From NCBI GenBank assembly GCA_947260005.1, contig CAMYOL010000026.1, forward strand, positions 1 through 64,000: a DNA stretch of 64,000 nucleotides, written 5' to 3'. The position numbers and the translations under genes are program-made. The notes under the pieces are model-generated. The model saw only the letters and a list, made by a program, of their open reading frames with translations, was not told where the DNA came from and did no database searches. Shown here piece by piece: positions 1 through 64,000 of this stretch. This DNA is from an uncultured Ectothiorhodospiraceae bacterium (GTDB lineage: Bacteria > Pseudomonadota > Gammaproteobacteria > UBA6429 > Thiohalophilaceae). Within the stretch, counting starts at the first letter, position 1. Each line of letters begins with the position of its first letter.

Positions 1-62
1 TCGGTGATGAGATTCTAAATTAATTTGGAAGGAGAGCGGCTTATCTATTGACAGCGGAAAGT

Positions 63-151
63 CATATCAACGTTTGAAACAAATGGCGGACAAACCGCGA
101 AGCGGGTTGGCGGTCCAGCGCGCAAGCGCGAATTTGGTTGATTTGTTAGGC
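63..151 (-). other. candidate attC recombination site (integron cassette)
   Basis: Read on the minus strand, the core-like heptamer GCCTAAC lies at 151-145, three bases past the stop of the DUF4375-like gene. The following 80 bases have attC-like nested complementarity: CAAAT/ATTTG, GGAC/GTCC and an inner CCGC/GCGG hairpin. The distal core should read GTTRRRY; the best match is GTTGATA near 69-63, which departs from consensus, so the site may be degraded. Compact spacing to the stop codon is typical of cassettes. A structured terminator is an alternative, but there is no T tract. Confidence 0.45.
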
Positions 152-154
152 AAT

Positions 155-670
155 TTAAGCACTTAACGCTGCCTCAGAGTTATTACGAATGAATTCTACA
201 AACATTTGTAAAAGATACTTTTCTTTATCTATTGCCCACATTTGTTTATCCAGTGGAGCTAGTTCATCATACATTGGACTGTTTTCATACCATTCAGGAA
301 ATTCGTCATTATCTTTTTCGAGTACTCTGCCCAATTCTAGCCAATATTTTTTAACAATTTTCATGGCTTGCTCGAATATTTCGGCTTCATTTTTAGCGCC
401 AATATATTTTAGTGCTTTTAAGGTTTCTTGAGCCATCTCCCAATGATAATTGTTACCAAAATGCCATCCCAAGTCGTCTTTGCAAATACTGACATCTAAT
501 TCATATATTGCGCCCAAGGCCCAAAGGTATTTTGGTAATTCACGAAGTCTTTCAATATATCTGTCTGTCTCTTCGATGCTAATATCTTTCGTTTTTTCAA
601 ATAGTTCGGTCGATATTAATTTGTAAAGCTCTTCATCATCCGTGCATTTTGATATTTCTTCCTTCGTCAT
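155..670 (-). CDS. DUF4375/DMP19-like protein, probable gene cassette
   Basis: A 171-residue acidic cytosolic protein with no signal peptide or membrane segment. The central stretch with LGWHFGNNYHWEMA, then a TLKALKYIGAKNEAEIFEQA helix, resembles DUF4375 (the DMP19 DNA-mimic family), whose members often occur as mobile cassette genes. The start at 670 lies only 8 bases after a GTTAGGC core and the stop only 3 bases before a GCCTAAC core, so the gene fills the space between two integron-type core sites. No ribosome-binding site or own promoter is obvious. AT content looks higher than in the next gene, fitting acquisition. Family assignment is by pattern only; the role is unknown. Confidence 0.6.
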   Translation of the reverse strand: MTKEEISKCTDDEELYKLISTELFEKTKDISIEETDRYIERLRELPKYLWALGAIYELDVSICKDDLGWHFGNNYHWEMAQETLKALKYIGAKNEAEIFEQAMKIVKKYWLELGRVLEKDNDEFPEWYENSPMYDELAPLDKQMWAIDKEKYLLQMFVEFIRNNSEAALSA

Positions 671-678
671 TCTTGATT

Positions 679-696
679 GCCTAACTATAGTTAGGT
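679..696. repeat. paired integron core sites, collapsed attC
   Basis: The 18 bases form a palindrome with one mismatched pair: GCCTAAC, TATA, GTTAGGT. On the minus strand this reads ACCTAAC-TATA-GTTAGGC, matching both attC core consensuses (RYYYAAC and GTTRRRY) with only 4 bases between them, as if the variable hairpin of an attC had been lost. It sits 8 bases upstream of the DUF4375-like start codon. It could also simply be a regulatory palindrome. Confidence 0.4.
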
Positions 697-1045
697 CTCC
701 GAACGGCTACATAACACTCCGGTCTGACCTGTGGTATTGAATAAATGTTTTGCATTATCAGTCTCTTATGCCTCATAAACTTCCTAATTTCAAGGGGATA
801 TTAGTCTGCAATGTACAGACTAATCTTTTATTTTTAATATAAATCAATCGGTTACAGCTATTCTTCCACACGTGAAATAGGGATATGGGATGAATCGATT
901 CGTTTTAATGAAGAATCGGAAAGGTACTATATAAATAGAGACAGTATCGGAGCGATAAATTCGCACGGGACGGTGGTCACTTCCACCGTTATCGAAAATA
1001 AAGTAGGCTGTTCTATGTTTTATTAACAACCCAACAAAATAGACT
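697..1045. other. intergenic region between cassette gene and HD gene
   Basis: About 350 bases without a convincing gene. An inverted repeat at 801-825 (ATTAGTCTG, 7-base loop, CAGACTAAT) followed by CTTTTATTTTT on the plus strand could be an intrinsic terminator, although no plus-strand gene precedes it. The rest should hold the promoter of the HD-domain gene; no clear -35/-10 pair was identified. Confidence 0.4.
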
Positions 1046-2386
1046 ATGACGGATTTAATTGAACGAGCTCGTGAGTTTGCGACTAATGCGCATCAGCGTA
1101 TTGGCCAACGTCGTAAGTATACTAATCAACCTTATCATCTGCATTTAGCCGCAGTGGCAAAATTGGTGGAGGAGGTCAGTGATGATGCCGAGATGGTGGC
1201 GGCGGCCTGGTTGCATGACACCGTTGAAGATACGCCGGCGACCTTGGATGACATTGAGAAAAATTTTGGCCAATCAGTAGCCGAGCTGGTTGAAGAGTTA
1301 ACCGATATTAGCAAGGCCAGTGATGGTAATCGAGCTGCGCGTAAGGAGCTGGATCGCATTCATCTCTCTCAGGCTTCATTAAGAGCTAAGACGGTCAAGC
1401 TTGCTGACTTGATCGATAACAGCAAAGACATCCGTAAAAATGATGAACGCTTTGCCCGTGTTTACCTTAGTGAAATGGGCGCGTTACTGAAGGTACTCAG
1501 TGATGGCGATCCGATTTTGTTTAAAAGGGCGAGTAAGTTGCATGCGAAGTATACGGAGCAACTGACGGATAAAGATATCTATGATAAAGGGCCGGAGCAA
1601 CTTGATAGAGATATAACGGCGTTAAAGGGCCTGGATAATCGTAATTTTCGACGTATGTTTGTCGAAATTTTTACCGCTAAAGATCTGGCTGAAGGTCTGT
1701 TGTCATTTGATGCGGATTCTTCTTGTGAACAAGTAAAACGCGCGCTTAAGAATCAGCGCGCTGAAGTGGCGAGTGTGCGCATTAGTGGTACGGTTCAGGG
1801 TTACATTCGTGCTTCGGATCTTGGTGCGGGTTTATGTGCGGATCGCATTAAACATTTTACTGTCGATCAGGTGGTGAATGGTACGGCGACCTTTAGTGAT
1901 GTTATCCACGTATTAACTCGCCATGATTTTTGTTTTGTCACGGTGCTGGATAATATTACCGGGGTCATTCGCCGAGATGACATTAATAAACCAATGGCGC
2001 GTATGTGGTTGTTTGGTATTGTCACCATCGTGGAAATGCGCTTGCTGCAGTTAATTCAGGAACGTTTTCCTGATGACCGCTGGCAACAGGAGGTGAGTGA
2101 CGGGCGTATGGAAAAGGCACGTGAGATTCAGGCCGAACGTCAGCGTCGTAATGTCTACTGTGAGCTGATTGATTGTTTACAGTTGTCGGATAAGGCGCAA
2201 ATTTTAATACAGGATCCGGAATCACTAGAGCGATTAGGTCTGGAATCAAAGAGTGTCGCGAAAAAAACCGTAAAAAGACTTGAATCATTGCGTAATCATC
2301 TGGCTCATGCCCAGGACATTGTCACGCACGATTGGCCACAGATAGCACGGCTGAGTATGTGGATTGAAGATATGTCACGCAAGTAA
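1046..2386 (+). CDS. HD-domain (RelA/SpoT-type) hydrolase with CBS-like and HEPN-like C-terminal regions
   Basis: 446 residues, cytosolic. Residues 1-180 form an HD fold of the RelA/SpoT hydrolase kind: metal-ligand candidates H31/H33, H57-D58 followed by E61-D62-T63, and D121/D124 in KLADLIDN. No synthetase domain is present. Residues about 205-325 look CBS-like, with a typical ending GVIRRDDIN. The C-terminus carries RNHLAH at 416-421, which fits the Rx4-6H motif of HEPN ribonuclease-like domains. The protein may therefore couple nucleotide hydrolysis to an adenylate-sensing module and an RNA-directed domain. The HD part is secure, the CBS part likely, and the HEPN part inferred from a short motif. 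A free-standing gene, with repeats directly downstream. Confidence 0.65.
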   Translation: MTDLIERAREFATNAHQRIGQRRKYTNQPYHLHLAAVAKLVEEVSDDAEMVAAAWLHDTVEDTPATLDDIEKNFGQSVAELVEELTDISKASDGNRAARKELDRIHLSQASLRAKTVKLADLIDNSKDIRKNDERFARVYLSEMGALLKVLSDGDPILFKRASKLHAKYTEQLTDKDIYDKGPEQLDRDITALKGLDNRNFRRMFVEIFTAKDLAEGLLSFDADSSCEQVKRALKNQRAEVASVRISGTVQGYIRASDLGAGLCADRIKHFTVDQVVNGTATFSDVIHVLTRHDFCFVTVLDNITGVIRRDDINKPMARMWLFGIVTIVEMRLLQLIQERFPDDRWQQEVSDGRMEKAREIQAERQRRNVYCELIDCLQLSDKAQILIQDPESLERLGLESKSVAKKTVKRLESLRNHLAHAQDIVTHDWPQIARLSMWIEDMSRK

Positions 2387-2462
2387 GTATTAGCTTGTGG
2401 GTTTCTCATCGTTATATACGTTCCGTTATTACATACGTTCCACCGTCATTCCAGATTCCGTC

Positions 2463-2900
2463 GTCATTCCCTTGGAGAAGGGAATTTACCTTTTGCTCTG
2501 TCATTCCCTTGGAGAAGGGAATTTACCTATTGCTCTGTCATTCCCTTGGAGAAGGGAATCTACCTATAACTGGATTCCCGCCTTCGCGGGAATGACGATA
2601 GAGCATGGAATGACGGCGGAGCGTGGAATGGCGTGAGTCAGAGAGAATGACTGAAGAAATTTATTTTTGACATTCTTCTTTTCACTCCGTCATTCCCTTG
2701 GAGAAGGGAATCCACCTATATATGGATTCCCGCCTTCGCGGGAATGACGGTGGAACGTGGAATGACGGCGGAGCGTGGCGTGACGGTGGAGCGTGGAATG
2801 ACGAGAGAAATTCATTTCAGGCATTCTTATTTTCATTCCGTCATTCCCTTGGAGAAGGGAATCTACCTATAACTGGATTCCCGCCTTCGCGGGAATGACG
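2463..2900. repeat. array of palindromic GTCATTCCC repeats in 151-bp higher-order units
   Basis: Two palindrome types alternate. One (GTCATTCCCTTGG..GAAGGGAAT) starts at 2463, 2500, 2537, 2689 and 2840. The other (TGGATTCCCGCC..GCGGGAATGACG) lies at 2571-2597, 2723-2749 and 2874-2900. The last three copies of the first type each pair with one copy of the second in a 61-base composite, spaced 152 and 151 bases, with related sequence between them, so a block of about 151 bp was amplified in tandem. The core resembles the interspersed palindromes beginning GTCATTCCCGC that are common in proteobacterial genomes. Short reading frames here are repeat artefacts. Confidence 0.85.
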
Positions 2901-2980
2901 ATGGAGCGTGGAATGACGGCGGAGCGTGGAATGACGGCGGAGCGTGGAATGACGGCGGAACGTGGAATGACGGTGCAGCG
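2893..2980. repeat. 18-bp tandem repeat, about five units
   Basis: The unit GAATGACGGCGGAGCGTG repeats head to tail from 2893, with small changes (GAATGACGAT.. in the first, ..GGAACGTG in the fourth, a diverged fifth). Scattered single or paired units also occur near 2590-2630 and 2740-2800, inside the 151-bp blocks. The array ends about 15 bases from the stop of the convergent lipoprotein gene. There are no unique spacers, so this is not a CRISPR. Confidence 0.85.
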
Positions 2981-2995
2981 CAAAATGTGTGGAGG

Positions 2996-3469
2996 TTATT
3001 TCTGTTCCAGCCTTAGTACGCCACGCAGTGTATTCTCGATTACCTCGCTAGACAGGTGACGGTCACTCTGACTTGCCCAGTGAAAACAACTGACCGCACG
3101 AACCATTGGATAGGCATCGGATTCAACCTGCATCCGGGTTTCGAAGATCATTTGTACTTCGAGAACTGAATTTGTTGAATGATTGACGCGAAGGACTTTC
3201 AGTCGCGACCCCTTTGCTATAGTCAAGGGTTGATCAAATTGCCGATTCGATTGGATCTCGCAATAGGGTGCATTTCGAGAACGTTGATTGCTCCGCTCCA
3301 ACAAACGCCCACCCTGAATGAATGCGATTGTGGATCGTTCTGCAAAAATAATATCCTGCTGCGCAACCCAGCTTGCACCGATCATCGGATGGTTCTGTCC
3401 CGTTGCACATGCATTGATAAATAGCAGCGAAAAGAGGCTAATGAATAAGGCATTGCTGAAGCTGTTCAT
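2996..3469 (-). CDS. hypothetical lipoprotein
   Basis: 157 residues with a lipoprotein signal peptide: a short polar N-terminus, hydrophobic core FISLFSLLF, and lipobox INAC with the lipidated cysteine near residue 21. The mature part has three further cysteines and no family I recognise; it is predicted to be mostly beta. A good start lies at 3469. It stands alone, convergent with the repeat array. Function unknown. Confidence 0.6.
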   Translation of the reverse strand: MNSFSNALFISLFSLLFINACATGQNHPMIGASWVAQQDIIFAERSTIAFIQGGRLLERSNQRSRNAPYCEIQSNRQFDQPLTIAKGSRLKVLRVNHSTNSVLEVQMIFETRMQVESDAYPMVRAVSCFHWASQSDRHLSSEVIENTLRGVLRLEQK

Positions 3470-3661
3470 GAATTGTCTTCTCCTTGTTATATCCCACCAT
3501 TCCGTGCCGGTGAGGAATTTACGATGACGCTATGTGTTTCAAGTATATGAAGTATAAACCGCATTCGCAATTTACATCCTATCCGTGATTGAGTTCAGCG
3601 TTGAGTTCAGTAATGTGTGTCAGGGTATTGCTATGAAGAAAGAACTTGTAAGTGCAAACAC

Positions 3662-4576
3662 TTAAACCAAACACTGTTCCCAATAGGGGACACCTGCAAA
3701 CCGTTCCACCAGAAAATCGATAAAGGTTCTGACACGCTGTGAAAGATGTCGCGTGGGTGGGTAGATTGCATAGGCATTTATTTCCGGGAGCGTGTAATCC
3801 TCAAGAATCGGGATCAGTTCGCCTTTGGCGATGGATTCATAGGCGATAAAGGTCGGTTGGCGTAATACACCTAAACCGGCAATCGCGGCATGACGCATAA
3901 AATCACCGTTATTGGCCTGCATGACTTTGGGGACGGTGACGCTTTGCATGTTTCCCTGCAGATCGACGAATGACCATAATTCTGGATTTTCCAGATAATG
4001 GTAGGTTATACACGGATGATCAGCTAAATCTTCCGGTGTCATCGGGGTGCCATGTCGGGCTAAGTAATCCGGGCTTGCACACACGACCGTGGAGACACGA
4101 GCCAGTTTACGTGCGATCAAGCTGGAATCCTTGAGCCGGGCGATGCGAATGCCGACATCAAAGCCGTCCTGGATTAAATCGATCTGGCGATCGTTGAAGT
4201 CGATATCAAAATTAATTTTGGGGTGCTGTTGTTGAAACTCGATGATGGCGGGCCCGAGATGCAGGACGCCAAAACTAAAGGGTGCCGCGACTCTCAATTG
4301 ACCGCTTAGCTCATGGTGGGCCTGACTGACGGCGTTACTGGCCTCTTCCAGATCGGCCAGAATCCTCACGCTGCGTTGGTAAAATCCCCGGCCACTATCT
4401 GTCAGGGTTAATTTGCGGGTGGTACGGTGGAATAGCTCCACACCCAGGCTGTCTTCCAGCTCTGACAAACGTCGACTGACGGCGGATTTGGCCAATCCCA
4501 GGCGGTCTGCGGCGGCGGTGATGGTCGCCGCATCCACGATCTGTACAAACACCTGTAATTCTTCAGTTTTGAGCAT
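3662..4576 (-). CDS. LysR-family transcriptional regulator
   Basis: 304 residues when started at the methionine of MLKTEELQVF (4576), which places the winged HTH at the usual N-terminal position; a longer in-frame start at 4639 adds 21 unlikely residues. The HTH spans about residues 5-65 (DRLGLAKSAVSRRLSELE, then FHRTTRKLTLT), followed by a substrate-binding domain to the end. Divergent from azoR-pirin, a common arrangement for LysR regulators that sense quinone or electrophile stress. The effector is unknown. Confidence 0.88.
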   Translation of the reverse strand: MLKTEELQVFVQIVDAATITAAADRLGLAKSAVSRRLSELEDSLGVELFHRTTRKLTLTDSGRGFYQRSVRILADLEEASNAVSQAHHELSGQLRVAAPFSFGVLHLGPAIIEFQQQHPKINFDIDFNDRQIDLIQDGFDVGIRIARLKDSSLIARKLARVSTVVCASPDYLARHGTPMTPEDLADHPCITYHYLENPELWSFVDLQGNMQSVTVPKVMQANNGDFMRHAAIAGLGVLRQPTFIAYESIAKGELIPILEDYTLPEINAYAIYPPTRHLSQRVRTFIDFLVERFAGVPYWEQCLV

Positions 4577-4684
4577 ATTGTGCAAATATAGAGAACAAAT
4601 AGTTATTAAACAAGCTATATATCCCACATAATAGAACAACTATGCTATTTCCTATTATTTAAAGCCCAAATTAAGGAGAGCATT
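4577..4684. promoter_or_regulatory. divergent lysR/azoR control region
   Basis: Two ATAG...CTAT dyads lie between the divergent genes: ATAG at 4599-4602 with CTAT at 4615-4618, and ATAG-AACAA-CTAT at 4631-4643. The first resembles the dyads around LysR T-N11-A boxes. The azoR ribosome-binding site AAGGAGAG lies at about 4673-4680, just before the ATG at 4685. Operator assignment is inference. Confidence 0.45.
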
Positions 4685-5320
4685 ATGGAAAATCAAGCAC
4701 TTAACGTCTTATTGGTGACTGCCAGCGCACGTCAGACCGATTCAGTCACGCGCCGTTTTGCCAATGAGATGTTAGATGAATTACGTCGTGAGCACTCGGT
4801 AGTGAAAGTCGTCGAGCGCGATGTCTCCAGAGGCTTACCGTTTGTGGATGAGACGTGGGTGAGTGCTAACTTCACTCGTGCAGATGACCGCACTGAAGCG
4901 CAAAAATCGGTGTTGTCGGACTCGGATGGGCTTGTTGAAGAACTTAAGCAAGCCGATGTGATTTTATTGGCGACACCTATATATAACTTCAGTGTGCCGG
5001 CGAGTCTGAAGGCCTGGATTGATCTGATTGCGCGGGTAGGGCTAACTTTCAACTATACTTCCAATGGTCCGGTTGGCACCCTACAGGGAAAGCAGGCCTA
5101 CATCGTATTTGCTTCAGGCGGTACCCAGTTGGGTAGTGAGATTGATTTTGCCAGTGGTTATTTGCGTCATGTGCTGGGATTCGTCGGTATTGATGATGTG
5201 TCGTTCATTTCGGCAGAGCGCTTTGATCAGGAAAATGAACAGGCCACGCAGGCGATTCGTCAGCAAATAACTGAATTGGCAACTGGATTGGCAACTGGAT
5301 TGGCGCCGGGTGCCGCATAA
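4685..5320 (+). CDS. azoR: FMN-dependent NADH-azoreductase (AzoR/AcpD family)
   Basis: 211-residue flavodoxin-like quinone/azo reductase. The N-terminal strand NVLLVTASAR with following polar loop is the FMN phosphate site. ATPIYNFSVPASLKAWIDLI followed by RVGLTFNY is the family hallmark around the isoalloxazine, and IVFASGG a later FMN contact. The C-terminus ends in LATGLATGLAPGAA, encoded by a short 12-bp direct repeat (about 5276-5303) that extends it slightly. First gene of a probable azoR-pirin-secreted protein-ychJ operon, controlled by the divergent LysR. Confidence 0.9.
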   Translation: MENQALNVLLVTASARQTDSVTRRFANEMLDELRREHSVVKVVERDVSRGLPFVDETWVSANFTRADDRTEAQKSVLSDSDGLVEELKQADVILLATPIYNFSVPASLKAWIDLIARVGLTFNYTSNGPVGTLQGKQAYIVFASGGTQLGSEIDFASGYLRHVLGFVGIDDVSFISAERFDQENEQATQAIRQQITELATGLATGLAPGAA

Positions 5321-5334
5321 CGGAGGTTATGATC

Positions 5335-6192
5335 ATGAAAATAAAATCAGCAGAAAAAATTATTCAAACACGAGAAGTCTCTGAAGGTGCAGGTGTTACC
5401 GTACATCGCAGCATCGGCACGCCAGCATTACGTAATCTGGATCCATTTGTGATGCTCGATCATTTTGGTAGTGATAATCCGGATGAATACATTGCGGGTT
5501 TTCCTGAACATCCACATCGGGGTTTTAATACCTTTACCTACATGCTCAATGGCAATATGGAACACCAGGATAGTATGGGTAACAAAGGAAATCTGAGCGC
5601 GGGCAGTGCGCAGTGGATGAAGGCCGGCAGTGGGGTTATTCACTCAGAGATGCCAAAACAAATCGATGGCCTAATGCGTGGCTTTCAATTGTGGATCAAT
5701 CTACCGGCGCAGGCCAAGATGACGGAGCCGAACTATCAGGAATACGCAGCGGAGGTCTTCCCTGTTTTTGAAGAGGCCGGTCAAAAGGTGAAAGTTTTGC
5801 TTGGTCAGTATCAGGATGTGGTAGGACCGATTAACGATCCCTACACGGATGTGATTTACTTTGACGTTGAAATTAATCAAGCCAGCCAATTCGAGTATAG
5901 TTTACCTGCGGATTTAACCAGTTTTGTTTATCTGTTTGAAGGTGAGGCTGAGATAGCGGGTACCGAAATCAAACAACACAGTTTTGTGGTGTTGGGTGAA
6001 GGTGATAAGGTGTCGGTGAGTGCTAAATCAGAATCGGCGCGTTTTATTCTGGTTGCCGGCCGGCCTATTGGTGAGCCCATTGTACAATATGGCCCGTTTG
6101 TGATGAATAACCAGGACGAAATCCATCAAGCTATGGCAGACTATCGAGATGGTAAGCTGGTGCAACAAAAAGCCGAGATGATGAGTGCATAA
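5335..6192 (+). CDS. pirin family protein
   Basis: About 285 residues, bicupin. The N-terminal cupin holds FPEHPHRGFNTFTYMLNG, with metal-binding histidines in HPHRG, then QWMKAGSGVIHSEMP; a C-terminal cupin follows (residues about 180-285). Bacterial pirins include quercetin dioxygenase-like enzymes and redox-linked regulators. Two in-frame ATGs exist (5329 and 5335); CGGAGG at 5321-5326 is spaced better for 5335. It lies 8-14 bases after azoR, so co-transcribed. Role probably in quinone or flavonoid detoxification, by context. Confidence 0.88.
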   Translation: MKIKSAEKIIQTREVSEGAGVTVHRSIGTPALRNLDPFVMLDHFGSDNPDEYIAGFPEHPHRGFNTFTYMLNGNMEHQDSMGNKGNLSAGSAQWMKAGSGVIHSEMPKQIDGLMRGFQLWINLPAQAKMTEPNYQEYAAEVFPVFEEAGQKVKVLLGQYQDVVGPINDPYTDVIYFDVEINQASQFEYSLPADLTSFVYLFEGEAEIAGTEIKQHSFVVLGEGDKVSVSAKSESARFILVAGRPIGEPIVQYGPFVMNNQDEIHQAMADYRDGKLVQQKAEMMSA

Positions 6193-6209
6193 GGTAACAA
6201 GGTGAATTA

Positions 6210-6596
6210 ATGCAATGTAAATGGATCCAGGCCATCTTTGTGGCGATGCTATTTTTGATATGGCTGGCGCAAGTGACCGCGACTGAAATGGCATCGCCAG
6301 ATTCAAGCGAAGATGCCTGGTTAGTAGGTAAATGGGAATTGACCTTTGATCCTGATGGCGATAAAAAGGATTTTATTGAATTTAAAACCAACGGTGATGC
6401 GATCAGCTCTGGCGAATTGGGCGAGGTAGAAGGATTGTATCTGGTTAACCCTGAAAGCATAAAAGCCGTTTTCACATATAAAGAAAAGGATTTCATTATG
6501 ACGTTTTTTTATAATAAACAAAAAAATGAATTACGTATCGTTACCAGTCATACTGGGCGTGAATCGATCTATAAAAAAATCAGCACACAACAATAA
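6210..6596 (+). CDS. small secreted protein of unknown function
   Basis: 128 residues with a signal peptide (IFVAMLFLIWLAQVTAT) and a mature domain of about 100 residues beginning LVGKWELTFDPDGDKKDFIEFK, a pattern seen in lipocalin-like and META-type beta-barrel proteins (GKW..., alternating beta strands). No catalytic residues are apparent. 17 bases after pirin and 6 bases before ychJ, so in the operon. Confidence 0.65.
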   Translation: MQCKWIQAIFVAMLFLIWLAQVTATEMASPDSSEDAWLVGKWELTFDPDGDKKDFIEFKTNGDAISSGELGEVEGLYLVNPESIKAVFTYKEKDFIMTFFYNKQKNELRIVTSHTGRESIYKKISTQQ

Positions 6597-6602
6597 TATC
6601 AG

Positions 6603-7004
6603 ATGGCAAAACAACAAAAATCAACCTGTCCCTGTGGTTCCGGAGTGGATTACGAATTATGTTGTGGCCAATTCATTGAGTCCGGTGAATGGCCGGTGAC
6701 CGCTGAACAATTAATGCGTTCCCGCTACTCGGCGTATGCGTTAAAACAAAAAGATTATCTGGTGTCCACCTGGTATCCAGGTACTTGTCCGCAAGAGTTA
6801 GATCTCTATGAAGACGCGCATGTCAAATGGGTTAGCTTAAATGTGTTAAATACCGAGGCAGGTGCGGAGCAGGATCAAACCGGTATGGTTGAATTTACTG
6901 CGACCATGAAGGCGAACGGTCGAGCTGAGAAAATGACCGAGCGAAGTGAATTTATAAAAGAAGATGGACGCTGGTATTACGTAAAGGCACAGGAATCGCC
7001 TTAA
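6603..7004 (+). CDS. YchJ family protein (SEC-C zinc motif)
   Basis: 133 residues. It begins with a SEC-C-type zinc-binding motif, CPCGSG followed by CCGQFIESGEWP, and continues into the YchJ core TAEQLMRSRYSAYALKQKDYLVSTWYP. This UPF0225 family has an NTF2-like fold of unknown biochemical role. Last gene of the azoR operon; a small hairpin (TCTCCC-AAA-GGGAGA, near 7023-7038) follows it. Confidence 0.88.
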   Translation: MAKQQKSTCPCGSGVDYELCCGQFIESGEWPVTAEQLMRSRYSAYALKQKDYLVSTWYPGTCPQELDLYEDAHVKWVSLNVLNTEAGAEQDQTGMVEFTATMKANGRAEKMTERSEFIKEDGRWYYVKAQESP

Positions 7005-7123
7005 ATTATTGCTGTCTGTTCGTCTCCCAAAGGGAGAAGGGTGACATCTTAACTAAAGACATCTTTCATACTATCCAGTAAACTAGCCTTCTTTTTGTAC
7101 TATCTAGTGTTAAGAATTCCAAT

Positions 7124-9058
7124 ATGTTACTGAGTTTAAACAAAGTCTCGCTGGCCTTTGGCCACCACCCATTATTGACGGATGTTGATTTCTCGATCGA
7201 CAAGGGCGAACGGGTGTGTCTGGTCGGGCGTAATGGCACTGGAAAATCAAGTATGTTTAAAGTCATTAGTGGTCTCTATGAAGCCGATGAAGGTGAAGTT
7301 TGGCAACAACCCAACCTGCGAATTTCTTATTTGGAACAAGAGGTCCCCGAAGACGATAAGGCCAGTATCTATGACATAGTTGCGACCGGTTTAGGTAACC
7401 TGGGTCAGTTATTATCGGACTATCATCATGCCTTGCACGAGCTTGATGTCGATAACAAGGAATCGATGAAGGTTATTTCTGATTTGCAACATAAAATCGA
7501 ATTACAGGATGGCTGGAATAGTGAGCAAAAGATTGAAACCGTATTAAGCAAATTAAATCTACCATCTGAAAAGCTATTGAAAAATTGTTCGGGTGGTATC
7601 CGTCGACGAGTGATGCTCGCACGTGCCCTGGTCAGTGATCCAGAATTACTACTGTTAGACGAACCGACTAACCACATGGATATTTCGGCGATTAAGTGGC
7701 TGGAAGAATTCTTGATCGCCTTTAAAGGTGCCTTGATCTTTATTACTCACGATCGAACCTTTGTGCGTAATGTCGCAACGCGAATTATTGAACTGGATCG
7801 GGGCGTATTAACCAGTTTTTCAGGTAACTATGAAAGCTATCTAAACAAAAAAGCCGAGTTGCTTGAGATAGAAGAACGGGCCGCAGCCAAGTTTGATAAA
7901 AAACTTGCACAAGAAGAGGTTTGGGTTCGTAAAGGCATTAAGGCCAGACGGACACGCAACGAAGGTCGGGTGCGAGCCTTACAAAAAATGCGCGACGAAC
8001 ATCGCGAGCGCATTGCCGTGCAAGGACGGGTTGAACTGGAACTAAATCGGTCTGAACTGGCCGGTAAACTGGTGGCGGATCTTCATCATGTCAATTTTTC
8101 GTATGGCGATCATAAGATCATCAATAATTTGTCGTTACGTATATTACGGGGTGATCGTATCGGTATCATTGGACCCAATGGTTCCGGTAAGAGTACGTTG
8201 TTAAAACTTATCCTCGGCGAACTAAAACCCGATTCCGGTAAAGTTGTGATCGGCACTAAGCTTGATAAAGCCTATTTTGACCAACATCGTGATATCCTCG
8301 ACCCGGAAAAGTCCGTACGCGATAATTTGAGTGATAACAGTGATTTCATCAAGGTAAGAGGCCGTTCCAGGCATGTGATTGGTTACTTAAGAAGTTTTCT
8401 ATTTCCGGTTGAGCGTGTAGATTCTCCGGTAAAATCGTTATCGGGTGGCGAGCGTAATCGCTTACTCCTGGCCAAACTCTTTACTCAACCGGCAAATCTG
8501 TTAATCATGGATGAGCCCACCAATGATCTCGATGTTGATACGTTAGAATTATTGGAAGACTTACTCACCGAGTTTAAAGGTACTTTGTTATTGGTGAGTC
8601 ATGATCGGGCTTTTCTGGATAATATCGTGACCAGTACATTAGTATTTGAGGCCGATGGAACGATAGGTGAGTATGTCGGAGGTTATGAGGACTGGTTACG
8701 TCAACGCCGTACTATTCCCAGGGGAGGCTTGGAATCGAAAAAAGACTCGAAAAAAGAAACAAAAAAATCAGAAGACCTGACTAATGAGAATAAAGGTACA
8801 CAATTAACTAATAACGAAAAATCTATCAAGCAAAAACGAAAACTCAGTTTTAAAGAAAAAACTGAACTGGAAAATTTGCCCGAGTTGATAGAAACGCTCG
8901 AGCGTGAAAAGGAAACGATTGAAACACAATCCGCCGATCCAGAATTTTATCAACAAGACAAAGAAATATTCACGAGTGCGCTAAAAAGGCTGGAGGATAT
9001 TGTGCTTGAATTAGAACATGCTTACGAGCGTTGGGAAGAGCTGTCTCAATTTGAATAG
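7124..9058 (+). CDS. uup: ABC-F ATPase Uup
   Basis: 644 residues, soluble, with two ABC cassettes. Walker A GRNGTGKSS (about residue 35) with signature GGIRRRV, and Walker A GPNGSGKST (about 350) with signature LSGGERNR; both are followed by LLLDEPTNH / LIMDEPTND Walker B. No membrane domain. The C-terminal region from about residue 540 is a charged linker then a coiled coil, the Uup-specific DNA-binding extension that separates it from EttA and YbiT. Uup affects precise transposon excision and acts on ribosomes or branched DNA. The stop abuts the convergent purT stop. Confidence 0.92.
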   Translation: MLLSLNKVSLAFGHHPLLTDVDFSIDKGERVCLVGRNGTGKSSMFKVISGLYEADEGEVWQQPNLRISYLEQEVPEDDKASIYDIVATGLGNLGQLLSDYHHALHELDVDNKESMKVISDLQHKIELQDGWNSEQKIETVLSKLNLPSEKLLKNCSGGIRRRVMLARALVSDPELLLLDEPTNHMDISAIKWLEEFLIAFKGALIFITHDRTFVRNVATRIIELDRGVLTSFSGNYESYLNKKAELLEIEERAAAKFDKKLAQEEVWVRKGIKARRTRNEGRVRALQKMRDEHRERIAVQGRVELELNRSELAGKLVADLHHVNFSYGDHKIINNLSLRILRGDRIGIIGPNGSGKSTLLKLILGELKPDSGKVVIGTKLDKAYFDQHRDILDPEKSVRDNLSDNSDFIKVRGRSRHVIGYLRSFLFPVERVDSPVKSLSGGERNRLLLAKLFTQPANLLIMDEPTNDLDVDTLELLEDLLTEFKGTLLLVSHDRAFLDNIVTSTLVFEADGTIGEYVGGYEDWLRQRRTIPRGGLESKKDSKKETKKSEDLTNENKGTQLTNNEKSIKQKRKLSFKEKTELENLPELIETLEREKETIETQSADPEFYQQDKEIFTSALKRLEDIVLELEHAYERWEELSQFE

Positions 9059-10255
9059 TTATGTAGTGGTTGTCTTTACCATTGCAGCGGCTCGTTTAGC
9101 GTTGTTTCGTGCTTTTTCCACCTCATCTGCATAGGCGAGGGCAACCCCCATACGACGACGAGTAAATGATTCGGGTTTGCCAAACAAACGTATATCACTG
9201 TTTACGATATTTAAAGCCTGTTCCACGCCTTCAAAGCTAATACCCTTGGCCTCATGACCGCCATAAATTACGGCACTGGCACCAGCACTGCGAAGTGTTG
9301 TCGATACCGGTAATCCCAGGATCGCGCGCGCATGCAATTCAAATTCATTTTGTGCCTGAGTGGCCATCGTCACCATACCGGTATCATGAGGACGGGGGCT
9401 GACCTCACTAAACCAGACTTGATCATCTTTGATAAATAACTCTACGCCAAAGATTCCTCGTCCACCTAATGCACTGGTGATCTGGTTAGCGATGTCTTTT
9501 GCTTTGGTTAATGCCGTTTGACTCATTGCTTGTGGCTGCCAGCTTTCCACATAATCGCCTTGTTGCTGGATATGACCAATGGGCTCGCAATAGGATGTTT
9601 CAATTTCGCCGTTGGCATTTTTTGCACGAACGGTCAGCAATGTGATTTCATAATCAAAGTCTATTTTCTGTTCGATGATAACGCGTTCCTGGCTGACTCG
9701 GCCGCCACTCATCGCGTAATCCCAGGCCTTTTGCATATCCTGTTCGCAATCAATCGATGACTGACCTTTTCCCGAAGACGACATCACGGGTTTCACAATA
9801 CAGGGTATCCCAACTTCTGTAACCGCCTGTTTAAAATCTTCGAATGAATCTGAAAATTGATATTTTGATGTCATCAAGCCCAATTCTTCTGCAGCCAGAC
9901 GTCGTATGCCCTCGCGATTCATGGTGAGTTTTGCTGCGCGTGCGGTGGGAATAACTTCGGCAAGGCCTTCGGCTTCGATCTTGACTAATTCGTCGGTGGC
10001 GATGGCTTCAATCTCGGGAACAATAATATGCGGTTTTTCTAACTCAACTATTCGGCGTAACGCATTGGCATTGGCCATATTAATGACATGGGCTCGATGA
10101 GCGACTTGGTGTCCGGGGGCGTTTTCATATCGATCCACGGCGATCACTTCCACTCCAAAACGTTGCAAGGCAATGATGACCTCTTTGCCAAGCTCGCCAC
10201 TGCCAAGCAGCATAACGCGGGTGGCATTTGCCGATAAGGGTGTACCGATTTTCAT
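9059..10255 (-). CDS. purT: formate-dependent GAR transformylase (phosphoribosylglycinamide formyltransferase 2)
   Basis: 398 residues, full length for PurT. An ATP-grasp enzyme that makes formyl-GAR from GAR, formate and ATP in de novo purine synthesis. The N-terminal GSGELGKEV binds substrate; the ATP-grasp core includes [15 protein letters not shown], the [15 protein letters not shown] stretch, and the metal site [26 protein letters not shown]. Its start overlaps the end of the upstream antiporter gene by 4 bases (same strand), so the two are translationally coupled. Confidence 0.94.
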
Positions 10256-11946
10256 TCTTCGTCCTCTTTATTGATCTCATCGCGCATCAGACGATAATCT
10301 TCGTCACGAAACTCATTAACGATCTCAATCACATTGGCTTTTTTGACACCTAATCGAAACAATATGATGGCCGCTAACTGCAAACTCGATTCTAGAGTTT
10401 CCGGTATAGTGGTTTCAACCCCCAGGTCGTGTAATCGTATAGAGTCATTTCCATCTTTAGAACGTGCAAAGATGGGAACACGAGGACATTCTGTATGTAA
10501 CGCCATGATCGCTCTTTCCACGGCTAATGGTTGATCCAGTGTGATGACGGCGAGTATGGATCGGTTTGCATGTAAGTGTTTCAAAACATTTGGGCGAGAG
10601 ACATCACCGTAATAGACGGGCAGTGATTGATCGTGTGCTTTTATGACAGTTGAAGGATTATTATCAACCGCGATATACGGTATACCTCCGGCTTCTAATA
10701 TTTTTGCGACCTGCTCACCAAACCGACCAAAACCGGCGATTAGTACAGTGTCATTGGTGACATTGGCATGATCGCTAAGCATCTCTTCGGGGACATCGTT
10801 TTGTACGCTTTTATAGGTTAAACGTAATGCCAGGTTAAATAGAAAAGGCGTCGTGATCATGCTGATAACGATAGCCAATAACAGGGTACTGTGTTGTTCG
10901 CTGGTTAATAAATTTACGTTCGCCGCCAAGGCGAATAATACAAAGCCAAATTCACCTGCCTGGGATAGATATAAGGCAGAACGTAATGCCGTAGTGTGAT
11001 CAGCATTAAATAATCTGGCAAGCGGGTAAATAACAATGATCTTTAATGATAATAACAAAATAACGGTCAATATAATTTCCAGCCAGAACACGCTGAATAA
11101 GGTTACGTCGATGGTCATGCCTACTGACATGAAAAACAAACCTAAAAGCAGGCCACGAAAATGTTCGACGTCGGCGGTGATCTGGTGGCGAAACTCTGAA
11201 CCTGATAACAGTACGCCTGCGAGGAAGGCTCCTAATGCCATCGATAGACCCGCGGCCTCCATTAACCAGCCAGTACCGATGACTAACAGGACCGCGGTGG
11301 CGGTAAACACTTCATGATTACCACTAGCTGAAATATGCCTTAACATCGGCCGCACGGCATAACGACCGACTAAAATAACCGTAAGTAATGCACCGACACC
11401 AATCGAGAGGCCAAGGCCTACCTCTTTACTGACCGCACCTGATTGTGGGGCAAATGCGCTGACCATCAGTAACAGTGGAACCACGGCGATGTCTTGAAAT
11501 AGTAAGACGCCAAAAGATAGTCGGCCTTCACGAGATTGCAAATCGCCTCGTTCGGTTAGCAGTTGTAACACAAAAGCTGTGGAGGAGAGTGCCAGGCCAA
11601 AGCCTATGACGATGCTGGTGCGAGGATTGTGGCCAAACAGGTAACTGACCATTGTTAGTATGACGCCCGTGATCATAACTTGTAGCAGGCCCATACCAAA
11701 GACCTGGTGGCGCATGTCCCACAGGCGTTGGGGCTTTAACTCCAGGCCGATGACAAACAATAAGAAAACAACGCCGAGTTCAGCTATGTGGTGTATTTCA
11801 TCAACATTTTGAACCATTGCTAAGATATGTGGCCCAACGATCAGGCCTGCAGCGAGATAACCCAGTACTGAGCTCAAACCAATACGCTGGCTGAGCGGTA
11901 CAATGATGACTGCAGCAAGCAGTAAAAATAGTATGTCGATTAGCAT
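10252..11946 (-). CDS. CPA2-family monovalent cation/proton antiporter with TrkA-N domain (KefB/KefC-like)
   Basis: 564 residues. About 12 membrane helices (residues 1-380), with the CPA2 stretch [12 protein letters not shown] near the start and [16 protein letters not shown], then a cytosolic Rossmann TrkA-N domain (about 398-515, starting [18 protein letters not shown]). This is the KefB/KefC layout for potassium efflux or K+/H+ exchange gated by nucleotides or glutathione. No KefF/KefG partner flanks it; instead purT overlaps its stop by 4 bases, an odd coupling. Ion specificity cannot be read from sequence. Confidence 0.87.
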
Positions 11947-12111
11947 TTAATAAGATCCATGATATCGCATGACCAATATTTTATTATACGTATTTCTGAC
12001 GAAAACGCTTTGCTTTCGTGGGTTGGAGAGTGTTAAAAGTTGACCAATTTAGCATGGTGGTCATGTTATTTATTGTATAGTGGTCTTAATCGAATAGTAG
12101 GAATTCAGAAT

Positions 12112-13599
12112 ATGCTGAAAGCACGCTTTTATCGGGTTGATGGTCACCAATTTATTTGGATGGCTACCCTGATTTTTCTTATTTTCTTGCCTGTATCTAG
12201 TTCTTATGTTCTGGCTGATGATGAACGTGAGGAGTATTTTATCGATGAACCGGTTTTTGGTGGTAAAAGCCGTATTATTGAGGCGGGTCGAGACAATAAG
12301 GATCTGATTGTTCTCGTGCATGGTCTGGGTGATCGAGCGGCGGATACCTGGGCCGAAACCATTCCATTGTTAGCTGAACACTATCACGTGCTGACTTTTG
12401 ATTTACCCGGCTTTGGGCAATCTACAAAATCTAACCAATTATACTCTCCTGATAATTACGTTGCATTCATTCAGTACGTGGTGCGCCAATCAGGACATGA
12501 GAACTTTTTATTAGTCGGGCATTCCATGGGTGGGAATATTGCGTTGCGTTATACCGCGACGTATCCTGATAAAGTGAAGCGGTTAATGCTGGTCGATACC
12601 GCGGGTGTATTACATCGAATTACCTTTGCCAATAATTTAACTCACGTTGGTCTTAAGTTTTTACCTAAGATGAAATCTCCGCAGGGTGATGGGTTACGTT
12701 CCATTGCTGATGCCTTGTTGGGTGAATTGGCGCGACGACATAATATTATAGAGCCTGGCGAGAAAATGATTCTCAATGAGCCGGGCTTGAGGGAAAAGTT
12801 ACTGGGTGGTAATCCGTCAACCATTGCCGCTTACGCGATGAGCATGACGGATTTCTCCGGTATTCTAAGTTCTATAAAAACGCCAACCCTCATTCTATGG
12901 GGAGAAAACGATGAGGTAACACCTTTACGAACGGCTCGAGTATTGGCAACAAATTTACAAAATTCAGGTCTGGTTATTATCGGTGGTGCAGGACATATGC
13001 CAATGTTCGAAAAACCTCAGGAATATAACTGGTGGTTAATGAAATTTATCACGGGAACCGAAACTGAATTTAATCAGATCTTGGAGCAACAAAAATATAA
13101 AATTGATACACAACAACCGATTAGCAGTAAACGAATTGCAAGTTGTAAGAATAACTCGCAAACATTATTTCGGGGCGATTATCGATTGATTACGATAGAG
13201 AACTGTCGTGGTGTTGAGATCGAATCAGCGCGAATTCAAAGTTTGACGATACGCAATAGTCAGGTGACTTTAAATAACTGTTTTATTAAAAGCCCTGGAA
13301 AGGCGGTGTTAGCGGTTAATTCAGATATTCAGATGAATGGTTGTACGGTCGCCGGGCAGCCCGCCATCGAATTTAAAAAAACGCCAATGGACATCGCCGG
13401 TTCATGGTTATACTCAAATGGTGCGGCACTAAAAAATACTGACTCACCTCCTACTGAAAAAATTCCACATCCCGGACCCATACCTGGATTCAAGGAAAAT
13501 GACACAACCCTGATGTTTTCAGTGTCGCATCTAAATTCTAAATATTATAATAAGAAATTACATGGCCCCGTGATTTTTTTACCTGAGCAGGCCTGGTAA
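12112..13599 (+). CDS. secreted alpha/beta hydrolase with C-terminal beta-helix-like extension
   Basis: 495 residues when started at 12112; the frame opens at 12040, but this ATG has a TAGGAA stretch upstream and a proper signal peptide follows (hydrophobic stretch about 17-35, cleavage near VLA|DD). Residues about 50-320 are a classic alpha/beta hydrolase: LVHGLGDRA oxyanion loop, nucleophile elbow GHSMGG, acid in WGENDEVTPL, base in GAGHMPMFEKP. Residues about 350-450 contain short repeated strands (VEIESARIQSLTIRNSQVTL, NNCFIKSPGKAVL) like a right-handed beta-helix. The substrate is unknown; the added domain suggests binding to a polymer or surface. Confidence 0.8.
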   Translation: MLKARFYRVDGHQFIWMATLIFLIFLPVSSSYVLADDEREEYFIDEPVFGGKSRIIEAGRDNKDLIVLVHGLGDRAADTWAETIPLLAEHYHVLTFDLPGFGQSTKSNQLYSPDNYVAFIQYVVRQSGHENFLLVGHSMGGNIALRYTATYPDKVKRLMLVDTAGVLHRITFANNLTHVGLKFLPKMKSPQGDGLRSIADALLGELARRHNIIEPGEKMILNEPGLREKLLGGNPSTIAAYAMSMTDFSGILSSIKTPTLILWGENDEVTPLRTARVLATNLQNSGLVIIGGAGHMPMFEKPQEYNWWLMKFITGTETEFNQILEQQKYKIDTQQPISSKRIASCKNNSQTLFRGDYRLITIENCRGVEIESARIQSLTIRNSQVTLNNCFIKSPGKAVLAVNSDIQMNGCTVAGQPAIEFKKTPMDIAGSWLYSNGAALKNTDSPPTEKIPHPGPIPGFKENDTTLMFSVSHLNSKYYNKKLHGPVIFLPEQAW

Positions 13600-13605
13600 A
13601 AAAAA

Positions 13606-13748
13606 GGGGGCAGAGACGAAAAATAAATTAGGGTCAGAGACGTATTTTTTGATTTATTTAATTTCTAGAAAAAAAATGGGGTCAGAGACGTATTAATTCT
13701 GTTCTTTTGTAGAACAGAATTAATACGTCTCTGACCCCTTTTTTTTGT
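13606..13748. repeat. GGGGTCAGAGACG repeat cluster with long palindromic terminator
   Basis: Three copies of a GGGKCAGAGACG element lie between convergent genes. The last two form a perfect inverted repeat: arms 13678-13705 and 13711-13738, 28 bp each, 5-base loop, flanked by A and T runs, so it would act as a strong bidirectional terminator. Two direct partial copies precede it (near 13607 and 13630). Elements beginning GGGGTCAGAG are commonly seen near REP-associated tyrosine transposases (TnpA-REP); no transposase is in the window. Confidence 0.75.
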
Positions 13749-13759
13749 TAGTTAGTTCT

Positions 13760-15004
13760 CTATGTAAAGGAACGTAAAATCATGGTGCGCATTTCATTGG
13801 CACCTTTATCCATATACATACGTTTTACTTCACCGATACCTTCACATAGCCATGACACCTGTTCCGTATTTGGAATAATGAAGCTAGAGGTAATAGTTGA
13901 TTGCATCTTCAGACAGTTAGTAAATGTTCCTGCAGGTACGGTAATCGATGGTTCGATCGACAGGATGGTATTTTTTTGAATGGTGCCTGCCAAAGGATTA
14001 CCCACTCCTGCCTCAGCAAAACCAAAAGTCTTACCGACTTCCATCGTGTTATTCAGTAAAACTCCAGGGGTCTCATAAACAACAGTCTGACTAGGGACGA
14101 TGGTATCGTGATAGCTGGTCACTGAAAAACTGTCTGCCGTTAACACGTATGCGTGATCATAAGAGGTACAGTCTCCAAGCAGACCTGTCAGAGTTTCGGT
14201 GACGGTTATGTCCGAGCTGGCAGCGTTATCAACGCGAGTGATCGTTTGAGCGATCGTGTCACAAGCCCCATTCGCAAATAGCCGAAAATCTTTGGTCGTG
14301 GCATTCGGGATGTATAAATTAAAATCGATTGCCGGAGTTGGTTCGGGTGGTGGTAAGGTCGTGCCTCCCCCCCCCGTGCCTGAACCACTTTCCAATGCAG
14401 TGATACGTGCAGTATTACTGGTAATGGTATCGGTATTGGTTTGAACTTGCGTGCCTTGTACGTTGACATCCGATTGCATGGTGCTGACCTGAGTTGTTAA
14501 TGAATCAACACTGCCCTGCAGAGTTTGTGTGGTCGTGGTGACACCCGTTACGGCCGTAGTATTGGCCTGGATCTGTGTGTCTTGATTAGCATCATTTGCA
14601 GCATTGGCCTGAATTTGTGTGGCCTGTGTTGCATTGAGTGCGGTGTTTGCTTGTGCTTCAGCCGAGACACTATTGATGTTCCCAGTATTGGCCTGGATTT
14701 GTGCTGCGTTACCACTGATATTTCCGGTATTAGTTTGTACCTGAGTGGTTAAATTCGTAATCGCAGTAGTATTGCTTTGCACCTGTGCGTCATTGCTCGG
14801 GGTGGTACCCGTGCCACCACCGGTCGGTAAATTTTGAACCTGGGTGGTTAAAGCTTCAATATTGGCTGTGTTGGTATCGATTTGAGTTTTTATCGAATAA
14901 AATTTACTAAATACTTTTGAATTATAGTCTTCCGTCGCGTCATCCGCGAAGACTATGGGTGATGCCAGTCCCAAAGTAATTATTGCGGTTATCATAGTTT
15001 TCAT
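13760..15004 (-). CDS. secreted coiled-coil protein with IxxNTxx heptads
   Basis: 414 residues. Signal peptide MKTMITAIITLGLASPIVFA then a mature start at DDA. Residues about 38-205 carry eight heptad-spaced motifs of the form [I/V]xxNTxx (IDTNTAN, VQSNTTA, VQTNTGN, IQANTGN and variants), the Asn-at-d layers known from trimeric autotransporter stalks and phage fibres. A Gly/Pro-rich hinge (GTGGGGTTLPPPEPTP) then leads to a C-terminal globular domain with four cysteines. No YadA-type membrane anchor is present, so it is not a complete trimeric autotransporter. A GGAGG lies upstream of the start. Inferred: a homotrimeric secreted or periplasmic rod with a head. The head family was not recognised. 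Confidence 0.65.
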   Translation of the reverse strand: MKTMITAIITLGLASPIVFADDATEDYNSKVFSKFYSIKTQIDTNTANIEALTTQVQNLPTGGGTGTTPSNDAQVQSNTTAITNLTTQVQTNTGNISGNAAQIQANTGNINSVSAEAQANTALNATQATQIQANAANDANQDTQIQANTTAVTGVTTTTQTLQGSVDSLTTQVSTMQSDVNVQGTQVQTNTDTITSNTARITALESGSGTGGGGTTLPPPEPTPAIDFNLYIPNATTKDFRLFANGACDTIAQTITRVDNAASSDITVTETLTGLLGDCTSYDHAYVLTADSFSVTSYHDTIVPSQTVVYETPGVLLNNTMEVGKTFGFAEAGVGNPLAGTIQKNTILSIEPSITVPAGTFTNCLKMQSTITSSFIIPNTEQVSWLCEGIGEVKRMYMDKGANEMRTMILRSFT

Positions 15005-15177
15005 AGGGGGTGTCCTCCGTCTTCTGTTCCTTAAGTTTAAAGGGCTTTAGAATTTAATGCGTCGGAGAACGGTTCCCAAAGTGAGAACTGGTTCAGGTTT
15101 TTTTGGCCGGTGCGGTCAATTGTTATTCAATTTAACCTTTTTTAACAATCCCATACGATTATTAATGCTTGGAGAAG

Positions 15178-18093
15178 TTAAGTTGCAATGATCACGCGTA
15201 CGGCATCAAGCTGGGCAATGGTTGAGTCTAAACGTGACTGAATATCTGTTTTTAGTTGCACAAAGTAGTCAATTTCATCATCCCGAACGTTGGGATTAAC
15301 GGCTTTAAGCGCAGCAAGACGTTGAATCTCAAGCCCTAGCACCTCTGTGACATGTTCTTTGGCTTCAAGCAGGATGGCGGGAGTGGATTTTTCAGCGAAT
15401 TTATCACTAGCGGCAATCATTTTTCGTAAGGTGCTGCCGTGTGCGCGGATTACCTGAATCGCGGTTTCGAGATTAACCCGTTCTTGCGCCTGATTGATGG
15501 CACTATGGGATAATATGTCGTGATATAGCTTACCGGTTTGGTCGAGTACAATTCGAATATTGTTGGCAGGTAAGTACCGGCTTGTATTCATGGTGGTGCC
15601 TGAATTTGATTCCATTAAATACAGGCATTCGATCAACAATGTGCCAGCTGGAATAGAGCGATTTTTAATGGTCACCAGCGTGGTATTGCCCAATTCATTC
15701 GATAAGATGTTATCGATGGCCGTTGTCGTTAATGGATGTTCCCAACTGATAAAGTGCATGTCTTCATTCGCCAGGGCCATCTCTCTGTCATAGGTAATGG
15801 TCATGCCATCTTCAGTCAGACCAGGCAAACTAATGTGCGCATGGTCACTTGGTGCGATGATATAACTATTCTGGCTGTGTGCATCGATGTCGATACCAAA
15901 ATGATCAAACACCGTGTCCAGGAAGTGATTGAGTTCCAATTCATTAGATTGTTTATTCGCAATGTCAACCAGCCGATGGGCTTGCTCTTCTTTAAATGAA
16001 CTCAGTTCCAGCAAATGATCGCGACCTTGTTGTAAGGATTCCGTTAATTGTTGGTAAAGTGATTGTGTGGTGTCGATTAAACCCGGCAGGTCCTCCAGAC
16101 CTTCATCAATTTGATGTAAGGCCTCGATTAAGTTTTTCTCAAGTTGAGTAAATACACTCTGACCGGCAGTACAGGTATGTTCAAAGGCGTTGAGCCCTTC
16201 GTGATACCAGTACTTCATAATCATTTGTGCACTATTATCAAGGTAGGGCACATGTATCTGTATCGTTTCTTTTTGACCAATACGATCCAAACGACCGATA
16301 CGTTGTTCGAGTAAGTCTGGATTAAAGGGCAGGTCGAATAAAACCAAATGGTGAGCAAACTGGAAATTTCGCCCTTCGCTGCCGATCTCGGAACAAATTA
16401 ATACCTGTGAGCCTTCTTCTTCGTTGGCAAAAAAAGCAGCAGCACGATCACGTTCAATAATACTTAAGCCTTCATGAAAAACGGCAGCATGGATACCGGA
16501 TTTATTTTGTAAAGTCTGGGCAATATCCAATGCCGTATCCGCACTGGCGGTAATCACCAATACTTTCTGTGGTTTTAGTTCTCTTAACTTATCGGTTAGC
16601 CAGGTAATGCGTGGATCGAGCTCGACCCAGCTATCTTGAGATTCCTGTTTAACAGATTCATATAATAGTTCAGGACTCAGAAGCAACTGTCCCTCAGAAA
16701 TGGCGGCTTCTTGAAACAGTGCCAAACACTCGCCATATTCTTTAGGCAAGTGTAATGAATAGGAATTTAATTTACGTTCGGGGAAACCTTTAACGGCTGA
16801 GCGTGTGTTTCGGAATAAAACCCGTCCAGTGCCATGACGATCCAACAAGTGCTGTACCAGTTGTGCCTGGGCCTTTTGTCGGGTTTTATCATTCACCTCG
16901 GAATCTATGATGTTTTCGAGTAAATCATGTTTATCATCATTTAATAGGGTGGCGAGCAGCGTTTCTCGATTATGTTCACTTAACGGGACATCACTTAATA
17001 AGTTATCAATGGCCTCGGCAACGGGTTCATAATGTTTTTCTTCTTCAATGAATTTTTCGAAGTCGGGAAAACGATCGGGGTCGAGTAAGCGTAAACGTGC
17101 GAAGTGGCCGTTTTTCCCAAGTTGCTCCGGTGTCGCGGTTAACAATAAAACCCCTTTGGTATTTTGTGCTAATTGTTCAACACACTGGTATTCGTGACTG
17201 ACATGTTCGGGTGACCACTCCAGGTGATGTGCCTCATCGACGATCAGCATATCCCATTCACCCTCAACGGCATGCTGAAAGTATTTGGAATGTTCCGTTA
17301 AGAAATCGAGTGAACAGATAACCAGTTGCTCGGTTTGGAATGGGTTGATGCTGTCGTCGTCTTCCTGAATAGCCGAGCAGCGTTGTTCATCAAAAAGACT
17401 AAAGAACAGGTTGAAACGACGTAACATTTCCACTAACCACTGGTGAATCAAGGTTTCGGGTACGACGATCAATATGCGCTGTGCACGTTCGGTCAGCAAT
17501 TGCTGATGTAAGATTAAGCCAGCCTCAATGGTTTTTCCCAGCCCGACTTCATCCGCAAGTAAAACCCGGGGAGCATAACGTTGTGCAACTTCATTAGCGA
17601 TGAACAACTGGTGGGGGAGTAAGCTCGTACGGGCCCCGATCAATCCATACAATTTTGATTGTGATAGGCGGTTCTGGTACTGACGTGTTTGTTGACGCAA
17701 AACAAACCATTTGGGTTTGTCCAGTTGTCCATTAAGCAGGCGGTCGCTCGGACGGCTTAATTGCATGAAGTTATCCAGCTGGCCTTCTTCAATACGTAAT
17801 GACTGGCCTTGTGGATTCTGTCCTATATATAGGAGTAGGCCCTCATGCTCTTCCACGTGTTCAATGGTCATCGATTCGCCGTCATGAGATCGAATCGTAT
17901 CGCCCTCAGAAAAGCGCAAACGAGTCAGCGGGGCGGTTAATTTGGCATAGGTACGTGTTTCGCCAGTTGCCATGAACAGAATCTGCACACTACGTTGGTC
18001 CACACTGAGGACGGTACCCAGGCCCATTTGCAACTCGGTATTACTGATCCAGCGTTGGCCGGGGATATATTCGTGCGTGTTCAAAGTAACCAT
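15178..18093 (-). CDS. rapA: RNA polymerase-associated ATPase RapA
   Basis: 971 residues, matching the usual size (about 968). A Swi2/Snf2 translocase that recycles RNA polymerase. N-terminal Tudor-like region (residues 1-120), then helicase lobe 1 with Walker A LADEVGLGKTIEAGLIL and DEAH box (IVDEAHHLEW), lobe 2 with SEIGSEGRNFQFAHHLVLFD and QRIGRLDRIGQ, then the long RapA-specific C-terminal region. Start at 18093 (ATGGTTACTTTG). Transcribed as a single gene; the secreted coiled-coil gene downstream has its own upstream gap. Confidence 0.95.
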   Translation of the reverse strand: MVTLNTHEYIPGQRWISNTELQMGLGTVLSVDQRSVQILFMATGETRTYAKLTAPLTRLRFSEGDTIRSHDGESMTIEHVEEHEGLLLYIGQNPQGQSLRIEEGQLDNFMQLSRPSDRLLNGQLDKPKWFVLRQQTRQYQNRLSQSKLYGLIGARTSLLPHQLFIANEVAQRYAPRVLLADEVGLGKTIEAGLILHQQLLTERAQRILIVVPETLIHQWLVEMLRRFNLFFSLFDEQRCSAIQEDDDSINPFQTEQLVICSLDFLTEHSKYFQHAVEGEWDMLIVDEAHHLEWSPEHVSHEYQCVEQLAQNTKGVLLLTATPEQLGKNGHFARLRLLDPDRFPDFEKFIEEEKHYEPVAEAIDNLLSDVPLSEHNRETLLATLLNDDKHDLLENIIDSEVNDKTRQKAQAQLVQHLLDRHGTGRVLFRNTRSAVKGFPERKLNSYSLHLPKEYGECLALFQEAAISEGQLLLSPELLYESVKQESQDSWVELDPRITWLTDKLRELKPQKVLVITASADTALDIAQTLQNKSGIHAAVFHEGLSIIERDRAAAFFANEEEGSQVLICSEIGSEGRNFQFAHHLVLFDLPFNPDLLEQRIGRLDRIGQKETIQIHVPYLDNSAQMIMKYWYHEGLNAFEHTCTAGQSVFTQLEKNLIEALHQIDEGLEDLPGLIDTTQSLYQQLTESLQQGRDHLLELSSFKEEQAHRLVDIANKQSNELELNHFLDTVFDHFGIDIDAHSQNSYIIAPSDHAHISLPGLTEDGMTITYDREMALANEDMHFISWEHPLTTTAIDNILSNELGNTTLVTIKNRSIPAGTLLIECLYLMESNSGTTMNTSRYLPANNIRIVLDQTGKLYHDILSHSAINQAQERVNLETAIQVIRAHGSTLRKMIAASDKFAEKSTPAILLEAKEHVTEVLGLEIQRLAALKAVNPNVRDDEIDYFVQLKTDIQSRLDSTIAQLDAVRVIIAT

Positions 18094-18223
18094 CCTAGAT
18101 AAAATCGGGCGCTATAGTAGTGTATCTGAGACCAAAAATCTCGTTTTCTAGCAATTGTCGGAGAATATCGGCAGTATTCGTTAGAGCCTGACTCGTTATG
18201 GTAAATAAAACAAGGAGTTGGTC

Positions 18224-18717
18224 ATGAAACGTCATATGACGTTGAGCGTTCTGGCTGGAGTTGTGTTATTTGTATGGGGATTTATTTCCTGGGCTGTCTT
18301 GCCTTGGCATAGTGAAGTGGCATAGTGAAGTGGGATAGTGCAGTGGCATCAAAATTCACTGATGAAGCGTCAATATCCCAGGCCTTAAAAGCAAATGCGT
18401 CTGAAAAAGGCATTTATTTTTTACCTTTTTCTGAACAAGATCATGGGCGGAATCAGGTAGGTACGTTTGTCAGTGTTTTTAGCAAATGGCACGGATATGA
18501 ATATGGGCAAGATGATGGGCATCGGAATCATTAATAACATCCTCTCCGTATTTTTAGTTATTTCTATATTTACTTTTATCGCCGTGCAGGGATATCGAAC
18601 CAGGATGGGATTATATGTATTGGTTTTGCGACTCCGTATGTGGTGGTGAGTATTATCCATACAACGATTGATTGGACACTGGCCAGGCTGGCGATTTTGA
18701 AGTTTAGTAAGTCGTAG
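18224..18717 (+). pseudogene. decayed small membrane-protein gene
   Basis: Homologous-looking pieces run in successive frames. Frame A begins at 18224 (MKRHMTLSVLAGVVLF.., a membrane helix) and stops at 18325. A shifted frame continues AVASKFTDEASISQALKANA.. GIYFLPFSEQDHG. Another shift near the T run at about 18475 gives NGTDMNMGKMMGIGIINNIL. The tail GFATPYVVVSIIHTTIDWTL.. in a fourth frame ends at 18717, apparently after loss of a middle segment. At least three lesions are needed, so the gene is dead unless recoding occurs. The first lesion is a 13-bp tandem repeat. The intact form would be a three- to four-helix membrane protein of unknown role. Confidence 0.7.
18308..18346 (+). repeat. 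13-bp tandem triplication causing a frameshift
   Basis: Three units in a row: CATAGTGAAGTGG (18308), CATAGTGAAGTGG (18321) and GATAGTGCAGTGG (18334). One unit would keep the coding frame (WHSAVASK); the two extra units add 26 bases and create the TAG at 18323. Slipped-strand duplication is the simplest origin. Confidence 0.8.
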
Positions 18718-18759
18718 TATTTAGAAAATTTAGATCAGTTGAAATATTAGGTGAATAAC

Positions 18760-19122
18760 ATGGATATAACGCAATGGTTCGTGGACGGTGGTCAATTTAT
18801 GTATTTGATCTTGGTGGCCTTATTTGTCTCTATGAGTATTGTTATTGCCGCAGGGGCAAGTTGTCGTCCATCGGAGAAAAGCTCTTTTATGAAAATAGCA
18901 TTTTTTTTTATTTTTATCCCTGTTGTTGTTGGCGCATTAGGAAGCTATTTTTATTATGTTCAATTAATGACGGCTGTGCCGATGGCTGATGCTGATATGA
19001 AACAGGAAATTTATGATGCATCTATACCGATTGTACGAAGACCGGTGATCTTCGGGAGTTTATGTGGTTTATTGTTATTTGGAATATGGATTATAGGTTT
19101 AAAACTATGTAAAAATAAATAA
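18760..19122 (+). CDS. small membrane protein with ExbB/TolQ-like N-terminus
   Basis: 120 residues from the ATG at 18760 (TAGGTG lies 6-12 bases upstream; an upstream GTG at 18751 is less likely). Three predicted helices, at about 14-34, 43-66 and 95-115. The opening WFVDGGQFMYLILVALFVSM resembles the first helix of MotA/TolQ/ExbB proton-channel subunits, but the rest of the family core is missing and no ExbD partner is adjacent. Its relation to the broken membrane gene upstream is unknown. Confidence 0.55.
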   Translation: MDITQWFVDGGQFMYLILVALFVSMSIVIAAGASCRPSEKSSFMKIAFFFIFIPVVVGALGSYFYYVQLMTAVPMADADMKQEIYDASIPIVRRPVIFGSLCGLLLFGIWIIGLKLCKNK

Positions 19123-19178
19123 GGCGTATCGGTTTTTTTCATTAAAACTTATGCGGTTAGTTTAATGATGACGCCTTA
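19120..19178. terminator. bidirectional hairpin between convergent genes
   Basis: TAAGGCGT at 19120-19127 pairs with ACGCCTTA at 19171-19178, and inside it a second stem forms (CATTAAA.. with ..TTTAATG). A T run at 19133-19139 lies within the left side. The structure overlaps the last codons of the GGDEF-EAL gene on the minus strand. Confidence 0.5.
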
Positions 19179-22100
19179 GTATCATTCGGTTTCTGGTTAA
19201 GATTATTTTTAATAAATGACAGAAAAGCTTTCCGTTCGAGTGGTATGTTAAAAAGATAGCCTTGAAACATTTGACAATCTTTTTTAGATAAAAATGCGAG
19301 TTGTTCTTCAGTTTCCACGCCTTCGGCTACTACGTTCAAATCCAGATGCCGGGCCATTAGAATAATAGTTTCGACGATGATTGCATCACTCGAATTTTTG
19401 GTAATGTCTCGAACAAATTTATCGTTAATTTTTAATTGATCTAATGGTAATTGTTTTAAATAGGCTAATGAAGAATAACCTGTACCAAAATCGTCAATTG
19501 AGAAGCGAATGCCGATTTCCTTTAACGCATTCATCTTCATAATGGTATCTTCGATATTATCGATAACTACGCCCTCAGTAACTTCAAACATAAGATTATT
19601 TGAATTAACGCCAGTGGATTTAATCGTGTCTATTACACGCTGGACAAAATCTGGCTGTCGAAATTGACGTGGGCTTATGTTTATGGCAACCAGATCTAAA
19701 TTAAATTCTCTACAAAATTCACAGGTTTCTTTTATAATCCAGTCACCTAGCTCTAGGATGAGTCCTGTTTCTTCAGCAATAGGAATAAAATCAAGAGGGG
19801 AAACGATTCCACGAGTTGGATGTATCCAGCGTATTAAAGCCTCAGTCCCGGCCAGCTTACCAGCATGGTCTACTTGAGGTTGGTAATACATTTCAAACTC
19901 ATTATGGGCGATGGCATGACGGAGTTCTTTTTCCAGCAAAAGTCGATTATCTGCCGCTTTTTGAAATTCTTCATTATAGAATGTTATTGTATTTCGACCA
20001 TCTTCTTTAGCTCGATACATGGCTGTATCGGCCTGTTTAAGAATGTCAGTTACTGTAGTATTTTCCTCAGGAAATAATGTGATGCCAATGCTTGCGGTAA
20101 TGATATGTTCAAATCCTTTCAGGCGGTAAGGTTTGTTGATTTCGACTTGAATTTTCTTTGCAACATTTAGAGCCTGTTTCATTGCCTTGGTTTTATTGAT
20201 ATGTTGACCAACCAATAATACTACGAACTCATCGCCCCCTATCCTTGCTGCCATATCTTCTTTACGTAAAACATGTTTAATTCGCTTTGCAATTTGAACG
20301 AGCAGTTCATCACCTATCAGGTGCCCGAGAGAATCATTGAGTGTTTTAAAATTATCGAGATCAAGATAAAGCAGGCTGCCAAACATTTTTTGTCGTTTTG
20401 CAGTTTCAAAAATTCGATTGAGTGTTTCCTGCAAGAATCGACGATTTGCCAGTTCTGTTAATGGGTCGTAAAAAGCCAGTTTGCGAATTTTATGTTCAGA
20501 TTGAATGCGCTCGGAGTTGGTAATCACCTGAACAAAAAGATCTGAAATTTCACCACTAAATCTGATTTCATCAGTATACCAGTCTCTGGCTGATTCAGTC
20601 TGGTCAAATGAAATCACACCACGTAGTTGTCCAGCAATTCGAATTGGGCTGTTGAGTTGGGATAAAATCCCTTGTTTTTTAGCATATTCGATAATATCTG
20701 AAGATTTTTCATCATTAAGAATATTATTCATCGCAAAAGAACGATCTGATTCAAGTGCACGAAAATACTTAGGATGATCCTTAACGTTTAATACTAGATC
20801 ATCGGTGTGTGTATTAGTCATGCGATCATAATGGTCAACAACACGCATAATCTCATTTTTATCATCAAGCAACCATATACTGGAATGGGCTACGTTGAGT
20901 ACGTTCGCGGATGCTTCGTTGAGAATTTTGGCTGCTTCAATAATATCACCACTAAAAAGTGAATCGTTAAGAGTTAATTCAACTACGGCTGCATGCTGGT
21001 GTTCAACACGGATCGCCCATCTTTCCTTTGTTTCCTGTTGTTTAATTCGATAATTAATTTCATTTTGTAATTCCTGTGTACGATCTCGAACTCTCTCTTC
21101 AAGTTCATTTTGAGCTTCAAATAGTTTGCCCTGGACTTCGAGTAATTTATCACTTCGTTTATTAAACCAGTACGCTAATTGGCCAAACTCACCTTTATCA
21201 AGGCTCTCAAGTTTTTGATTATTAGTATCACCGTGTTCAGAAAAATAACGCAATTGCTTCGCTAAGCTTGAAATGGGTTTAACCAGGAATCTTTTAACTA
21301 TGAAAAGCATAATTATGAACGAGCACAACATTGCAAGTCCGATATAGAAAATTAAATTCTGATATATAGCATTGGATGTGCTCATAGCATTACTGTAGGG
21401 CATTACAGTAATAATTTTCCAATAGGTATTTGGCATGTCAATGATAGATGCATAGGCTGGTTCATTTAGTAAAAGGTCATATTGCAGGTAAAACTGCTGG
21501 TGATTTAGTTGGCTTGATTTGGTTGAATTATTTTTTTCAGTTAATTGCGTGGCGATCAGCCTGGCTTCATTAAAATTAATTTGGTAGCTTTCATTTTTGA
21601 TTTTTTCGGCCAACAAATTAGTGTTAGTGTGAGATTCATCCGTTAGTTGGAGCCTGTCATATATGGCTTTTAATACAGGTTCCATAAGAGGTTTATAATC
21701 AGAGTTTTTTTCTGAAAGTGTCATTATAGTTATAAAATTTTCAATGTGATGACCATATTTATCTTTACTAAATATCTTGGCCTGTTGTTCGTCAGGAAAG
21801 GTAAGAAATTTGCCGTTTCGATCAACTGCAAAGGCATAACCATCAAACGAGGTAGATGCCGTTGCAAAAATGGTACTTAATCCTTCGAGCTTTAAATCGA
21901 CTGTGGCGACACCATAAAATTCATTATCGCGAAACATTGGTACGGATACCGTCACCATTGGCTGGTATGAATATGGATCCATATAAGACCTTGACCAGAA
22001 AGATTGGCCTGAGGATAAATACTTTACTGGTACATACCATTCCTCATGATGGTATCCTGATCCGACAGGATTATTATAGTCATCATAATATTGAAGCGCG

Positions 22101-22501
22101 CCACTTTTATTCCTACCCCAAAAAAAACTATGACTCTCAATCTCTGTATTGTATTTATAAGGTGCGGGCCATATCCCTCCACCGGCAATAAAACTTTCAC
22201 TTCCTTTTACATCTAATACTTGCCTTATGATTTGTTTATTAATTTCATAATCTTTCGGTAGTGTTTCGCCAAGTTTAGCCAGTGACATTGCGAGTGATTC
22301 AGCATAGCTAACCTGATGTCCTAAGGTGGACACGATATTTTGAGCAGAGAGCGTGATTTGTTTATAGGCCTGTTTTTCTAATAAATTGCGACCGATAGTT
22401 GAGAAGACTCCAAATATCGCAAGAAATATAAAAATGAATGAAATTATAAAAACAGTTGGTATTTTAAATTGCAGGCTTCGCCAGATATTTAACATAAACA
22501 A
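19157..22501 (-). CDS. Cache-HAMP-GAF-GGDEF-EAL cyclic-di-GMP enzyme
   Basis: 1114 residues. TM helix about 14-36, a large periplasmic double-Cache-type sensor (features WYVPVKYLSSGQSFWSRSY, VATVDLKL), a second TM about 380-400, HAMP (KPISSLAKQL) and coiled coil, then a GAF-like domain (about 510-660). GGDEF follows with intact ARIGGDEFVVLL and an inhibitory-site RKED (RxxD) five residues before it. EAL has EALIRWIHP, an intact DDFGTGYSSLAYL and the GVETEEQ loop. Both activities look possible; the net direction is not predictable. Single gene, convergent with the small membrane protein and followed upstream by a long AT-rich gap. Confidence 0.9.
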   Translation of the reverse strand: MFMLNIWRSLQFKIPTVFIISFIFIFLAIFGVFSTIGRNLLEKQAYKQITLSAQNIVSTLGHQVSYAESLAMSLAKLGETLPKDYEINKQIIRQVLDVKGSESFIAGGGIWPAPYKYNTEIESHSFFWGRNKSGALQYYDDYNNPVGSGYHHEEWYVPVKYLSSGQSFWSRSYMDPYSYQPMVTVSVPMFRDNEFYGVATVDLKLEGLSTIFATASTSFDGYAFAVDRNGKFLTFPDEQQAKIFSKDKYGHHIENFITIMTLSEKNSDYKPLMEPVLKAIYDRLQLTDESHTNTNLLAEKIKNESYQINFNEARLIATQLTEKNNSTKSSQLNHQQFYLQYDLLLNEPAYASIIDMPNTYWKIITVMPYSNAMSTSNAIYQNLIFYIGLAMLCSFIIMLFIVKRFLVKPISSLAKQLRYFSEHGDTNNQKLESLDKGEFGQLAYWFNKRSDKLLEVQGKLFEAQNELEERVRDRTQELQNEINYRIKQQETKERWAIRVEHQHAAVVELTLNDSLFSGDIIEAAKILNEASANVLNVAHSSIWLLDDKNEIMRVVDHYDRMTNTHTDDLVLNVKDHPKYFRALESDRSFAMNNILNDEKSSDIIEYAKKQGILSQLNSPIRIAGQLRGVISFDQTESARDWYTDEIRFSGEISDLFVQVITNSERIQSEHKIRKLAFYDPLTELANRRFLQETLNRIFETAKRQKMFGSLLYLDLDNFKTLNDSLGHLIGDELLVQIAKRIKHVLRKEDMAARIGGDEFVVLLVGQHINKTKAMKQALNVAKKIQVEINKPYRLKGFEHIITASIGITLFPEENTTVTDILKQADTAMYRAKEDGRNTITFYNEEFQKAADNRLLLEKELRHAIAHNEFEMYYQPQVDHAGKLAGTEALIRWIHPTRGIVSPLDFIPIAEETGLILELGDWIIKETCEFCREFNLDLVAINISPRQFRQPDFVQRVIDTIKSTGVNSNNLMFEVTEGVVIDNIEDTIMKMNALKEIGIRFSIDDFGTGYSSLAYLKQLPLDQLKINDKFVRDITKNSSDAIIVETIILMARHLDLNVVAEGVETEEQLAFLSKKDCQMFQGYLFNIPLERKAFLSFIKNNLNQKPNDTKASSLN

Positions 22502-23281
22502 CTCATAGTTTTGATGTGGATATTGTCCGAACTGTCTGCAGCTGATTGTCCATAATCCTGATGCTAGTGCTGTTTATTGCATTATTATTAATAACGAATA
22601 TGAATTGTAGTTACCCATAAACATCACATAAATAATAACGTATTACTGCCAGAATACTAAACTATATTTTTAAAATGAGTATTTATTATTTGTATAAGTA
22701 TCAGAGAGTTGTAGTATTTTACTATTAGTTATTATTAATATAATAATGTATCAGACTGACTCCCATGTTAGTTCTACTGAATTATTGTGATTTTGAAACT
22801 ATAGATGAGAAAGTTTAAACAGAAGTCTAAAACAAAGCATAGTCTTTAATTGAAATCATACTTTATATATTATGTATGTAATTATTTTTTGAAATATCAT
22901 ATTCGATTTACAAATGTAAACGTATATTGGTTAGCTACTAATTTGTGAAGCCGACTATGTTGTCCCTGTTCAAAATAGTAGCTTTAACTAATATCTGATT
23001 TCTATTTCTATATTCTCATCCTATCTCCTGGATTATTTTGATTCATTTTTAATCACTTGTATATTGGAAAACCTGTTCGAGTTTAATATTAACATGATCA
23101 TTTATATTGTTTTTGTTCTGGTTGAGTAAGAACAACTTCACAGTTTTCAGAATTGACAGATGAATTTGACTTTAATCGCCATTGGTATTTGTATCAATTT
23201 TTAGCAATACACTATAATTATTTCAGGGGGAATATTTTTTTATTTCACTTTTGAAATAGCCTTACAATACTGGAGCCGCTA
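22502..23281. other. 780-base AT-rich intergenic region upstream of rpfF
   Basis: No reading frame, RNA gene or strong hairpin was recognised. It lies between the divergent starts of the Cache-GGDEF-EAL gene and rpfF, so it carries both promoters. A TGGAGCC ribosome-binding stretch precedes the rpfF ATG. The unusual length and AT-richness suggest extended regulation or a lost gene. Confidence 0.5.
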
Positions 23282-24172
23282 ATGAAGACGTTAATGAACC
23301 AACCCTTATCAAGCTTTAATGATCATTTTAACACCAACTATGAGCATATGGACCTTAATTTTCAGGCTGAATCTCAGTCATTATGGTTAAGAATGCATGC
23401 TAGCCCTCGACCTTGTTTTACACACGAATTACTTTCAGATATTCAGAGCTTATTTAAGCAATTCTATGCTATGCCAAGCAAAAACAATCCCGTTAAATAT
23501 CTGGTTGCCGCTTCTGGTGTGCCGGAGGTATTTAATCTTGGTGGTGATTTGAACAGATTTAATAAGTTGATAAATGATAATGATCGTGAAGGCCTGAATG
23601 CATACGCTCTTCAATGTGTCGATGTTGTGTATGAATGTTCACAACTTGTCAATCATGGTATTACCCCCATCGCATTGATTCAAGGAGCTGCCCTGGGTGG
23701 TGGTTTTGAGGCTGCATTAGCCTGTAAGGTTATAGTGGCAGAAAAGAGTTCGCAAATCGGTTTTCCTGAGATATTGTTTAACCTTTTTCCAGGAATGGGA
23801 GCATATTCATTCTTAAGCCGCCGCGTTACCCCAAATGTCGCGGAGAAGATAATTAGTTCTGGACGGATGTACAGTGGTGAAGAACTGTATGCTATGGGTA
23901 TTGTTGATGTGCTGGCTGAGGATGGTGAAGGTGAGAATGCAGTTAATCGCTATATAAAGCAAAACCAATCAAGAAGGACAAGTCATCTGGCTATGCAACA
24001 GGCATTTATTCAGGTTAATCCGGTAACCTTAAATGAAATGCAAGCGATTTCTGATATTTGGGTGGATACTGCCATGGAATTGGATGAACGCTCATTGAGA
24101 ATTATGCAACGATTAGTTCGAGCACAGGGTAAAAAAGTGGCCGTTCAAACCGATGAAGGTCAGGTAGCCTAG
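23282..24172 (+). CDS. rpfF: DSF synthase RpfF (crotonase family)
   Basis: 296 residues. A crotonase-fold enzyme that makes diffusible signal factor (cis-2-unsaturated fatty acids) from acyl-ACP by combined dehydratase and thioesterase action. Strong family signatures: VFNLGGDLNRF (oxyanion loop), QGAALGGGFEAAL with Glu143, and FPEILFNLFPGMGAYSFL with Glu163, the two catalytic glutamates equivalent to Glu141/Glu161 in Xanthomonas. The ending IWVDTAMELDERSLRIMQRLVRAQ is also RpfF-specific. It is convergent with rpfC, the stops overlapping by 4 bases (24169-24172), as in the classic rpf locus. Confidence 0.92.
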   Translation: MKTLMNQPLSSFNDHFNTNYEHMDLNFQAESQSLWLRMHASPRPCFTHELLSDIQSLFKQFYAMPSKNNPVKYLVAASGVPEVFNLGGDLNRFNKLINDNDREGLNAYALQCVDVVYECSQLVNHGITPIALIQGAALGGGFEAALACKVIVAEKSSQIGFPEILFNLFPGMGAYSFLSRRVTPNVAEKIISSGRMYSGEELYAMGIVDVLAEDGEGENAVNRYIKQNQSRRTSHLAMQQAFIQVNPVTLNEMQAISDIWVDTAMELDERSLRIMQRLVRAQGKKVAVQTDEGQVA

Positions 24173-26724
24173 TCACGTTTTTGGTTGGAGTCTACCTGGT
24201 GGGCCTGGTGCCATAAGGCATATTGAGTGCGTAAAAAGTCTTTACGAATCTGATTTAAATGTTGTGTTGCGTTTTGTTTATATTCAGTTTCGGAAAGTTT
24301 TTGTGCCTGCATACAAACTTTATAGAGTTTGACGGCACCGACTGAGCCGGCGTTACCCTTGAAGGCATGAGCTGCTTCGGTAAATTCATGGTATTGATCA
24401 TGTGTACTATTATCGAGCCGTAATAACAACGCATTACCATCTTTGACAAAACCCTGGATGAGATCGAATAAAAAGGTGTTATTTTCGTCAAGCATTTTTA
24501 AATCGTTAATAACATCCGGATTTAGGATGTCACTGGAGTCGGGTGTCTCGATGTTAGGCTGTCGAATATTGGCCGGTATAATGGACATTTTTTCGCCATC
24601 TGTTTTTTCCCGTTGATTGGGTTCAATAGTGGCGATCGTGTCCAGTAATGTGTGAGAACGTATTGGTTTAGTCAAATAGACATCAACTCCAACTTCTTTA
24701 CATTGTTGTACCGCCTCGGTTGTTGCATTAGCGGTGAGCATTACGAATGGCATGGTATTCTTCGGGTACATAAAACGGAAAAGTTTAATTGCCTGTAAGC
24801 CACCCATCACGGGCATATGCATGTCGATAATACATATATCAAAGGTTTCTTTTTCGAGTGCATCCAAAGCCCTTTCACCGTTTTCCACGACAGCCACTGT
24901 ATGTCCACCATGCTCAAGAATACGACGTATTACTCGTTGGTTGGTTTCATTGTCATCGGCAAGTAAAATATGATATTGCTTGACCATTTTGCTATGCATG
25001 AAGTAACTACTGAAATCTTCGACATTGTTGTCATGGGCCCCGAGTAATGGCGAGGCGTGAATGGCGTTAAAAAGTAGAGATTTATTGACTGGATTATTGA
25101 AGATAAAGTTAAAACCAGTATTTAGTAATTTACTATGAGTTGATTCATCCAGATTATTGGCCAGTAAAACTAAAACTATATTATTTAATTCTGGTCTGGT
25201 GCGAATTGATTGAACAAATTGTAAGGCATCAATATCTATTAAAGGTTTGGATATTATAATGGCATGGAATGGATCGTGTTCGGATGCGGCATGTGTAAGC
25301 ATTTTGAATGCATCACTGGCTGAGTCAGTATCGATTAAATCTGTTCCCCAACCATCTAAGCAATCGATCAAATCGATCAGGACATTATCTTTATTAGCAA
25401 TAGCTAGAATTTTTGCGGTAGATAAATCTTTATTTTTATCGATATCAACTTCTTGGCGTGTAAAGGGTAAGGTAAACCAGAAGGTCGAGCCATTTTCAGG
25501 CTCACTGGATACACCAATGGTGCCATCGAGCAATTCTACAATCTCTTTTGCAATGGCAGTACCCAAACCGGTGCCGCCATGCCGACGTGTTTCTGAATCA
25601 TCAGCCTGGGTAAATCGGTTAAAAATAGATTTCTGGTCGACTTTAGAAATACCACAGCCCGTGTCGATGACTTCAAAAAGAATATAACATTCATCTTCAG
25701 AACTTTCTTTTAATGAAACCCGGACATGTACCCCACCAAAATCAGTATATTTGATGGCATTGCCAATCAAGTTAATTAGTATTTGTCGAAGATGATCGGC
25801 ATCACCAATAAGCTGATACGGTATGTCAGGTTCAACCTGTAGATTGAGAGATAAGCCTTTTTGTTTCGCATGATGAGTCAACATGCGCGTAGTAATATTC
25901 AGTAGGTGGTGGAGATCAAATTCTATTTTGTTACGGGTTATTTTCCCTTCTTCAATTTTTGACAGATCTAATATACTTTCTATGAGTGATAATAATGCAT
26001 TTATTGAGTAATCGATGGTATCAGCGTACTCTTTTTGTTCAGTAGTCAGCACGGTATTTTTTAGTAAATCACTTGAGCCAGTAATACCGCTTAATGGTGT
26101 GCGCAATTCGTGACTCATGTTGGCCAGAAACTGACTCTTGGCCTTGTTTGCGATTTCAGCATTTTGAACTGCTTCGGTTAATCTTCTTAATAACGTCGAA
26201 GCATAGAGGGGTAGTAAAATTAGCCCACCTACCATACCCGAAAATAGAATAGGGTAAGTCTGCCAAAATGGACTTGTTAGAAACACAGCAACAAATCCAG
26301 CAATACTTAATATGCTGCCAATTGCCAGGTGTTTAATACCAAAACGAAACCCATACCCAAAAGACAGCCAAAGAAATAATGGGTATAAAGCGGCACCAAC
26401 TTCATCCCCAAGGTACATCGCATAGGATAGTGCCAATACATCAATGATATTGCTAATGATATAACGTAATGTATTTTTAATGGGCTGCAGATAAATCCAG
26501 CCGAGAATAAAAATACCGGCAATCGCGTAAAGAATAACTTCCGCGGTCATGTAATATATAATTTTAGAAGGATCGGAATGAAGCAGGATGGTTAAAATAA
26601 ATATAACAGGACCAAAGGCAAGACGAATAAATGCCTGTTCGTGTTCACGCCCCGGGCTTTTACTTAGCCGCTTAAAGAATGAGCGCGGGTGAAAATGACT
26701 TAAGATAGATCCTGCTGCAGGCAT
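24169..26724 (-). CDS. rpfC: RpfC-type hybrid sensor kinase for DSF
   Basis: 851 residues. A short cytosolic N-terminus then about five membrane helices (residues 32-180) with little periplasmic loop, as in RpfC. HisKA with H205 (ANMSHELRTPLSG), HATPase (GTGLGTAIAKEIVELLDG), a degenerate receiver-like domain (about 440-560) lacking the phospho-acceptor Asp (IIISKPLID), a full receiver (ILLADDNETNQ.., acceptor in CIIDMHMP), and a C-terminal HPt domain (AHAFKGNAGSVGA). The extra dead receiver is unusual. The start overlaps rpfG by 25 bases; the end overlaps rpfF by 4. It senses DSF and phosphorylates RpfG. Confidence 0.9.
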   Translation of the reverse strand: MPAAGSILSHFHPRSFFKRLSKSPGREHEQAFIRLAFGPVIFILTILLHSDPSKIIYYMTAEVILYAIAGIFILGWIYLQPIKNTLRYIISNIIDVLALSYAMYLGDEVGAALYPLFLWLSFGYGFRFGIKHLAIGSILSIAGFVAVFLTSPFWQTYPILFSGMVGGLILLPLYASTLLRRLTEAVQNAEIANKAKSQFLANMSHELRTPLSGITGSSDLLKNTVLTTEQKEYADTIDYSINALLSLIESILDLSKIEEGKITRNKIEFDLHHLLNITTRMLTHHAKQKGLSLNLQVEPDIPYQLIGDADHLRQILINLIGNAIKYTDFGGVHVRVSLKESSEDECYILFEVIDTGCGISKVDQKSIFNRFTQADDSETRRHGGTGLGTAIAKEIVELLDGTIGVSSEPENGSTFWFTLPFTRQEVDIDKNKDLSTAKILAIANKDNVLIDLIDCLDGWGTDLIDTDSASDAFKMLTHAASEHDPFHAIIISKPLIDIDALQFVQSIRTRPELNNIVLVLLANNLDESTHSKLLNTGFNFIFNNPVNKSLLFNAIHASPLLGAHDNNVEDFSSYFMHSKMVKQYHILLADDNETNQRVIRRILEHGGHTVAVVENGERALDALEKETFDICIIDMHMPVMGGLQAIKLFRFMYPKNTMPFVMLTANATTEAVQQCKEVGVDVYLTKPIRSHTLLDTIATIEPNQREKTDGEKMSIIPANIRQPNIETPDSSDILNPDVINDLKMLDENNTFLFDLIQGFVKDGNALLLRLDNSTHDQYHEFTEAAHAFKGNAGSVGAVKLYKVCMQAQKLSETEYKQNATQHLNQIRKDFLRTQYALWHQAHQVDSNQKRD

Positions 26725-27800
26725 AAATTCGGTTCTTCTTTGTTATGCTGAGAAATTTCGTTCAATGCACAATAGATATATTTCACTCTATCGAGATTAT
26801 CAATAAAAACATCGACACAATCCGGATCAAACTGTTTTCCACGTTGTGTCTGGATGAAAGTAATAGCGTCATTGATCGACCAAGCTTCTTTGTAGGGGCG
26901 TACAGAAGTCAGTGCATCGAACACATCGGCAATAGCAACAATGCGCGCTTCGATAGGAATTTCTTCACCACGCATAGCATAAGGGTAACCAAGTCCATTG
27001 AAGTGTTCGTGATGACCTAAGGCAATGCTTGCGCCAGCTTGCAAATATTTAGATGGGCTATCTTTTAAAATCTCGTAACCAATTAAGGTATGCGATTTCA
27101 TCGTATCAAATTCATCATTTGTTAAACGACCTTGTTTTAATAAAATCGAATCAGAAATACCTATTTTACCCAGATCATGCATCGGAGAGGCTTGTTCAAT
27201 AAGATCACAATGTCGTTCATCCAGGCCGATGAGTTCTGCAATCAGACGAGAATATTTTGCAATACGTAGAATATGGTTTCCAGTTTCTTCGTCCCGATAT
27301 TCCCCCGCACGAGCAAGACGGAGCAAGGTCTCGCGCTCACGTTCCGCGATGGCATTGGTTGAGTGTGTGACTTTATGCTGCAGGACGTAATTTCGTTTTT
27401 CGAGCATTAGTTGTGATGTTCGTAAGGTGAGCAAGTTTTTACATCGTGCCCGGCATTCGTGATGGTCGATGGGTTTGGATAGGAAATCACTCGCCCCTGC
27501 ATCAAGTGCTTTATAGCGGATGTCCTGTTCATCATAAGCCGTGATCATAATAACCGGAATAGAATCGCACCCCTTAGAACGACGAAATAATTTTATAAAC
27601 TCAATGCCGTTAATTTCTGGCATTTTATAGTCAATCAAGACCATGTCAGGTGTATTGTATTGAACCCAGTTCAGTGCTTCAGTTGATTGATCAAAGGTTG
27701 TGACTTGTATAGGTTCAGTTGAAAAATCGAGTGATTTCACTAATTGGGCAAGCAATTTTAGTGTCGTGCTTTGGTCATCAATGATGATAATACTGGCCAT
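26700..27800 (-). CDS. rpfG: RpfG, receiver-HD-GYP cyclic-di-GMP phosphodiesterase
   Basis: 366 residues. Receiver domain residues 1-125 with acceptor D57 (MVLIDYKMPEING) and K109. HD-GYP domain about 155-345 with H208-D209 (MHDLGKIGI), HHEHFNGLGYP containing G271-Y272-P273, and distal metal ligands; all key residues are intact, so c-di-GMP hydrolysis is expected. First gene of rpfG-rpfC (overlap 25 bases). In the known pathway DSF binding to RpfC activates RpfG, lowering c-di-GMP. Here it sits among four GGDEF proteins. Confidence 0.92.
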   Translation of the reverse strand: MASIIIIDDQSTTLKLLAQLVKSLDFSTEPIQVTTFDQSTEALNWVQYNTPDMVLIDYKMPEINGIEFIKLFRRSKGCDSIPVIMITAYDEQDIRYKALDAGASDFLSKPIDHHECRARCKNLLTLRTSQLMLEKRNYVLQHKVTHSTNAIAERERETLLRLARAGEYRDEETGNHILRIAKYSRLIAELIGLDERHCDLIEQASPMHDLGKIGISDSILLKQGRLTNDEFDTMKSHTLIGYEILKDSPSKYLQAGASIALGHHEHFNGLGYPYAMRGEEIPIEARIVAIADVFDALTSVRPYKEAWSINDAITFIQTQRGKQFDPDCVDVFIDNLDRVKYIYCALNEISQHNKEEPNLCLQQDLS

Positions 27801-28296
27801 CGGTATTTCTCATTTATTGTTCATAGATATAGGGGGTAGCTTAAAAATATAGCACATGAACCCACGCTGACAGCCATTTGCAGCCAAAATATTGAAAATG
27901 GCATATTATCCATTTTACCTTATAAATTAAACATTACCTATTGTTAACTAAGCATATATACCTATTTATATGGAATAACGTCACATCCAGAACAAATAAA
28001 CTGTGACCTAGGTATATAAAAGTCATACATAAACCAGATAAAAGTGTGGATAAGTATATAAGCCGTCTCTAATATTGCGGTCATACATTTAGAGACATAA
28101 ACTTGATTATTGGGCAATGACAAGCGGTAAATTGGCTCACTCGAAGTGATATAGATCATCTACATCGTGTTTACGTGGAACCTGTATTGAAGTACATGTT
28201 CTATTCATGGTTGAGCTAAAAAGTCTTCAATTACAGACAGTATATTTAGTTATGTATTGCAAATCATTAATTCATAAAAAAGGGAATTAACAGATC
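27801..28296. other. intergenic region between rpfG and the P-type ATPase remnant
   Basis: About 500 AT-rich bases between divergent genes. It holds a small dyad TCACTCGAAGTGA (about 28138-28150) and presumably the two promoters. No CueR-type operator dyad and no gene was recognised; the 65-codon minus-strand frame here has no coding signal. Confidence 0.45.
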
Positions 28297-30891
28297 ATGT
28301 CTACGTGTAAAAAATGTGATGATGCAACTGATCAAATAACTGATCCTGTATGCGGTATGAAAGTCTCTTCAGACTCAAAGTTATACTATCAATATGAAGA
28401 TCAAACCTTTCACTTTTGTTCAGATCATTGTTTGCATAAATTTGAAGATAATCCGGAAACTTATTTAAATTCATCAGACTCGGTATCGTTAACTGACCCG
28501 GTCTGTGGTATGAGTGTTACTGAAGATTCAGAATTTAATTACGATCACAAAAACATAACGTATCGATTTTGTTCAGAACACTGCTTAGATAAATTCAAAC
28601 AAAAACCGGAAGCCTGTTTAGAAAAATTAAAATCCCCGGCTGACATATCAGCGATGGATAAAAATGTAATGTATACCTGCCCAATGGATCCTGAGATTGA
28701 GCAATTGGGTCCTGGCACCTGTCCGAAATGTGGTATGGCGTTGGAGCCGATGGGCGTCCCGGTGTTGGCTACTAAAACAGAATATACCTGTCCTATGCAT
28801 CCTGAAGTCGTGCAGGATCATCCGGGGACGTGTCCAAAATGTGGTATGGCATTAGAGCCGATGACGGTCACGGTGGAAGAAAAGAATGAAGAATTAGATG
28901 ATATGAATCGTCGTTTTTGGATCAGTTCCATTTTTGCCATACCAGTCTTTATTTTGGCCATGATAGCCGACATGGTTCCACAATGGTTACCCGAAGCCCT
29001 TTCGATGCGTTCCGTTCAATGGATTGAGTTTGTGTTAGCTACACCGGTGGTACTTTGGGGGGGGGTGGCCCTTCTTTATCCGAGGCTGGCAATCTGTCAA
29101 AACATGGAATTTGAACATGTTTACCTTAATTGGTTTAGGTGTCTCGGTGGCGTGGGTCTACAGTGTGGTGGCATTATTACTACCTCATGTATTCCCTCCT
29201 GTTATGCAACATGACGGCGGAACGGTAGCCGTTTATTTCGAGGCGGCTGCGGTTATCACGGTGTTAGTTTTGCTGGGGCAGGTACTTGAATTACGTGCTC
29301 GATCACGTACCAATGCAGCGATTCAAATGTTGCTTGGACTGGCACCGAATACCGCGCGAATCGTTCGTGACGATGGAAAAGAGGAAGACATTCCGCTTGA
29401 GAATGTGCATCCGAATGATGTGTTACGAGTGCGTCCCGGAGATAAAATTCCGGTCGATGGGATCGTTATCGAAGGCGATAGCCATGTTGACGAATCGATG
29501 GTCACCGGCGAACCGATACCGGTCAGTAAAACAACCCATGACAAATTAATTGGTGCCACCGTTAATGGTACCGGTAGCTTATTGATGCGTGCGGAAAAAG
29601 TCGGTGCGGATACCCTATTGTCACAGATTGTGGGGATGGTCGCCGAAGCACAACGCTCGCGCGCACCAATACAAAAACTTGCGGACGTCGTTGCAGGATA
29701 CTTTGTCCCTGCGGTGGTTGGTATTTCGATTTTAACCTTTATAACCTGGTGGATTATCGGTCCTGAACCTCGTTTAGCCTATGCAATAGTCAATGCCGTG
29801 GCCGTTTTAATTATTGCATGCCCATGTGCGTTGGGATTAGCAACGCCAATCTCAATTATGGTTGGGACTGGCCGCGGCGCAATGGCGGGAGTGTTAATAA
29901 AAAATGCAGAAGCCTTGGAAGTCATGGAAAAGATCGATACCCTGGTTATCGACAAAACCGGGACCTTGACCGAAGGTAAACCGGAATTAATGTCTTTAAC
30001 AGCATTCGATGATTTTGATGAAAATAGTAATTTGCAACTTGCGGCGAGTCTGGAACAGGCCAGTGAGCATCCACTCGCCGAGGCGATTATTCGCGGTGCA
30101 CAAAACAAACAAATTGATTTATTAGCTGTGACTGAGTTTCAGTCGATTACCGGAAAGGGCGTTACCGGCCAGGTCAAGCAAAACATCAGGTTGCACTCGG
30201 AAATCTAAAGTTAATGCAGGATCAAGGAATCAATAATAATGAAGCCGTCATCCAGGCAGATGAATTACGTGCAGATGGTCAGACGGTGATGTACTTATCG
30301 ATTGATCAACAGCTAGCAGGATTGATTGGCGTCGCAGATCCAATTAAAGACTCTACTCCGGAAGCCATTCAAGCCCTGCATGACGAAGGATTGAAAATCG
30401 TTATGCTGACCGGTGATAATCTTAAAACGGCCGAGGCGGTTGCCAGTAAATTAAAACTGGATCGAGTCGAGGCCGAAGTGATGCCCGAGCAAAAAAGTGA
30501 TGTGATTAAACAACTACAGGATCAAGGTAACATCGTTGCGATGGCAGGAGATGGAATTAATGATGCACCTGCTCTGGCGCAGGCTCATGTTGGAATCGCG
30601 ATGGGAACCGGGACCGATGTCGCCATGGAAAGTGCCAGTGTGACCCTGGTTAAGGGAGATTTACGAGGCATTGTGCGTGCAAGAAGATTAAGCCAGGCCA
30701 CCATGCGGAATATTCGTCAAAATTTATTTTTTGCGTTTATCTACAATTCAGCGGGTGTCCCTATCGCTGCTGGTGTCCTGTACCCAGTTATGGGGATGTT
30801 ATTATCACCGATGATTGCCGCGGCAGCGATGAGCTTTAGTTCGGTCTCGGTGATAACGAATGCGCTTAGACTAAGAAACGTGAAGCTTTAA
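28297..30891 (+). pseudogene. frameshifted copper/silver-translocating P-type ATPase (CopA/SilP type)
   Basis: Three consecutive frames together give one full P1B-ATPase. N-terminus: two YHS domains (DPVCGMKV, DPVCGMSV) and two heavy-metal-binding CPM..TCPKCGMALEP modules. Core: membrane helices, TGE actuator ([11 protein letters not shown]), [11 protein letters not shown] metal motif, [11 protein letters not shown] phosphorylation site, [10 protein letters not shown] hinge. Lesion 1 is one extra G in a nine-G run at 29057-29065 (eight would restore WGGWPFF). Lesion 2 is a one-base loss near 30178-30185, before [11 protein letters not shown]. The second restores the original frame. As read, the protein is broken; G-tract slippage or sequencing error could rescue the first lesion. 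No TolC/Cus partners nearby. Confidence 0.85.
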
Positions 30892-30954
30892 ATCAAAGTT
30901 ATTCTGGTACAAAGGTTACATTGATAAATTTATTATAAGAATTTTATTTACTGG

Positions 30955-31560
30955 CTAATTTTTAAAGCCATTAATAACTTGTCTGGTTAGCTGCTTTGCC
31001 TGAGCGATGAGTTCATTATTATCTTTTATTCCCAAATCAACTCCGGCTGTTAGTAACATGGCCATTCCATGTACGGATGACCAGGCGGTGAGGGTGATAG
31101 TATCCAGATTACCTTTAAATACACCGTCATCAAGGCCGCGTTGAATAATACGCCTTAATTCGTCGTAAGCCGCGCAACAGCTGTCAAGGTACGCCTGATC
31201 AGCCCCGTCTGTATCGAGCAAGCCACTGAACATCAATTTAGATCGTTCTGGGGACGCTACGGCTTCCTGAACATAAGCCACCCCGGCTTCGATTAACTGT
31301 TGTTCCGTATTTAATCCGGTTTGCTGTGCACGCAACATGGCCTGATGCAATGAGTCAAATCCTTGTTGTGCAATACCACGCAGTAACTCTGCCTTATCCG
31401 AAAAATGACGATACGGTGCAGTGTGACTCACCTTGGCGACCCTGGCGACTTCACGCAAGCTAAAATCTACGGAGCCTTTTTTCTGTAGTAACTGTGTCGC
31501 TGCATCGAGCAGGGTACGGCGCAGATTGTCTTTGTGATATTTCTTATTTTCAGCGTTCAT
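30955..31560 (-). CDS. TetR/AcrR-family repressor
   Basis: 201 residues. An N-terminal TetR HTH (about 10-60: LLDAATQLLQKKG, SLREVARVAKVSHTAPYRHF) and an all-helical C-terminal ligand domain. Divergent from a fatty-acid-hydroxylase family gene; two good palindromic operators lie between the starts, so autorepression and control of the neighbour are likely. The ligand is probably a lipid or a hydrophobic compound, by context only. Confidence 0.88.
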   Translation of the reverse strand: MNAENKKYHKDNLRRTLLDAATQLLQKKGSVDFSLREVARVAKVSHTAPYRHFSDKAELLRGIAQQGFDSLHQAMLRAQQTGLNTEQQLIEAGVAYVQEAVASPERSKLMFSGLLDTDGADQAYLDSCCAAYDELRRIIQRGLDDGVFKGNLDTITLTAWSSVHGMAMLLTAGVDLGIKDNNELIAQAKQLTRQVINGFKN

Positions 31561-31580
31561 GGTAAAAATATAGCCTCCAA

Positions 31581-31619
31581 TGTTGACATTGTCAACATAT
31601 ATGTTTACACTGTAAACAT
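31581..31619. promoter_or_regulatory. two TetR-type operators overlapping a promoter
   Basis: TGTTGACATTGTCAACA (31581-31597) and TGTTTACACTGTAAACA (31602-31618) are 17-bp palindromes of the same form, centres 21 bases (two helical turns) apart. A plus-strand TTGACA (31583-31588) is followed after 17 bases by TACACT (31606-31611), so the operators cover the likely promoter of the hydroxylase gene. Binding would also repress the divergent tetR. Confidence 0.8.
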
Positions 31620-31654
31620 TAAGTTAGTTAACATCATGCGAAAGGAGAATTGCG

Positions 31655-32548
31655 ATGAAAATTTTAGATATATCAAAAGGATACAATGACGGTGTGCTAC
31701 GACAAATCACGCTGCGAAATATTTATATCGGATTACCCTATTTGGTCTGGCCGTTGTTATTCGCCTTAAATGCGAGTTTATACATCTCATTATTACGCTA
31801 TGGCGTTAATGTTGGTTTAGCACTGACCATCAGTATATTTAGTATCGTATTCACCATGATTGTGACTGAGCGGTGGATACCGTATCGGCGTGATTGGCAA
31901 CCCACGGTTAAAGAATGGTGGGTTAACCTGTTTTATTTCATGATAAATGGTGCAGTGAGCAATTTAGGGGCTATTTTAGCAGCGATGATTATTGTGCCAT
32001 TTGCGACAGGAGACTCAGAGTTATCCTTGCTGGTTGCAGTGCCGTTAGCCGTCGTCGTTTCTGAATTAGTTGCCTATTGGTGGCATCGTTTTGGGCATGA
32101 GAATACGTTTGTCTGGCGTTTTCATGCTATTCATCACTTGCCTAAAAAGATCAATATTGCCAACAATAACACCGTTCACTTTGTCGATTTATTTACCAGT
32201 CGTTTATTAAGTGCAATTCCTGCTTTGTTGTTAGGTTTGTCTGCTGAAGCGATCGCAATAGCGATGTTTTACAGTAGTTTTCAAAGTTTTTTTGCGCATA
32301 TCAATGCGAGAGTTAAGTTAGGCTGGTTGGGGTATATTGTGATGGGACCGGAGCATCACCGCTATCATCATAGTATCAAGATGGATGAAGCCTTAAATTA
32401 CAGCGTGTCGGTTGCCATTTGGGATCAAATTTTTGGAACCTTTTTGTATCGTCCAAATGGGGAACCTGAGCAAATCGGAATTAAAGATGATGAGAACTAT
32501 CCAGATTCAACGCAAATATTGAGAACAATGCTCAAACCCTTTCACTAA
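31655..32548 (+). CDS. sterol desaturase/fatty acid hydroxylase family membrane protein
   Basis: 297 residues with four or more membrane helices. Eight-histidine di-iron signature: HRFGHE (about 148), HAIHH (about 161) and HHRYHH (about 237), typical of the FA_hydroxylase superfamily that hydroxylates or desaturates lipids or carotenoid-like substrates. GAAAGGAGAA ribosome-binding site. Regulated by the divergent TetR. Exact substrate unknown. Confidence 0.85.
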   Translation: MKILDISKGYNDGVLRQITLRNIYIGLPYLVWPLLFALNASLYISLLRYGVNVGLALTISIFSIVFTMIVTERWIPYRRDWQPTVKEWWVNLFYFMINGAVSNLGAILAAMIIVPFATGDSELSLLVAVPLAVVVSELVAYWWHRFGHENTFVWRFHAIHHLPKKINIANNNTVHFVDLFTSRLLSAIPALLLGLSAEAIAIAMFYSSFQSFFAHINARVKLGWLGYIVMGPEHHRYHHSIKMDEALNYSVSVAIWDQIFGTFLYRPNGEPEQIGIKDDENYPDSTQILRTMLKPFH

Positions 32549-32574
32549 TTATCCAGAATTAGCCAGAAGTATCC

Positions 32575-32600
32575 GGGGCCAGCTTTACTGGTCCCTTTTA
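32575..32600 (+). terminator. intrinsic terminator after the hydroxylase gene
   Basis: GGGGCCAG (32575-32582), loop CTTTA, CTGGTCCC (32588-32595), then TTTT. The stem has one G-U pair. It insulates the following nitrogen regulon. Confidence 0.7.
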
Positions 32601-32779
32601 ATTATTCTATATAAGAGCTATCACAAATGTTTCTTCAAAATAATTTTCTATCCTGATGTAACCGAAAATGTTCGTATATAGTGCATATGAGAAAGTATAT
32701 GTTTCGATTCGGTGCAAAATAAATTCTTTAAACATCGATTATTGGTTAATTGCTTGAAACTAAACGTTATTACTCAGGT

Positions 32780-32795
32780 TGGCATTAAATTTGCT
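32780..32795 (+). promoter_or_regulatory. sigma-54 promoter for nasT
   Basis: TGGCATTAAATTTGCT fits the -24/-12 consensus (TGGCAC-N5-TTGCW) with GG and GC exactly 10 bases apart. The start would fall near 32806, about 34 bases before nasT. An upstream half-site GGTGCA near 32711-32717 could be part of a weak NtrC box. Confidence 0.7.
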
Positions 32796-32839
32796 CATAC
32801 CACCAGTAAGATTCATGGCGGATTTTTTAGAAGTTAGAT

Positions 32840-33424
32840 ATGAACGTTTCATTTGATGTTTTGCTGGTCAGTGAAGAGCCGAGTAAAACAGATACATTAC
32901 AGGCTTTACTGAACGATTCTGGATATCGGGTGACATCACATATCACCACAGCAGATGATGTGATCGAAGAAGTGAATCGCTCCCAGCCAGATATCGTTGT
33001 CGTTAAAACAGAGGAAACGAATAACTATTTTATGAACCAGCTCTATAACCTGAACCAGGAAAATCCCAAACCGATCGTGATTTTTACGGACAGGAGTGAA
33101 AGTGGTCTGATTGATGGTGCAATCAAAGCGGGTATCAGTGCTTATGTCGTAGATGGATTGTCTTCCGAGCGGGTCAAACCGGTGTTAGAGGTCGCACGGG
33201 CACGATTCGAGCAAATGCAGTCACTGCAAAAGGAGTTAAAAAAGACAAAATCGCAGCTTGAAGAAAGAAAAACCATTGAGCGCGCGAAAGGCTTGATTAT
33301 GAAAAGTCGAAATTTATCTGAGGATGAGGCTTACAAGGCATTAAGAAAATTGGCCATGAATAAGAATCAACGATTAATAGAGGTCGCTACTGATGTGATA
33401 TCAGTATCAGAGATATTAATTTAA
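32840..33424 (+). CDS. nasT: NasT-type ANTAR antitermination regulator
   Basis: 194 residues. N-terminal pseudo-receiver domain (about 1-120: FDVLLVSEEPSKTDTLQALL, IVVVKTEE), a connecting helix, and a C-terminal ANTAR RNA-binding domain (about 140-190: ERAKGLIMKSRNLSEDEAYKALRK). NasT binds two-hairpin leader RNAs to block termination when nitrate is present. Two such leaders lie downstream, at 33458 and 39228. The usual nitrate-sensing partner NasS is not next to it; the nearest NasS-like fold is the Tat-signal NrtA homologue. Expression probably depends on sigma-54. Confidence 0.85.
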   Translation: MNVSFDVLLVSEEPSKTDTLQALLNDSGYRVTSHITTADDVIEEVNRSQPDIVVVKTEETNNYFMNQLYNLNQENPKPIVIFTDRSESGLIDGAIKAGISAYVVDGLSSERVKPVLEVARARFEQMQSLQKELKKTKSQLEERKTIERAKGLIMKSRNLSEDEAYKALRKLAMNKNQRLIEVATDVISVSEILI

Positions 33425-33457
33425 GTAACAAATAGAATTTTAAAGTCAGTATATAAC

Positions 33458-33547
33458 TGGGACCAAAGCAGGTCTCAAAACACAGACAAAGACGTCAATC
33501 TGGTTGAATTCACTTCGAATTCGACTGAGGTTGACGTCTTTTTTTTT
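33458..33547 (+). ncRNA. ANTAR-responsive leader RNA with terminator, upstream of the NirB-like/cytochrome operon
   Basis: First hairpin: stem TGGGACC (33458-33464) and GGTCTCA (33471-33477) enclosing hexaloop AAAGCA. Second: GAC (33485-33487), hexaloop AAAGAC, GTC (33494-33496). Both loops have A at position 1 and G at position 4, the ANTAR-recognition rule. The second overlaps the 5' arm of a strong terminator: AAAGACGTCAA (33488-33498) with TTGACGTCTTT (33531-33541), inner stem GTTGAATTC/GAATTCGAC, then a T run to 33547. So NasT binding should stabilise the hairpin and prevent the terminator. No separate promoter was found; the RNA probably continues from nasT. Confidence 0.85.
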
Positions 33548-33558
33548 GGAGTAAAAAA

Positions 33559-35550
33559 GTGAACACAGCAGTTCATTTAGTCAATGAAAGTATTAGACAG
33601 ACGTATTTAAACGACCCAGTTGTCATTATTGGAACAGGTCCGGTAGGTATTAAAACGCTGTTTACTTTGTTGGAAAAAGATCCACAGACACAAGTTGTGA
33701 TTTATGGTGATGAACCCTGGGAACCTTATAACCGGGTCAAACTGTCCTCATTATTGGCGGGTGAGACAGGTTGGTCTGATTTAATTGAATCACAAAAGGT
33801 ACCCCAGATTGAAAACCTTGTGCAACATCAGAACTGTCGAGTGGTTGAAATTGATCGGGAAAGAAATACGGTTATTGATTCCTTTGGACGTGAACAACGT
33901 TATCGAAAGTTAATTCTTGCATTAGGTTCCAACCCACATATCCCGAGTGTCGATGGTATCGAACTCGAAAATATTTATACGTTCCGCAATATGACCGATG
34001 CGCAACATCTCATGGCGCGCCAGGTAAAAAGTCGTCGCGTGATAGTGGTTGGTGGGGGTGTATTGGGTTTAGAGGCGGCTAAGGCAATGTCGCGCAATAA
34101 AACCGAAGTGACCGTCATTGATCACGCCCAATATTTAATGCCTGCCCAATTAGACGAGGAAGCTGCTGAGTTACTTCGTGAGCATATCTTAGTACTTGGG
34201 ATAAAGGTTTATCTTGGGGTCGGTATTAAGAAAATACTTGGCGATACAAAAGTAACAGGTGTCGAACTTCGGAATGGAGAAATCAAACAGTGTGACACGC
34301 TCATTTTATCAACGGGTATTAAATCCAATGTTGAACTTGCACGTAAGGCGAAGATACATGTAGGTCGTGGGGTGCGTGTATCTGACACCATGCAAACAAA
34401 TGACCCGGATATCTATGCGGTCGGAGAGTGTGCAGAACATCGCGAAATAGTCTATGGCCTTGTTGCGCCGGGTTTTGAACAAGCTAAAGTCGCCGTCGCG
34501 GATATCCACAAACAGAAAACAGCGTACCGCGGCTCCATCATGGCGACCCAATTAAAAGTGGTTGGCTTACCCGTGTTTAGTATGGGACGAACAGGAGAGG
34601 GTGAAAGCAAAAGTATTTTTAATCAACATGTATTCGCTAAACCGGGTAGTCAAACTTACCGGAAAATTATTATTTTCCGTAACCGACTGGTTGGTGCTAT
34701 TTCAGTCGGTAAATGGGATTCACTTCACCGGATCCAGGAAAGCATCACTAAACAACGCTATATTTTCCCCTGGCAGTTAAAACGCTTTGTCACCACAGGT
34801 GATCTTTGGCCAAAAAGTGAAGGACAAGTTGTCGCCCAATGGCCTGCAAATGCCATTGTCTGTCAATGTATGAATGTGACCCGAGGCCAATGCAGCAAGG
34901 CGATAACGACAGGCTGCGAAACAGTAGAAGCCGTCATGCAAAAAACGTCAGCATCGACGGTTTGTGGTGGTTGCCGTCCTCTTTTAGCTGAGTTAATTGG
35001 TGGGGCAGTACAGGCAGAGAAAATAAAATCATTTAGATCCATATTTCTTTATTCACTACTGGTTGGTCTGGCTGCTTTAATTGCATTCTTATCCCCCGGT
35101 GTTACTTATAACGAATCATCTATACAGGCACTGCAATGGGATGTTGTCTGGCGGGATGGTGTGATTAAACAAGTAACAGGATTCAGCATATTAGGCTTAA
35201 CCCTGCTGGGCTTGCTCGTAGCGCTTAGAAAACGTTGGAAGCGATTTTCTTTGTTCGAATTTTCATTTTGGCGCTATGTGCATATTTTTATCGGCGTGTT
35301 TATCGTACTTACCTTACTGATGCATACAGGATTCAGGCTTGGCAATAATATCAATGCCTGGTTAATGAGCCTGTTTACGGGATTGATATTGGTCGGTGGG
35401 GTTTACGGTGTTTTTATGTCTCTGCAGTACAAATTAGATGGAGTATTAGCAAATAAAATTAAAGGGTATATGAATTGGATACATTTACTGCTGTTTTGGC
35501 CGGTACCGGTTTTGTTGACATTTCATATTATCAAGACTTATTACTTTTAG
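33559..35550 (+). CDS. NirB-like FAD oxidoreductase fused to [2Fe-2S] BFD and di-heme cytochrome b membrane domain
   Basis: 663 residues from a GTG start with GGAG upstream. Residues 1-410 form the NirB/rubredoxin-reductase type FAD-NAD(P)H module (GTGPVG at 25-30, GGGVLG at 165-170, YAVGECAEHR). Then a BFD-type iron-sulfur domain with C435, C437, C469 and C472. Instead of siroheme/4Fe-4S domains, the C-terminus (about 494-663) is five membrane helices with histidine pairs H575/H589 and H642/H656, each 14 apart, as in two-heme b-type or ferric-reductase domains. Inferred: moves electrons from cytosolic NAD(P)H across the membrane to the periplasmic multiheme cytochrome encoded next. Architecture uncommon to my knowledge. 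Confidence 0.8.
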   Translation: MNTAVHLVNESIRQTYLNDPVVIIGTGPVGIKTLFTLLEKDPQTQVVIYGDEPWEPYNRVKLSSLLAGETGWSDLIESQKVPQIENLVQHQNCRVVEIDRERNTVIDSFGREQRYRKLILALGSNPHIPSVDGIELENIYTFRNMTDAQHLMARQVKSRRVIVVGGGVLGLEAAKAMSRNKTEVTVIDHAQYLMPAQLDEEAAELLREHILVLGIKVYLGVGIKKILGDTKVTGVELRNGEIKQCDTLILSTGIKSNVELARKAKIHVGRGVRVSDTMQTNDPDIYAVGECAEHREIVYGLVAPGFEQAKVAVADIHKQKTAYRGSIMATQLKVVGLPVFSMGRTGEGESKSIFNQHVFAKPGSQTYRKIIIFRNRLVGAISVGKWDSLHRIQESITKQRYIFPWQLKRFVTTGDLWPKSEGQVVAQWPANAIVCQCMNVTRGQCSKAITTGCETVEAVMQKTSASTVCGGCRPLLAELIGGAVQAEKIKSFRSIFLYSLLVGLAALIAFLSPGVTYNESSIQALQWDVVWRDGVIKQVTGFSILGLTLLGLLVALRKRWKRFSLFEFSFWRYVHIFIGVFIVLTLLMHTGFRLGNNINAWLMSLFTGLILVGGVYGVFMSLQYKLDGVLANKIKGYMNWIHLLLFWPVPVLLTFHIIKTYYF

Positions 35551-35560
35551 GTTGTGACAA

Positions 35561-36946
35561 ATGAGTAATAAGAATCGAATCTATTGGGTTTACTGGATTG
35601 TATTAACGGTTGGAATGACAGGTTATTTAATTATGCAATTAACAGGTGAAGACAAAACAGTGTATTTACCAGGTAAAACAAGTCATGGTCACTATCAAAT
35701 TGAGATGGCCTGTTCTGCATGTCATACCGATCCCCTCGGCGGAGGTGAAGTGTTGCAGGATGCATGTATGGGTTGTCATGGAGAGGAATTGGAAAGGGCC
35801 GATGATTCTCACCCTAAGTCTAAATTCACCAATCCACGTAATGCCGATCGGGTTGCAAAATTAGATGCAAGGAAATGTATAACCTGTCATACCGAGCATC
35901 GAGAGGAAATCACGTTAGAAATGGGTGTTTCATTACCCAATGATTTCTGTTTTAAATGTCATGAGGATGTTGCTGAGAATCGTCCCAGTCACGTTGGCAT
36001 GGAATTTAATACCTGTGCCTCAGCTGGCTGCCATAATTTTCATGATAATCGAGGATTGTATGAGGATTTTCTCGCAAAACATCTTGATGAACCCGCCTAT
36101 CTTAAAAAAGCGAGTGTGAAACCACTCTCTGCAGGTAAGGCATATGAGTTAATTAATTCATATCCGGTTGCAGCTTATCCTATTAAATCATTAACGATTA
36201 ATGATGCAGATACACCAGCTGATGTACGTAATGATCCCAAGGTTATGCAGGATTGGCTTGCCAGCTCACATAGCAAAGCAGGAGTGAACTGTACCGCTTG
36301 TCATATGCAATCAAGCGCAGAGACTAAAGAGAAAATATGGAAAGAAAAGCCCGGCTATCAGGTGTGTGAAAGTTGCCATGAATCACAGGTCAAAGGGTTT
36401 TTAGCTAGCCGTCACGGTATGCGTCTGGCGCAAGACCTCTCCGCGATGACACCGGGACAGGCGCGACTCGATATGAAGAAAAATGCGCATGATAGAGAAT
36501 TATCATGCACATCCTGTCATGGCTCTCATCAATTCGATAAAAAACATGCGGCGGTGGATGGATGCCTGGCATGTCACGATGATAAACACAGCAATCAATA
36601 TAAACAGTCAAAACACTTTACCTTATGGCACAAAGAGGTTACGGGGCAAGCCGAGGCCAATACCGGTGTTTCCTGTGCAACCTGTCACCTGCCACGAAAA
36701 CAAAGCAGACACGAAAACGGAACTTTTGTTTCGTCAGAACATAATCAAAATGACAATTTACGACCAAATGAAAAGATGCTGAGAAGTGTCTGTATGCAAT
36801 GCCATGGTCTTGAGTTTTCGATTGACTCATTGGCAGATCGTAAATTGATCGAAAAGAATTTTTCTTCAAAACCAGACGTTCATATAAAAAGTCTTGATCT
36901 TGTTCGTCAACGCAAGGATTTGAAGAAGGATATTGAAGGTATGTAA
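35561..36946 (+). CDS. membrane-anchored undecaheme cytochrome c (HAO/nitrite-reductase-like)
   Basis: 461 residues. An N-terminal signal anchor (about 8-27) places it in the periplasm. Ten CxxCH hemes (first Cys 51, 69, 106, 130, 244, 269, 316, 335, 372, 411) plus one CX4CH (C152-C157-H158). Spaced regions such as CHDDKHSNQYKQSKHFTLWH resemble the Y..S.H element of the hydroxylamine-oxidoreductase/octaheme superfamily. No CxxCK catalytic heme of NrfA is seen. Ten bases after the FAD-cytochrome b gene, so co-expressed; likely its electron acceptor. The substrate (nitrite, NO, hydroxylamine or other) cannot be read from sequence. Confidence 0.8.
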   Translation: MSNKNRIYWVYWIVLTVGMTGYLIMQLTGEDKTVYLPGKTSHGHYQIEMACSACHTDPLGGGEVLQDACMGCHGEELERADDSHPKSKFTNPRNADRVAKLDARKCITCHTEHREEITLEMGVSLPNDFCFKCHEDVAENRPSHVGMEFNTCASAGCHNFHDNRGLYEDFLAKHLDEPAYLKKASVKPLSAGKAYELINSYPVAAYPIKSLTINDADTPADVRNDPKVMQDWLASSHSKAGVNCTACHMQSSAETKEKIWKEKPGYQVCESCHESQVKGFLASRHGMRLAQDLSAMTPGQARLDMKKNAHDRELSCTSCHGSHQFDKKHAAVDGCLACHDDKHSNQYKQSKHFTLWHKEVTGQAEANTGVSCATCHLPRKQSRHENGTFVSSEHNQNDNLRPNEKMLRSVCMQCHGLEFSIDSLADRKLIEKNFSSKPDVHIKSLDLVRQRKDLKKDIEGM

Positions 36947-36991
36947 ATTATAATTTTATAACGAGTTTTAAATTAACACAGGAGAGTAACA

Positions 36992-37567
36992 ATGAAACAT
37001 AAAATATTATTATTAATAAGTAGCATGATTGGGAGTGCAGTACTGTTGTCAGCATGTGGAGGAAGTGAAACAAAGAGTGGAGGTGTATCGCCTCAAGTTA
37101 TGGCTGATTCATTATTTAGTGTAATGGAAGCAGACAGGACAGTGTATACAAAATTAATCATCGGCCGTCTGGCGAAAGAAGAAAAGGTCATAAAAGCATC
37201 TGAACATTGGAAAGATGAAAAAGCATTAGTCTTACCTGCGCAGATGTTTCGTTACGGCGCAGAACGAGTCGCTGAAAAAGGTGCGCCTTTTAGCTATTCG
37301 CTTCTATCTTTATGGCCGGTCAATAAGCAAAACAAGCCTAAAACCGAGATTGAGAAAAAAGGTTTGAACTTCATTGCTGAAAATCCGGGTAAGAACTTTT
37401 ATGCCGAAGAAGAATTAGGTGGTACCAGGTATTTTACTGCCGTTTATCCTGATGTTGGCGTCGCATCAGCTTGTGTTTCCTGCCATAACAAGCATAAAGA
37501 CAGCCCACGGACTGATTTTAAAATCGGTGAGGTTATGGGTGGCGTCGTAATTCGTATTCCACTTTAA
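36992..37567 (+). CDS. heme lipoprotein with DUF3365 (Tll0287-like) domain
   Basis: 191 residues. Signal peptide with lipobox LLSAC (lipidated Cys about 22). The mature domain ends with a single heme motif CVSCHNKHKDSPRTDFKIGE, the typical position in DUF3365/Tll0287-like heme sensors or electron carriers; a PAS-like fold is known for this family. Good SD (CAGGAGAG). Third gene of the operon; it may pass electrons or sense redox state. Confidence 0.78.
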   Translation: MKHKILLLISSMIGSAVLLSACGGSETKSGGVSPQVMADSLFSVMEADRTVYTKLIIGRLAKEEKVIKASEHWKDEKALVLPAQMFRYGAERVAEKGAPFSYSLLSLWPVNKQNKPKTEIEKKGLNFIAENPGKNFYAEEELGGTRYFTAVYPDVGVASACVSCHNKHKDSPRTDFKIGEVMGGVVIRIPL

Positions 37568-37593
37568 ACTAAACAAGTATTAGGAGAGTTAAA

Positions 37594-38010
37594 ATGACAC
37601 CTGAACAAATAGAGTTAGTGCAAACAAGCTGGGATAAAGTTAAACCTATTTCAGATAAGGCTGCGGAGTTGTTCTATGGGAAACTGTTTGAACTAAACCC
37701 GGCATATCGGGATCTTTTTCCCGATGACATGGTCGAGCAAGGTCGAAAACTAATGGCCATGATCAATACTGCAGTAAATAGTCTTAAAAATCTTGAAGCG
37801 GTCGTTCCGGCGGTAGAAGAGATGGGAAAACGCCATGTTGGTTATGGTGTAACCGAAAAAGACTATGATGTCGTTGGCGAGGCCTTGTTGTGGACCTTGG
37901 GTGCAGGATTAGGTGATGACTTTACTGATGATGTAAAGCAAGCCTGGACAGAAACCTATGTGATACTTGCGACAACGATGAAAAATGCAGCAGCCTCAGT
38001 AGCGGCTTGA
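37594..38010 (+). CDS. single-domain bacterial hemoglobin
   Basis: 138 residues, the size of Vitreoscilla-type globins without a reductase domain. CD-corner PAYRDLFPDD, distal region EQGRKLMAMI with Gln in the E7 zone, proximal His in GKRHVGYGV, followed by the H-helix WTETYVILATTMKNA. Such globins bind O2 and NO and aid nitrosative-stress tolerance. Position in a NasT-controlled operon argues for scavenging NO or acting on nitrogen-oxide by-products. GGAGAG ribosome-binding site. Confidence 0.9.
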   Translation: MTPEQIELVQTSWDKVKPISDKAAELFYGKLFELNPAYRDLFPDDMVEQGRKLMAMINTAVNSLKNLEAVVPAVEEMGKRHVGYGVTEKDYDVVGEALLWTLGAGLGDDFTDDVKQAWTETYVILATTMKNAAASVAA

Positions 38011-38066
38011 TAATATAGTAAGCCAGGGAAGGCATATATTATTTCTTAATAAGGAAATGTCTAGTT

Positions 38067-39023
38067 ATGAATTACATCGATTCAATTGAACGTTATCATG
38101 AATACAGTAGTGCAATACATGAGTTATTAGGTTCTATATTAACCGGGGTTGCAAATATTGATGTTTTTCATGACGAAGTAAAATTAAAAAATGCAATCTG
38201 TCATATAACTGGTCATTATCCTTTTGTTGACTTAATTTATACACTGGATAAAAAAGGCATTCAGACCAGTAAAAATATTGCATGTCCAGCGAAAAGCAAT
38301 AAATTACAAAATGACGCACTGGGAGCCGATCGAAGCCAACGACCTTATTTTCTGTTAGCAAAAGATCATGAAGGAATTATTGTTACGGACCCTTATCTCT
38401 CGTCCGCTTCACGCAACTTGTGTATATCCGCAATAATACGTTTATGTGATGCAGAGAGTAATGTTATCGGTTATTTGGTTCTGGATATAGACCTGAATGA
38501 GACGATGGAATTTTTAATGGGAGATTCGATCCGTAAGGCTTTTGTTCCTGCTTTTCGTGTTGTATATAGTATTATTGCATTAGGCTTGTTTTCAGTAGTA
38601 GCCGTTTTATTGTACTCATCATTTAGTGAAGTTGCGTCTTTGTTCACCTCAAATTATGAAAAGCACGATTTTTATCTTAAACCCTTTGGTGTGATTATAT
38701 ATTTAACTTTGGGTTTGGCCATCTTTGATCTTGGTAAAACGATCCTGGAAGAAGAGGTGCTAATGCACAAAGATATCTTTCGGCATAGCTCAACGAGAAG
38801 AACGATTACGCGTTTTATCGCGGCAATCTTAATTGCAGTATCCATCGAGGCCTTGTTAATGATGTTTAAAAGTGCGATGGGCGATGCTGACCATATGCAC
38901 CAGGCAGTATTAATGATGTCAACTTCGGTTGGTCTTTTGGTTGGTTTGGGTATTTATGTCTATCTAGGGGCGCGTGCTGAGACATTATTACTAAAGCTGA
39001 ATAGTCAGAAAGGCAAAAAGTAA
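38067..39023 (+). CDS. membrane protein with PDC/Cache-like N-terminal sensor
   Basis: 318 residues. Residues 1-150 look like a PDC sensor (LIYTLDKKGIQTSKNI, RSQRPYFLLAKDHEGIIVTDPY, GYLVLDIDL, the RP..Y signature of ligand-binding Cache folds). Four membrane helices follow (about 165-190, 205-222, 245-270, 280-302) and no output kinase or GGDEF domain. The sensor part lacks a preceding signal peptide, so it may be cytosolic. Last gene of the operon; a role as nitrogen-oxide or amino-acid sensor is speculative. Confidence 0.7.
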   Translation: MNYIDSIERYHEYSSAIHELLGSILTGVANIDVFHDEVKLKNAICHITGHYPFVDLIYTLDKKGIQTSKNIACPAKSNKLQNDALGADRSQRPYFLLAKDHEGIIVTDPYLSSASRNLCISAIIRLCDAESNVIGYLVLDIDLNETMEFLMGDSIRKAFVPAFRVVYSIIALGLFSVVAVLLYSSFSEVASLFTSNYEKHDFYLKPFGVIIYLTLGLAIFDLGKTILEEEVLMHKDIFRHSSTRRTITRFIAAILIAVSIEALLMMFKSAMGDADHMHQAVLMMSTSVGLLVGLGIYVYLGARAETLLLKLNSQKGKK

Positions 39024-39084
39024 ATTTCCTCAATGCTCTAATTTAGGTCATATGCCGTCAGCGAATAAAATTACCGAATAAAAT

Positions 39085-39101
39085 AGCACTAATCTGGTGC
39101 A
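39085..39101 (+). promoter_or_regulatory. NtrC-type enhancer box
   Basis: AGCACTAATCTGGTGCA matches the dyad TGCAC-N7-GTGCA with one mismatch. It lies about 120 bases upstream of the predicted sigma-54 start, a usual enhancer distance. NtrC control would link nrt expression to nitrogen starvation. Confidence 0.7.
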
Positions 39102-39187
39102 CGTCATCCAATCGAGACAGCCTCTTTAGCGATTATAACCAGGAAAACACTAATAAAATCAATAGTATATGATATTTCTAATATACT

Positions 39188-39203
39188 TGGCATAGTGCTT
39201 GCT
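39188..39203 (+). promoter_or_regulatory. sigma-54 promoter for nrtABD
   Basis: TGGCATAGTGCTTGCT has GG and GC exactly 10 bases apart and matches the consensus at the invariant positions. The start is expected near 39214, about 14 bases before the first leader hairpin. Confidence 0.78.
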
Positions 39204-39227
39204 CTATAGGGATTAAGGTATTAAATG

Positions 39228-39319
39228 CCTCTCCCAATGTCGGGACAGGTTAAATTTAGAAAGGCAATGGCGCCTACTTACACACAACTCCTCCGTGTGT
39301 TCGTAGGCGCTTTTTTTTT
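39228..39319 (+). ncRNA. ANTAR-responsive leader RNA with terminator, upstream of nrtA
   Basis: Hairpin 1: CCT-C-TCCC (39228-39235) and GGGA-C-AGG (39242-39249) with one mismatch, hexaloop AATGTC. Hairpin 2: AGGC (39262-39265), hexaloop AATGGC, GCCT (39272-39275). Both loops have A1 and G4. The terminator uses GCGCCTAC (39270-39277) with GTAGGCGC (39303-39310), an inner ACACAC/GTGTGT stem, and a nine-T run to 39319; its 5' arm overlaps hairpin 2. Same logic as the leader at 33458, so NasT should control both operons. Confidence 0.88.
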
Positions 39320-39348
39320 GCCTAAAAAGTGAGGTTGAAATAAAGGAA

Positions 39349-40746
39349 ATGAAAAAAGAGAAAACAACGAGACGTAAATTTATTACGAATAGTATTGCGT
39401 CACTGAGCATCGCTGCCAGTGTTTTATTGAGTGGGGTAAGTCAGTCTGTATTCGCTGAGATCGGTGAACCAGAAAAAGAAGAACTGAAATTTGGTTTTAT
39501 CAAGTTAACCGATATGGCACCGCTTGCGATTGCCTATGAAAAGGGTTATTTCGAAGATGAAGGATTGTATGTCACATTAGAGGCGCAAGCTAACTGGAAA
39601 GTGCTGTTAGATCGGGTCATTGATGGCGAACTGGATGGCGCACATATGCTTGCGGGACAACCCTTAGGGGCGACGATTGGGTTTGGTACCAAGTCTCACG
39701 TGATTACTGCATTTAGTATGGATTTAAACGGTAACGGTATTACCGTATCAAATGACATATGGAAAAGAATGAAAAAGCATGTACCGCATAAAGATGGTAA
39801 ACCGGTACACCCAATTAAAGCTGATTATTTAAAACCGGTAGTAGATGAATTCAAAAAAGAAGGTAAACCCTTTAAGATGGGGATGGTATTTCCTGTATCG
39901 ACTCATAACTATGAGCTGCGTTACTGGTTAGCCGCTGGTGGTATTCATCCTGGATACTACGCACCCCACAAAGGTGATACCAGTGGAAATCTAAAAGCGG
40001 ATGCCTTGTTATCTGTAACGCCTCCACCTCAAATGCCTTCCACAATGGAAGCCGGAACTATTCATGGTTACTGCGTAGGTGAGCCCTGGAATCAACAGGC
40101 TGTATTCAAAGGTATCGGCGTTCCAGTGATTACTGATTATGAAATTTGGAAAGATAATCCTGAAAAAGTATTTGGTGTCAGTAAAGCCTGGGCAGACAAA
40201 TATCCTAATACCCATATCCGTGTTGTGAAAGCAATGATTCGTGCTGCGCAATGGTTGGACGAAGGAAACAATAAGAACCGACCTGAAGCCGTGAAGATTT
40301 TGTCCAAAAGCCAATACGTTGGTGCGGACTATGATGTTATTGCCAACAGTATGACGGGTACGTTTGAATATGAAAAAGGTGACAAACGTGATGTGCCTGA
40401 TTTCAATGTATTCTTCCGTTATAACGCGACCTATCCTTATTACAGTGATGCAATCTGGTATCTAACTCAAATGCGTCGTTGGGGACAAATATCAGAACAA
40501 AAGAGTGATAGTTGGTATAAGGATGTCGCTAAGAAAGTTTATCGTCCAGACATCTATGCAAAAGCTGCGAAAGAGTTGATTAAAGAAGGCAAGGTTAACG
40601 CTAAAGATTTCCCGGAGTTTGCCAGCGAAACAGGATTTCGTAAACCACAAACTCATTTTATTGACAATATTACCTATGATGGTAGCAAACCGAATGACTA
40701 TCTGAAAAAGTTCAGTATTGGTCTAAAAGGAAAGGAGAAGATTTAA
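39349..40746 (+). CDS. nrtA: nitrate ABC transporter substrate-binding protein NrtA
   Basis: 465 residues. Tat-type signal with TRRKFI then a hydrophobic stretch to about VFA, so exported folded. NrtA/CmpA/SsuA-like fold: [21 protein letters not shown] at the start of the mature domain, [15 protein letters not shown], and [10 protein letters not shown] as the ligand pocket region. Supplies nitrate or nitrite to NrtB/NrtD. AAGGAA ribosome-binding site. It is also the only protein in the window with the fold of NasS, the cytosolic nitrate sensor that normally partners NasT; its Tat signal argues against that role. Confidence 0.88.
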
Positions 40747-40766
40747 AATCAGGTAGTCAAAGTTGT

Positions 40767-40798
40767 AACCCCGGTACCGAGTTGCCGGGGTTTTTTTT
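40767..40798 (+). terminator. hairpin after nrtA
   Basis: AACCCCGG (40767-40774) pairs with CCGGGGTT (40785-40792) followed by a T run. Such structures after binding-protein genes often attenuate or stabilise the transcript so that nrtA outnumbers nrtB/nrtD. Confidence 0.75.
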
Positions 40799-40813
40799 AG
40801 AGGACACACACAC

Positions 40814-41821
40814 ATGAACACACAAGTCGTTAACATTATTAATAATTTAAATATCAAGGGCCAAACGATTAAATTTTTCGATTTTTTCAAAGACCCTTCA
40901 AAAGTCTTTAAGACGATTGGCATACCCATCCTGTCGATTGCTATGTTTTTAGTTATCTGGAATGCGGTCGCGTCACAGATTAAAACGTCGTTAGGCCAGG
41001 TCCCAGGGCCTGCACATGTCTATCAGCAGATCATTACTTTGTATGGTGAACATGTCGAGGAACGAAATAAAGAGACCGCCTTTTATGAACGGCAGGAAAA
41101 ACGCAATGCAAAGAAACTTGAGAAAAACCCGGATGCGAAAGTTAAAATACGTCCCTATACCGGTAAAGAAACGTTCTTTGATCAGGTTATAACAAGCATT
41201 GTAACGGTGATTACCGGATTTTTACTGGCGAGCTTAATTGCAATCCCCATTGGTATTATTTGCGGACTGAGTACAACACTCTATTCAGCATTAAACCCGT
41301 TAATTCAAACTTTTAAACCGATCTCACCGCTGGCATGGCTTCCCATCGTCACGATGATTGTGAGTGCGGTCTATATAAGTGACGATCCAATGTTTGATAA
41401 ATCATTTTTAAATTCGGCGATAACCGTGATGTTATGTTGCATGTGGCCAACAATTATAAATACCACGGTTGGTGTCTCAACGATTGATAAAGATTTGATC
41501 AACGTTAGCAGAGTATTGCGTTTAGGTTGGATGACTAACGTAATTAAAATTGTTTTACCTTCATCGATTCCAATGATGTTTGCAGGTTTGCGCGTTTCCC
41601 TGGGTATCGGTTGGATGGTATTAATTGCAGCAGAAATGTTGGCACAAAATCCAGGCCTGGGTAAATTTGTCTGGGATGAGTTTCAAAATGGTAGCTCAAA
41701 TTCATTAGCTCGCATAATGGTCGCAGTCGTCGCCATCGGTCTTATCGGATTTTTATTAGATCGGGTTATGCTTTTACTGCAAAAGTCGGTTAGTTGGGAC
41801 AAATCAGCGATTATTCGTTAA
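40814..41821 (+). CDS. nrtB: nitrate ABC transporter permease NrtB
   Basis: 335 residues, six-helix BPD_transp_1 permease with a long cytosolic N-terminus. The EAA-type loop includes RVLRLGWMTNVIKIVLPSSIPMMFAGLRVS followed by the GIGWMVLIAAEML helix. The extended, charged insert at about 85-120 (RQEKRNAKKLEKNPDAK) is unusual. Downstream of the nrtA hairpin, with AGAGGA as ribosome-binding site. Confidence 0.88.
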   Translation: MNTQVVNIINNLNIKGQTIKFFDFFKDPSKVFKTIGIPILSIAMFLVIWNAVASQIKTSLGQVPGPAHVYQQIITLYGEHVEERNKETAFYERQEKRNAKKLEKNPDAKVKIRPYTGKETFFDQVITSIVTVITGFLLASLIAIPIGIICGLSTTLYSALNPLIQTFKPISPLAWLPIVTMIVSAVYISDDPMFDKSFLNSAITVMLCCMWPTIINTTVGVSTIDKDLINVSRVLRLGWMTNVIKIVLPSSIPMMFAGLRVSLGIGWMVLIAAEMLAQNPGLGKFVWDEFQNGSSNSLARIMVAVVAIGLIGFLLDRVMLLLQKSVSWDKSAIIR

Positions 41822-41838
41822 ATAGAGGAGAACAAGCT

Positions 41839-42687
41839 ATGAATCATTTAGAAATTTCACAAGTCGCGATGGAATTTGAAACACCGACGGGGCCCTTCGT
41901 TGCATTAGATAATGTCAATTTAACGATTGCTAAAGGTGAATTTGTTTCTTTAATCGGCCATTCGGGCTGCGGGAAATCGACGGTATTAAATATTGTTGCC
42001 GGTCTTTATCAGGCGACGACCGGGGGGGTTATTTTGGATGGTAAAGAAGTGAATGAACCCGGGCCGGATAGAGGCGTCGTTTTTCAGAATCATTCTCTAT
42101 TACCCTGGTTAACGGCCTATGAAAATGTTGAATTGGCTGTAAAACAGGTTTTTACCGGAAAAAAATCAAAGGCAGAGATGAAAGAATGGATTTTGCACAA
42201 TCTGGAACTCGTGCACATGTCTCATGCAATTGATAAACGGCCGAGTGAAATATCAGGTGGTATGAAACAAAGGGTTGGTATTGCCCGTGCACTTGCTATG
42301 GAACCGAAAGTGTTATTAATGGATGAACCATTTGGCGCCCTGGATGCCCTGACCCGGGCCCATATGCAGGATTCTTTGATTGAAATTCAGGCGCGCTTAA
42401 AAAATACCGTCATCATGATTACCCACGACGTGGATGAAGCGGTATTGTTATCCGATCGCATCGTGATGATGACCAACGGTCCATCGGCAACCGTTGGTGA
42501 AATACTACCGGTTGATCTGCCTCGACCTCGTGATCGGGTGCAATTAGCAGGTAATAAACAATATAACGAATACCGTGCAGAAGTCCTGAAATTCCTGTAT
42601 GAGCGTCAACGGAAAATAGAACCTGTACCGGCAATCAGTAGTGAAAAGAAAAAAGCTAAAAGTGATGATGAGGAGATAGCCGCTTAA
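41839..42687 (+). CDS. nrtD: nitrate ABC transporter ATPase NrtD
   Basis: 282 residues from the ATG at 41839 (AGAGGAG upstream); the open frame extends to 41794 inside nrtB, but that start is unlikely. Walker A GHSGCGKST, Q-loop FQNHSLLPW, signature SGGMKQRVGIARAL, Walker B LLMDEPFGALD, H-loop TITHDVDEA-type (IMITHDVDEAV). Single cassette without the NrtA-like extension of NrtC. Completes nrtA-nrtB-nrtD. Confidence 0.9.
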   Translation: MNHLEISQVAMEFETPTGPFVALDNVNLTIAKGEFVSLIGHSGCGKSTVLNIVAGLYQATTGGVILDGKEVNEPGPDRGVVFQNHSLLPWLTAYENVELAVKQVFTGKKSKAEMKEWILHNLELVHMSHAIDKRPSEISGGMKQRVGIARALAMEPKVLLMDEPFGALDALTRAHMQDSLIEIQARLKNTVIMITHDVDEAVLLSDRIVMMTNGPSATVGEILPVDLPRPRDRVQLAGNKQYNEYRAEVLKFLYERQRKIEPVPAISSEKKKAKSDDEEIAA

Positions 42688-42764
42688 TAGTTAGATGTGT
42701 AGAGTTTAAATGTGTGTGTGCCAGGGACGGCCTTTATTTTTGCGGAGTTGAATTCGAAATAATA

Positions 42765-42782
42765 ATGTTTTTATAAAAACAT
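42765..42782. terminator. AT-rich palindrome between convergent genes
   Basis: ATGTTTTTATAAAAACAT is fully self-complementary and extended by AATA/TATT flanks. It separates nrtD from the convergent thioredoxin-like gene and may act as a weak bidirectional terminator. Confidence 0.5.
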
Positions 42783-42786
42783 ATTA

Positions 42787-43827
42787 TTATCGAGGCAGAG
42801 GAGAGCTGATTTTATTTTTCAGCTTTTCACTACGCCATAGGTGATAACTTGGCTGGGTTTTGTACGCCCGGGTATTGATATAGTGTAATACATTTTTTAG
42901 GCGAAAGAACCCAACTACGGAGTCGACACGAATAATCTCTTTTCCAGACTCATCGTAAAAAATAAGCGTTGGGGCATAATCCAGCCCGAGTTCATCCGCC
43001 CATTTTTTTGCAGTAAGTTCTTTTCCCTGAGGATTTTTGACAAGTGTTGATGACCACATATCGAGTTGTATCGTTTTCATCTTATTTAGTTGTTTTATTA
43101 TTTGGTCACGGCTTAATGGACCGGCATGTAATACATCACAGGCATGGCAACGGCGTTCTTCAAAAAAGACGGCCAGGGGAATTGTTGTCTTTTGTTGAAA
43201 TAAATTATACGGAGGAGTTGAAAAGATTGTGCTTTCATTTAGGTTATCTTGTCCGAAGCTATCTGCCCCTTCGGCACGAGCGAGATAATTTCGGAAGGTT
43301 TCTTTGCGATGGTGTTTATCAGCCACATACTCCAGTGCTGCACGAAACTGGTAGGGTTTACGGTAACCGCTAATTTTTAATGCTAGTTTACCTTTATCAT
43401 CGAAAAATAACACGGTGGGGGTAAAGTCAGCTTTATGACGCGCAGCAAATAGTTTTTCTGAATATTGGTTCCCATCCAGATCCGTCACGGGCCTGTTGCC
43501 ACGAACATTAATTGCTATGACATCAAAATTAGCGCGCGTATAGGAAATAATATCTCTACGACCCCAATTGTTCTTTAAGTGTGCCTTGCAATATGGGCAA
43601 TAGGACTGACCAAAGTAGATTATTAAGCCACGTTTTCCTGAAATCGCTTCACTGAGATCTTCATTAATATCAAGAAAACTAAGTTTAAACCAGTCTGGCA
43701 GATTAAGGGCTTCGCGTAATGGCTGATCATCAATTGTTGGATCAAATGCAGAACTTGCAATATTTGGCCAACTTACATAAACACTTATAATGATAAGTAA
43801 TATTAATGAATGTTTATGTGTATTCAT
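42787..43827 (-). CDS. secreted double thioredoxin-fold protein
   Basis: 346 residues with a signal peptide (ILLIIISVYVSWPNIASSA). Two thioredoxin-like domains: the first about 55-185 with CPYC (FGQSYCPYCKAHLK), the second about 215-335 with CHAC (EERRCHACDVLHAGPLS). Each carries a TFxFxDxxGKxxLxxSGY-like strand pattern (VLFFDDKGKLALKISGY; IFYDESGKEIIRV). It may supply disulfide reduction, for example for c-type cytochrome maturation. Convergent with the nrt operon. Confidence 0.72.
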   Translation of the reverse strand: MNTHKHSLILLIIISVYVSWPNIASSAFDPTIDDQPLREALNLPDWFKLSFLDINEDLSEAISGKRGLIIYFGQSYCPYCKAHLKNNWGRRDIISYTRANFDVIAINVRGNRPVTDLDGNQYSEKLFAARHKADFTPTVLFFDDKGKLALKISGYRKPYQFRAALEYVADKHHRKETFRNYLARAEGADSFGQDNLNESTIFSTPPYNLFQQKTTIPLAVFFEERRCHACDVLHAGPLSRDQIIKQLNKMKTIQLDMWSSTLVKNPQGKELTAKKWADELGLDYAPTLIFYDESGKEIIRVDSVVGFFRLKNVLHYINTRAYKTQPSYHLWRSEKLKNKISSPLPR

Positions 43828-44039
43828 TGCTGATGGATAAAATAATATAAAGTAAAAGTCGATTTATGAAGTCATAAATATATCATATAAACATGGTGGA
43901 ATGATGATAAATTTAACGTAACTAACTATTTCATAGGACAGTGTCGAGCATGGTACCGTCAGGGCTAATGACTAAAGATTAGTAGGATATAATCCGATTG
44001 ATCAATATCATTAATAACTATCTAAATACAAGATAGTCA

Positions 44040-44255
44040 CTAATTAAACTGTTCTGCATCATTGCGAATGTTATGTGCCAGACTTTCTACTTTGTCTGCA
44101 ACTTGTTCCAGTTTTTCAACCAGGGCGGTATCGATCCCAGCTTCAATCAATAAAACCAATTCATCATAGTGTTTATTTGGTAAGGTATCACCATCCTGTT
44201 CGACCATTTCTCGGAAGCGTTCAGTGATATTTTGTGCATGTTGTGTTCGTTTCAT
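44040..44255 (-). CDS. small helical protein downstream of PPK2
   Basis: 71 residues, charged, two or three predicted helices, no known motif. The start overlaps the end of ppk2 by 4 bases (ATGA-type overlap on the minus strand), so translationally coupled. Possibly an accessory factor; function unknown. Confidence 0.6.
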   Translation of the reverse strand: MKRTQHAQNITERFREMVEQDGDTLPNKHYDELVLLIEAGIDTALVEKLEQVADKVESLAHNIRNDAEQFN

Positions 44256-45184
44256 TCTTTTTTCTCTTTATTTATAAGCGTTGCTTTATCAAGTATGTGT
44301 TCACCTTTTTCGTAGATGTGCTCAGCCGAGCCAACAATTAATTCGTCGGGGGGAATGACCACATCCAGATTTTTATTGGGATAATCAAGGTTATAAAGCA
44401 CATGACGCATTGCGTTGATTCGCGCACGTTTTTTACAGTCTGATTTTATGACGGTCCAGGGCGCATCGGCGGTATCGGTATAAAAAAACATTGCCTCTTT
44501 GGCCTCGGTATACTCCTTCCATTTATCCAGTGATGCTAGGTCTATCGGACTGAGTTTCCATTGTTTCAAAGGATCTTCACGACGCATCTGAAAGCGTCTG
44601 AACTGTTCATTCCGGCTCACCGAAAACCACAACTTGAACAATGTGATGCCACTGCGTACCAGCATGCGTTCCATTTCTGGGGCCTGGCGCATAAACTCAA
44701 GGTATTCGTTTGCTTTACAAAAATTCATAACGCGTTCGACACCTGCACGGTTATACCAGGAACGATCGAATAAAACGATTTCACCTTTGGTGGGAAGATG
44801 ACGAATATAACGTTGAAAATACCACTCGCCAACCTCATGATCGCTCGGTTTTTCGAGGGCGACAACCCGGGCACTCCGAGGGTTCATATGTTCCATCATA
44901 CGCTTAATTGTGCCACCTTTACCGGCGGCATCTCGGCCCTCGAATAAAATGACTACCCGTTGGCCAGTCTCTTTGACCCAGCCCTGCATTTTTAGCAGTT
45001 CAATTTGAAGTTCTTGTTTAAGTTTTTCATACTCAGAACTTTTCATTTTCCTTTTATATGGATAATTTGCATCCTCAAAGATTTTCTTTTTGTCGAGATT
45101 TTTCACAGTCTTGGCCTTTGCCAATACCTGATCTTCCCGGTCTGCTGAAATCTTTGGCATCGAAAAATTAGCTTCTTTTGCCAC
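44252..45184 (-). CDS. ppk2: polyphosphate kinase 2
   Basis: 310 residues. PPK2 fold: Walker A FEGRDAAGKGGTIKRMMEH, the lid with RSWYNRAGVERVM (Walker B FDRSWYN), and the KPSDHEVGEWYFQRYI stretch that contacts polyphosphate. It transfers phosphate between polyP and nucleotides (class I/III type not resolved). Followed by a coupled 71-residue gene. ATG at 45184. Confidence 0.92.
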   Translation of the reverse strand: MAKEANFSMPKISADREDQVLAKAKTVKNLDKKKIFEDANYPYKRKMKSSEYEKLKQELQIELLKMQGWVKETGQRVVILFEGRDAAGKGGTIKRMMEHMNPRSARVVALEKPSDHEVGEWYFQRYIRHLPTKGEIVLFDRSWYNRAGVERVMNFCKANEYLEFMRQAPEMERMLVRSGITLFKLWFSVSRNEQFRRFQMRREDPLKQWKLSPIDLASLDKWKEYTEAKEAMFFYTDTADAPWTVIKSDCKKRARINAMRHVLYNLDYPNKNLDVVIPPDELIVGSAEHIYEKGEHILDKATLINKEKKE

Positions 45185-45365
45185 CAGTATCTCCTGTGTT
45201 AGTTGCGCTGGTATATCTTATAATTCTAGTATACAAAACGTTTAGTATAATGAAGCAAGAATCAAAATATAATTGATATAAATCAATCAATTAGTAAAAT
45301 AATCTGAATCAGGGGTTTATAATCGAAGATATTTCTGACTCTTGCCTCATATTAATATCGTCAAT

Positions 45366-46112
45366 ATGCATAATATACTCGTAATACAGTCACATCGTAC
45401 ACCGTTACCATATTTGTGGATTCAGGCCTGCATTAACTCGGTTCAAGATTGGTGCAATACCAACGGATATAAATATCAGTTTATTGATGATCGTTTATTT
45501 GAACTGCTCCCTGATGAGATAGTCTGGAAAACACGACATCAAAAAGTAATTGCAACTGACCTGGCCAGGATATTATTAATTAAAAAATCTCTGAATGATG
45601 GCTACAAAAGAGTAATTTGGCTGGATTCTGATTTTATGATATTTAACCCAGCTGAATTTATAATTCCTGATCTTTCTTATGCGGTAGGAAGAGAAGTGTG
45701 GGTGCAAAAAGATAAACATGATAATTTAAAAGTCTATAAAAAGGTTCATAATGCGTTTTTGATGTTTAGTGAAAATAATAGTTTTCTTGATTTTTATATT
45801 GAGACGGCTCTACGACTTCTCATGAATAATCAAGGGACTATGCCCCCCCAATTTATTGGCCCGAAATTGTTAACGGCATTACACAATGTTGCGTGTTTAC
45901 CTGTGATGGAAGGCGCTGGAATGTTAAGCCCGCTGGTAGTTAAAGATATCATTGCTGGTGGGGGAGTGGCTTTGGACTTATTTAAACAACACTCTAATGA
46001 GAAAATCACAGGCGCAAACCTTTGCATTTCAAGTTGTCACCGACAAGAAATCTTTGAAAAGGAAATGGATAATCTCGTTTCAATATTACCCTCGGTAAAT
46101 CTAACTGTTTAG
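45366..46112 (+). CDS. glycosyltransferase-like protein
   Basis: About 248 residues starting at the ATG at 45366 (an upstream TTG at 45342 is unlikely). A GT-A-like core: DLARILLIKKSLNDGYKRVIWLDSDFMIF with a DxD-type motif, and an N-terminal strand NILVIQSHR. No signal peptide. Stands alone between divergent ppk2 and a GGDEF gene. Sugar donor unknown; GT family not assigned. Confidence 0.62.
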   Translation: MHNILVIQSHRTPLPYLWIQACINSVQDWCNTNGYKYQFIDDRLFELLPDEIVWKTRHQKVIATDLARILLIKKSLNDGYKRVIWLDSDFMIFNPAEFIIPDLSYAVGREVWVQKDKHDNLKVYKKVHNAFLMFSENNSFLDFYIETALRLLMNNQGTMPPQFIGPKLLTALHNVACLPVMEGAGMLSPLVVKDIIAGGGVALDLFKQHSNEKITGANLCISSCHRQEIFEKEMDNLVSILPSVNLTV

Positions 46113-46333
46113 GTGGCGATATTAGTTTTTAAATAGAATTACATGAATACACCTATAACTATTCGGACATTATGGGGCTAAACCCAGTTTGCAACAAAGG
46201 CTATGTAATCAATGAGTTATAAGTTATACGATGGGCAGCGTCAAAATTATTGCGTTGTCCAAATGTAAATCAAGAATAGGCTTTTGGTGGCCGATATAGA
46301 TAGCGTCTAATTATATAAAGTATAAAACCTGCC

Positions 46334-48739
46334 ATGAAAATTACCCGTAATGAAGATGCTAGTACAACACGTAATCTGATGTTGTTGAGTGTCGTGGGTA
46401 TTTTGTGCCTGGGTGGTCTCCTCATGGTTACAACATTGACCGTTTTGAATAATGCGGAAACGAGAATTCAGGCGGTGGTCAAACAATACAACGAAAAATC
46501 TGAGCTTACGGTCAAGATGCGTAGTTTGGCTCGTGAACGAACTATATCACTCGAGAAAATGTTGATTTTACGTGATTCTATTGATTCTGCCATTGAAGTC
46601 GATAATTTCAGTAAATTCGGAGGCGAATTTGCCAAAGCACGATTTCGACTTAACGACCTGGAGTTGACTGTCGATGAGAAAAATCTATTAGGAAAAATAT
46701 TTGTACAGGTTTCAGTGAATGTGCCAATTCAGCGCGAAATAATTGATTTAATTCTTGAAGATGAATTTGATGTTGCACGTAATAGACTTTTAAACGAATC
46801 CATCCCTATACAAGACGAAATTTATAAGTTGATGACTGAACTCATAGCCTTGCAGCAGGAGGCTGCAAACAGAGAAATTGTAAAAGGAGAGTCAGAATAT
46901 AAAAGCACCGTTATGGTGATGGTATTATTGTCAATAACAACCGGTTTGATTATTTTATTTAGTTCGGTGCGAGTAGTACGACATATTACTAAATCTGAAA
47001 ATGCACTTTCTGATGAAAAAGAAAAAGCTGAGACCACGTTACATTCCATTGGTGATGCGGTTATATCAACAAATAATGAAGGAAAAATCGAGTATATAAA
47101 CAAAGCCGCTGAGGTGATTTTAGATGTTAAACGAAATGAAATTTCCGGCAAGAAATTAAATGAATACGCAAAAATTGTGTTAGATAAGTCCTCTGGAGAA
47201 TCCATCGATCCAATTGGTGCTGTACTTGAGAAGATGAAGCCTGTTAATTCCGCTGGAGATACAAACTTAATTACAATAAAACATGAAATATATGGAGTAG
47301 AGTACAGTGCTGCTCCTATATACGACAAAAACCATTTGATTACAGGAACGGTACTGGTTATTAAGGATGTCACCAAGATACGCGAACTATCAGAAGAGTT
47401 AATTTACCACGCTCGCCACGATAGTTTGACTGGTTTGTTAAATCGTCGGGAAATGGAAAATAGATTAGAAGTACTCTTAAAAAGATATCGGAAAAATCAT
47501 ACTGAAGAGTCTTGTTTGTGTTATCTGGATGTAGATCAATTTAAGGTTATTAATGACACATGTGGTCATGCGGCGGGAGATGAATTTTTAAAACAGGTTG
47601 CGACACAGATTGTTGAGGTTACTCGCGATTCCGATGAGCTGTCTCGTATGGGTGGTGATGAGTTTTCGATCATACTCAATAACTGTAAAGCTAAAAAAGC
47701 AATACAAATTATGGAGCGCTTACGAAAAGAGTTACAGGATAATAACTTCTGTTGGGACGATAAATGTTTTCGGACCACTGTCAGCATCGGAATCGTGCCC
47801 ATTGAGCTCAATGATGGAAATGTACAGGACTTTATAAGTGCAGCCGATACGGCATGTTATGTTGCTAAGGAAGAAGGTCGAAATCAAACACACTTGTTAA
47901 CAGCATCGGATGATATAGCCTTTAAGAAAAAAAGTGAATTGGAGTGGGCTCAACGATTAAAACAGGCAATTGATAATGAACAATTTGTTCTGTATTTCCA
48001 GTCAATTAAAAGCCTGGCACAAAATGATACTGACTTACATGGAGAGATTCTACTTCGTTTAATAGGTGAGGAAAATAACATCATCCCTCCGTTTTCTTTT
48101 ATACCAGCGGCAGAACGTTATAATATGATGCCAGAAATTGACAGGTACGTAATAAAGCATACATTTGAATTATTAGACGAATACTCCGATTTTCCAGAAA
48201 TTAAAAACGGACTAATATCAATTAACCTGTCAGCACAGTCGCTGTGCGATAAGGGGTTTGAGGATTATATAACTCATCAGATATCAAAATTCAGACTGAC
48301 ACCCGAAAATATTTGTTTTGAGATTACTGAGACAGCAATGATATCGAACATGACCAAAGCGGTAGATTTAATTGAATCATTGCAATCGCGTGGATGCAAA
48401 TTTGCACTCGATGACTTTGGTAGTGGATTGAGCTCATTTGCTTATTTAAAAAATTTACCAGTCGATTACCTTAAAATCGATGGCAGTTTTGTTAAAAATA
48501 TTGAAACCAATAAGCTTGATTTCGCTATGGTTAGTTCAGTCAATCAGATTGGTGATATTCTAGGGATAGAAACTATTGCTGAGTTTGTTGAGAATACCGC
48601 TATTGAAGATATTCTAAGAAGTATTGGTGTTAACCATGTACAAGGTTATGGTATCGACCGACCACGCCCATTTTCAGAAGTTTTGATAGAGTTTACAGAA
48701 GAGAACAACAATGCTGCAACTCCGTCTTTTCAACCATAA
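46334..48739 (+). CDS. membrane sensor PAS-GGDEF-EAL protein
   Basis: 801 residues. TM helix (about 18-40), periplasmic helical (four-helix-bundle) sensor, second TM (about 192-214), PAS domain (about 225-355), GGDEF with SRMGGDEFSIIL and an RDSD inhibitory site, EAL with EILLRL in place of EVLLR and intact DDFGSGLSSFAYL. Both catalytic sets look largely intact; the EAL loop replacement could lower phosphodiesterase activity. Single gene. Confidence 0.9.
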   Translation: MKITRNEDASTTRNLMLLSVVGILCLGGLLMVTTLTVLNNAETRIQAVVKQYNEKSELTVKMRSLARERTISLEKMLILRDSIDSAIEVDNFSKFGGEFAKARFRLNDLELTVDEKNLLGKIFVQVSVNVPIQREIIDLILEDEFDVARNRLLNESIPIQDEIYKLMTELIALQQEAANREIVKGESEYKSTVMVMVLLSITTGLIILFSSVRVVRHITKSENALSDEKEKAETTLHSIGDAVISTNNEGKIEYINKAAEVILDVKRNEISGKKLNEYAKIVLDKSSGESIDPIGAVLEKMKPVNSAGDTNLITIKHEIYGVEYSAAPIYDKNHLITGTVLVIKDVTKIRELSEELIYHARHDSLTGLLNRREMENRLEVLLKRYRKNHTEESCLCYLDVDQFKVINDTCGHAAGDEFLKQVATQIVEVTRDSDELSRMGGDEFSIILNNCKAKKAIQIMERLRKELQDNNFCWDDKCFRTTVSIGIVPIELNDGNVQDFISAADTACYVAKEEGRNQTHLLTASDDIAFKKKSELEWAQRLKQAIDNEQFVLYFQSIKSLAQNDTDLHGEILLRLIGEENNIIPPFSFIPAAERYNMMPEIDRYVIKHTFELLDEYSDFPEIKNGLISINLSAQSLCDKGFEDYITHQISKFRLTPENICFEITETAMISNMTKAVDLIESLQSRGCKFALDDFGSGLSSFAYLKNLPVDYLKIDGSFVKNIETNKLDFAMVSSVNQIGDILGIETIAEFVENTAIEDILRSIGVNHVQGYGIDRPRPFSEVLIEFTEENNNAATPSFQP

Positions 48740-48798
48740 ACGATGAAAATATATTATTAATATTAAATATTTTTGTATCGATCGATACTTCCAGATAA

Positions 48799-48891
48799 TT
48801 ATTTATTATCAGGTTTGCCGCAGCAATAGATGGCCAAGGCAACGATAATAATGATGACAAGTATAAGGTAAAACCAACCGTTCATGAACAT
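48799..48891 (-). CDS. small membrane protein (30 residues)
   Basis: An in-frame minus-strand ORF: MFMNGWFYLILVIIIIVALAIYCCGKPDNK. One strong helix and a Lys/Asp tail, a common form of small membrane proteins. No clear ribosome-binding site; an inner ATG at 48885 is possible. Convergent with the PAS-GGDEF-EAL gene. It is the only sensible coding signal in this 318-base gap. Confidence 0.4.
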   Translation of the reverse strand: MFMNGWFYLILVIIIIVALAIYCCGKPDNK

Positions 48892-49057
48892 CAGTATACT
48901 GCGTTGTTATGAAAATATAAATGAGTAAGGCTTGCCGATATGAAATAGCATTGGTTGACCACAAATATAATATCGTAATTATCTGGTCACACTGAATATA
49001 AAAACATAAATTATAAGTTAGAGAATATTTAAAGTCATAGTGATACTAAGATTATTA

Positions 49058-50437
49058 TTATTCACCATTAACAGAAACGCCAAGATAGCTTTCGTCAACT
49101 TCGATCCTATTTCTGCCAAGATGTTTTGCTTTATACAAATACTTATCCGCTCTATCGATAAATGACTGTATGCTCTCGCCTGGCCGGTGAATCGCAAGTC
49201 CGGCAGAGAAAGTAGGTAGGGCGATAGACTGATTATCATGAGTGTGAAAAGTGGTGGATGCCTTGGTTTGTATTTTATCAAGCGCACGCATCGCGCCTTC
49301 TTTTTCTGTGTTTGGTAGGATGATAGCAAACTCTTCTCCACCATATCGAGAAACCATATCATAACGCCGAAAGATCGAAAGTACATCATGAGCAAACAAT
49401 CGTAATATCTCATCTCCAACAGAATGCCCGTAACTATCGTTTATGTTTTTAAAATGGTCTAAGTCTATCGCAATGAGGGTTAAAGGAGTTTTGTCACGTT
49501 CGGAGCGACCAATTTCATCTTCGGCGCGGCGTAAAAATGCTCGCCGATTGGGTAAACCGGTGACATCATCGGTTAAACTTAACACTCTAACTTGATCCAG
49601 TTCATCGCTGAGTTTTTGGCTGTTTTTTCCTATCATTGCCAGATAAGCCTGAGTCTCATCTAATATTAATGTAAGATCGACCTTGCTATTCAAAATAGTT
49701 CGAAGTTGTCTGATAATATCCCGTCGACTAACTTCAACTGAGTGATTATCGATGTTCATGTTCACCAGTTCATGTAAAGCCTTCTCAAGTTCATTACTAA
49801 ATCCATTATATTGTTTTGCTGAGTTATCAATTTTTTGTTTTAAAATCGACTGTAACTTTTGTATCTCCTGATAATGTTCATTCAAACGCTGACGAAAAAG
49901 CGAGTCTACACGCATTTCAATAGATGGGCTTGTTTCTGCTTGATCGGTATTTTTTTCTATAGCGCTAAAATCAGGCTGTTGAATTTGTGCTGTCGATACA
50001 AAATCTTCCATATTAAGCACAGGCGAGTCATCGTCACCTATAAGTGGTTTTAGTGCCTCTCGAATCAAATCCTCATCAAGTTCAATTAATCCGGTTGTGA
50101 TCGATGTAATGTTTTTTATGTATGCATGGAGTACCGCTAGCTCATTCAATGAAATGGGAGGTTGTAGCCGCTTTTGAACTAATTTGAGTTCAAGATAGAG
50201 TAGTGATTTTTCCGGCAGATGTTTGCGATAGCTTTCTAATATGACATGTAAAATTGCAGCATAACCGTAGGCAATTTTGTTTTGGTTAGCCGTCAGATCG
50301 CGTAGTGCATGTTGCACTTGTTGATAAACAATATGACCCTGTTCGGTGCTTTTTAGAGCATCGATTAGCGACAGAATTCCACTGCCAGCCTCACATTCGA
50401 GTACTGGGTATTTATCTTTACCTGATTTTAAATCCAT
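49058..50437 (-). CDS. diguanylate cyclase with N-terminal helical region
   Basis: 459 residues, no membrane segment. Residues 1-280 are mostly helical with no recognised sensor. GGDEF domain about 285-450: GLPNRRAFLRRAEDE, active SRYGGEEFAIIL and inhibitory RRYD five residues before. Expected to make c-di-GMP. The N-terminal layout resembles the helical half of DgcA-type cytosolic cyclases. Confidence 0.88.
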   Translation of the reverse strand: MDLKSGKDKYPVLECEAGSGILSLIDALKSTEQGHIVYQQVQHALRDLTANQNKIAYGYAAILHVILESYRKHLPEKSLLYLELKLVQKRLQPPISLNELAVLHAYIKNITSITTGLIELDEDLIREALKPLIGDDDSPVLNMEDFVSTAQIQQPDFSAIEKNTDQAETSPSIEMRVDSLFRQRLNEHYQEIQKLQSILKQKIDNSAKQYNGFSNELEKALHELVNMNIDNHSVEVSRRDIIRQLRTILNSKVDLTLILDETQAYLAMIGKNSQKLSDELDQVRVLSLTDDVTGLPNRRAFLRRAEDEIGRSERDKTPLTLIAIDLDHFKNINDSYGHSVGDEILRLFAHDVLSIFRRYDMVSRYGGEEFAIILPNTEKEGAMRALDKIQTKASTTFHTHDNQSIALPTFSAGLAIHRPGESIQSFIDRADKYLYKAKHLGRNRIEVDESYLGVSVNGE

Positions 50438-50954
50438 CCAGGTAACCTTCTAATTATACTTTCTTATTTTTGGAACCCGTACCCTAGAACAAAATAAGTC
50501 ATACCGAATTTCTTCATCTTACTTCCATGTAAGCTGAAATCCATTTATTTAGAATATATAATACAAATGATAAACCTTAATTAGCACAGTATTAAGGGGC
50601 TATTATAACCGAAAGACTTACCAAAACCCATATTTTCTCTGATTGATTTACCCGCACAAAATAACAATATAATATTTTTCTTAACATAGATTAAACATTA
50701 AGTAATATGTCTAATGTGTTAATTATATGGCTAAATTAGATAATGCTTACTATTAGTTACTTATACAATTATTGACAAGTGAATATCGAAAGGGCCATGG
50801 TTATCAATGATTCACGTAACCGGTCCTGAGAGCCCGTAATTATAAAGCATTGTCTACATCGATTTCAGATTCCCTGGGTATATGAATATGTTGACTCGGA
50901 TGTGATCCTGTGAGGAGATAGTTTGATTGAATGCTGATGCCTATGACGTTTTTA
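50438..50954. other. intergenic region, 517 bases
   Basis: No gene or strong structure seen between the two minus-strand genes. AT-rich between 50500 and 50780. It presumably holds the diguanylate cyclase promoter and the tail of the kinase/AAA transcript. Confidence 0.4.
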
Positions 50955-52523
50955 TCATAGCCTGGAACAGGACGTGAGATCATGGATATTGTTTATAACT
51001 GTATCGGTAGCTAATTCTTTACCAGTATCGATGTCAACGGTAATGGTTTTTTCTTCAGTAGATAACGGAATATAATTGTTGATCTGGTGCTCAAGAACAT
51101 CAATCGTTGCATCCGATGCATCTTTCTGATGTTTTGAACGTTGGTATACCCGTTCCTTGAGAATATTAACATCAGCATGGTAATTAAGAATAACAAAAGG
51201 AATATTTAGTGATTTTCCCAACTCGGCAAATAATTGGCGTTGTTCAGATTTAAGATTGGCTGCATCGATGACAACTGAGTAGCCTTCCGTCAGCAAACCT
51301 TCCGCGAGATCAACCATATGAGCATATACCTTTTCAGTAGCTTTTTTTGTGTAGATCCCATGTCCAACTGAGGTACTGCTATCATCAGCCTGTGTCATTT
51401 TAAATAATCTTTTGCGTTCCACATCAGAGCGTATTTTAATGGCAGGATATTTATCCAGGATTAGTGAAGTACAGAATGATTTCCCAGACCCCGATAAACC
51501 ATGATTGATTAACAGACATGGATTGTTAGGTTGAATGTATTGATTCGCCAGATCTATGTATTGCAGGAATTCATTTGTTGTCTCTTTATACTCTGGTGAT
51601 TCAATATTTTCCTGACCGATTCGTAAGGCATTAACTTTTGCCCGCACAAGGGCACGGTAAACCTTATAAAAGCGTAGTAATTTTAGTCCGCCATAATCGC
51701 CGGTTATCTCAAGGTAGTGATTGAGAAAACGTAATGCCAGTCGTTCCTGGTTTCGGTCATCAAGGTCCATGATCAGAAAGGCTATCTCGCTAATGACGTC
51801 TATCCAGTAAAAATTCTTGTTAAATTCTATACAATCGAAAATAATAATTTCATTGTCCCAGAACGCGATATTTCTAAGATGCATGTCGCCATGACATTCA
51901 CGGACAAAACCACCTTCTTTACGCTGGTTAATTAAATCTGACCATCTTTCGAACTGCTGTTTACTCCAATTTTCAATTAGTGTTAATCGCGACAAAATAT
52001 CTTTGTTTTTAATATTGGTGCGTATGTGGAGAAAATTATCCAGCACGGGTTGTCGCACATGTTCAAAATTACCAAAATCACTATTTGTGTCAATTGTATT
52101 TATCGTTAGATGAAAATTGGCAATTTTATTTGCCAACAAAACCATGATTTCTTTATTTAATCGGTGGTTTATTAAAAGACGGTCAAGTTGTGTGTCCTGA
52201 GGAAATTGCAGCATCTTTACCGCGTATTCTATGACAGGGCCACTACTATTGATTTCAGGATTTAATTCTGAGCCACTAATTGTAATGACCTCCAAATAGA
52301 GCTTGGGTGCCAGCCGGCGATTAAGACGTAACTCTTCGTTACAATAGAACTGACGTTTCTCGAGCGTTGAAAAGTCAAGAAAACCAAAGTTGACCGGTTT
52401 TTTAATTTTGTACGCATATTGGCCGGTAAGAAGTACCCATGAAATATGAGTCTCTATCACCTCAAATTTAATTACTGGATGATCAAATAATACCGGGTTT
52501 TGTAAGCTTTTAATTAATTGCAT
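50955..52523 (-). CDS. aminoglycoside phosphotransferase-like kinase fused to zeta/AAA-type ATPase
   Basis: 522 residues. N-terminal APH-type kinase domain (about 1-320) with the catalytic loop HGDMHLRNIAFWDNEIIIFDCIEF. C-terminal P-loop domain (about 335-515) with GLSGSGKSFCTSLIL and a later VVIDAANLKSEQRQLF stretch. This two-domain family is widespread but uncharacterised; the substrate is unknown. Preceded by a gap and next to an XRE gene on the same strand. Confidence 0.85.
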   Translation of the reverse strand: MQLIKSLQNPVLFDHPVIKFEVIETHISWVLLTGQYAYKIKKPVNFGFLDFSTLEKRQFYCNEELRLNRRLAPKLYLEVITISGSELNPEINSSGPVIEYAVKMLQFPQDTQLDRLLINHRLNKEIMVLLANKIANFHLTINTIDTNSDFGNFEHVRQPVLDNFLHIRTNIKNKDILSRLTLIENWSKQQFERWSDLINQRKEGGFVRECHGDMHLRNIAFWDNEIIIFDCIEFNKNFYWIDVISEIAFLIMDLDDRNQERLALRFLNHYLEITGDYGGLKLLRFYKVYRALVRAKVNALRIGQENIESPEYKETTNEFLQYIDLANQYIQPNNPCLLINHGLSGSGKSFCTSLILDKYPAIKIRSDVERKRLFKMTQADDSSTSVGHGIYTKKATEKVYAHMVDLAEGLLTEGYSVVIDAANLKSEQRQLFAELGKSLNIPFVILNYHADVNILKERVYQRSKHQKDASDATIDVLEHQINNYIPLSTEEKTITVDIDTGKELATDTVINNIHDLTSCSRL

Positions 52524-52610
52524 TATTAATTCTACTATAAGGTATTAATCCTCTATTACTATCATTAAATACTGGATTAAGTAGTATAAGCTTAGCAAAT
52601 TACACCAGGA

Positions 52611-53351
52611 TTAATTAATCTGTTTCCGCATTTTTTCAAATACATCTGGGCGCCAGGGGCGGAAGGCTAAAAAAAGACTGTAGCCAAATCTTTCTGTCAG
52701 AGGAAGGGAACGATCCTGTTCATTGAGGGCATGAAAATCCTGGACAAGCTGTTTAATACGACGGTTAAACTGTTCGCAGGATGATTTTGACAACATTCCG
52801 GATGGGAACTGGAAAGTCTCTTCTTGTTTATCGAAACGACTTTGTAAGAAATCTTGTTGTAGATGTTCTGTGAAAAACATTTGTATTGGGCCATTGGGGC
52901 GCCATGAAAACTTAGGAGATATTAGCAAACGAATTCGATTTCCGGGTAATAGATCAATCATTTTAATACGGTCGAGTCGGGCGAGATATCGAACCACCTC
53001 AGTCTCAGATAAATCATACCAGGTAAGAATGTCTTCAAACTTCCAGCCATTAATTACGACAAAGGCAACCAATAGTAGTTTGATATCAGCAACCAGTTCC
53101 AGCTCTTGTGCTTCGCTAAGTTCGTTGAGCTGTTGTTGGTTTAATTGCATCTGTTTGACCAAATCACTGATTTCAATCTCTAGCAACTGACAAATTTGAT
53201 CAAGGCGTTGTAGAGAAAAATTTTGTTCAGCAAATAATCGTTTAATACTGGCTTCACTCAGCCCAATTGCGTTAGCCACATGGCGATAGGTCATACCGCG
53301 ACTTTTTAGCATGATTTTCAGTGTTGAGATGAGCGAGCCTGTTTGAGCCAT
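52611..53351 (-). CDS. XRE-family regulator with C-terminal domain
   Basis: 246 residues. Cro/C1-type HTH residues about 8-62 (MTYRHVANAIGLSEASIKRLFAEQNFSLQRLDQICQLLEI), then a second winged-helix-like part (EDILTWYDLSETEVVRYLARLD) and a C-terminal region of unknown role. Divergent from a small membrane-protein gene. A dyad GTTGC-N7-GCAAC lies near 53421-53437 between them and may be the operator. Confidence 0.75.
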   Translation of the reverse strand: MAQTGSLISTLKIMLKSRGMTYRHVANAIGLSEASIKRLFAEQNFSLQRLDQICQLLEIEISDLVKQMQLNQQQLNELSEAQELELVADIKLLLVAFVVINGWKFEDILTWYDLSETEVVRYLARLDRIKMIDLLPGNRIRLLISPKFSWRPNGPIQMFFTEHLQQDFLQSRFDKQEETFQFPSGMLSKSSCEQFNRRIKQLVQDFHALNEQDRSLPLTERFGYSLFLAFRPWRPDVFEKMRKQIN

Positions 53352-53456
53352 AAATTAGATCCTGAAAAGTATCAATTTATAATACCAAAAAGGCTGTATA
53401 GTGCAACTATTAATACATTGGTTGCATTACGAGCAACAATTATCAACACTTATGAT

Positions 53457-53909
53457 ATGGATACCAGTCAGACAGATATTTTCTATTCTCGAGTTCAACG
53501 CCAGCTGGGTTCCTGGCTGATACTATTATTGGGTTTATTTGCCGTTCGAGTGATCATACAGCTCCAACTCATGGTCAGTCCTATAAGCCATTTCTCGGAA
53601 TTCAATGACTGGCATAGCGCAGTACTACCATATCCGTTTTTATATTTTTGCCAGGCTTTGATCCTGGCTGGTGGATGGTTGTATGTCTGGCGATTATTTA
53701 CAACCCGGGTAAGACCAAATCCTAATCTTGGTAAACTGCTTTATAGCCTGGGTTGGTTGTATTGGTCAGTTATGTTTGTTCGACTGATACTAGGTTTTAC
53801 GTTGATGCGAGATGTCCACTGGTTTGCCCAGGAATTACCTGCGTTGTTTCATTTATTACTGGCTAACATATTGATGTTAGTTGGGCATTATCATCGCCAG
53901 GCTAAATGA
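53457..53909 (+). CDS. four-helix integral membrane protein
   Basis: 150 residues if started at MDTSQTDIFYS (53457); the frame opens at 53343 with a TTG, but this ATG gives a normal N-terminus. Four helices, at about 16-36, 60-80, 96-115 and 124-144. No conserved functional motif seen. Divergent from the XRE regulator. Confidence 0.6.
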   Translation: MDTSQTDIFYSRVQRQLGSWLILLLGLFAVRVIIQLQLMVSPISHFSEFNDWHSAVLPYPFLYFCQALILAGGWLYVWRLFTTRVRPNPNLGKLLYSLGWLYWSVMFVRLILGFTLMRDVHWFAQELPALFHLLLANILMLVGHYHRQAK

Positions 53910-54240
53910 ATATAATACGAATATAAATAAATTTGCTATTTAGTAAGGAATTAATTCTTCATTCACTTGATGTACCTTTGAATGACTATCCAATAATTTC
54001 GCCATTGCTCAAAACATACCCTCTGAAAGTATCGAATTATAATCAGCTCTCATAGAACCCAACGTTAACAGTTAATAATATCCACATTGTCTAAGTGTCA
54101 CTTATTTCTAATAAAATCAGTGGTTTATCGATTTAAATTGATTGTTATTAACAGAAATTATTTGAGGGAATTATCATCGAACTCTCGCTTTACCTGGTAG
54201 ACAGATAAATTTTATGACCAGAGTAAGGGAGAGTAAGGCA
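53910..54240. other. intergenic region before the Ig-domain lipoprotein
   Basis: 331 bases, no gene or strong hairpin recognised. It contains GAGTAAGG just upstream of the lipoprotein ATG at 54241. Confidence 0.4.
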
Positions 54241-56697
54241 ATGAAATATTTAAAAATAGACGTTTTATCGTTAGTGAGTTTTCTTTTTGGTTCTTTGCTA
54301 ATAACCGGTTGTGGAGGTGGCGGAGGAGGTGGTGGTAGTGGAGATGAGACCATTACCAATAATGCCCCTGACATTAGTGGTAATGCTGATAGCTTTGTTC
54401 AGGCAAGCAGGTCATATTTTTTTATGCCGGATGCGGATGATGCCGACGGTGATGAGCTGACCTTTAGTGTCCAGAATCTACCTGGATGGGCCAATTTTGA
54501 CACGGTCAATGGTGAATTATCGGGTCAACCGGATGAGTTGGATGTTGGCCAGTATAACGACATTACCATCAGCGTTTCAGATGGTATTGATATAACTGCG
54601 TTAGCCGTATTCTCGATTGATGTTCTCGAACCGCCTTTAGGCAGAAACAATATCAATACTGATAATGCTACGGTGACACAGACCGGAACTGGATATGATG
54701 CGCAGGGCAATGTCACGGTTGATACAGGGGGTAATACGACTGAACTGGCTGATGCTGATCTGAATTTTGAGTTTGATGCTGGAGATAATCTGGTTAATGT
54801 CACAGGTACAGCATTATTGCCACCTGAGATAAGTGATTATCTTTCTGTTGATAATCCATTTCAGGTAAGGGTTGGTTTATATACAGGGGCTCAAATCAAT
54901 CGTGATCCAGACATCGGCATCGATAGCATCGGCGGAATACGACTCGTTGATGAATTGCAATATTTAGTATTTTTTCTTGGTGCAGATTTGGGGGTAACAT
55001 TTAACGACCCAAATAATCCAAACCAGGTTCCTATCACACTTGGAATCGGTGAAGCACAAAACCTAATAATTATGGATCCAACTGATCCATTTGCTTATGT
55101 GTTTGGTTATCTAAATGGTCTTGGTTATGGTAATGGTCAATCCGCACATGGTTTGATTCCGTATGTACCGAACTTTGCTGATGGGCCGGATGCTTTTGCC
55201 GAACTGGACAGCTTTTTTGGGCATAAAGTTGAAAAAGGAATTTTCCCGGTTGGTATCCGAATTTTTGATTTGCTTTCATTTTCAGGTATGCGAGTAATAC
55301 GAGATCCTCAGTTCAGTGATATCGACTGGACCGAACCATTAAATTCAGCAGTACACTATCAGGCTGGTTACAGTGGTCAGGCTGATCTGGAATTTGGCAT
55401 CTTAGGTATCGGTTTATTTAGTTATCAATTGGCTGAAATGTCAGCGACCTTTGATGTTGGATTACAGCGCCAGCATTTTGCCATGCAAGGTGTGTATCAA
55501 CCGACTGAAACGAGTCAACCGGTCTGGTTACCGGTTCGGCCCAGCCCTGAACCTTTTGATCAAGTGTTGGCGAATATATTTGCCGATGGAGACGGGGATT
55601 TTTCGATGGAATTGCGCGGGCAGTTTCAGTCAACATTTCCAGAAGCACGATTATATGGTTCGATGCAGCAAACCCTGGATGGATTGACGTTAACAGGAAC
55701 AATCGATAGTGATCTAAATCCTATCCAGCTAATCGCTCATGCTGATAGTTCAGCATTTACGGCCACGTTGGATTATTCGGTAGATATCAATGATCAACTG
55801 GAATCCGAAGTATTATCAGAAATGGACAATCAAATCGCTCAGGTACAGGCAGCTGTAACTGAATCAACCGATGCAATAGCGGGTTATGATCTTGCCGTGA
55901 GTCTGAATGGGATTCGTTCACAACTACCCGAGATAGCAGATCGCACGATTGCGGTTCTGGATCGCATACCGGGTACGGTGTATACACAGGTCTACAACTC
56001 GGCGCGAGACTATATTAACAATGGTGAAAGATGTTTTGGTTCAGGCATCTTCCGGGTGTGTTATCAATACAGAGATTATGTCAGCGCAACCGGAGTAGCG
56101 AGAAGCGCAGCCACATCAGCCCGAAACGATGCGATTGCTGCGATAGCCCCACATAAAAGTGCATTGGAGACGCTTAAAATACGGGCTAACGAGGTGGATG
56201 ATGAAGCATTACGTGCAGCTTTACAGTCAATTTTACTGACGGTCTACAATAATCGTACTTTTGACAGGACCTTTTCATACACGTATAGCCGAACGATTGA
56301 TTACGGAATTGGAAGTTTCACCATTCGAAGAACCTTTTCACACCGTGTGAATCAAACCGTCATTCCAGCTGGCGAGGCAGAACTGATTAGAACCGCCGCA
56401 GACAACGTGGATGATATTCCAGGAGCGTATGAGTTTATGATCAATACCCAACAGATCGTGGATAGCTTTCCAACCGAACAAGTCATTGAAGAGGCAAGGC
56501 AGCAAGTGCAAGAGGGTTTGTCTCAGGTTCCAAGCTTCGATGGTGCGGGTTATCGTGTCACTGCGGATGGGGGCAGCACGGCCTATATAATTTTAGACGG
56601 TGAGAATCAGGAGGTTCAGTTTAACCTTCTGGATGCAGGATCAGTAGCGGAAAATATTATTAATCACATTACGAATCGATTGATTGATAGTATTTAG
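54241..56697 (+). CDS. large secreted lipoprotein with Ig-like (He_PIG) domain
   Basis: 818 residues from the ATG at 54241 (a longer in-frame start at 54214 is less likely). Signal with lipobox LLITGC followed by eight glycines as a flexible tether. A cadherin/He_PIG-type domain about 45-125 (ADDADGDELTFSVQNLPGWANFDTVNGELSG). The remaining 690 residues include a long beta-rich part and a helical segment with two cysteines (CFGSGIFRVC), then more beta. Likely an outer-membrane or surface protein; ligand unknown. Confidence 0.75.
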   Translation: MKYLKIDVLSLVSFLFGSLLITGCGGGGGGGGSGDETITNNAPDISGNADSFVQASRSYFFMPDADDADGDELTFSVQNLPGWANFDTVNGELSGQPDELDVGQYNDITISVSDGIDITALAVFSIDVLEPPLGRNNINTDNATVTQTGTGYDAQGNVTVDTGGNTTELADADLNFEFDAGDNLVNVTGTALLPPEISDYLSVDNPFQVRVGLYTGAQINRDPDIGIDSIGGIRLVDELQYLVFFLGADLGVTFNDPNNPNQVPITLGIGEAQNLIIMDPTDPFAYVFGYLNGLGYGNGQSAHGLIPYVPNFADGPDAFAELDSFFGHKVEKGIFPVGIRIFDLLSFSGMRVIRDPQFSDIDWTEPLNSAVHYQAGYSGQADLEFGILGIGLFSYQLAEMSATFDVGLQRQHFAMQGVYQPTETSQPVWLPVRPSPEPFDQVLANIFADGDGDFSMELRGQFQSTFPEARLYGSMQQTLDGLTLTGTIDSDLNPIQLIAHADSSAFTATLDYSVDINDQLESEVLSEMDNQIAQVQAAVTESTDAIAGYDLAVSLNGIRSQLPEIADRTIAVLDRIPGTVYTQVYNSARDYINNGERCFGSGIFRVCYQYRDYVSATGVARSAATSARNDAIAAIAPHKSALETLKIRANEVDDEALRAALQSILLTVYNNRTFDRTFSYTYSRTIDYGIGSFTIRRTFSHRVNQTVIPAGEAELIRTAADNVDDIPGAYEFMINTQQIVDSFPTEQVIEEARQQVQEGLSQVPSFDGAGYRVTADGGSTAYIILDGENQEVQFNLLDAGSVAENIINHITNRLIDSI

Positions 56698-56709
56698 TTG
56701 GTAGAGTAT

Positions 56710-56762
56710 AGCAGGTATAACAATTCGGCCGGATGGCGTTTGTTATACCTGCTTTTATATTT
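56710..56762 (+). terminator. intrinsic terminator after the lipoprotein gene
   Basis: AGCAGGTATAACAA (56710-56723) pairs with TTGTTATACCTGCT (56740-56753), a 14-bp stem followed by TTTATATTTTT. Confidence 0.85.
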
Positions 56763-56982
56763 TTAACCTTAATTGTATTCATATAATTAGAGCTCATCCA
56801 GCCAAAAAACAATACAATAAATAATGTCAAAAACTTTTTGACCATCTTCATACTATATATATTAAAACTCACAGAGCGCAGGCCGATGTAGATAAGAAGC
56901 GAGTCGTAAATCGGTATATGCCCAGAATTGAAAAAAGTTCATATATTTAAATCTTACAAGATATTTATTTAGGTATTTAGAA

Positions 56983-59900
56983 ATGTCAAAGGGTGATAAT
57001 AATCAAGCAAACGATTTTTCACATTCAGATTTAGCCCACTTGAAGTTAGCCCTGGATCAGCATGCGATTGTTGCTATCACAGATATAAAAGGCGTTATTA
57101 CTTTTGTAAATGAAAAATTTACCGAAATCAGCGGATATAGTCGCCAGGAATTAGTTGGTCAGAATCACCGCCTGCTCAACTCCGGTCACCACCCAACAGA
57201 GTTTTTTAAAGATATGTATCGCTCAATTGCTAGCGGTCAGGTTTGGCATGGAGACATTTGCAACAAAGCCAAAGATGGCCATCTTTACTGGCTTGATACA
57301 ACGATTGTACCCATTTACGGCGAGAATGGAAAACCAGCAAGTTATATCGCTATTCGTTCAGACATAACAGAACATAAAAGACTCTGCATAGCGGTGGCAA
57401 GAAGTGAGGCTCAGGTCCGTGGATTATTTGAGTCTGTTGCGGATGGTATTATCACGATAAATCAATATGGGATAGTGCAAGAGTTTAATCCGGCTGCAGC
57501 TCGTATATTTGGTTATGAGCAAATAGAGATAATCGGCCAGGAAGTAACTATGCTCATGCCTCAAGCTATACGATCGTCTCACATACATGGATTACAGCGT
57601 TATCTGGAAAGTGGTGAGAAAAAGATAATTGGCAAAACGATAGAAGTAAATGGGTTGCGCAAGGATGGAACAAGTTTTTTGCTGGAGTTATCAATTACTG
57701 AAGAAAGGCTAGACAATAATAGTCGTTTTACTGCGATTGCCAGAGATGTTACTGAGCGCAAACAAACAGAGCAGGAATTGAATCGTTTCAAAACAACTCT
57801 CGATGAAACAATGGATTGTGTTTTTATGTTTGAGCCGGATTCACTTAAGTTTTTTTATGTGAATGCCGGAGCTTTGCAACAGGTTGGTTATAGCTACGAT
57901 GAACTGATGGATATGAAACCGTTCGACATTAAACCTGAATACAGTGAAGAACAATTTCGTGAAAAAATTTTTCCGATGCTCAATGGTCGCCAACAATCGA
58001 TTAACTTTGAAACGTTACACGAACATAAAGCTGGGTATACTGTCCCAGTCGAGATTTTCCTCCAATATATAAACCCGGCAGGGGAGTCGCCCCGTTTTGT
58101 AGCCATTGTTCGTGATATTACTGAGAGGAAACAGACCGAACAGGAATTGAATCGTTTCAAAACGACTCTCGATGAAACAATGGACTGTGTATTTATGTTC
58201 GAGCCAGACACGTTAAAGTTCTTTTACGTAAATGCTGGTGCGCTGCAACAGGTTGGTTACAGCTACGATGAGTTGATGGATATGAAACCGTTCGACATTA
58301 AACCAGGGTTCACCGAAGAACAATTCCGTGAAGTGATATTCCCAATGTTGAATGGAAGACAACAATCTATTAATTTTGAAACATTGCATGAACATAAGGA
58401 TGGGCATACTGTTCCTGTTGAGATTTTCCTTCAATACATAAATCCGGCAGGTGAATCGCCCCGCTTTGTAGCTATTGTTCGTGACATTACTGAGCGCAAA
58501 CGGGCTGATAAATTATTAATTGACGCACGTGATGCTGCAGAAGAGGCTGCTCGTCAAAAATCTGAATTTCTTGCTAATATGAGTCACGAAATACGAACAC
58601 CAATGAATGGTGTGTTGGGTATGTTGGGACTGTTGATTAACGATGATCTTAATGATGTGCAGCATCATCATGCTCTGCTGGCACGATCCAGTGCTGACTC
58701 TCTTTTAACATTGATCAATGACATCCTTGATTTTTCCAAGGTTGATGCCGGGAAACTGGAATTAGAAATACTGGAATTTAATATACAGGATATGTTGGGT
58801 GAATTTGTCGAGTCTATGGCGCTACAGGCGCAGGATAAAGGTTTGGAGCTTATTTTGGATGTTACCAGTATTGAGCAAACGATGGTGAAGGGAGATCCTG
58901 GACGGATTCGCCAGATCCTGACAAATCTTGTGAGCAATGCAATTAAATTTACTGACTCAGGTGAAATTGTTATCCGTGCAAAAACAGACACATCTGACAA
59001 TAATGAGATGCAATTTAACTGTTCTGTTACTGATACGGGAACAGGTATTCCTAAAGAAAAACAGACATTATTGTTTGATTCCTTTACCCAGGTGGATGCC
59101 TCCACAACACGTAAATATGGGGGAAGTGGCTTAGGGCTTGCTATTGCCAGAAAATTATCAGAACTAATGGACGGGAACATAGGTGTAAAGAGTGAACCAG
59201 GAAGAGGAAGTTGTTTTACGTTTAATATTATCTTACGAGTCAGCGAACAATCACTCAAGATTATTCCGACTGTAAATTTACAGAATAAAAATATTTTGAT
59301 CGTGGATGGAAATAGAACTAACCGAAAAGTTATATGTCGACAATTGGAACATTGGGGAGGGCAGGTGACAGAGGCAGATAGTGCAGCAGTGGCCTTACAG
59401 TGCCTGGATAAGAAAGAAGATAGAGCTTTTTCTTTAGTCTTACTTGATTCACAATTACCTGATATGGAGGGTAAATTATTAGGTAAGCTTATTCGTAAAA
59501 AGTCATATCTTGGCTCAGTGAAATTAATTATTATGATCCCCGTGGGTAAATATAGTGAGGGAAAAAATATATCTGATTTTGGCTTTGATGGGTATATTAC
59601 CAAGCCTGCGATTCCGTCTGGACTCCATAATATGTTGATAAAAAATTTAAATGAAAGATGTGACTCTGTCCACGATGCATTTGAGGATACACAACGGAAT
59701 GTAATAGACAGGAAATGTTTACTTGATGATAATAACAAATCAAATAATCTGGAAAATATTCGTATCTTATTAGTAGAAGATAACCATATAAATCAGGTTA
59801 TTGCTCTGAACATTCTAGAGAGTATTGGTTTATCTTGCGACCTTGCGGGGAATGGGATTGAGGCGATATCGGCATTAAAAACGGCTTCGTCGTATTCACC

Positions 59901-60150
59901 ATATACATTAATTCTGATGGATTGCCAGATGCCGGAGATGGACGGATACGAAACTTCACGAAACATCCGTATGGGTAAGGCTGGCGAAATCAATAGCCAA
60001 ATTCCTATTATCGCCATGACAGCTAACGCGATGAAAGGTGATAAAGAGAAATGTCTCAAGGCAGGGATGAGTGATTACCTTAGTAAACCGGTTGAGCCTA
60101 AAGAAATAGAAAAGAAGATATTTCAGTGGCAAACGATAAATCAGCTATAG
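56983..60150 (+). CDS. multi-PAS hybrid sensor histidine kinase
   Basis: 1055 residues, cytosolic, no membrane segment. PAS1 about 20-140, PAS2 about 140-255, PAS3 about 258-380 and PAS4 about 381-503 (the last two nearly identical), HisKA with ANMSHEIRTPMNG, HATPase, receiver-like domain 1 (about 765-890, acceptor in LLDSQLPDME), and receiver 2 (about 920-1040, LMDCQMPEMDG, SKP). No DNA-binding output, no HPt. Probably passes phosphate to an unlinked HPt/response regulator. Single gene. Confidence 0.9.
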   Translation: MSKGDNNQANDFSHSDLAHLKLALDQHAIVAITDIKGVITFVNEKFTEISGYSRQELVGQNHRLLNSGHHPTEFFKDMYRSIASGQVWHGDICNKAKDGHLYWLDTTIVPIYGENGKPASYIAIRSDITEHKRLCIAVARSEAQVRGLFESVADGIITINQYGIVQEFNPAAARIFGYEQIEIIGQEVTMLMPQAIRSSHIHGLQRYLESGEKKIIGKTIEVNGLRKDGTSFLLELSITEERLDNNSRFTAIARDVTERKQTEQELNRFKTTLDETMDCVFMFEPDSLKFFYVNAGALQQVGYSYDELMDMKPFDIKPEYSEEQFREKIFPMLNGRQQSINFETLHEHKAGYTVPVEIFLQYINPAGESPRFVAIVRDITERKQTEQELNRFKTTLDETMDCVFMFEPDTLKFFYVNAGALQQVGYSYDELMDMKPFDIKPGFTEEQFREVIFPMLNGRQQSINFETLHEHKDGHTVPVEIFLQYINPAGESPRFVAIVRDITERKRADKLLIDARDAAEEAARQKSEFLANMSHEIRTPMNGVLGMLGLLINDDLNDVQHHHALLARSSADSLLTLINDILDFSKVDAGKLELEILEFNIQDMLGEFVESMALQAQDKGLELILDVTSIEQTMVKGDPGRIRQILTNLVSNAIKFTDSGEIVIRAKTDTSDNNEMQFNCSVTDTGTGIPKEKQTLLFDSFTQVDASTTRKYGGSGLGLAIARKLSELMDGNIGVKSEPGRGSCFTFNIILRVSEQSLKIIPTVNLQNKNILIVDGNRTNRKVICRQLEHWGGQVTEADSAAVALQCLDKKEDRAFSLVLLDSQLPDMEGKLLGKLIRKKSYLGSVKLIIMIPVGKYSEGKNISDFGFDGYITKPAIPSGLHNMLIKNLNERCDSVHDAFEDTQRNVIDRKCLLDDNNKSNNLENIRILLVEDNHINQVIALNILESIGLSCDLAGNGIEAISALKTASSYSPYTLILMDCQMPEMDGYETSRNIRMGKAGEINSQIPIIAMTANAMKGDKEKCLKAGMSDYLSKPVEPKEIEKKIFQWQTINQL
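57751..58488 (+). repeat. tandem 369-bp PAS-domain duplication
   Basis: The ACTGAG linker codons recur at 57751, 58120 and 58489, an exact 369-base (123-residue) period. The two enclosed units encode nearly the same PAS-PAC protein sequence but differ at many third positions and at a few residues (for example EYSEEQFREK vs GFTEEQFREV), so the duplication is recent and kept in frame. Confidence 0.9.
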
Positions 60151-60263
60151 TAAATATAATTAGTTATTATTCGCCTACCCAAAAGTATATTTAATAATAT
60201 TAAATACCTTGTGCGAAGTTCTTTTCTATAACGAGTCTGTCAATAATCAGGTAACATATATTA

Positions 60264-62123
60264 TTATCTCGATAATAACCATGATTTTAGTTCGTCATAC
60301 TCGATCGGTTTACAATAATAATATCCCTGAGCAAAGTCGCATTTCATTGATTTAAGGGCCTTGCTGGTATCGACATCTTCAACACCCTCAGCAACCACTT
60401 CTAATCCTAGACTATGTGCAAGTTTGACAGTAGATTTAACGATGACATAGTCATTATTGTCGGAATTTAGATTTTTAACGAAGGAACGATCGATTTTTAC
60501 CTGATTGGCAGCTAATTTTTTTAAATAAGATAGAGAGGAATAACCTGTGCCAAAATCATCGATTGCAATAGTGAAGCCTAGATCCGACAGTCGTTTAACA
60601 ATTATTTGGGACTGCTCAGGATCATGCATTATACTGGTTTCAGTAATCTCAAGCGTTACGTTATTTGCTGAAATATTTTTATTATCGAGGTGCTGTTTTA
60701 TCTCGGTGCTAAATTGTTCATCTTGTAAATTCCTTGCTGATATATTAATGGCAATATTTAGATCGTCATGACCTGCCGTGTGTAAATTAATTAAAGCCTG
60801 TATTGATGATTTAATAACCCACGTTGTCAGGGTTTTAATCATACTGGTTTGTTCTGCAATTGGAATGAATACATCCGGACTGATATAGCCGTACTCAGGA
60901 TGTTCCCAGCGGGCTAATACCTCCAGGCCAATAACTCTATCATCTTTTATTGATATTTTAGGTTGAAAATTAAGATGTAATAAATCGTTGTCTAATGCAT
61001 GCCGTAGTTCAGCGATAAGTTTCAATCTATTTGGTGTACTGGCATTTAGCTCCTGGTCGTAATAGGCCCAATCCTTGCCACTACTTTTTGCATGATACAT
61101 TGCTATATCAGCATGTCGCATTAAGTCTTCCTGGGTATCGCCGTGATGCGGAAATTCAGCGATACCCAGGCTGGCATCGACTGATAAATGGAGCCCCTGA
61201 GTTGTAATGTGTGATTTTAAGTTTGTCATTATGTCAGTCAATGTTAATTCGAGTGATGATTGTTCTCGGTCAGGCATCACTAACGCATATTCGTCTCCGC
61301 CTAACCGGGCCACTAAGGTGTCTTGCTGAACACATGATGTTAACCGATTTGCGATCTCTATTAACACCTCATCGCCTACAAAATGCCCAAGTGCATCATT
61401 GATCTCTTTAAATCGATCCAGGTCAATAATTATGACCCAAATATTTTTGTTAGCCAGGGTGTGCTCTATTATTAATGAATGGAGAGTCTGAATAAATTTC
61501 TTCCGGTTTGGTAAACCCGTTAATGAATCGTGTAATGATTGAAAGCGCATTTGCTCGCTGATTCGTTTCTGTTCTTTAAGTGCCTTTTCTTTATCTTTGT
61601 TGGATTGGTATAAAGATTGTGTTGTTTTTGATAGGGCTGCAAATGGAAGTAAACGTAACGTCAGGTAAATCGCAATCGAAAGAATAACGCCGATGAGGCC
61701 AACGACTAACAACTCAATGATTAATGACCAGAGGCTTATAGTAACGATAATTTTTCCTGCTTGTTTTTCACCGTCACTGAGGATGGCTGTTTCTGAGTGG
61801 TTAGGGGTCTTGGGTTTTTTACCAGATTCCAGTAACACCTCGCTATTAGAGTTTATAATTTGATAGTGAACCTGGCTGGATTTAGTCAGGGTGCGTTCAA
61901 CTAAATCTCTTAAACGATGATGTTGAAATTCCCATGATTCAGGATGGCTGTAAATGATTTCAGATACGGCATCAGCGCCCTGATTGGCCTGAGATTTTAA
62001 CCAAAATGTTTGATAACGAAATGATGCAAATGTATAAACGGCTGGAATTACAATCATCACAATGAGTGAGATGATTATAGCTGTCCATAAGGTTATTTTT
62101 TTTAGTTGAACTATGTCATCCAA
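60264..62123 (-). CDS. membrane GGDEF-EAL protein, paired with a binding protein
   Basis: 619 residues. TM about 12-34, a short periplasmic loop (about 35-130), a second TM about 135-160, GGDEF (about 195-355) with GGDEY in the active loop (ARLGGDEYALVM) and no RxxD inhibitory site, EAL (about 365-610) with EVLARWEHP and DDFGTGYSSLSYL. Phosphodiesterase activity looks more secure than cyclase activity. Eleven bases downstream of a phosphate-binding-type protein gene, on the same strand, so co-transcribed. Confidence 0.9.
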   Translation of the reverse strand: MDDIVQLKKITLWTAIIISLIVMIVIPAVYTFASFRYQTFWLKSQANQGADAVSEIIYSHPESWEFQHHRLRDLVERTLTKSSQVHYQIINSNSEVLLESGKKPKTPNHSETAILSDGEKQAGKIIVTISLWSLIIELLVVGLIGVILSIAIYLTLRLLPFAALSKTTQSLYQSNKDKEKALKEQKRISEQMRFQSLHDSLTGLPNRKKFIQTLHSLIIEHTLANKNIWVIIIDLDRFKEINDALGHFVGDEVLIEIANRLTSCVQQDTLVARLGGDEYALVMPDREQSSLELTLTDIMTNLKSHITTQGLHLSVDASLGIAEFPHHGDTQEDLMRHADIAMYHAKSSGKDWAYYDQELNASTPNRLKLIAELRHALDNDLLHLNFQPKISIKDDRVIGLEVLARWEHPEYGYISPDVFIPIAEQTSMIKTLTTWVIKSSIQALINLHTAGHDDLNIAINISARNLQDEQFSTEIKQHLDNKNISANNVTLEITETSIMHDPEQSQIIVKRLSDLGFTIAIDDFGTGYSSLSYLKKLAANQVKIDRSFVKNLNSDNNDYVIVKSTVKLAHSLGLEVVAEGVEDVDTSKALKSMKCDFAQGYYYCKPIEYDELKSWLLSR

Positions 62124-62134
62124 GTAAAGTAACC

Positions 62135-62983
62135 TTATAGCGAGAAATGAATGGCCTTGTGCCCGGTCCGTTCAAGGATGTTTTTACCTTCTTTAGAGGT
62201 CAGGAATTTAATAAATTTAGTAACAACCTCATTACTATCTTTCGATATAACGATGTAGAGATCTTTGACTAAACTGTAGTGCCCATTGGTGATGCTCTCG
62301 ATTGAAGGCGTAATACCATTAAGTTTAAGACTTTTTAACGGTCGTTGCTCGGCAATGATTAATGAAAGCGTACTGGTGCCAATCGCACCTGGCACGGATG
62401 CTATTTTGTCAGCGCTATTTTGATCCGTTGTTGCGATCGGAACACCACGTCTCTGGTAGGCTTGTTGCAAAGGTTCGATCATCCAGGGTAAGTGCTTTTC
62501 AACTAGCAATGTATCAGAATCAGATTTAGGTCTTAAAATTGGCCGAGCGACTGTGCCGTCAGGCCAATACGGTGATTTACCAGAATAGATATCTTTCAAC
62601 TGTGTCGACGTGATACCGTCTGTTGGATTTTTTCTTGCGGCTGCAAAGACCAGCGGAGTCTGGGCATATTTAAACGCTCGTATAGATGGTGTTTGTTCTT
62701 TTGGTTTTAAAGGACGTGAGGTGATCGCGATATCTAATTTACCTGCCTGCAAGGCTTTTACTCCACCACTGCTGCCCAGGCTTGGCGGTATTTCAATCGC
62801 CAGGTTATTTTGTGTGGCAGAAAAGATATCAGCCAACTGTCTGATTGTTGCGAGATCAGTTCCGCTACCGCCAATTCGGAGTGTCGTTTCGGCTAAGGTA
62901 CTTGTTGAAACGGTTGTCAGGGCAATAGTAGTTGAATATCCCAGCACTAAAAATCTGGATAAAAGCCAGTTTAATCGATGCAT
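62135..62983 (-). CDS. PstS-like periplasmic binding protein
   Basis: 282 residues with a signal peptide (LGYSTTIALTTVSTSTLAE). PBP-like fold (IGGSGTDLATIRQLADIF, SSGGVKALQAGKLDIAITSR, IVGTSTLSLIIA-type strands). No permease or ATPase nearby, so it is probably not a transporter subunit. Coupled to the GGDEF-EAL gene, whose periplasmic loop could be its partner: a periplasmic ligand signal into c-di-GMP. Confidence 0.78.
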   Translation of the reverse strand: MHRLNWLLSRFLVLGYSTTIALTTVSTSTLAETTLRIGGSGTDLATIRQLADIFSATQNNLAIEIPPSLGSSGGVKALQAGKLDIAITSRPLKPKEQTPSIRAFKYAQTPLVFAAARKNPTDGITSTQLKDIYSGKSPYWPDGTVARPILRPKSDSDTLLVEKHLPWMIEPLQQAYQRRGVPIATTDQNSADKIASVPGAIGTSTLSLIIAEQRPLKSLKLNGITPSIESITNGHYSLVKDLYIVISKDSNEVVTKFIKFLTSKEGKNILERTGHKAIHFSL

Positions 62984-63248
62984 TGTACGATCACCTTTGC
63001 AAAATAATTAAAGTAACTTATTGATTTAATTAAATTAATGTTTTTGTTGTTTAAACGCTACACTATAATTATCGGCATTAATATGAAAGACTTAATGCGT
63101 TGCGTGAAAGAAAAAGTATAGCATTTGACAACATAACTCTTAAATTCTGTGGATACAGTTCGTAACAACAGCCTCAGGCATATTCTCAAGATTAGTAAAT
63201 TTATTAAAATAAAATGAAGAAAAATAACTTTGATATATTTGCGAATTA

Positions 63249-64000
63249 ATGGAAATGATAAAGCGCGTAACTAATTTGCTCCAGGATTCCTGGCAAGGGT
63301 TTTGTCGTGCCGTCGTCGCTGTTTTTTACCGCAATATTGAAATCGATGGTCTGCAGTATTTTCCCATGAACGGATCGGTCTTACTGTGCGCCAACCATGC
63401 CAATGCCCTTGCAGATGCGGTGATCATACAAGCGGTCATTCCACGGCTGTTGCATCCTATTGCGCGCAGTGGTTTGTTTAAAAATTGGTTACTTAAACCC
63501 TTTATGTTGACCATGCAAGCGGTACCAGTCTACCGGCGACAGGATAATGAAGCCAGTACGAAGGAAAATGTTGGCACTTTCCAGCGATGTTATGACATGT
63601 TAGGGCAAGGTGAAGTGATACTCATTTTCCCGGAAGGGCAGAGTCACTCGGATCCATGTTTACGCCCTATCAAATCCGGCGCAGCAAGAATGATCCTGGG
63701 TTGTTATAAGCAGGGGATACCACTCACTGTGCTACCCATTGGTTTGACTTTCTCTAACAAAGGTAAATTTCGTAGTAACCTGTTTATAAAAATAGGTGAA
63801 CCTGTTGATTTGGCTTCCGCAAATGACGGAGCTGGTAATGAAGTACGCCAACTTACAGCTGATATACAACATTCTATTGAGTCTGTCACGATCAATGTAG
63901 AAGAGTCAGAAGATCTTGATTTTCTGAAACGTGTAGAACGATTTTTTGCCATGCGTCATGGAAAGTATCGACATCGTAGTATGGCATTACGCTTTCGGGC
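63249..64000 (+). CDS. PlsC-type 1-acyl-glycerol-3-phosphate acyltransferase (partial)
   Basis: Starts with ATG at 63249 and runs off the window end at 64000 without a stop. The catalytic motif NHANALAD (HX4D) and FPEG in LIFPEGQSH identify PlsC-like lysophosphatidate acyltransferases. Hydrophobic, with a fitting N-terminal helix. Divergent from the PstS-like/GGDEF-EAL operon. The C-terminal part beyond the window is unknown. Confidence 0.82.
   Translation, partial: MEMIKRVTNLLQDSWQGFCRAVVAVFYRNIEIDGLQYFPMNGSVLLCANHANALADAVIIQAVIPRLLHPIARSGLFKNWLLKPFMLTMQAVPVYRRQDNEASTKENVGTFQRCYDMLGQGEVILIFPEGQSHSDPCLRPIKSGAARMILGCYKQGIPLTVLPIGLTFSNKGKFRSNLFIKIGEPVDLASANDGAGNEVRQLTADIQHSIESVTINVEESEDLDFLKRVERFFAMRHGKYRHRSMALRFR

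Follow-up and report, generated by a model that had tools for sequence, protein, structure and literature searches.

Periplasmic multiheme reductases are generally regarded as drawing their electrons from the quinol pool. Transfer of electrons from flavin to heme across a membrane is described for the NOX/FRE enzymes, in which two H-x12/14-H pairs are expected on TM3 and TM5 (excerpts of PMC5676040). In Bradyrhizobium, the narK-bjgb-flp-nasC genes stand under NasS-NasT and combine nitrate assimilation with a globin and a flavoprotein that protect against NO, according to the accessible part of PMC4724949. ANTAR targets, as given in excerpts of PMC3369931, consist of two hairpins with six-base loops bearing A at the first and G at the fourth position, the second hairpin overlapping a terminator. 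For Tll0287 domains, the accessible part of a 2026 preprint (PMC12889525) assigns NO-sensor properties to a signal-fused one and redox-like properties, with Cys/His ligation, to a stand-alone one.

The window analysed here is a stretch of 64,000 nucleotides from an uncultured Ectothiorhodospiraceae bacterium (GCA_947260005.1, contig CAMYOL010000026.1, positions 1 to 64,000, forward strand). It contains a gene for a NirB-like fusion protein, here called RED, which is followed by the gene of an 11-heme cytochrome c and lies among genes related to nitrate. Together they probably specify a nitrate-inducible conduit for electrons from NADH to the periplasm, tied to N-oxide handling, for which we infer the cofactors, direction, regulation and role. 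The features of the region are as follows.

32840..33424, + strand: NasT-like response regulator with an ANTAR RNA-binding domain (PF03861, E 1.1e-20), immediately 5' of the RED leader
33458..33477, + strand: predicted leader hairpin P1, hexaloop AAAGCA (A1, G4) on a 7-bp stem
33485..33496, + strand: predicted leader hairpin P2, GAC-AAAGAC-GTC (A1, G4), overlapping the 5' base of the terminator
33487..33547, + strand: long terminator stem followed by T9 in the RED leader (predicted fold)
33559..35550, + strand: RED, a fusion of NirB-like FAD/NAD module, BFD [2Fe-2S] domain and putative di-heme cytochrome b (Pfam, TIGR02374, alignment, AlphaFold2)
33619..34755, + strand: FAD/NAD(P)H module (Pyr_redox_2) and Rubredoxin_C of RED, residues 21-399 (Pfam)
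34855..34998, + strand: BFD-type [2Fe-2S] domain of RED, residues 433-480, with C435, C437, C469 and C472
35032..35544, + strand: five-helix membrane tail of RED, residues 492-662, with H575/H589 in TM3 and H642/H656 in TM5
35561..36946, + strand: 11-heme cytochrome c; 10 CXXCH and 1 CX4CH motifs, 11 conserved further His, and an N-terminal helix that probably anchors it in the membrane
36992..37567, + strand: Tll0287/DUF3365 (sCache_heme) mono-heme protein, probably a lipoprotein (PF11845, E 3.3e-20; lipobox LLSAC)
37594..38010, + strand: single-domain globin (PF00042, E 1.2e-16; nearest solved chain 3wfw, E 4.1e-30)
38067..39023, + strand: dCache-like membrane protein without recognised output domain (dCache_1, E 9.2e-10, under the Pfam cut-off); membership of the unit uncertain
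39232..39319, + strand: second ANTAR-type leader, before nrtA, with hexaloops AATGTC and AATGGC, terminator and T9 (predicted structure)
39349..42687, + strand: nrtABC-type nitrate ABC transporter genes (NMT1_2, E 6.5e-99; ntrB TIGR01183, E 5.4e-47, below cut-off; ABC ATPase by eye)

The RED reading frame starts with GTG and encodes 663 aa. Pfam recognised Pyr_redox_2 at residues 21-314 (E 5.7e-52), Rubredoxin_C at 329-399 (E 9.9e-15) and Fer2_BFD at 433-480 (E 9.9e-11), and in the same scan of the window protein the tail had no match to any model, PF01794 included. The BFD domain aligned with the Bfd structure 6e6r over 51 residues (Z 9.8, rmsd 1.3). The NirB model TIGR02374 placed residues 21-491 of RED on profile positions 1-476 of 794, with 381.9 bits against a cut-off of 578.35; because the match stops at position 476 and stays below the cut-off, the siroheme half is missing from RED. 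A plain NirB, which would carry the siroheme/4Fe-4S half and reach the equivalog cut-off, was thus ruled out, and neither Pfam nor NCBIfam has a name for the fusion. These results agree with a first-pass annotation of the same DNA, which had read the protein as a FAD module and a BFD-type Cys set with a di-heme cytochrome b domain in place of the siroheme part: Pfam found both front modules, and the tail that follows the end of the TIGR02374 match carries two H-x13-H pairs. NAD sites whose second beta strand ends in an acidic residue tend to prefer NADH; E or D stood at this position in 50 of 81 rows, by which the NAD site of the RED family appears to lean to NADH. The same genome also has an 815-aa NirB adjoining NasA elsewhere (at C39, locus L020; named by eye and by match).

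The tail of RED contains exactly four His, which make up the two H-x13-H pairs (H575/H589 and H642/H656). Shuffling the residues of the tail 20,000 times gave at least two such pairs in 21 cases, and a filter for two hydrophobic H-x13-H pairs more than 20 aa apart was passed by 76 of the 80 RED-family proteins described below, versus 3 of the 722 other ORFs with 200 aa or more in the same 80 loci. Chance pairing was ruled out on these two counts. Each of the putative ligands C435, C437, C469, C472, H575, H589, H642 and H656 was present in 81 of 81 sequences (the window and 80 loci), but C469, C472 and H589 stood within the search patterns used to collect the relatives, so only the conservation of the other five is independent.

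AlphaFold2 prediction of the BFD domain plus tail, made with 72 sequences (pLDDT 91.6, pTM 0.84), gave five long helices at about residues 492-511, 534-554, 568-590, 598-625 and 628-662, the last one kinked, with the His pairs in TM3 and TM5; the five helices and two pairs claimed at first pass were therefore recovered. The mean number of K+R was 4.5 in the TM2-TM3 loop and 3.3 in the TM4-TM5 loop versus 1.3 and 0.8 in the remaining two, and by the positive-inside tendency these charges put the TM2-TM3 and TM4-TM5 loops on the predicted inner side. Because of these loop charges and the cytosolic N-terminus, H575/H642 would face the cytosol. In the model, H575/H642 should hold a putative inner heme and H589/H656 a putative outer one, in a NOX-like manner.

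Comparisons of the tail with known families and folds were consistent with this arrangement. At E values up to 5, the Pfam models matched by at least 10 of the 72 tail members, besides BFD, were DUF4405 (36), Ni_hydr_CYTB (21), Ferric_reduct (11) and DUF4079 (10); all matches were weak, and we take all four models to belong to one heme-b clan. The profile search and structure prediction that the first-pass annotation had proposed for the tail thus gave, in what was run, neither helices without paired heme sites nor a non-heme family, the pairs lying in TM3/TM5 and the weak Pfam matches being confined to these four models. Foldseek with the tail model returned Bfd alone at probability 1.00, and the rest were weak bundles, none at E <=0.001; the missing heme-b family in this output proves nothing. 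VIA-align paired the model with hydrogenase cytochrome b 6g94 (Z 9.1, 119 aligned residues, rmsd 3.9), b561 4o6y (Z 7.4, 131, rmsd 3.5), STEAP1 8ucd (Z 7.4, 126, rmsd 6.5), DUOX1 6wxu (Z 6.1, 126, rmsd 4.2) and NarI 1q16 (Z 6.1, 127, rmsd 5.1). These matches are consistent with a heme-b fold and no proof of it, since unrelated soluble helical bundles scored equal to or above the heme-b proteins (e.g. talin, Z 11.2).

A search of 40 related genomes, including that of the window, revealed five RED copies beyond the window copy. When a collection of 84,980 species genomes was scanned with the BFD-plus-tail alignment, 119 relatives were found and the best 80 kept, all of which had the tail and at least part of the FAD/NAD module (the RED frame begins part-way in L028, L047 and L076). 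The occurrence of the same fusion in 80 loci ruled out an annotation error or assembly artefact. By record title, the carriers belong to the alpha-, beta- and gammaproteobacteria, Planctomycetes, Verrucomicrobia, Poribacteria, Acidobacteriota, Gemmatimonadetes and Myxococcales. The tail profile matched 16 of 299 genomes of the phylum: 13 of the matches were weaker, and the other three came from the genome of the window, from G158 and from a variant in G177. Both G158 and G177 keep the two H-x13-H pairs; in the G177 variant, BFD and tail are separated by a FAD/NAD domain of ferredoxin-reductase type, and its next gene has 11 CXXCH motifs. Among the proteins scanned, FAD_binding_6 plus NAD_binding_1 (FNR-type) occur only in the variant L110. 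Both pairs were also found in 12 of 12 remote tail relatives (from 13, the weakest, L123, being omitted), the second pair lying outside the stretch matched by the profile. A cNMP/ferredoxin protein adjoined 10 of these 12 and a multiheme cytochrome 10 of 12, as judged by eye with Pfam on samples only. Plasmid records gave no match to the tail, and PHROGs gave none either.

A tree of 44 rows (33 RED and 11 putatively NirB-type, one of which, the 451-aa L036 row, is too short for a siroheme half) did not yield a single RED clade against NirB. Two betaproteobacterial NirB-type rows fell on a long branch beside the RED rows L057 and L059. As this tree forces at least two changes, we do not argue for a single origin of the fusion.

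In all 80 loci the next gene 3' of RED, on the same strand, encodes a homologue of the 11-heme protein. Ten CXXCH plus one CX4CH motifs were counted in 76 of the 80 homologues and nine plus one in two, the other two being cut by contig ends. Eleven further His were conserved at >=97% in 73 sequences. As this number equals that of the hemes, the 11-heme protein may be an electron wire in which all eleven hemes are likely bis-His; no open heme is evident, the ligands being assigned by sequence alone. The predicted fold (pLDDT 83.5) includes the N-terminal helix and is weak around residues 81-160. Residues 214-438 of the model, with hemes 6-11, aligned with hydrazine dehydrogenase 6hif (Z 8.9, 194 residues, rmsd 4.0, 24% identity), and this second half also aligned with HAOs, octaheme nitrite reductases (ONR) and NrfA; all 30 rows listed in the structure alignment were multiheme cytochromes. 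Profile searches returned mostly HAO/ONR/NrfA-type families over short stretches, and the best Foldseek match of the model, 6t5e, reached only E 1.2e-3 and TM 0.31.

The Tll0287 protein of the window scored 73.4 bits with PF11845 (cut-off 24.1) and had no output domain by Pfam. Its gene occurs in 78 of the 80 loci, the other two (L099 and L103) ending nearby, and in a few (e.g. L058 and L050) it is 5' of RED. CXXCH was present in all 79 aligned Tll0287 sequences, in which no Cys outside CXXC was conserved at 85%; the window protein adds only its lipobox Cys. Owing to this lack of a conserved Cys, the axial ligand here would be unlike that of the stand-alone P. putida protein. Globins (47 loci), truncated globins (6) and hemerythrin-like proteins (15) accounted for 68 of the 80 loci, with no such match in the other 12. 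A small c5-like cytochrome is encoded in 28 of 80, and a ferredoxin-reductase-type gene in five loci, all of them among the six with a truncated globin.

Upstream of RED, the 134-nt leader had a predicted folding energy of -43.6 kcal/mol (z -6.26), and none of 200 shuffles was as stable. The predicted structures give in the window what defines an ANTAR target, that is, two A1/G4 hexaloop hairpins and an overlap with the terminator, with an ANTAR gene adjacent. A looser test (six-base A1/G4 loop, stem of at least 6 pairs with four G-C, then at least 6 T within 95 nt) was applied 5' of RED, with shuffles and the 61 ANTAR-free loci as controls; L028, L047 and L062 were omitted from the leader tests for too little upstream DNA. 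Counting the window, 8 of 17 regions from loci that have an ANTAR gene were positive, versus 0 of 61 from loci that lack one, a contrast that is not blind because the thresholds followed sight of the leaders or hairpins of all eight; the shuffle expectation was 0.01 and 0.05, respectively. The motif was thus absent from 9 of the 17 ANTAR-gene loci. Under a strict terminator rule, 4 of 16 loci with an ANTAR gene and 2 of the 61 without were positive, and the leader of the window itself escaped the scan. A dual-hairpin scan was positive at 33458 and 39232 of the window and in L029, L030, L033 and L042, and also in L089 and L093, although these two loci have no ANTAR gene; it found nothing before nirB in L020, nor in L031. 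The operon in this genome looks, from the predicted leader, to be controlled by nitrate or nitrite via the NasT-like ANTAR protein. The dual-hairpin scan also gave one A+T-rich match inside a gene, at 57778. The sole Rfam match, SCARNA7 (19.4 bits versus 65), was below threshold and was taken as chance.

Nitrate transport or reduction genes were found in 23 of the 60 loci of at least 16 kb (24 counting ANTAR), and they recur near RED in alpha-, beta- and gammaproteobacteria and in Verrucomicrobia; the other 36 long loci, Microbulbifer included, had no recognised nitrate or ANTAR gene. These loci, and L036, whose locus leads into a heme-copper oxidase, count against a role confined to nitrate. 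Seven genomes with the module were compared for their nitrogen and oxygen reductases. Frames of 727-902 aa that aligned with NapA below its cut-off, and were taken as NasA, occurred in six of the seven, the other (G034) having only a weak fragment. NapA was above cut-off in three, G000 included, NirK in one, and cytochrome d1 in five, with more than 40 bits in G039 alone. NrfA exceeded its cut-off in two, where each match covered about 50 of the 438 positions; of the six NrfA matches listed, four fell within the 11-heme gene itself. Heme-copper oxidases were present in all seven. With NirK in one genome and a strong cytochrome d1 in one, the module does not follow the distribution of NO-forming nitrite reductases, and in this small set of seven its association with nitrate assimilation is closer than that with denitrification. 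The source of NO in G000 is not obvious, as this genome has no NirK above cut-off and its cytochrome d1 matches are short and near the cut-off.

The best explanation of these observations is that RED is a putative membrane-bound NAD(P)H:multiheme-cytochrome-c oxidoreductase. From domain order, ligands and topology, NADH would reduce the FAD of RED in the cytosol, and electrons would pass from there to the BFD [2Fe-2S] cluster, to the cytosolic-side heme b at H575-H642 and to the periplasmic-side heme b at H589-H656. The outer heme would then reduce the membrane-anchored 11-heme cytochrome c, from which electrons would move on to Tll0287 or to further small cytochromes of the periplasm. The membrane potential favours outward electron flow. 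That electrons would go into the membrane rather than onto siroheme had been proposed at first pass; the second part holds, as the siroheme half is absent, and the first is amended in that the operon suggests that electrons cross the membrane to the 11-heme cytochrome rather than stopping within it. Upon nitrate or nitrite, the ANTAR protein would block formation of the leader terminator. The most likely role would be to bring cytosolic reducing power into the periplasm during nitrate assimilation, against NO, nitrite and hydroxylamine, and the cytosolic globin may form the inner arm of the same protection. We favour an N-oxide role because of the nitrate leader, the globin, truncated globin or hemerythrin in 68/80 loci, the HAO/NrfA-like half of the 11-heme protein and the precedent of Bradyrhizobium.

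Somewhat unlikely, and yet the strongest competitor, is the view that the same conduit discharges NADH electrons generally, as a ferric reductase or to outer-membrane or extracellular acceptors (Fe(III), electrodes), or feeds terminal oxidases, the nitrate link being a matter of regulation in some lineages only. A multiheme protein with 11 likely bis-His hemes would suit such an outlet, Microbulbifer and others carry the module without nearby nitrate genes, and the L036 locus runs on into COX2 and COX1 (heme-copper oxidase), but the globin or hemerythrin genes of 68/80 loci and the recurrence of nitrate genes in several lineages speak somewhat against it. A bolder reading, which we find rather doubtful, makes the module an NADH-driven, nitrate-switched periplasmic N-oxide reductase, in which the HAO/NrfA-like core of the 11-heme cytochrome reduces NO, nitrite or hydroxylamine and is fed via two membrane hemes by the re-used front half of NirB, bypassing quinones; against it, each heme can receive a conserved further His. 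It is improbable that the module is a sensor and not a supply, with the Tll0287 protein (a c-heme Cache) and the multiheme protein using RED to signal NO or the redox state of the periplasm to the cytosol: tight NO binding is described for a signal-fused protein of this Cache family (excerpts of PMC12889525) and a dCache-like protein is encoded 3' in the window, but the same excerpts give stand-alone members a redox role, the Tll0287 protein here has no Pfam output domain, and a complete NADH-FAD-FeS-heme chain exceeds what a sensor needs. Equally hard to credit is a flavoprotein half that mainly reduces the cytosolic globin (as met-globin reductase for NO dioxygenation, Flp/Bjgb-like) with the heme tail as a mere anchor, which would fit the globin or truncated globin of 53/80 loci, but not the four heme ligands kept in 81/81, unexpected for an anchor, nor the separate ferredoxin-reductase-type gene that could serve the globin in 5 of 6 truncated-globin loci, nor the retention of the 11-heme gene in the 27 loci without a globin match.

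If the conduit operates as proposed, a conserved fusion couples NADH directly to an 11-heme wire, which would be a quinone-independent way out of the cell, and nitrate-assimilating bacteria would gain a periplasmic arm of N-oxide handling. The parts of the module are separate genes or domains, so that each step is open to a test of its own.

Searched by words, the open-access literature gave no description of the parts of the module together; the module is not treated in the accessible portions of PMC9230427, PMC5371394 and PMC13186404, and no BFD or multiheme fusion was found in those of PMC3591440. Like NirB (TIGR02374), RED has the FAD/NAD module, Rubredoxin_C and the BFD [2Fe-2S] domain, but where NirB continues with the siroheme/4Fe-4S half, RED has the five-helix putative heme-b domain. 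With the NOX/FRD superfamily and MsrQ-Fre it shares the His pairs on TM3 and TM5 (predicted in RED) and, as proposed here, electron transfer from flavin to heme across the membrane; those enzymes have an FNR domain and six helices, whereas RED has Pyr_redox_2, a [2Fe-2S] relay and five helices. The Bradyrhizobium operon resembles the window in its nitrate assimilation genes, single-domain globin, NAD(P)H flavoprotein and nitrate-responsive NasT (NasT-like in the window), but its Flp is without membrane hemes or a multiheme partner in the accessible part of PMC4724949. HAO, ONR and NrfA align with the half of the 11-heme protein that holds hemes 6-11, to which the latter adds a five-heme N-terminal part and the N-terminal helix. 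The Uet pathway of Tenderia, compared by its description, likewise has an eleven-heme cytochrome, in electroactive gammaproteobacteria, but Uet is described as a porin complex in excerpts of PMC10734462. RED would work like NOX and MsrQ and is no member of their family by its front end; it is related to NirB and is no NirB. What is new is a putative NOX-like flavocytochrome b set on a NirB front end, within a conserved unit whose make-up suggests electron export.

In a variant of the reductase fusion (L110, genome G177), a FAD_binding_6/NAD_binding_1 domain was found inserted between the BFD domain and the heme-b tail, and the next gene carried 11 CXXCH motifs. The 12 remote relatives of the tail (L111-L122) were about 280-320 aa long, with TM4 and TM5 separated by a long insert, and mostly adjoined genes for cNMP-binding/4Fe-4S proteins and multiheme cytochromes, some of the latter FHA-like as judged by eye. 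Together with their neighbours, these relatives perhaps constitute a sister electron-export module.

Upstream of the reductase gene, a P-type ATPase gene (28297-30891, + strand; named by eye), probably of the copper type, appears to be spread over three ORFs (28297-29214, 29111-30208 and 30214-30891) and thereby frame-broken or mis-assembled. Downstream of the reductase gene lies the following feature:

38067-39023, + strand, dCache-like membrane protein in which no output domain was recognised

Related proteins were found in L027/L028, which share a single contig, and a weaker relative in L042.

Beside the module in other loci, COX2- and COX1-family genes lay 3' of the reductase, 11-heme, Tll0287 and c5 genes on the same strand (L036, 13198-15196), and a ResB-like cytochrome c maturation gene was located downstream of the module in the planctomycete loci L045, L054 and L055 (Pfam assignment for L045 only).

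In the nitrate assimilation locus of the window's own genome (L020, contig C39, 11731-15735), assimilatory NasA was followed by a 4Fe-4S ferredoxin part fused, by eye, to an NrfD/DmsC-like membrane part, suggesting that this nitrate reductase is quinol-linked. A protein resembling this fusion followed a NirA-type gene in L091. Adjoining narK/nirB in L020, a PP2C phosphatase fused to a Ser/Thr kinase was recognised by eye (5213-6922), with relatives also in module loci L070 and L033. The narK-nirB start on the short contig C75 (L021, 3.8 kb) was a near-duplicate of that in the C39 locus; it is an additional copy or else reflects variation between strains.
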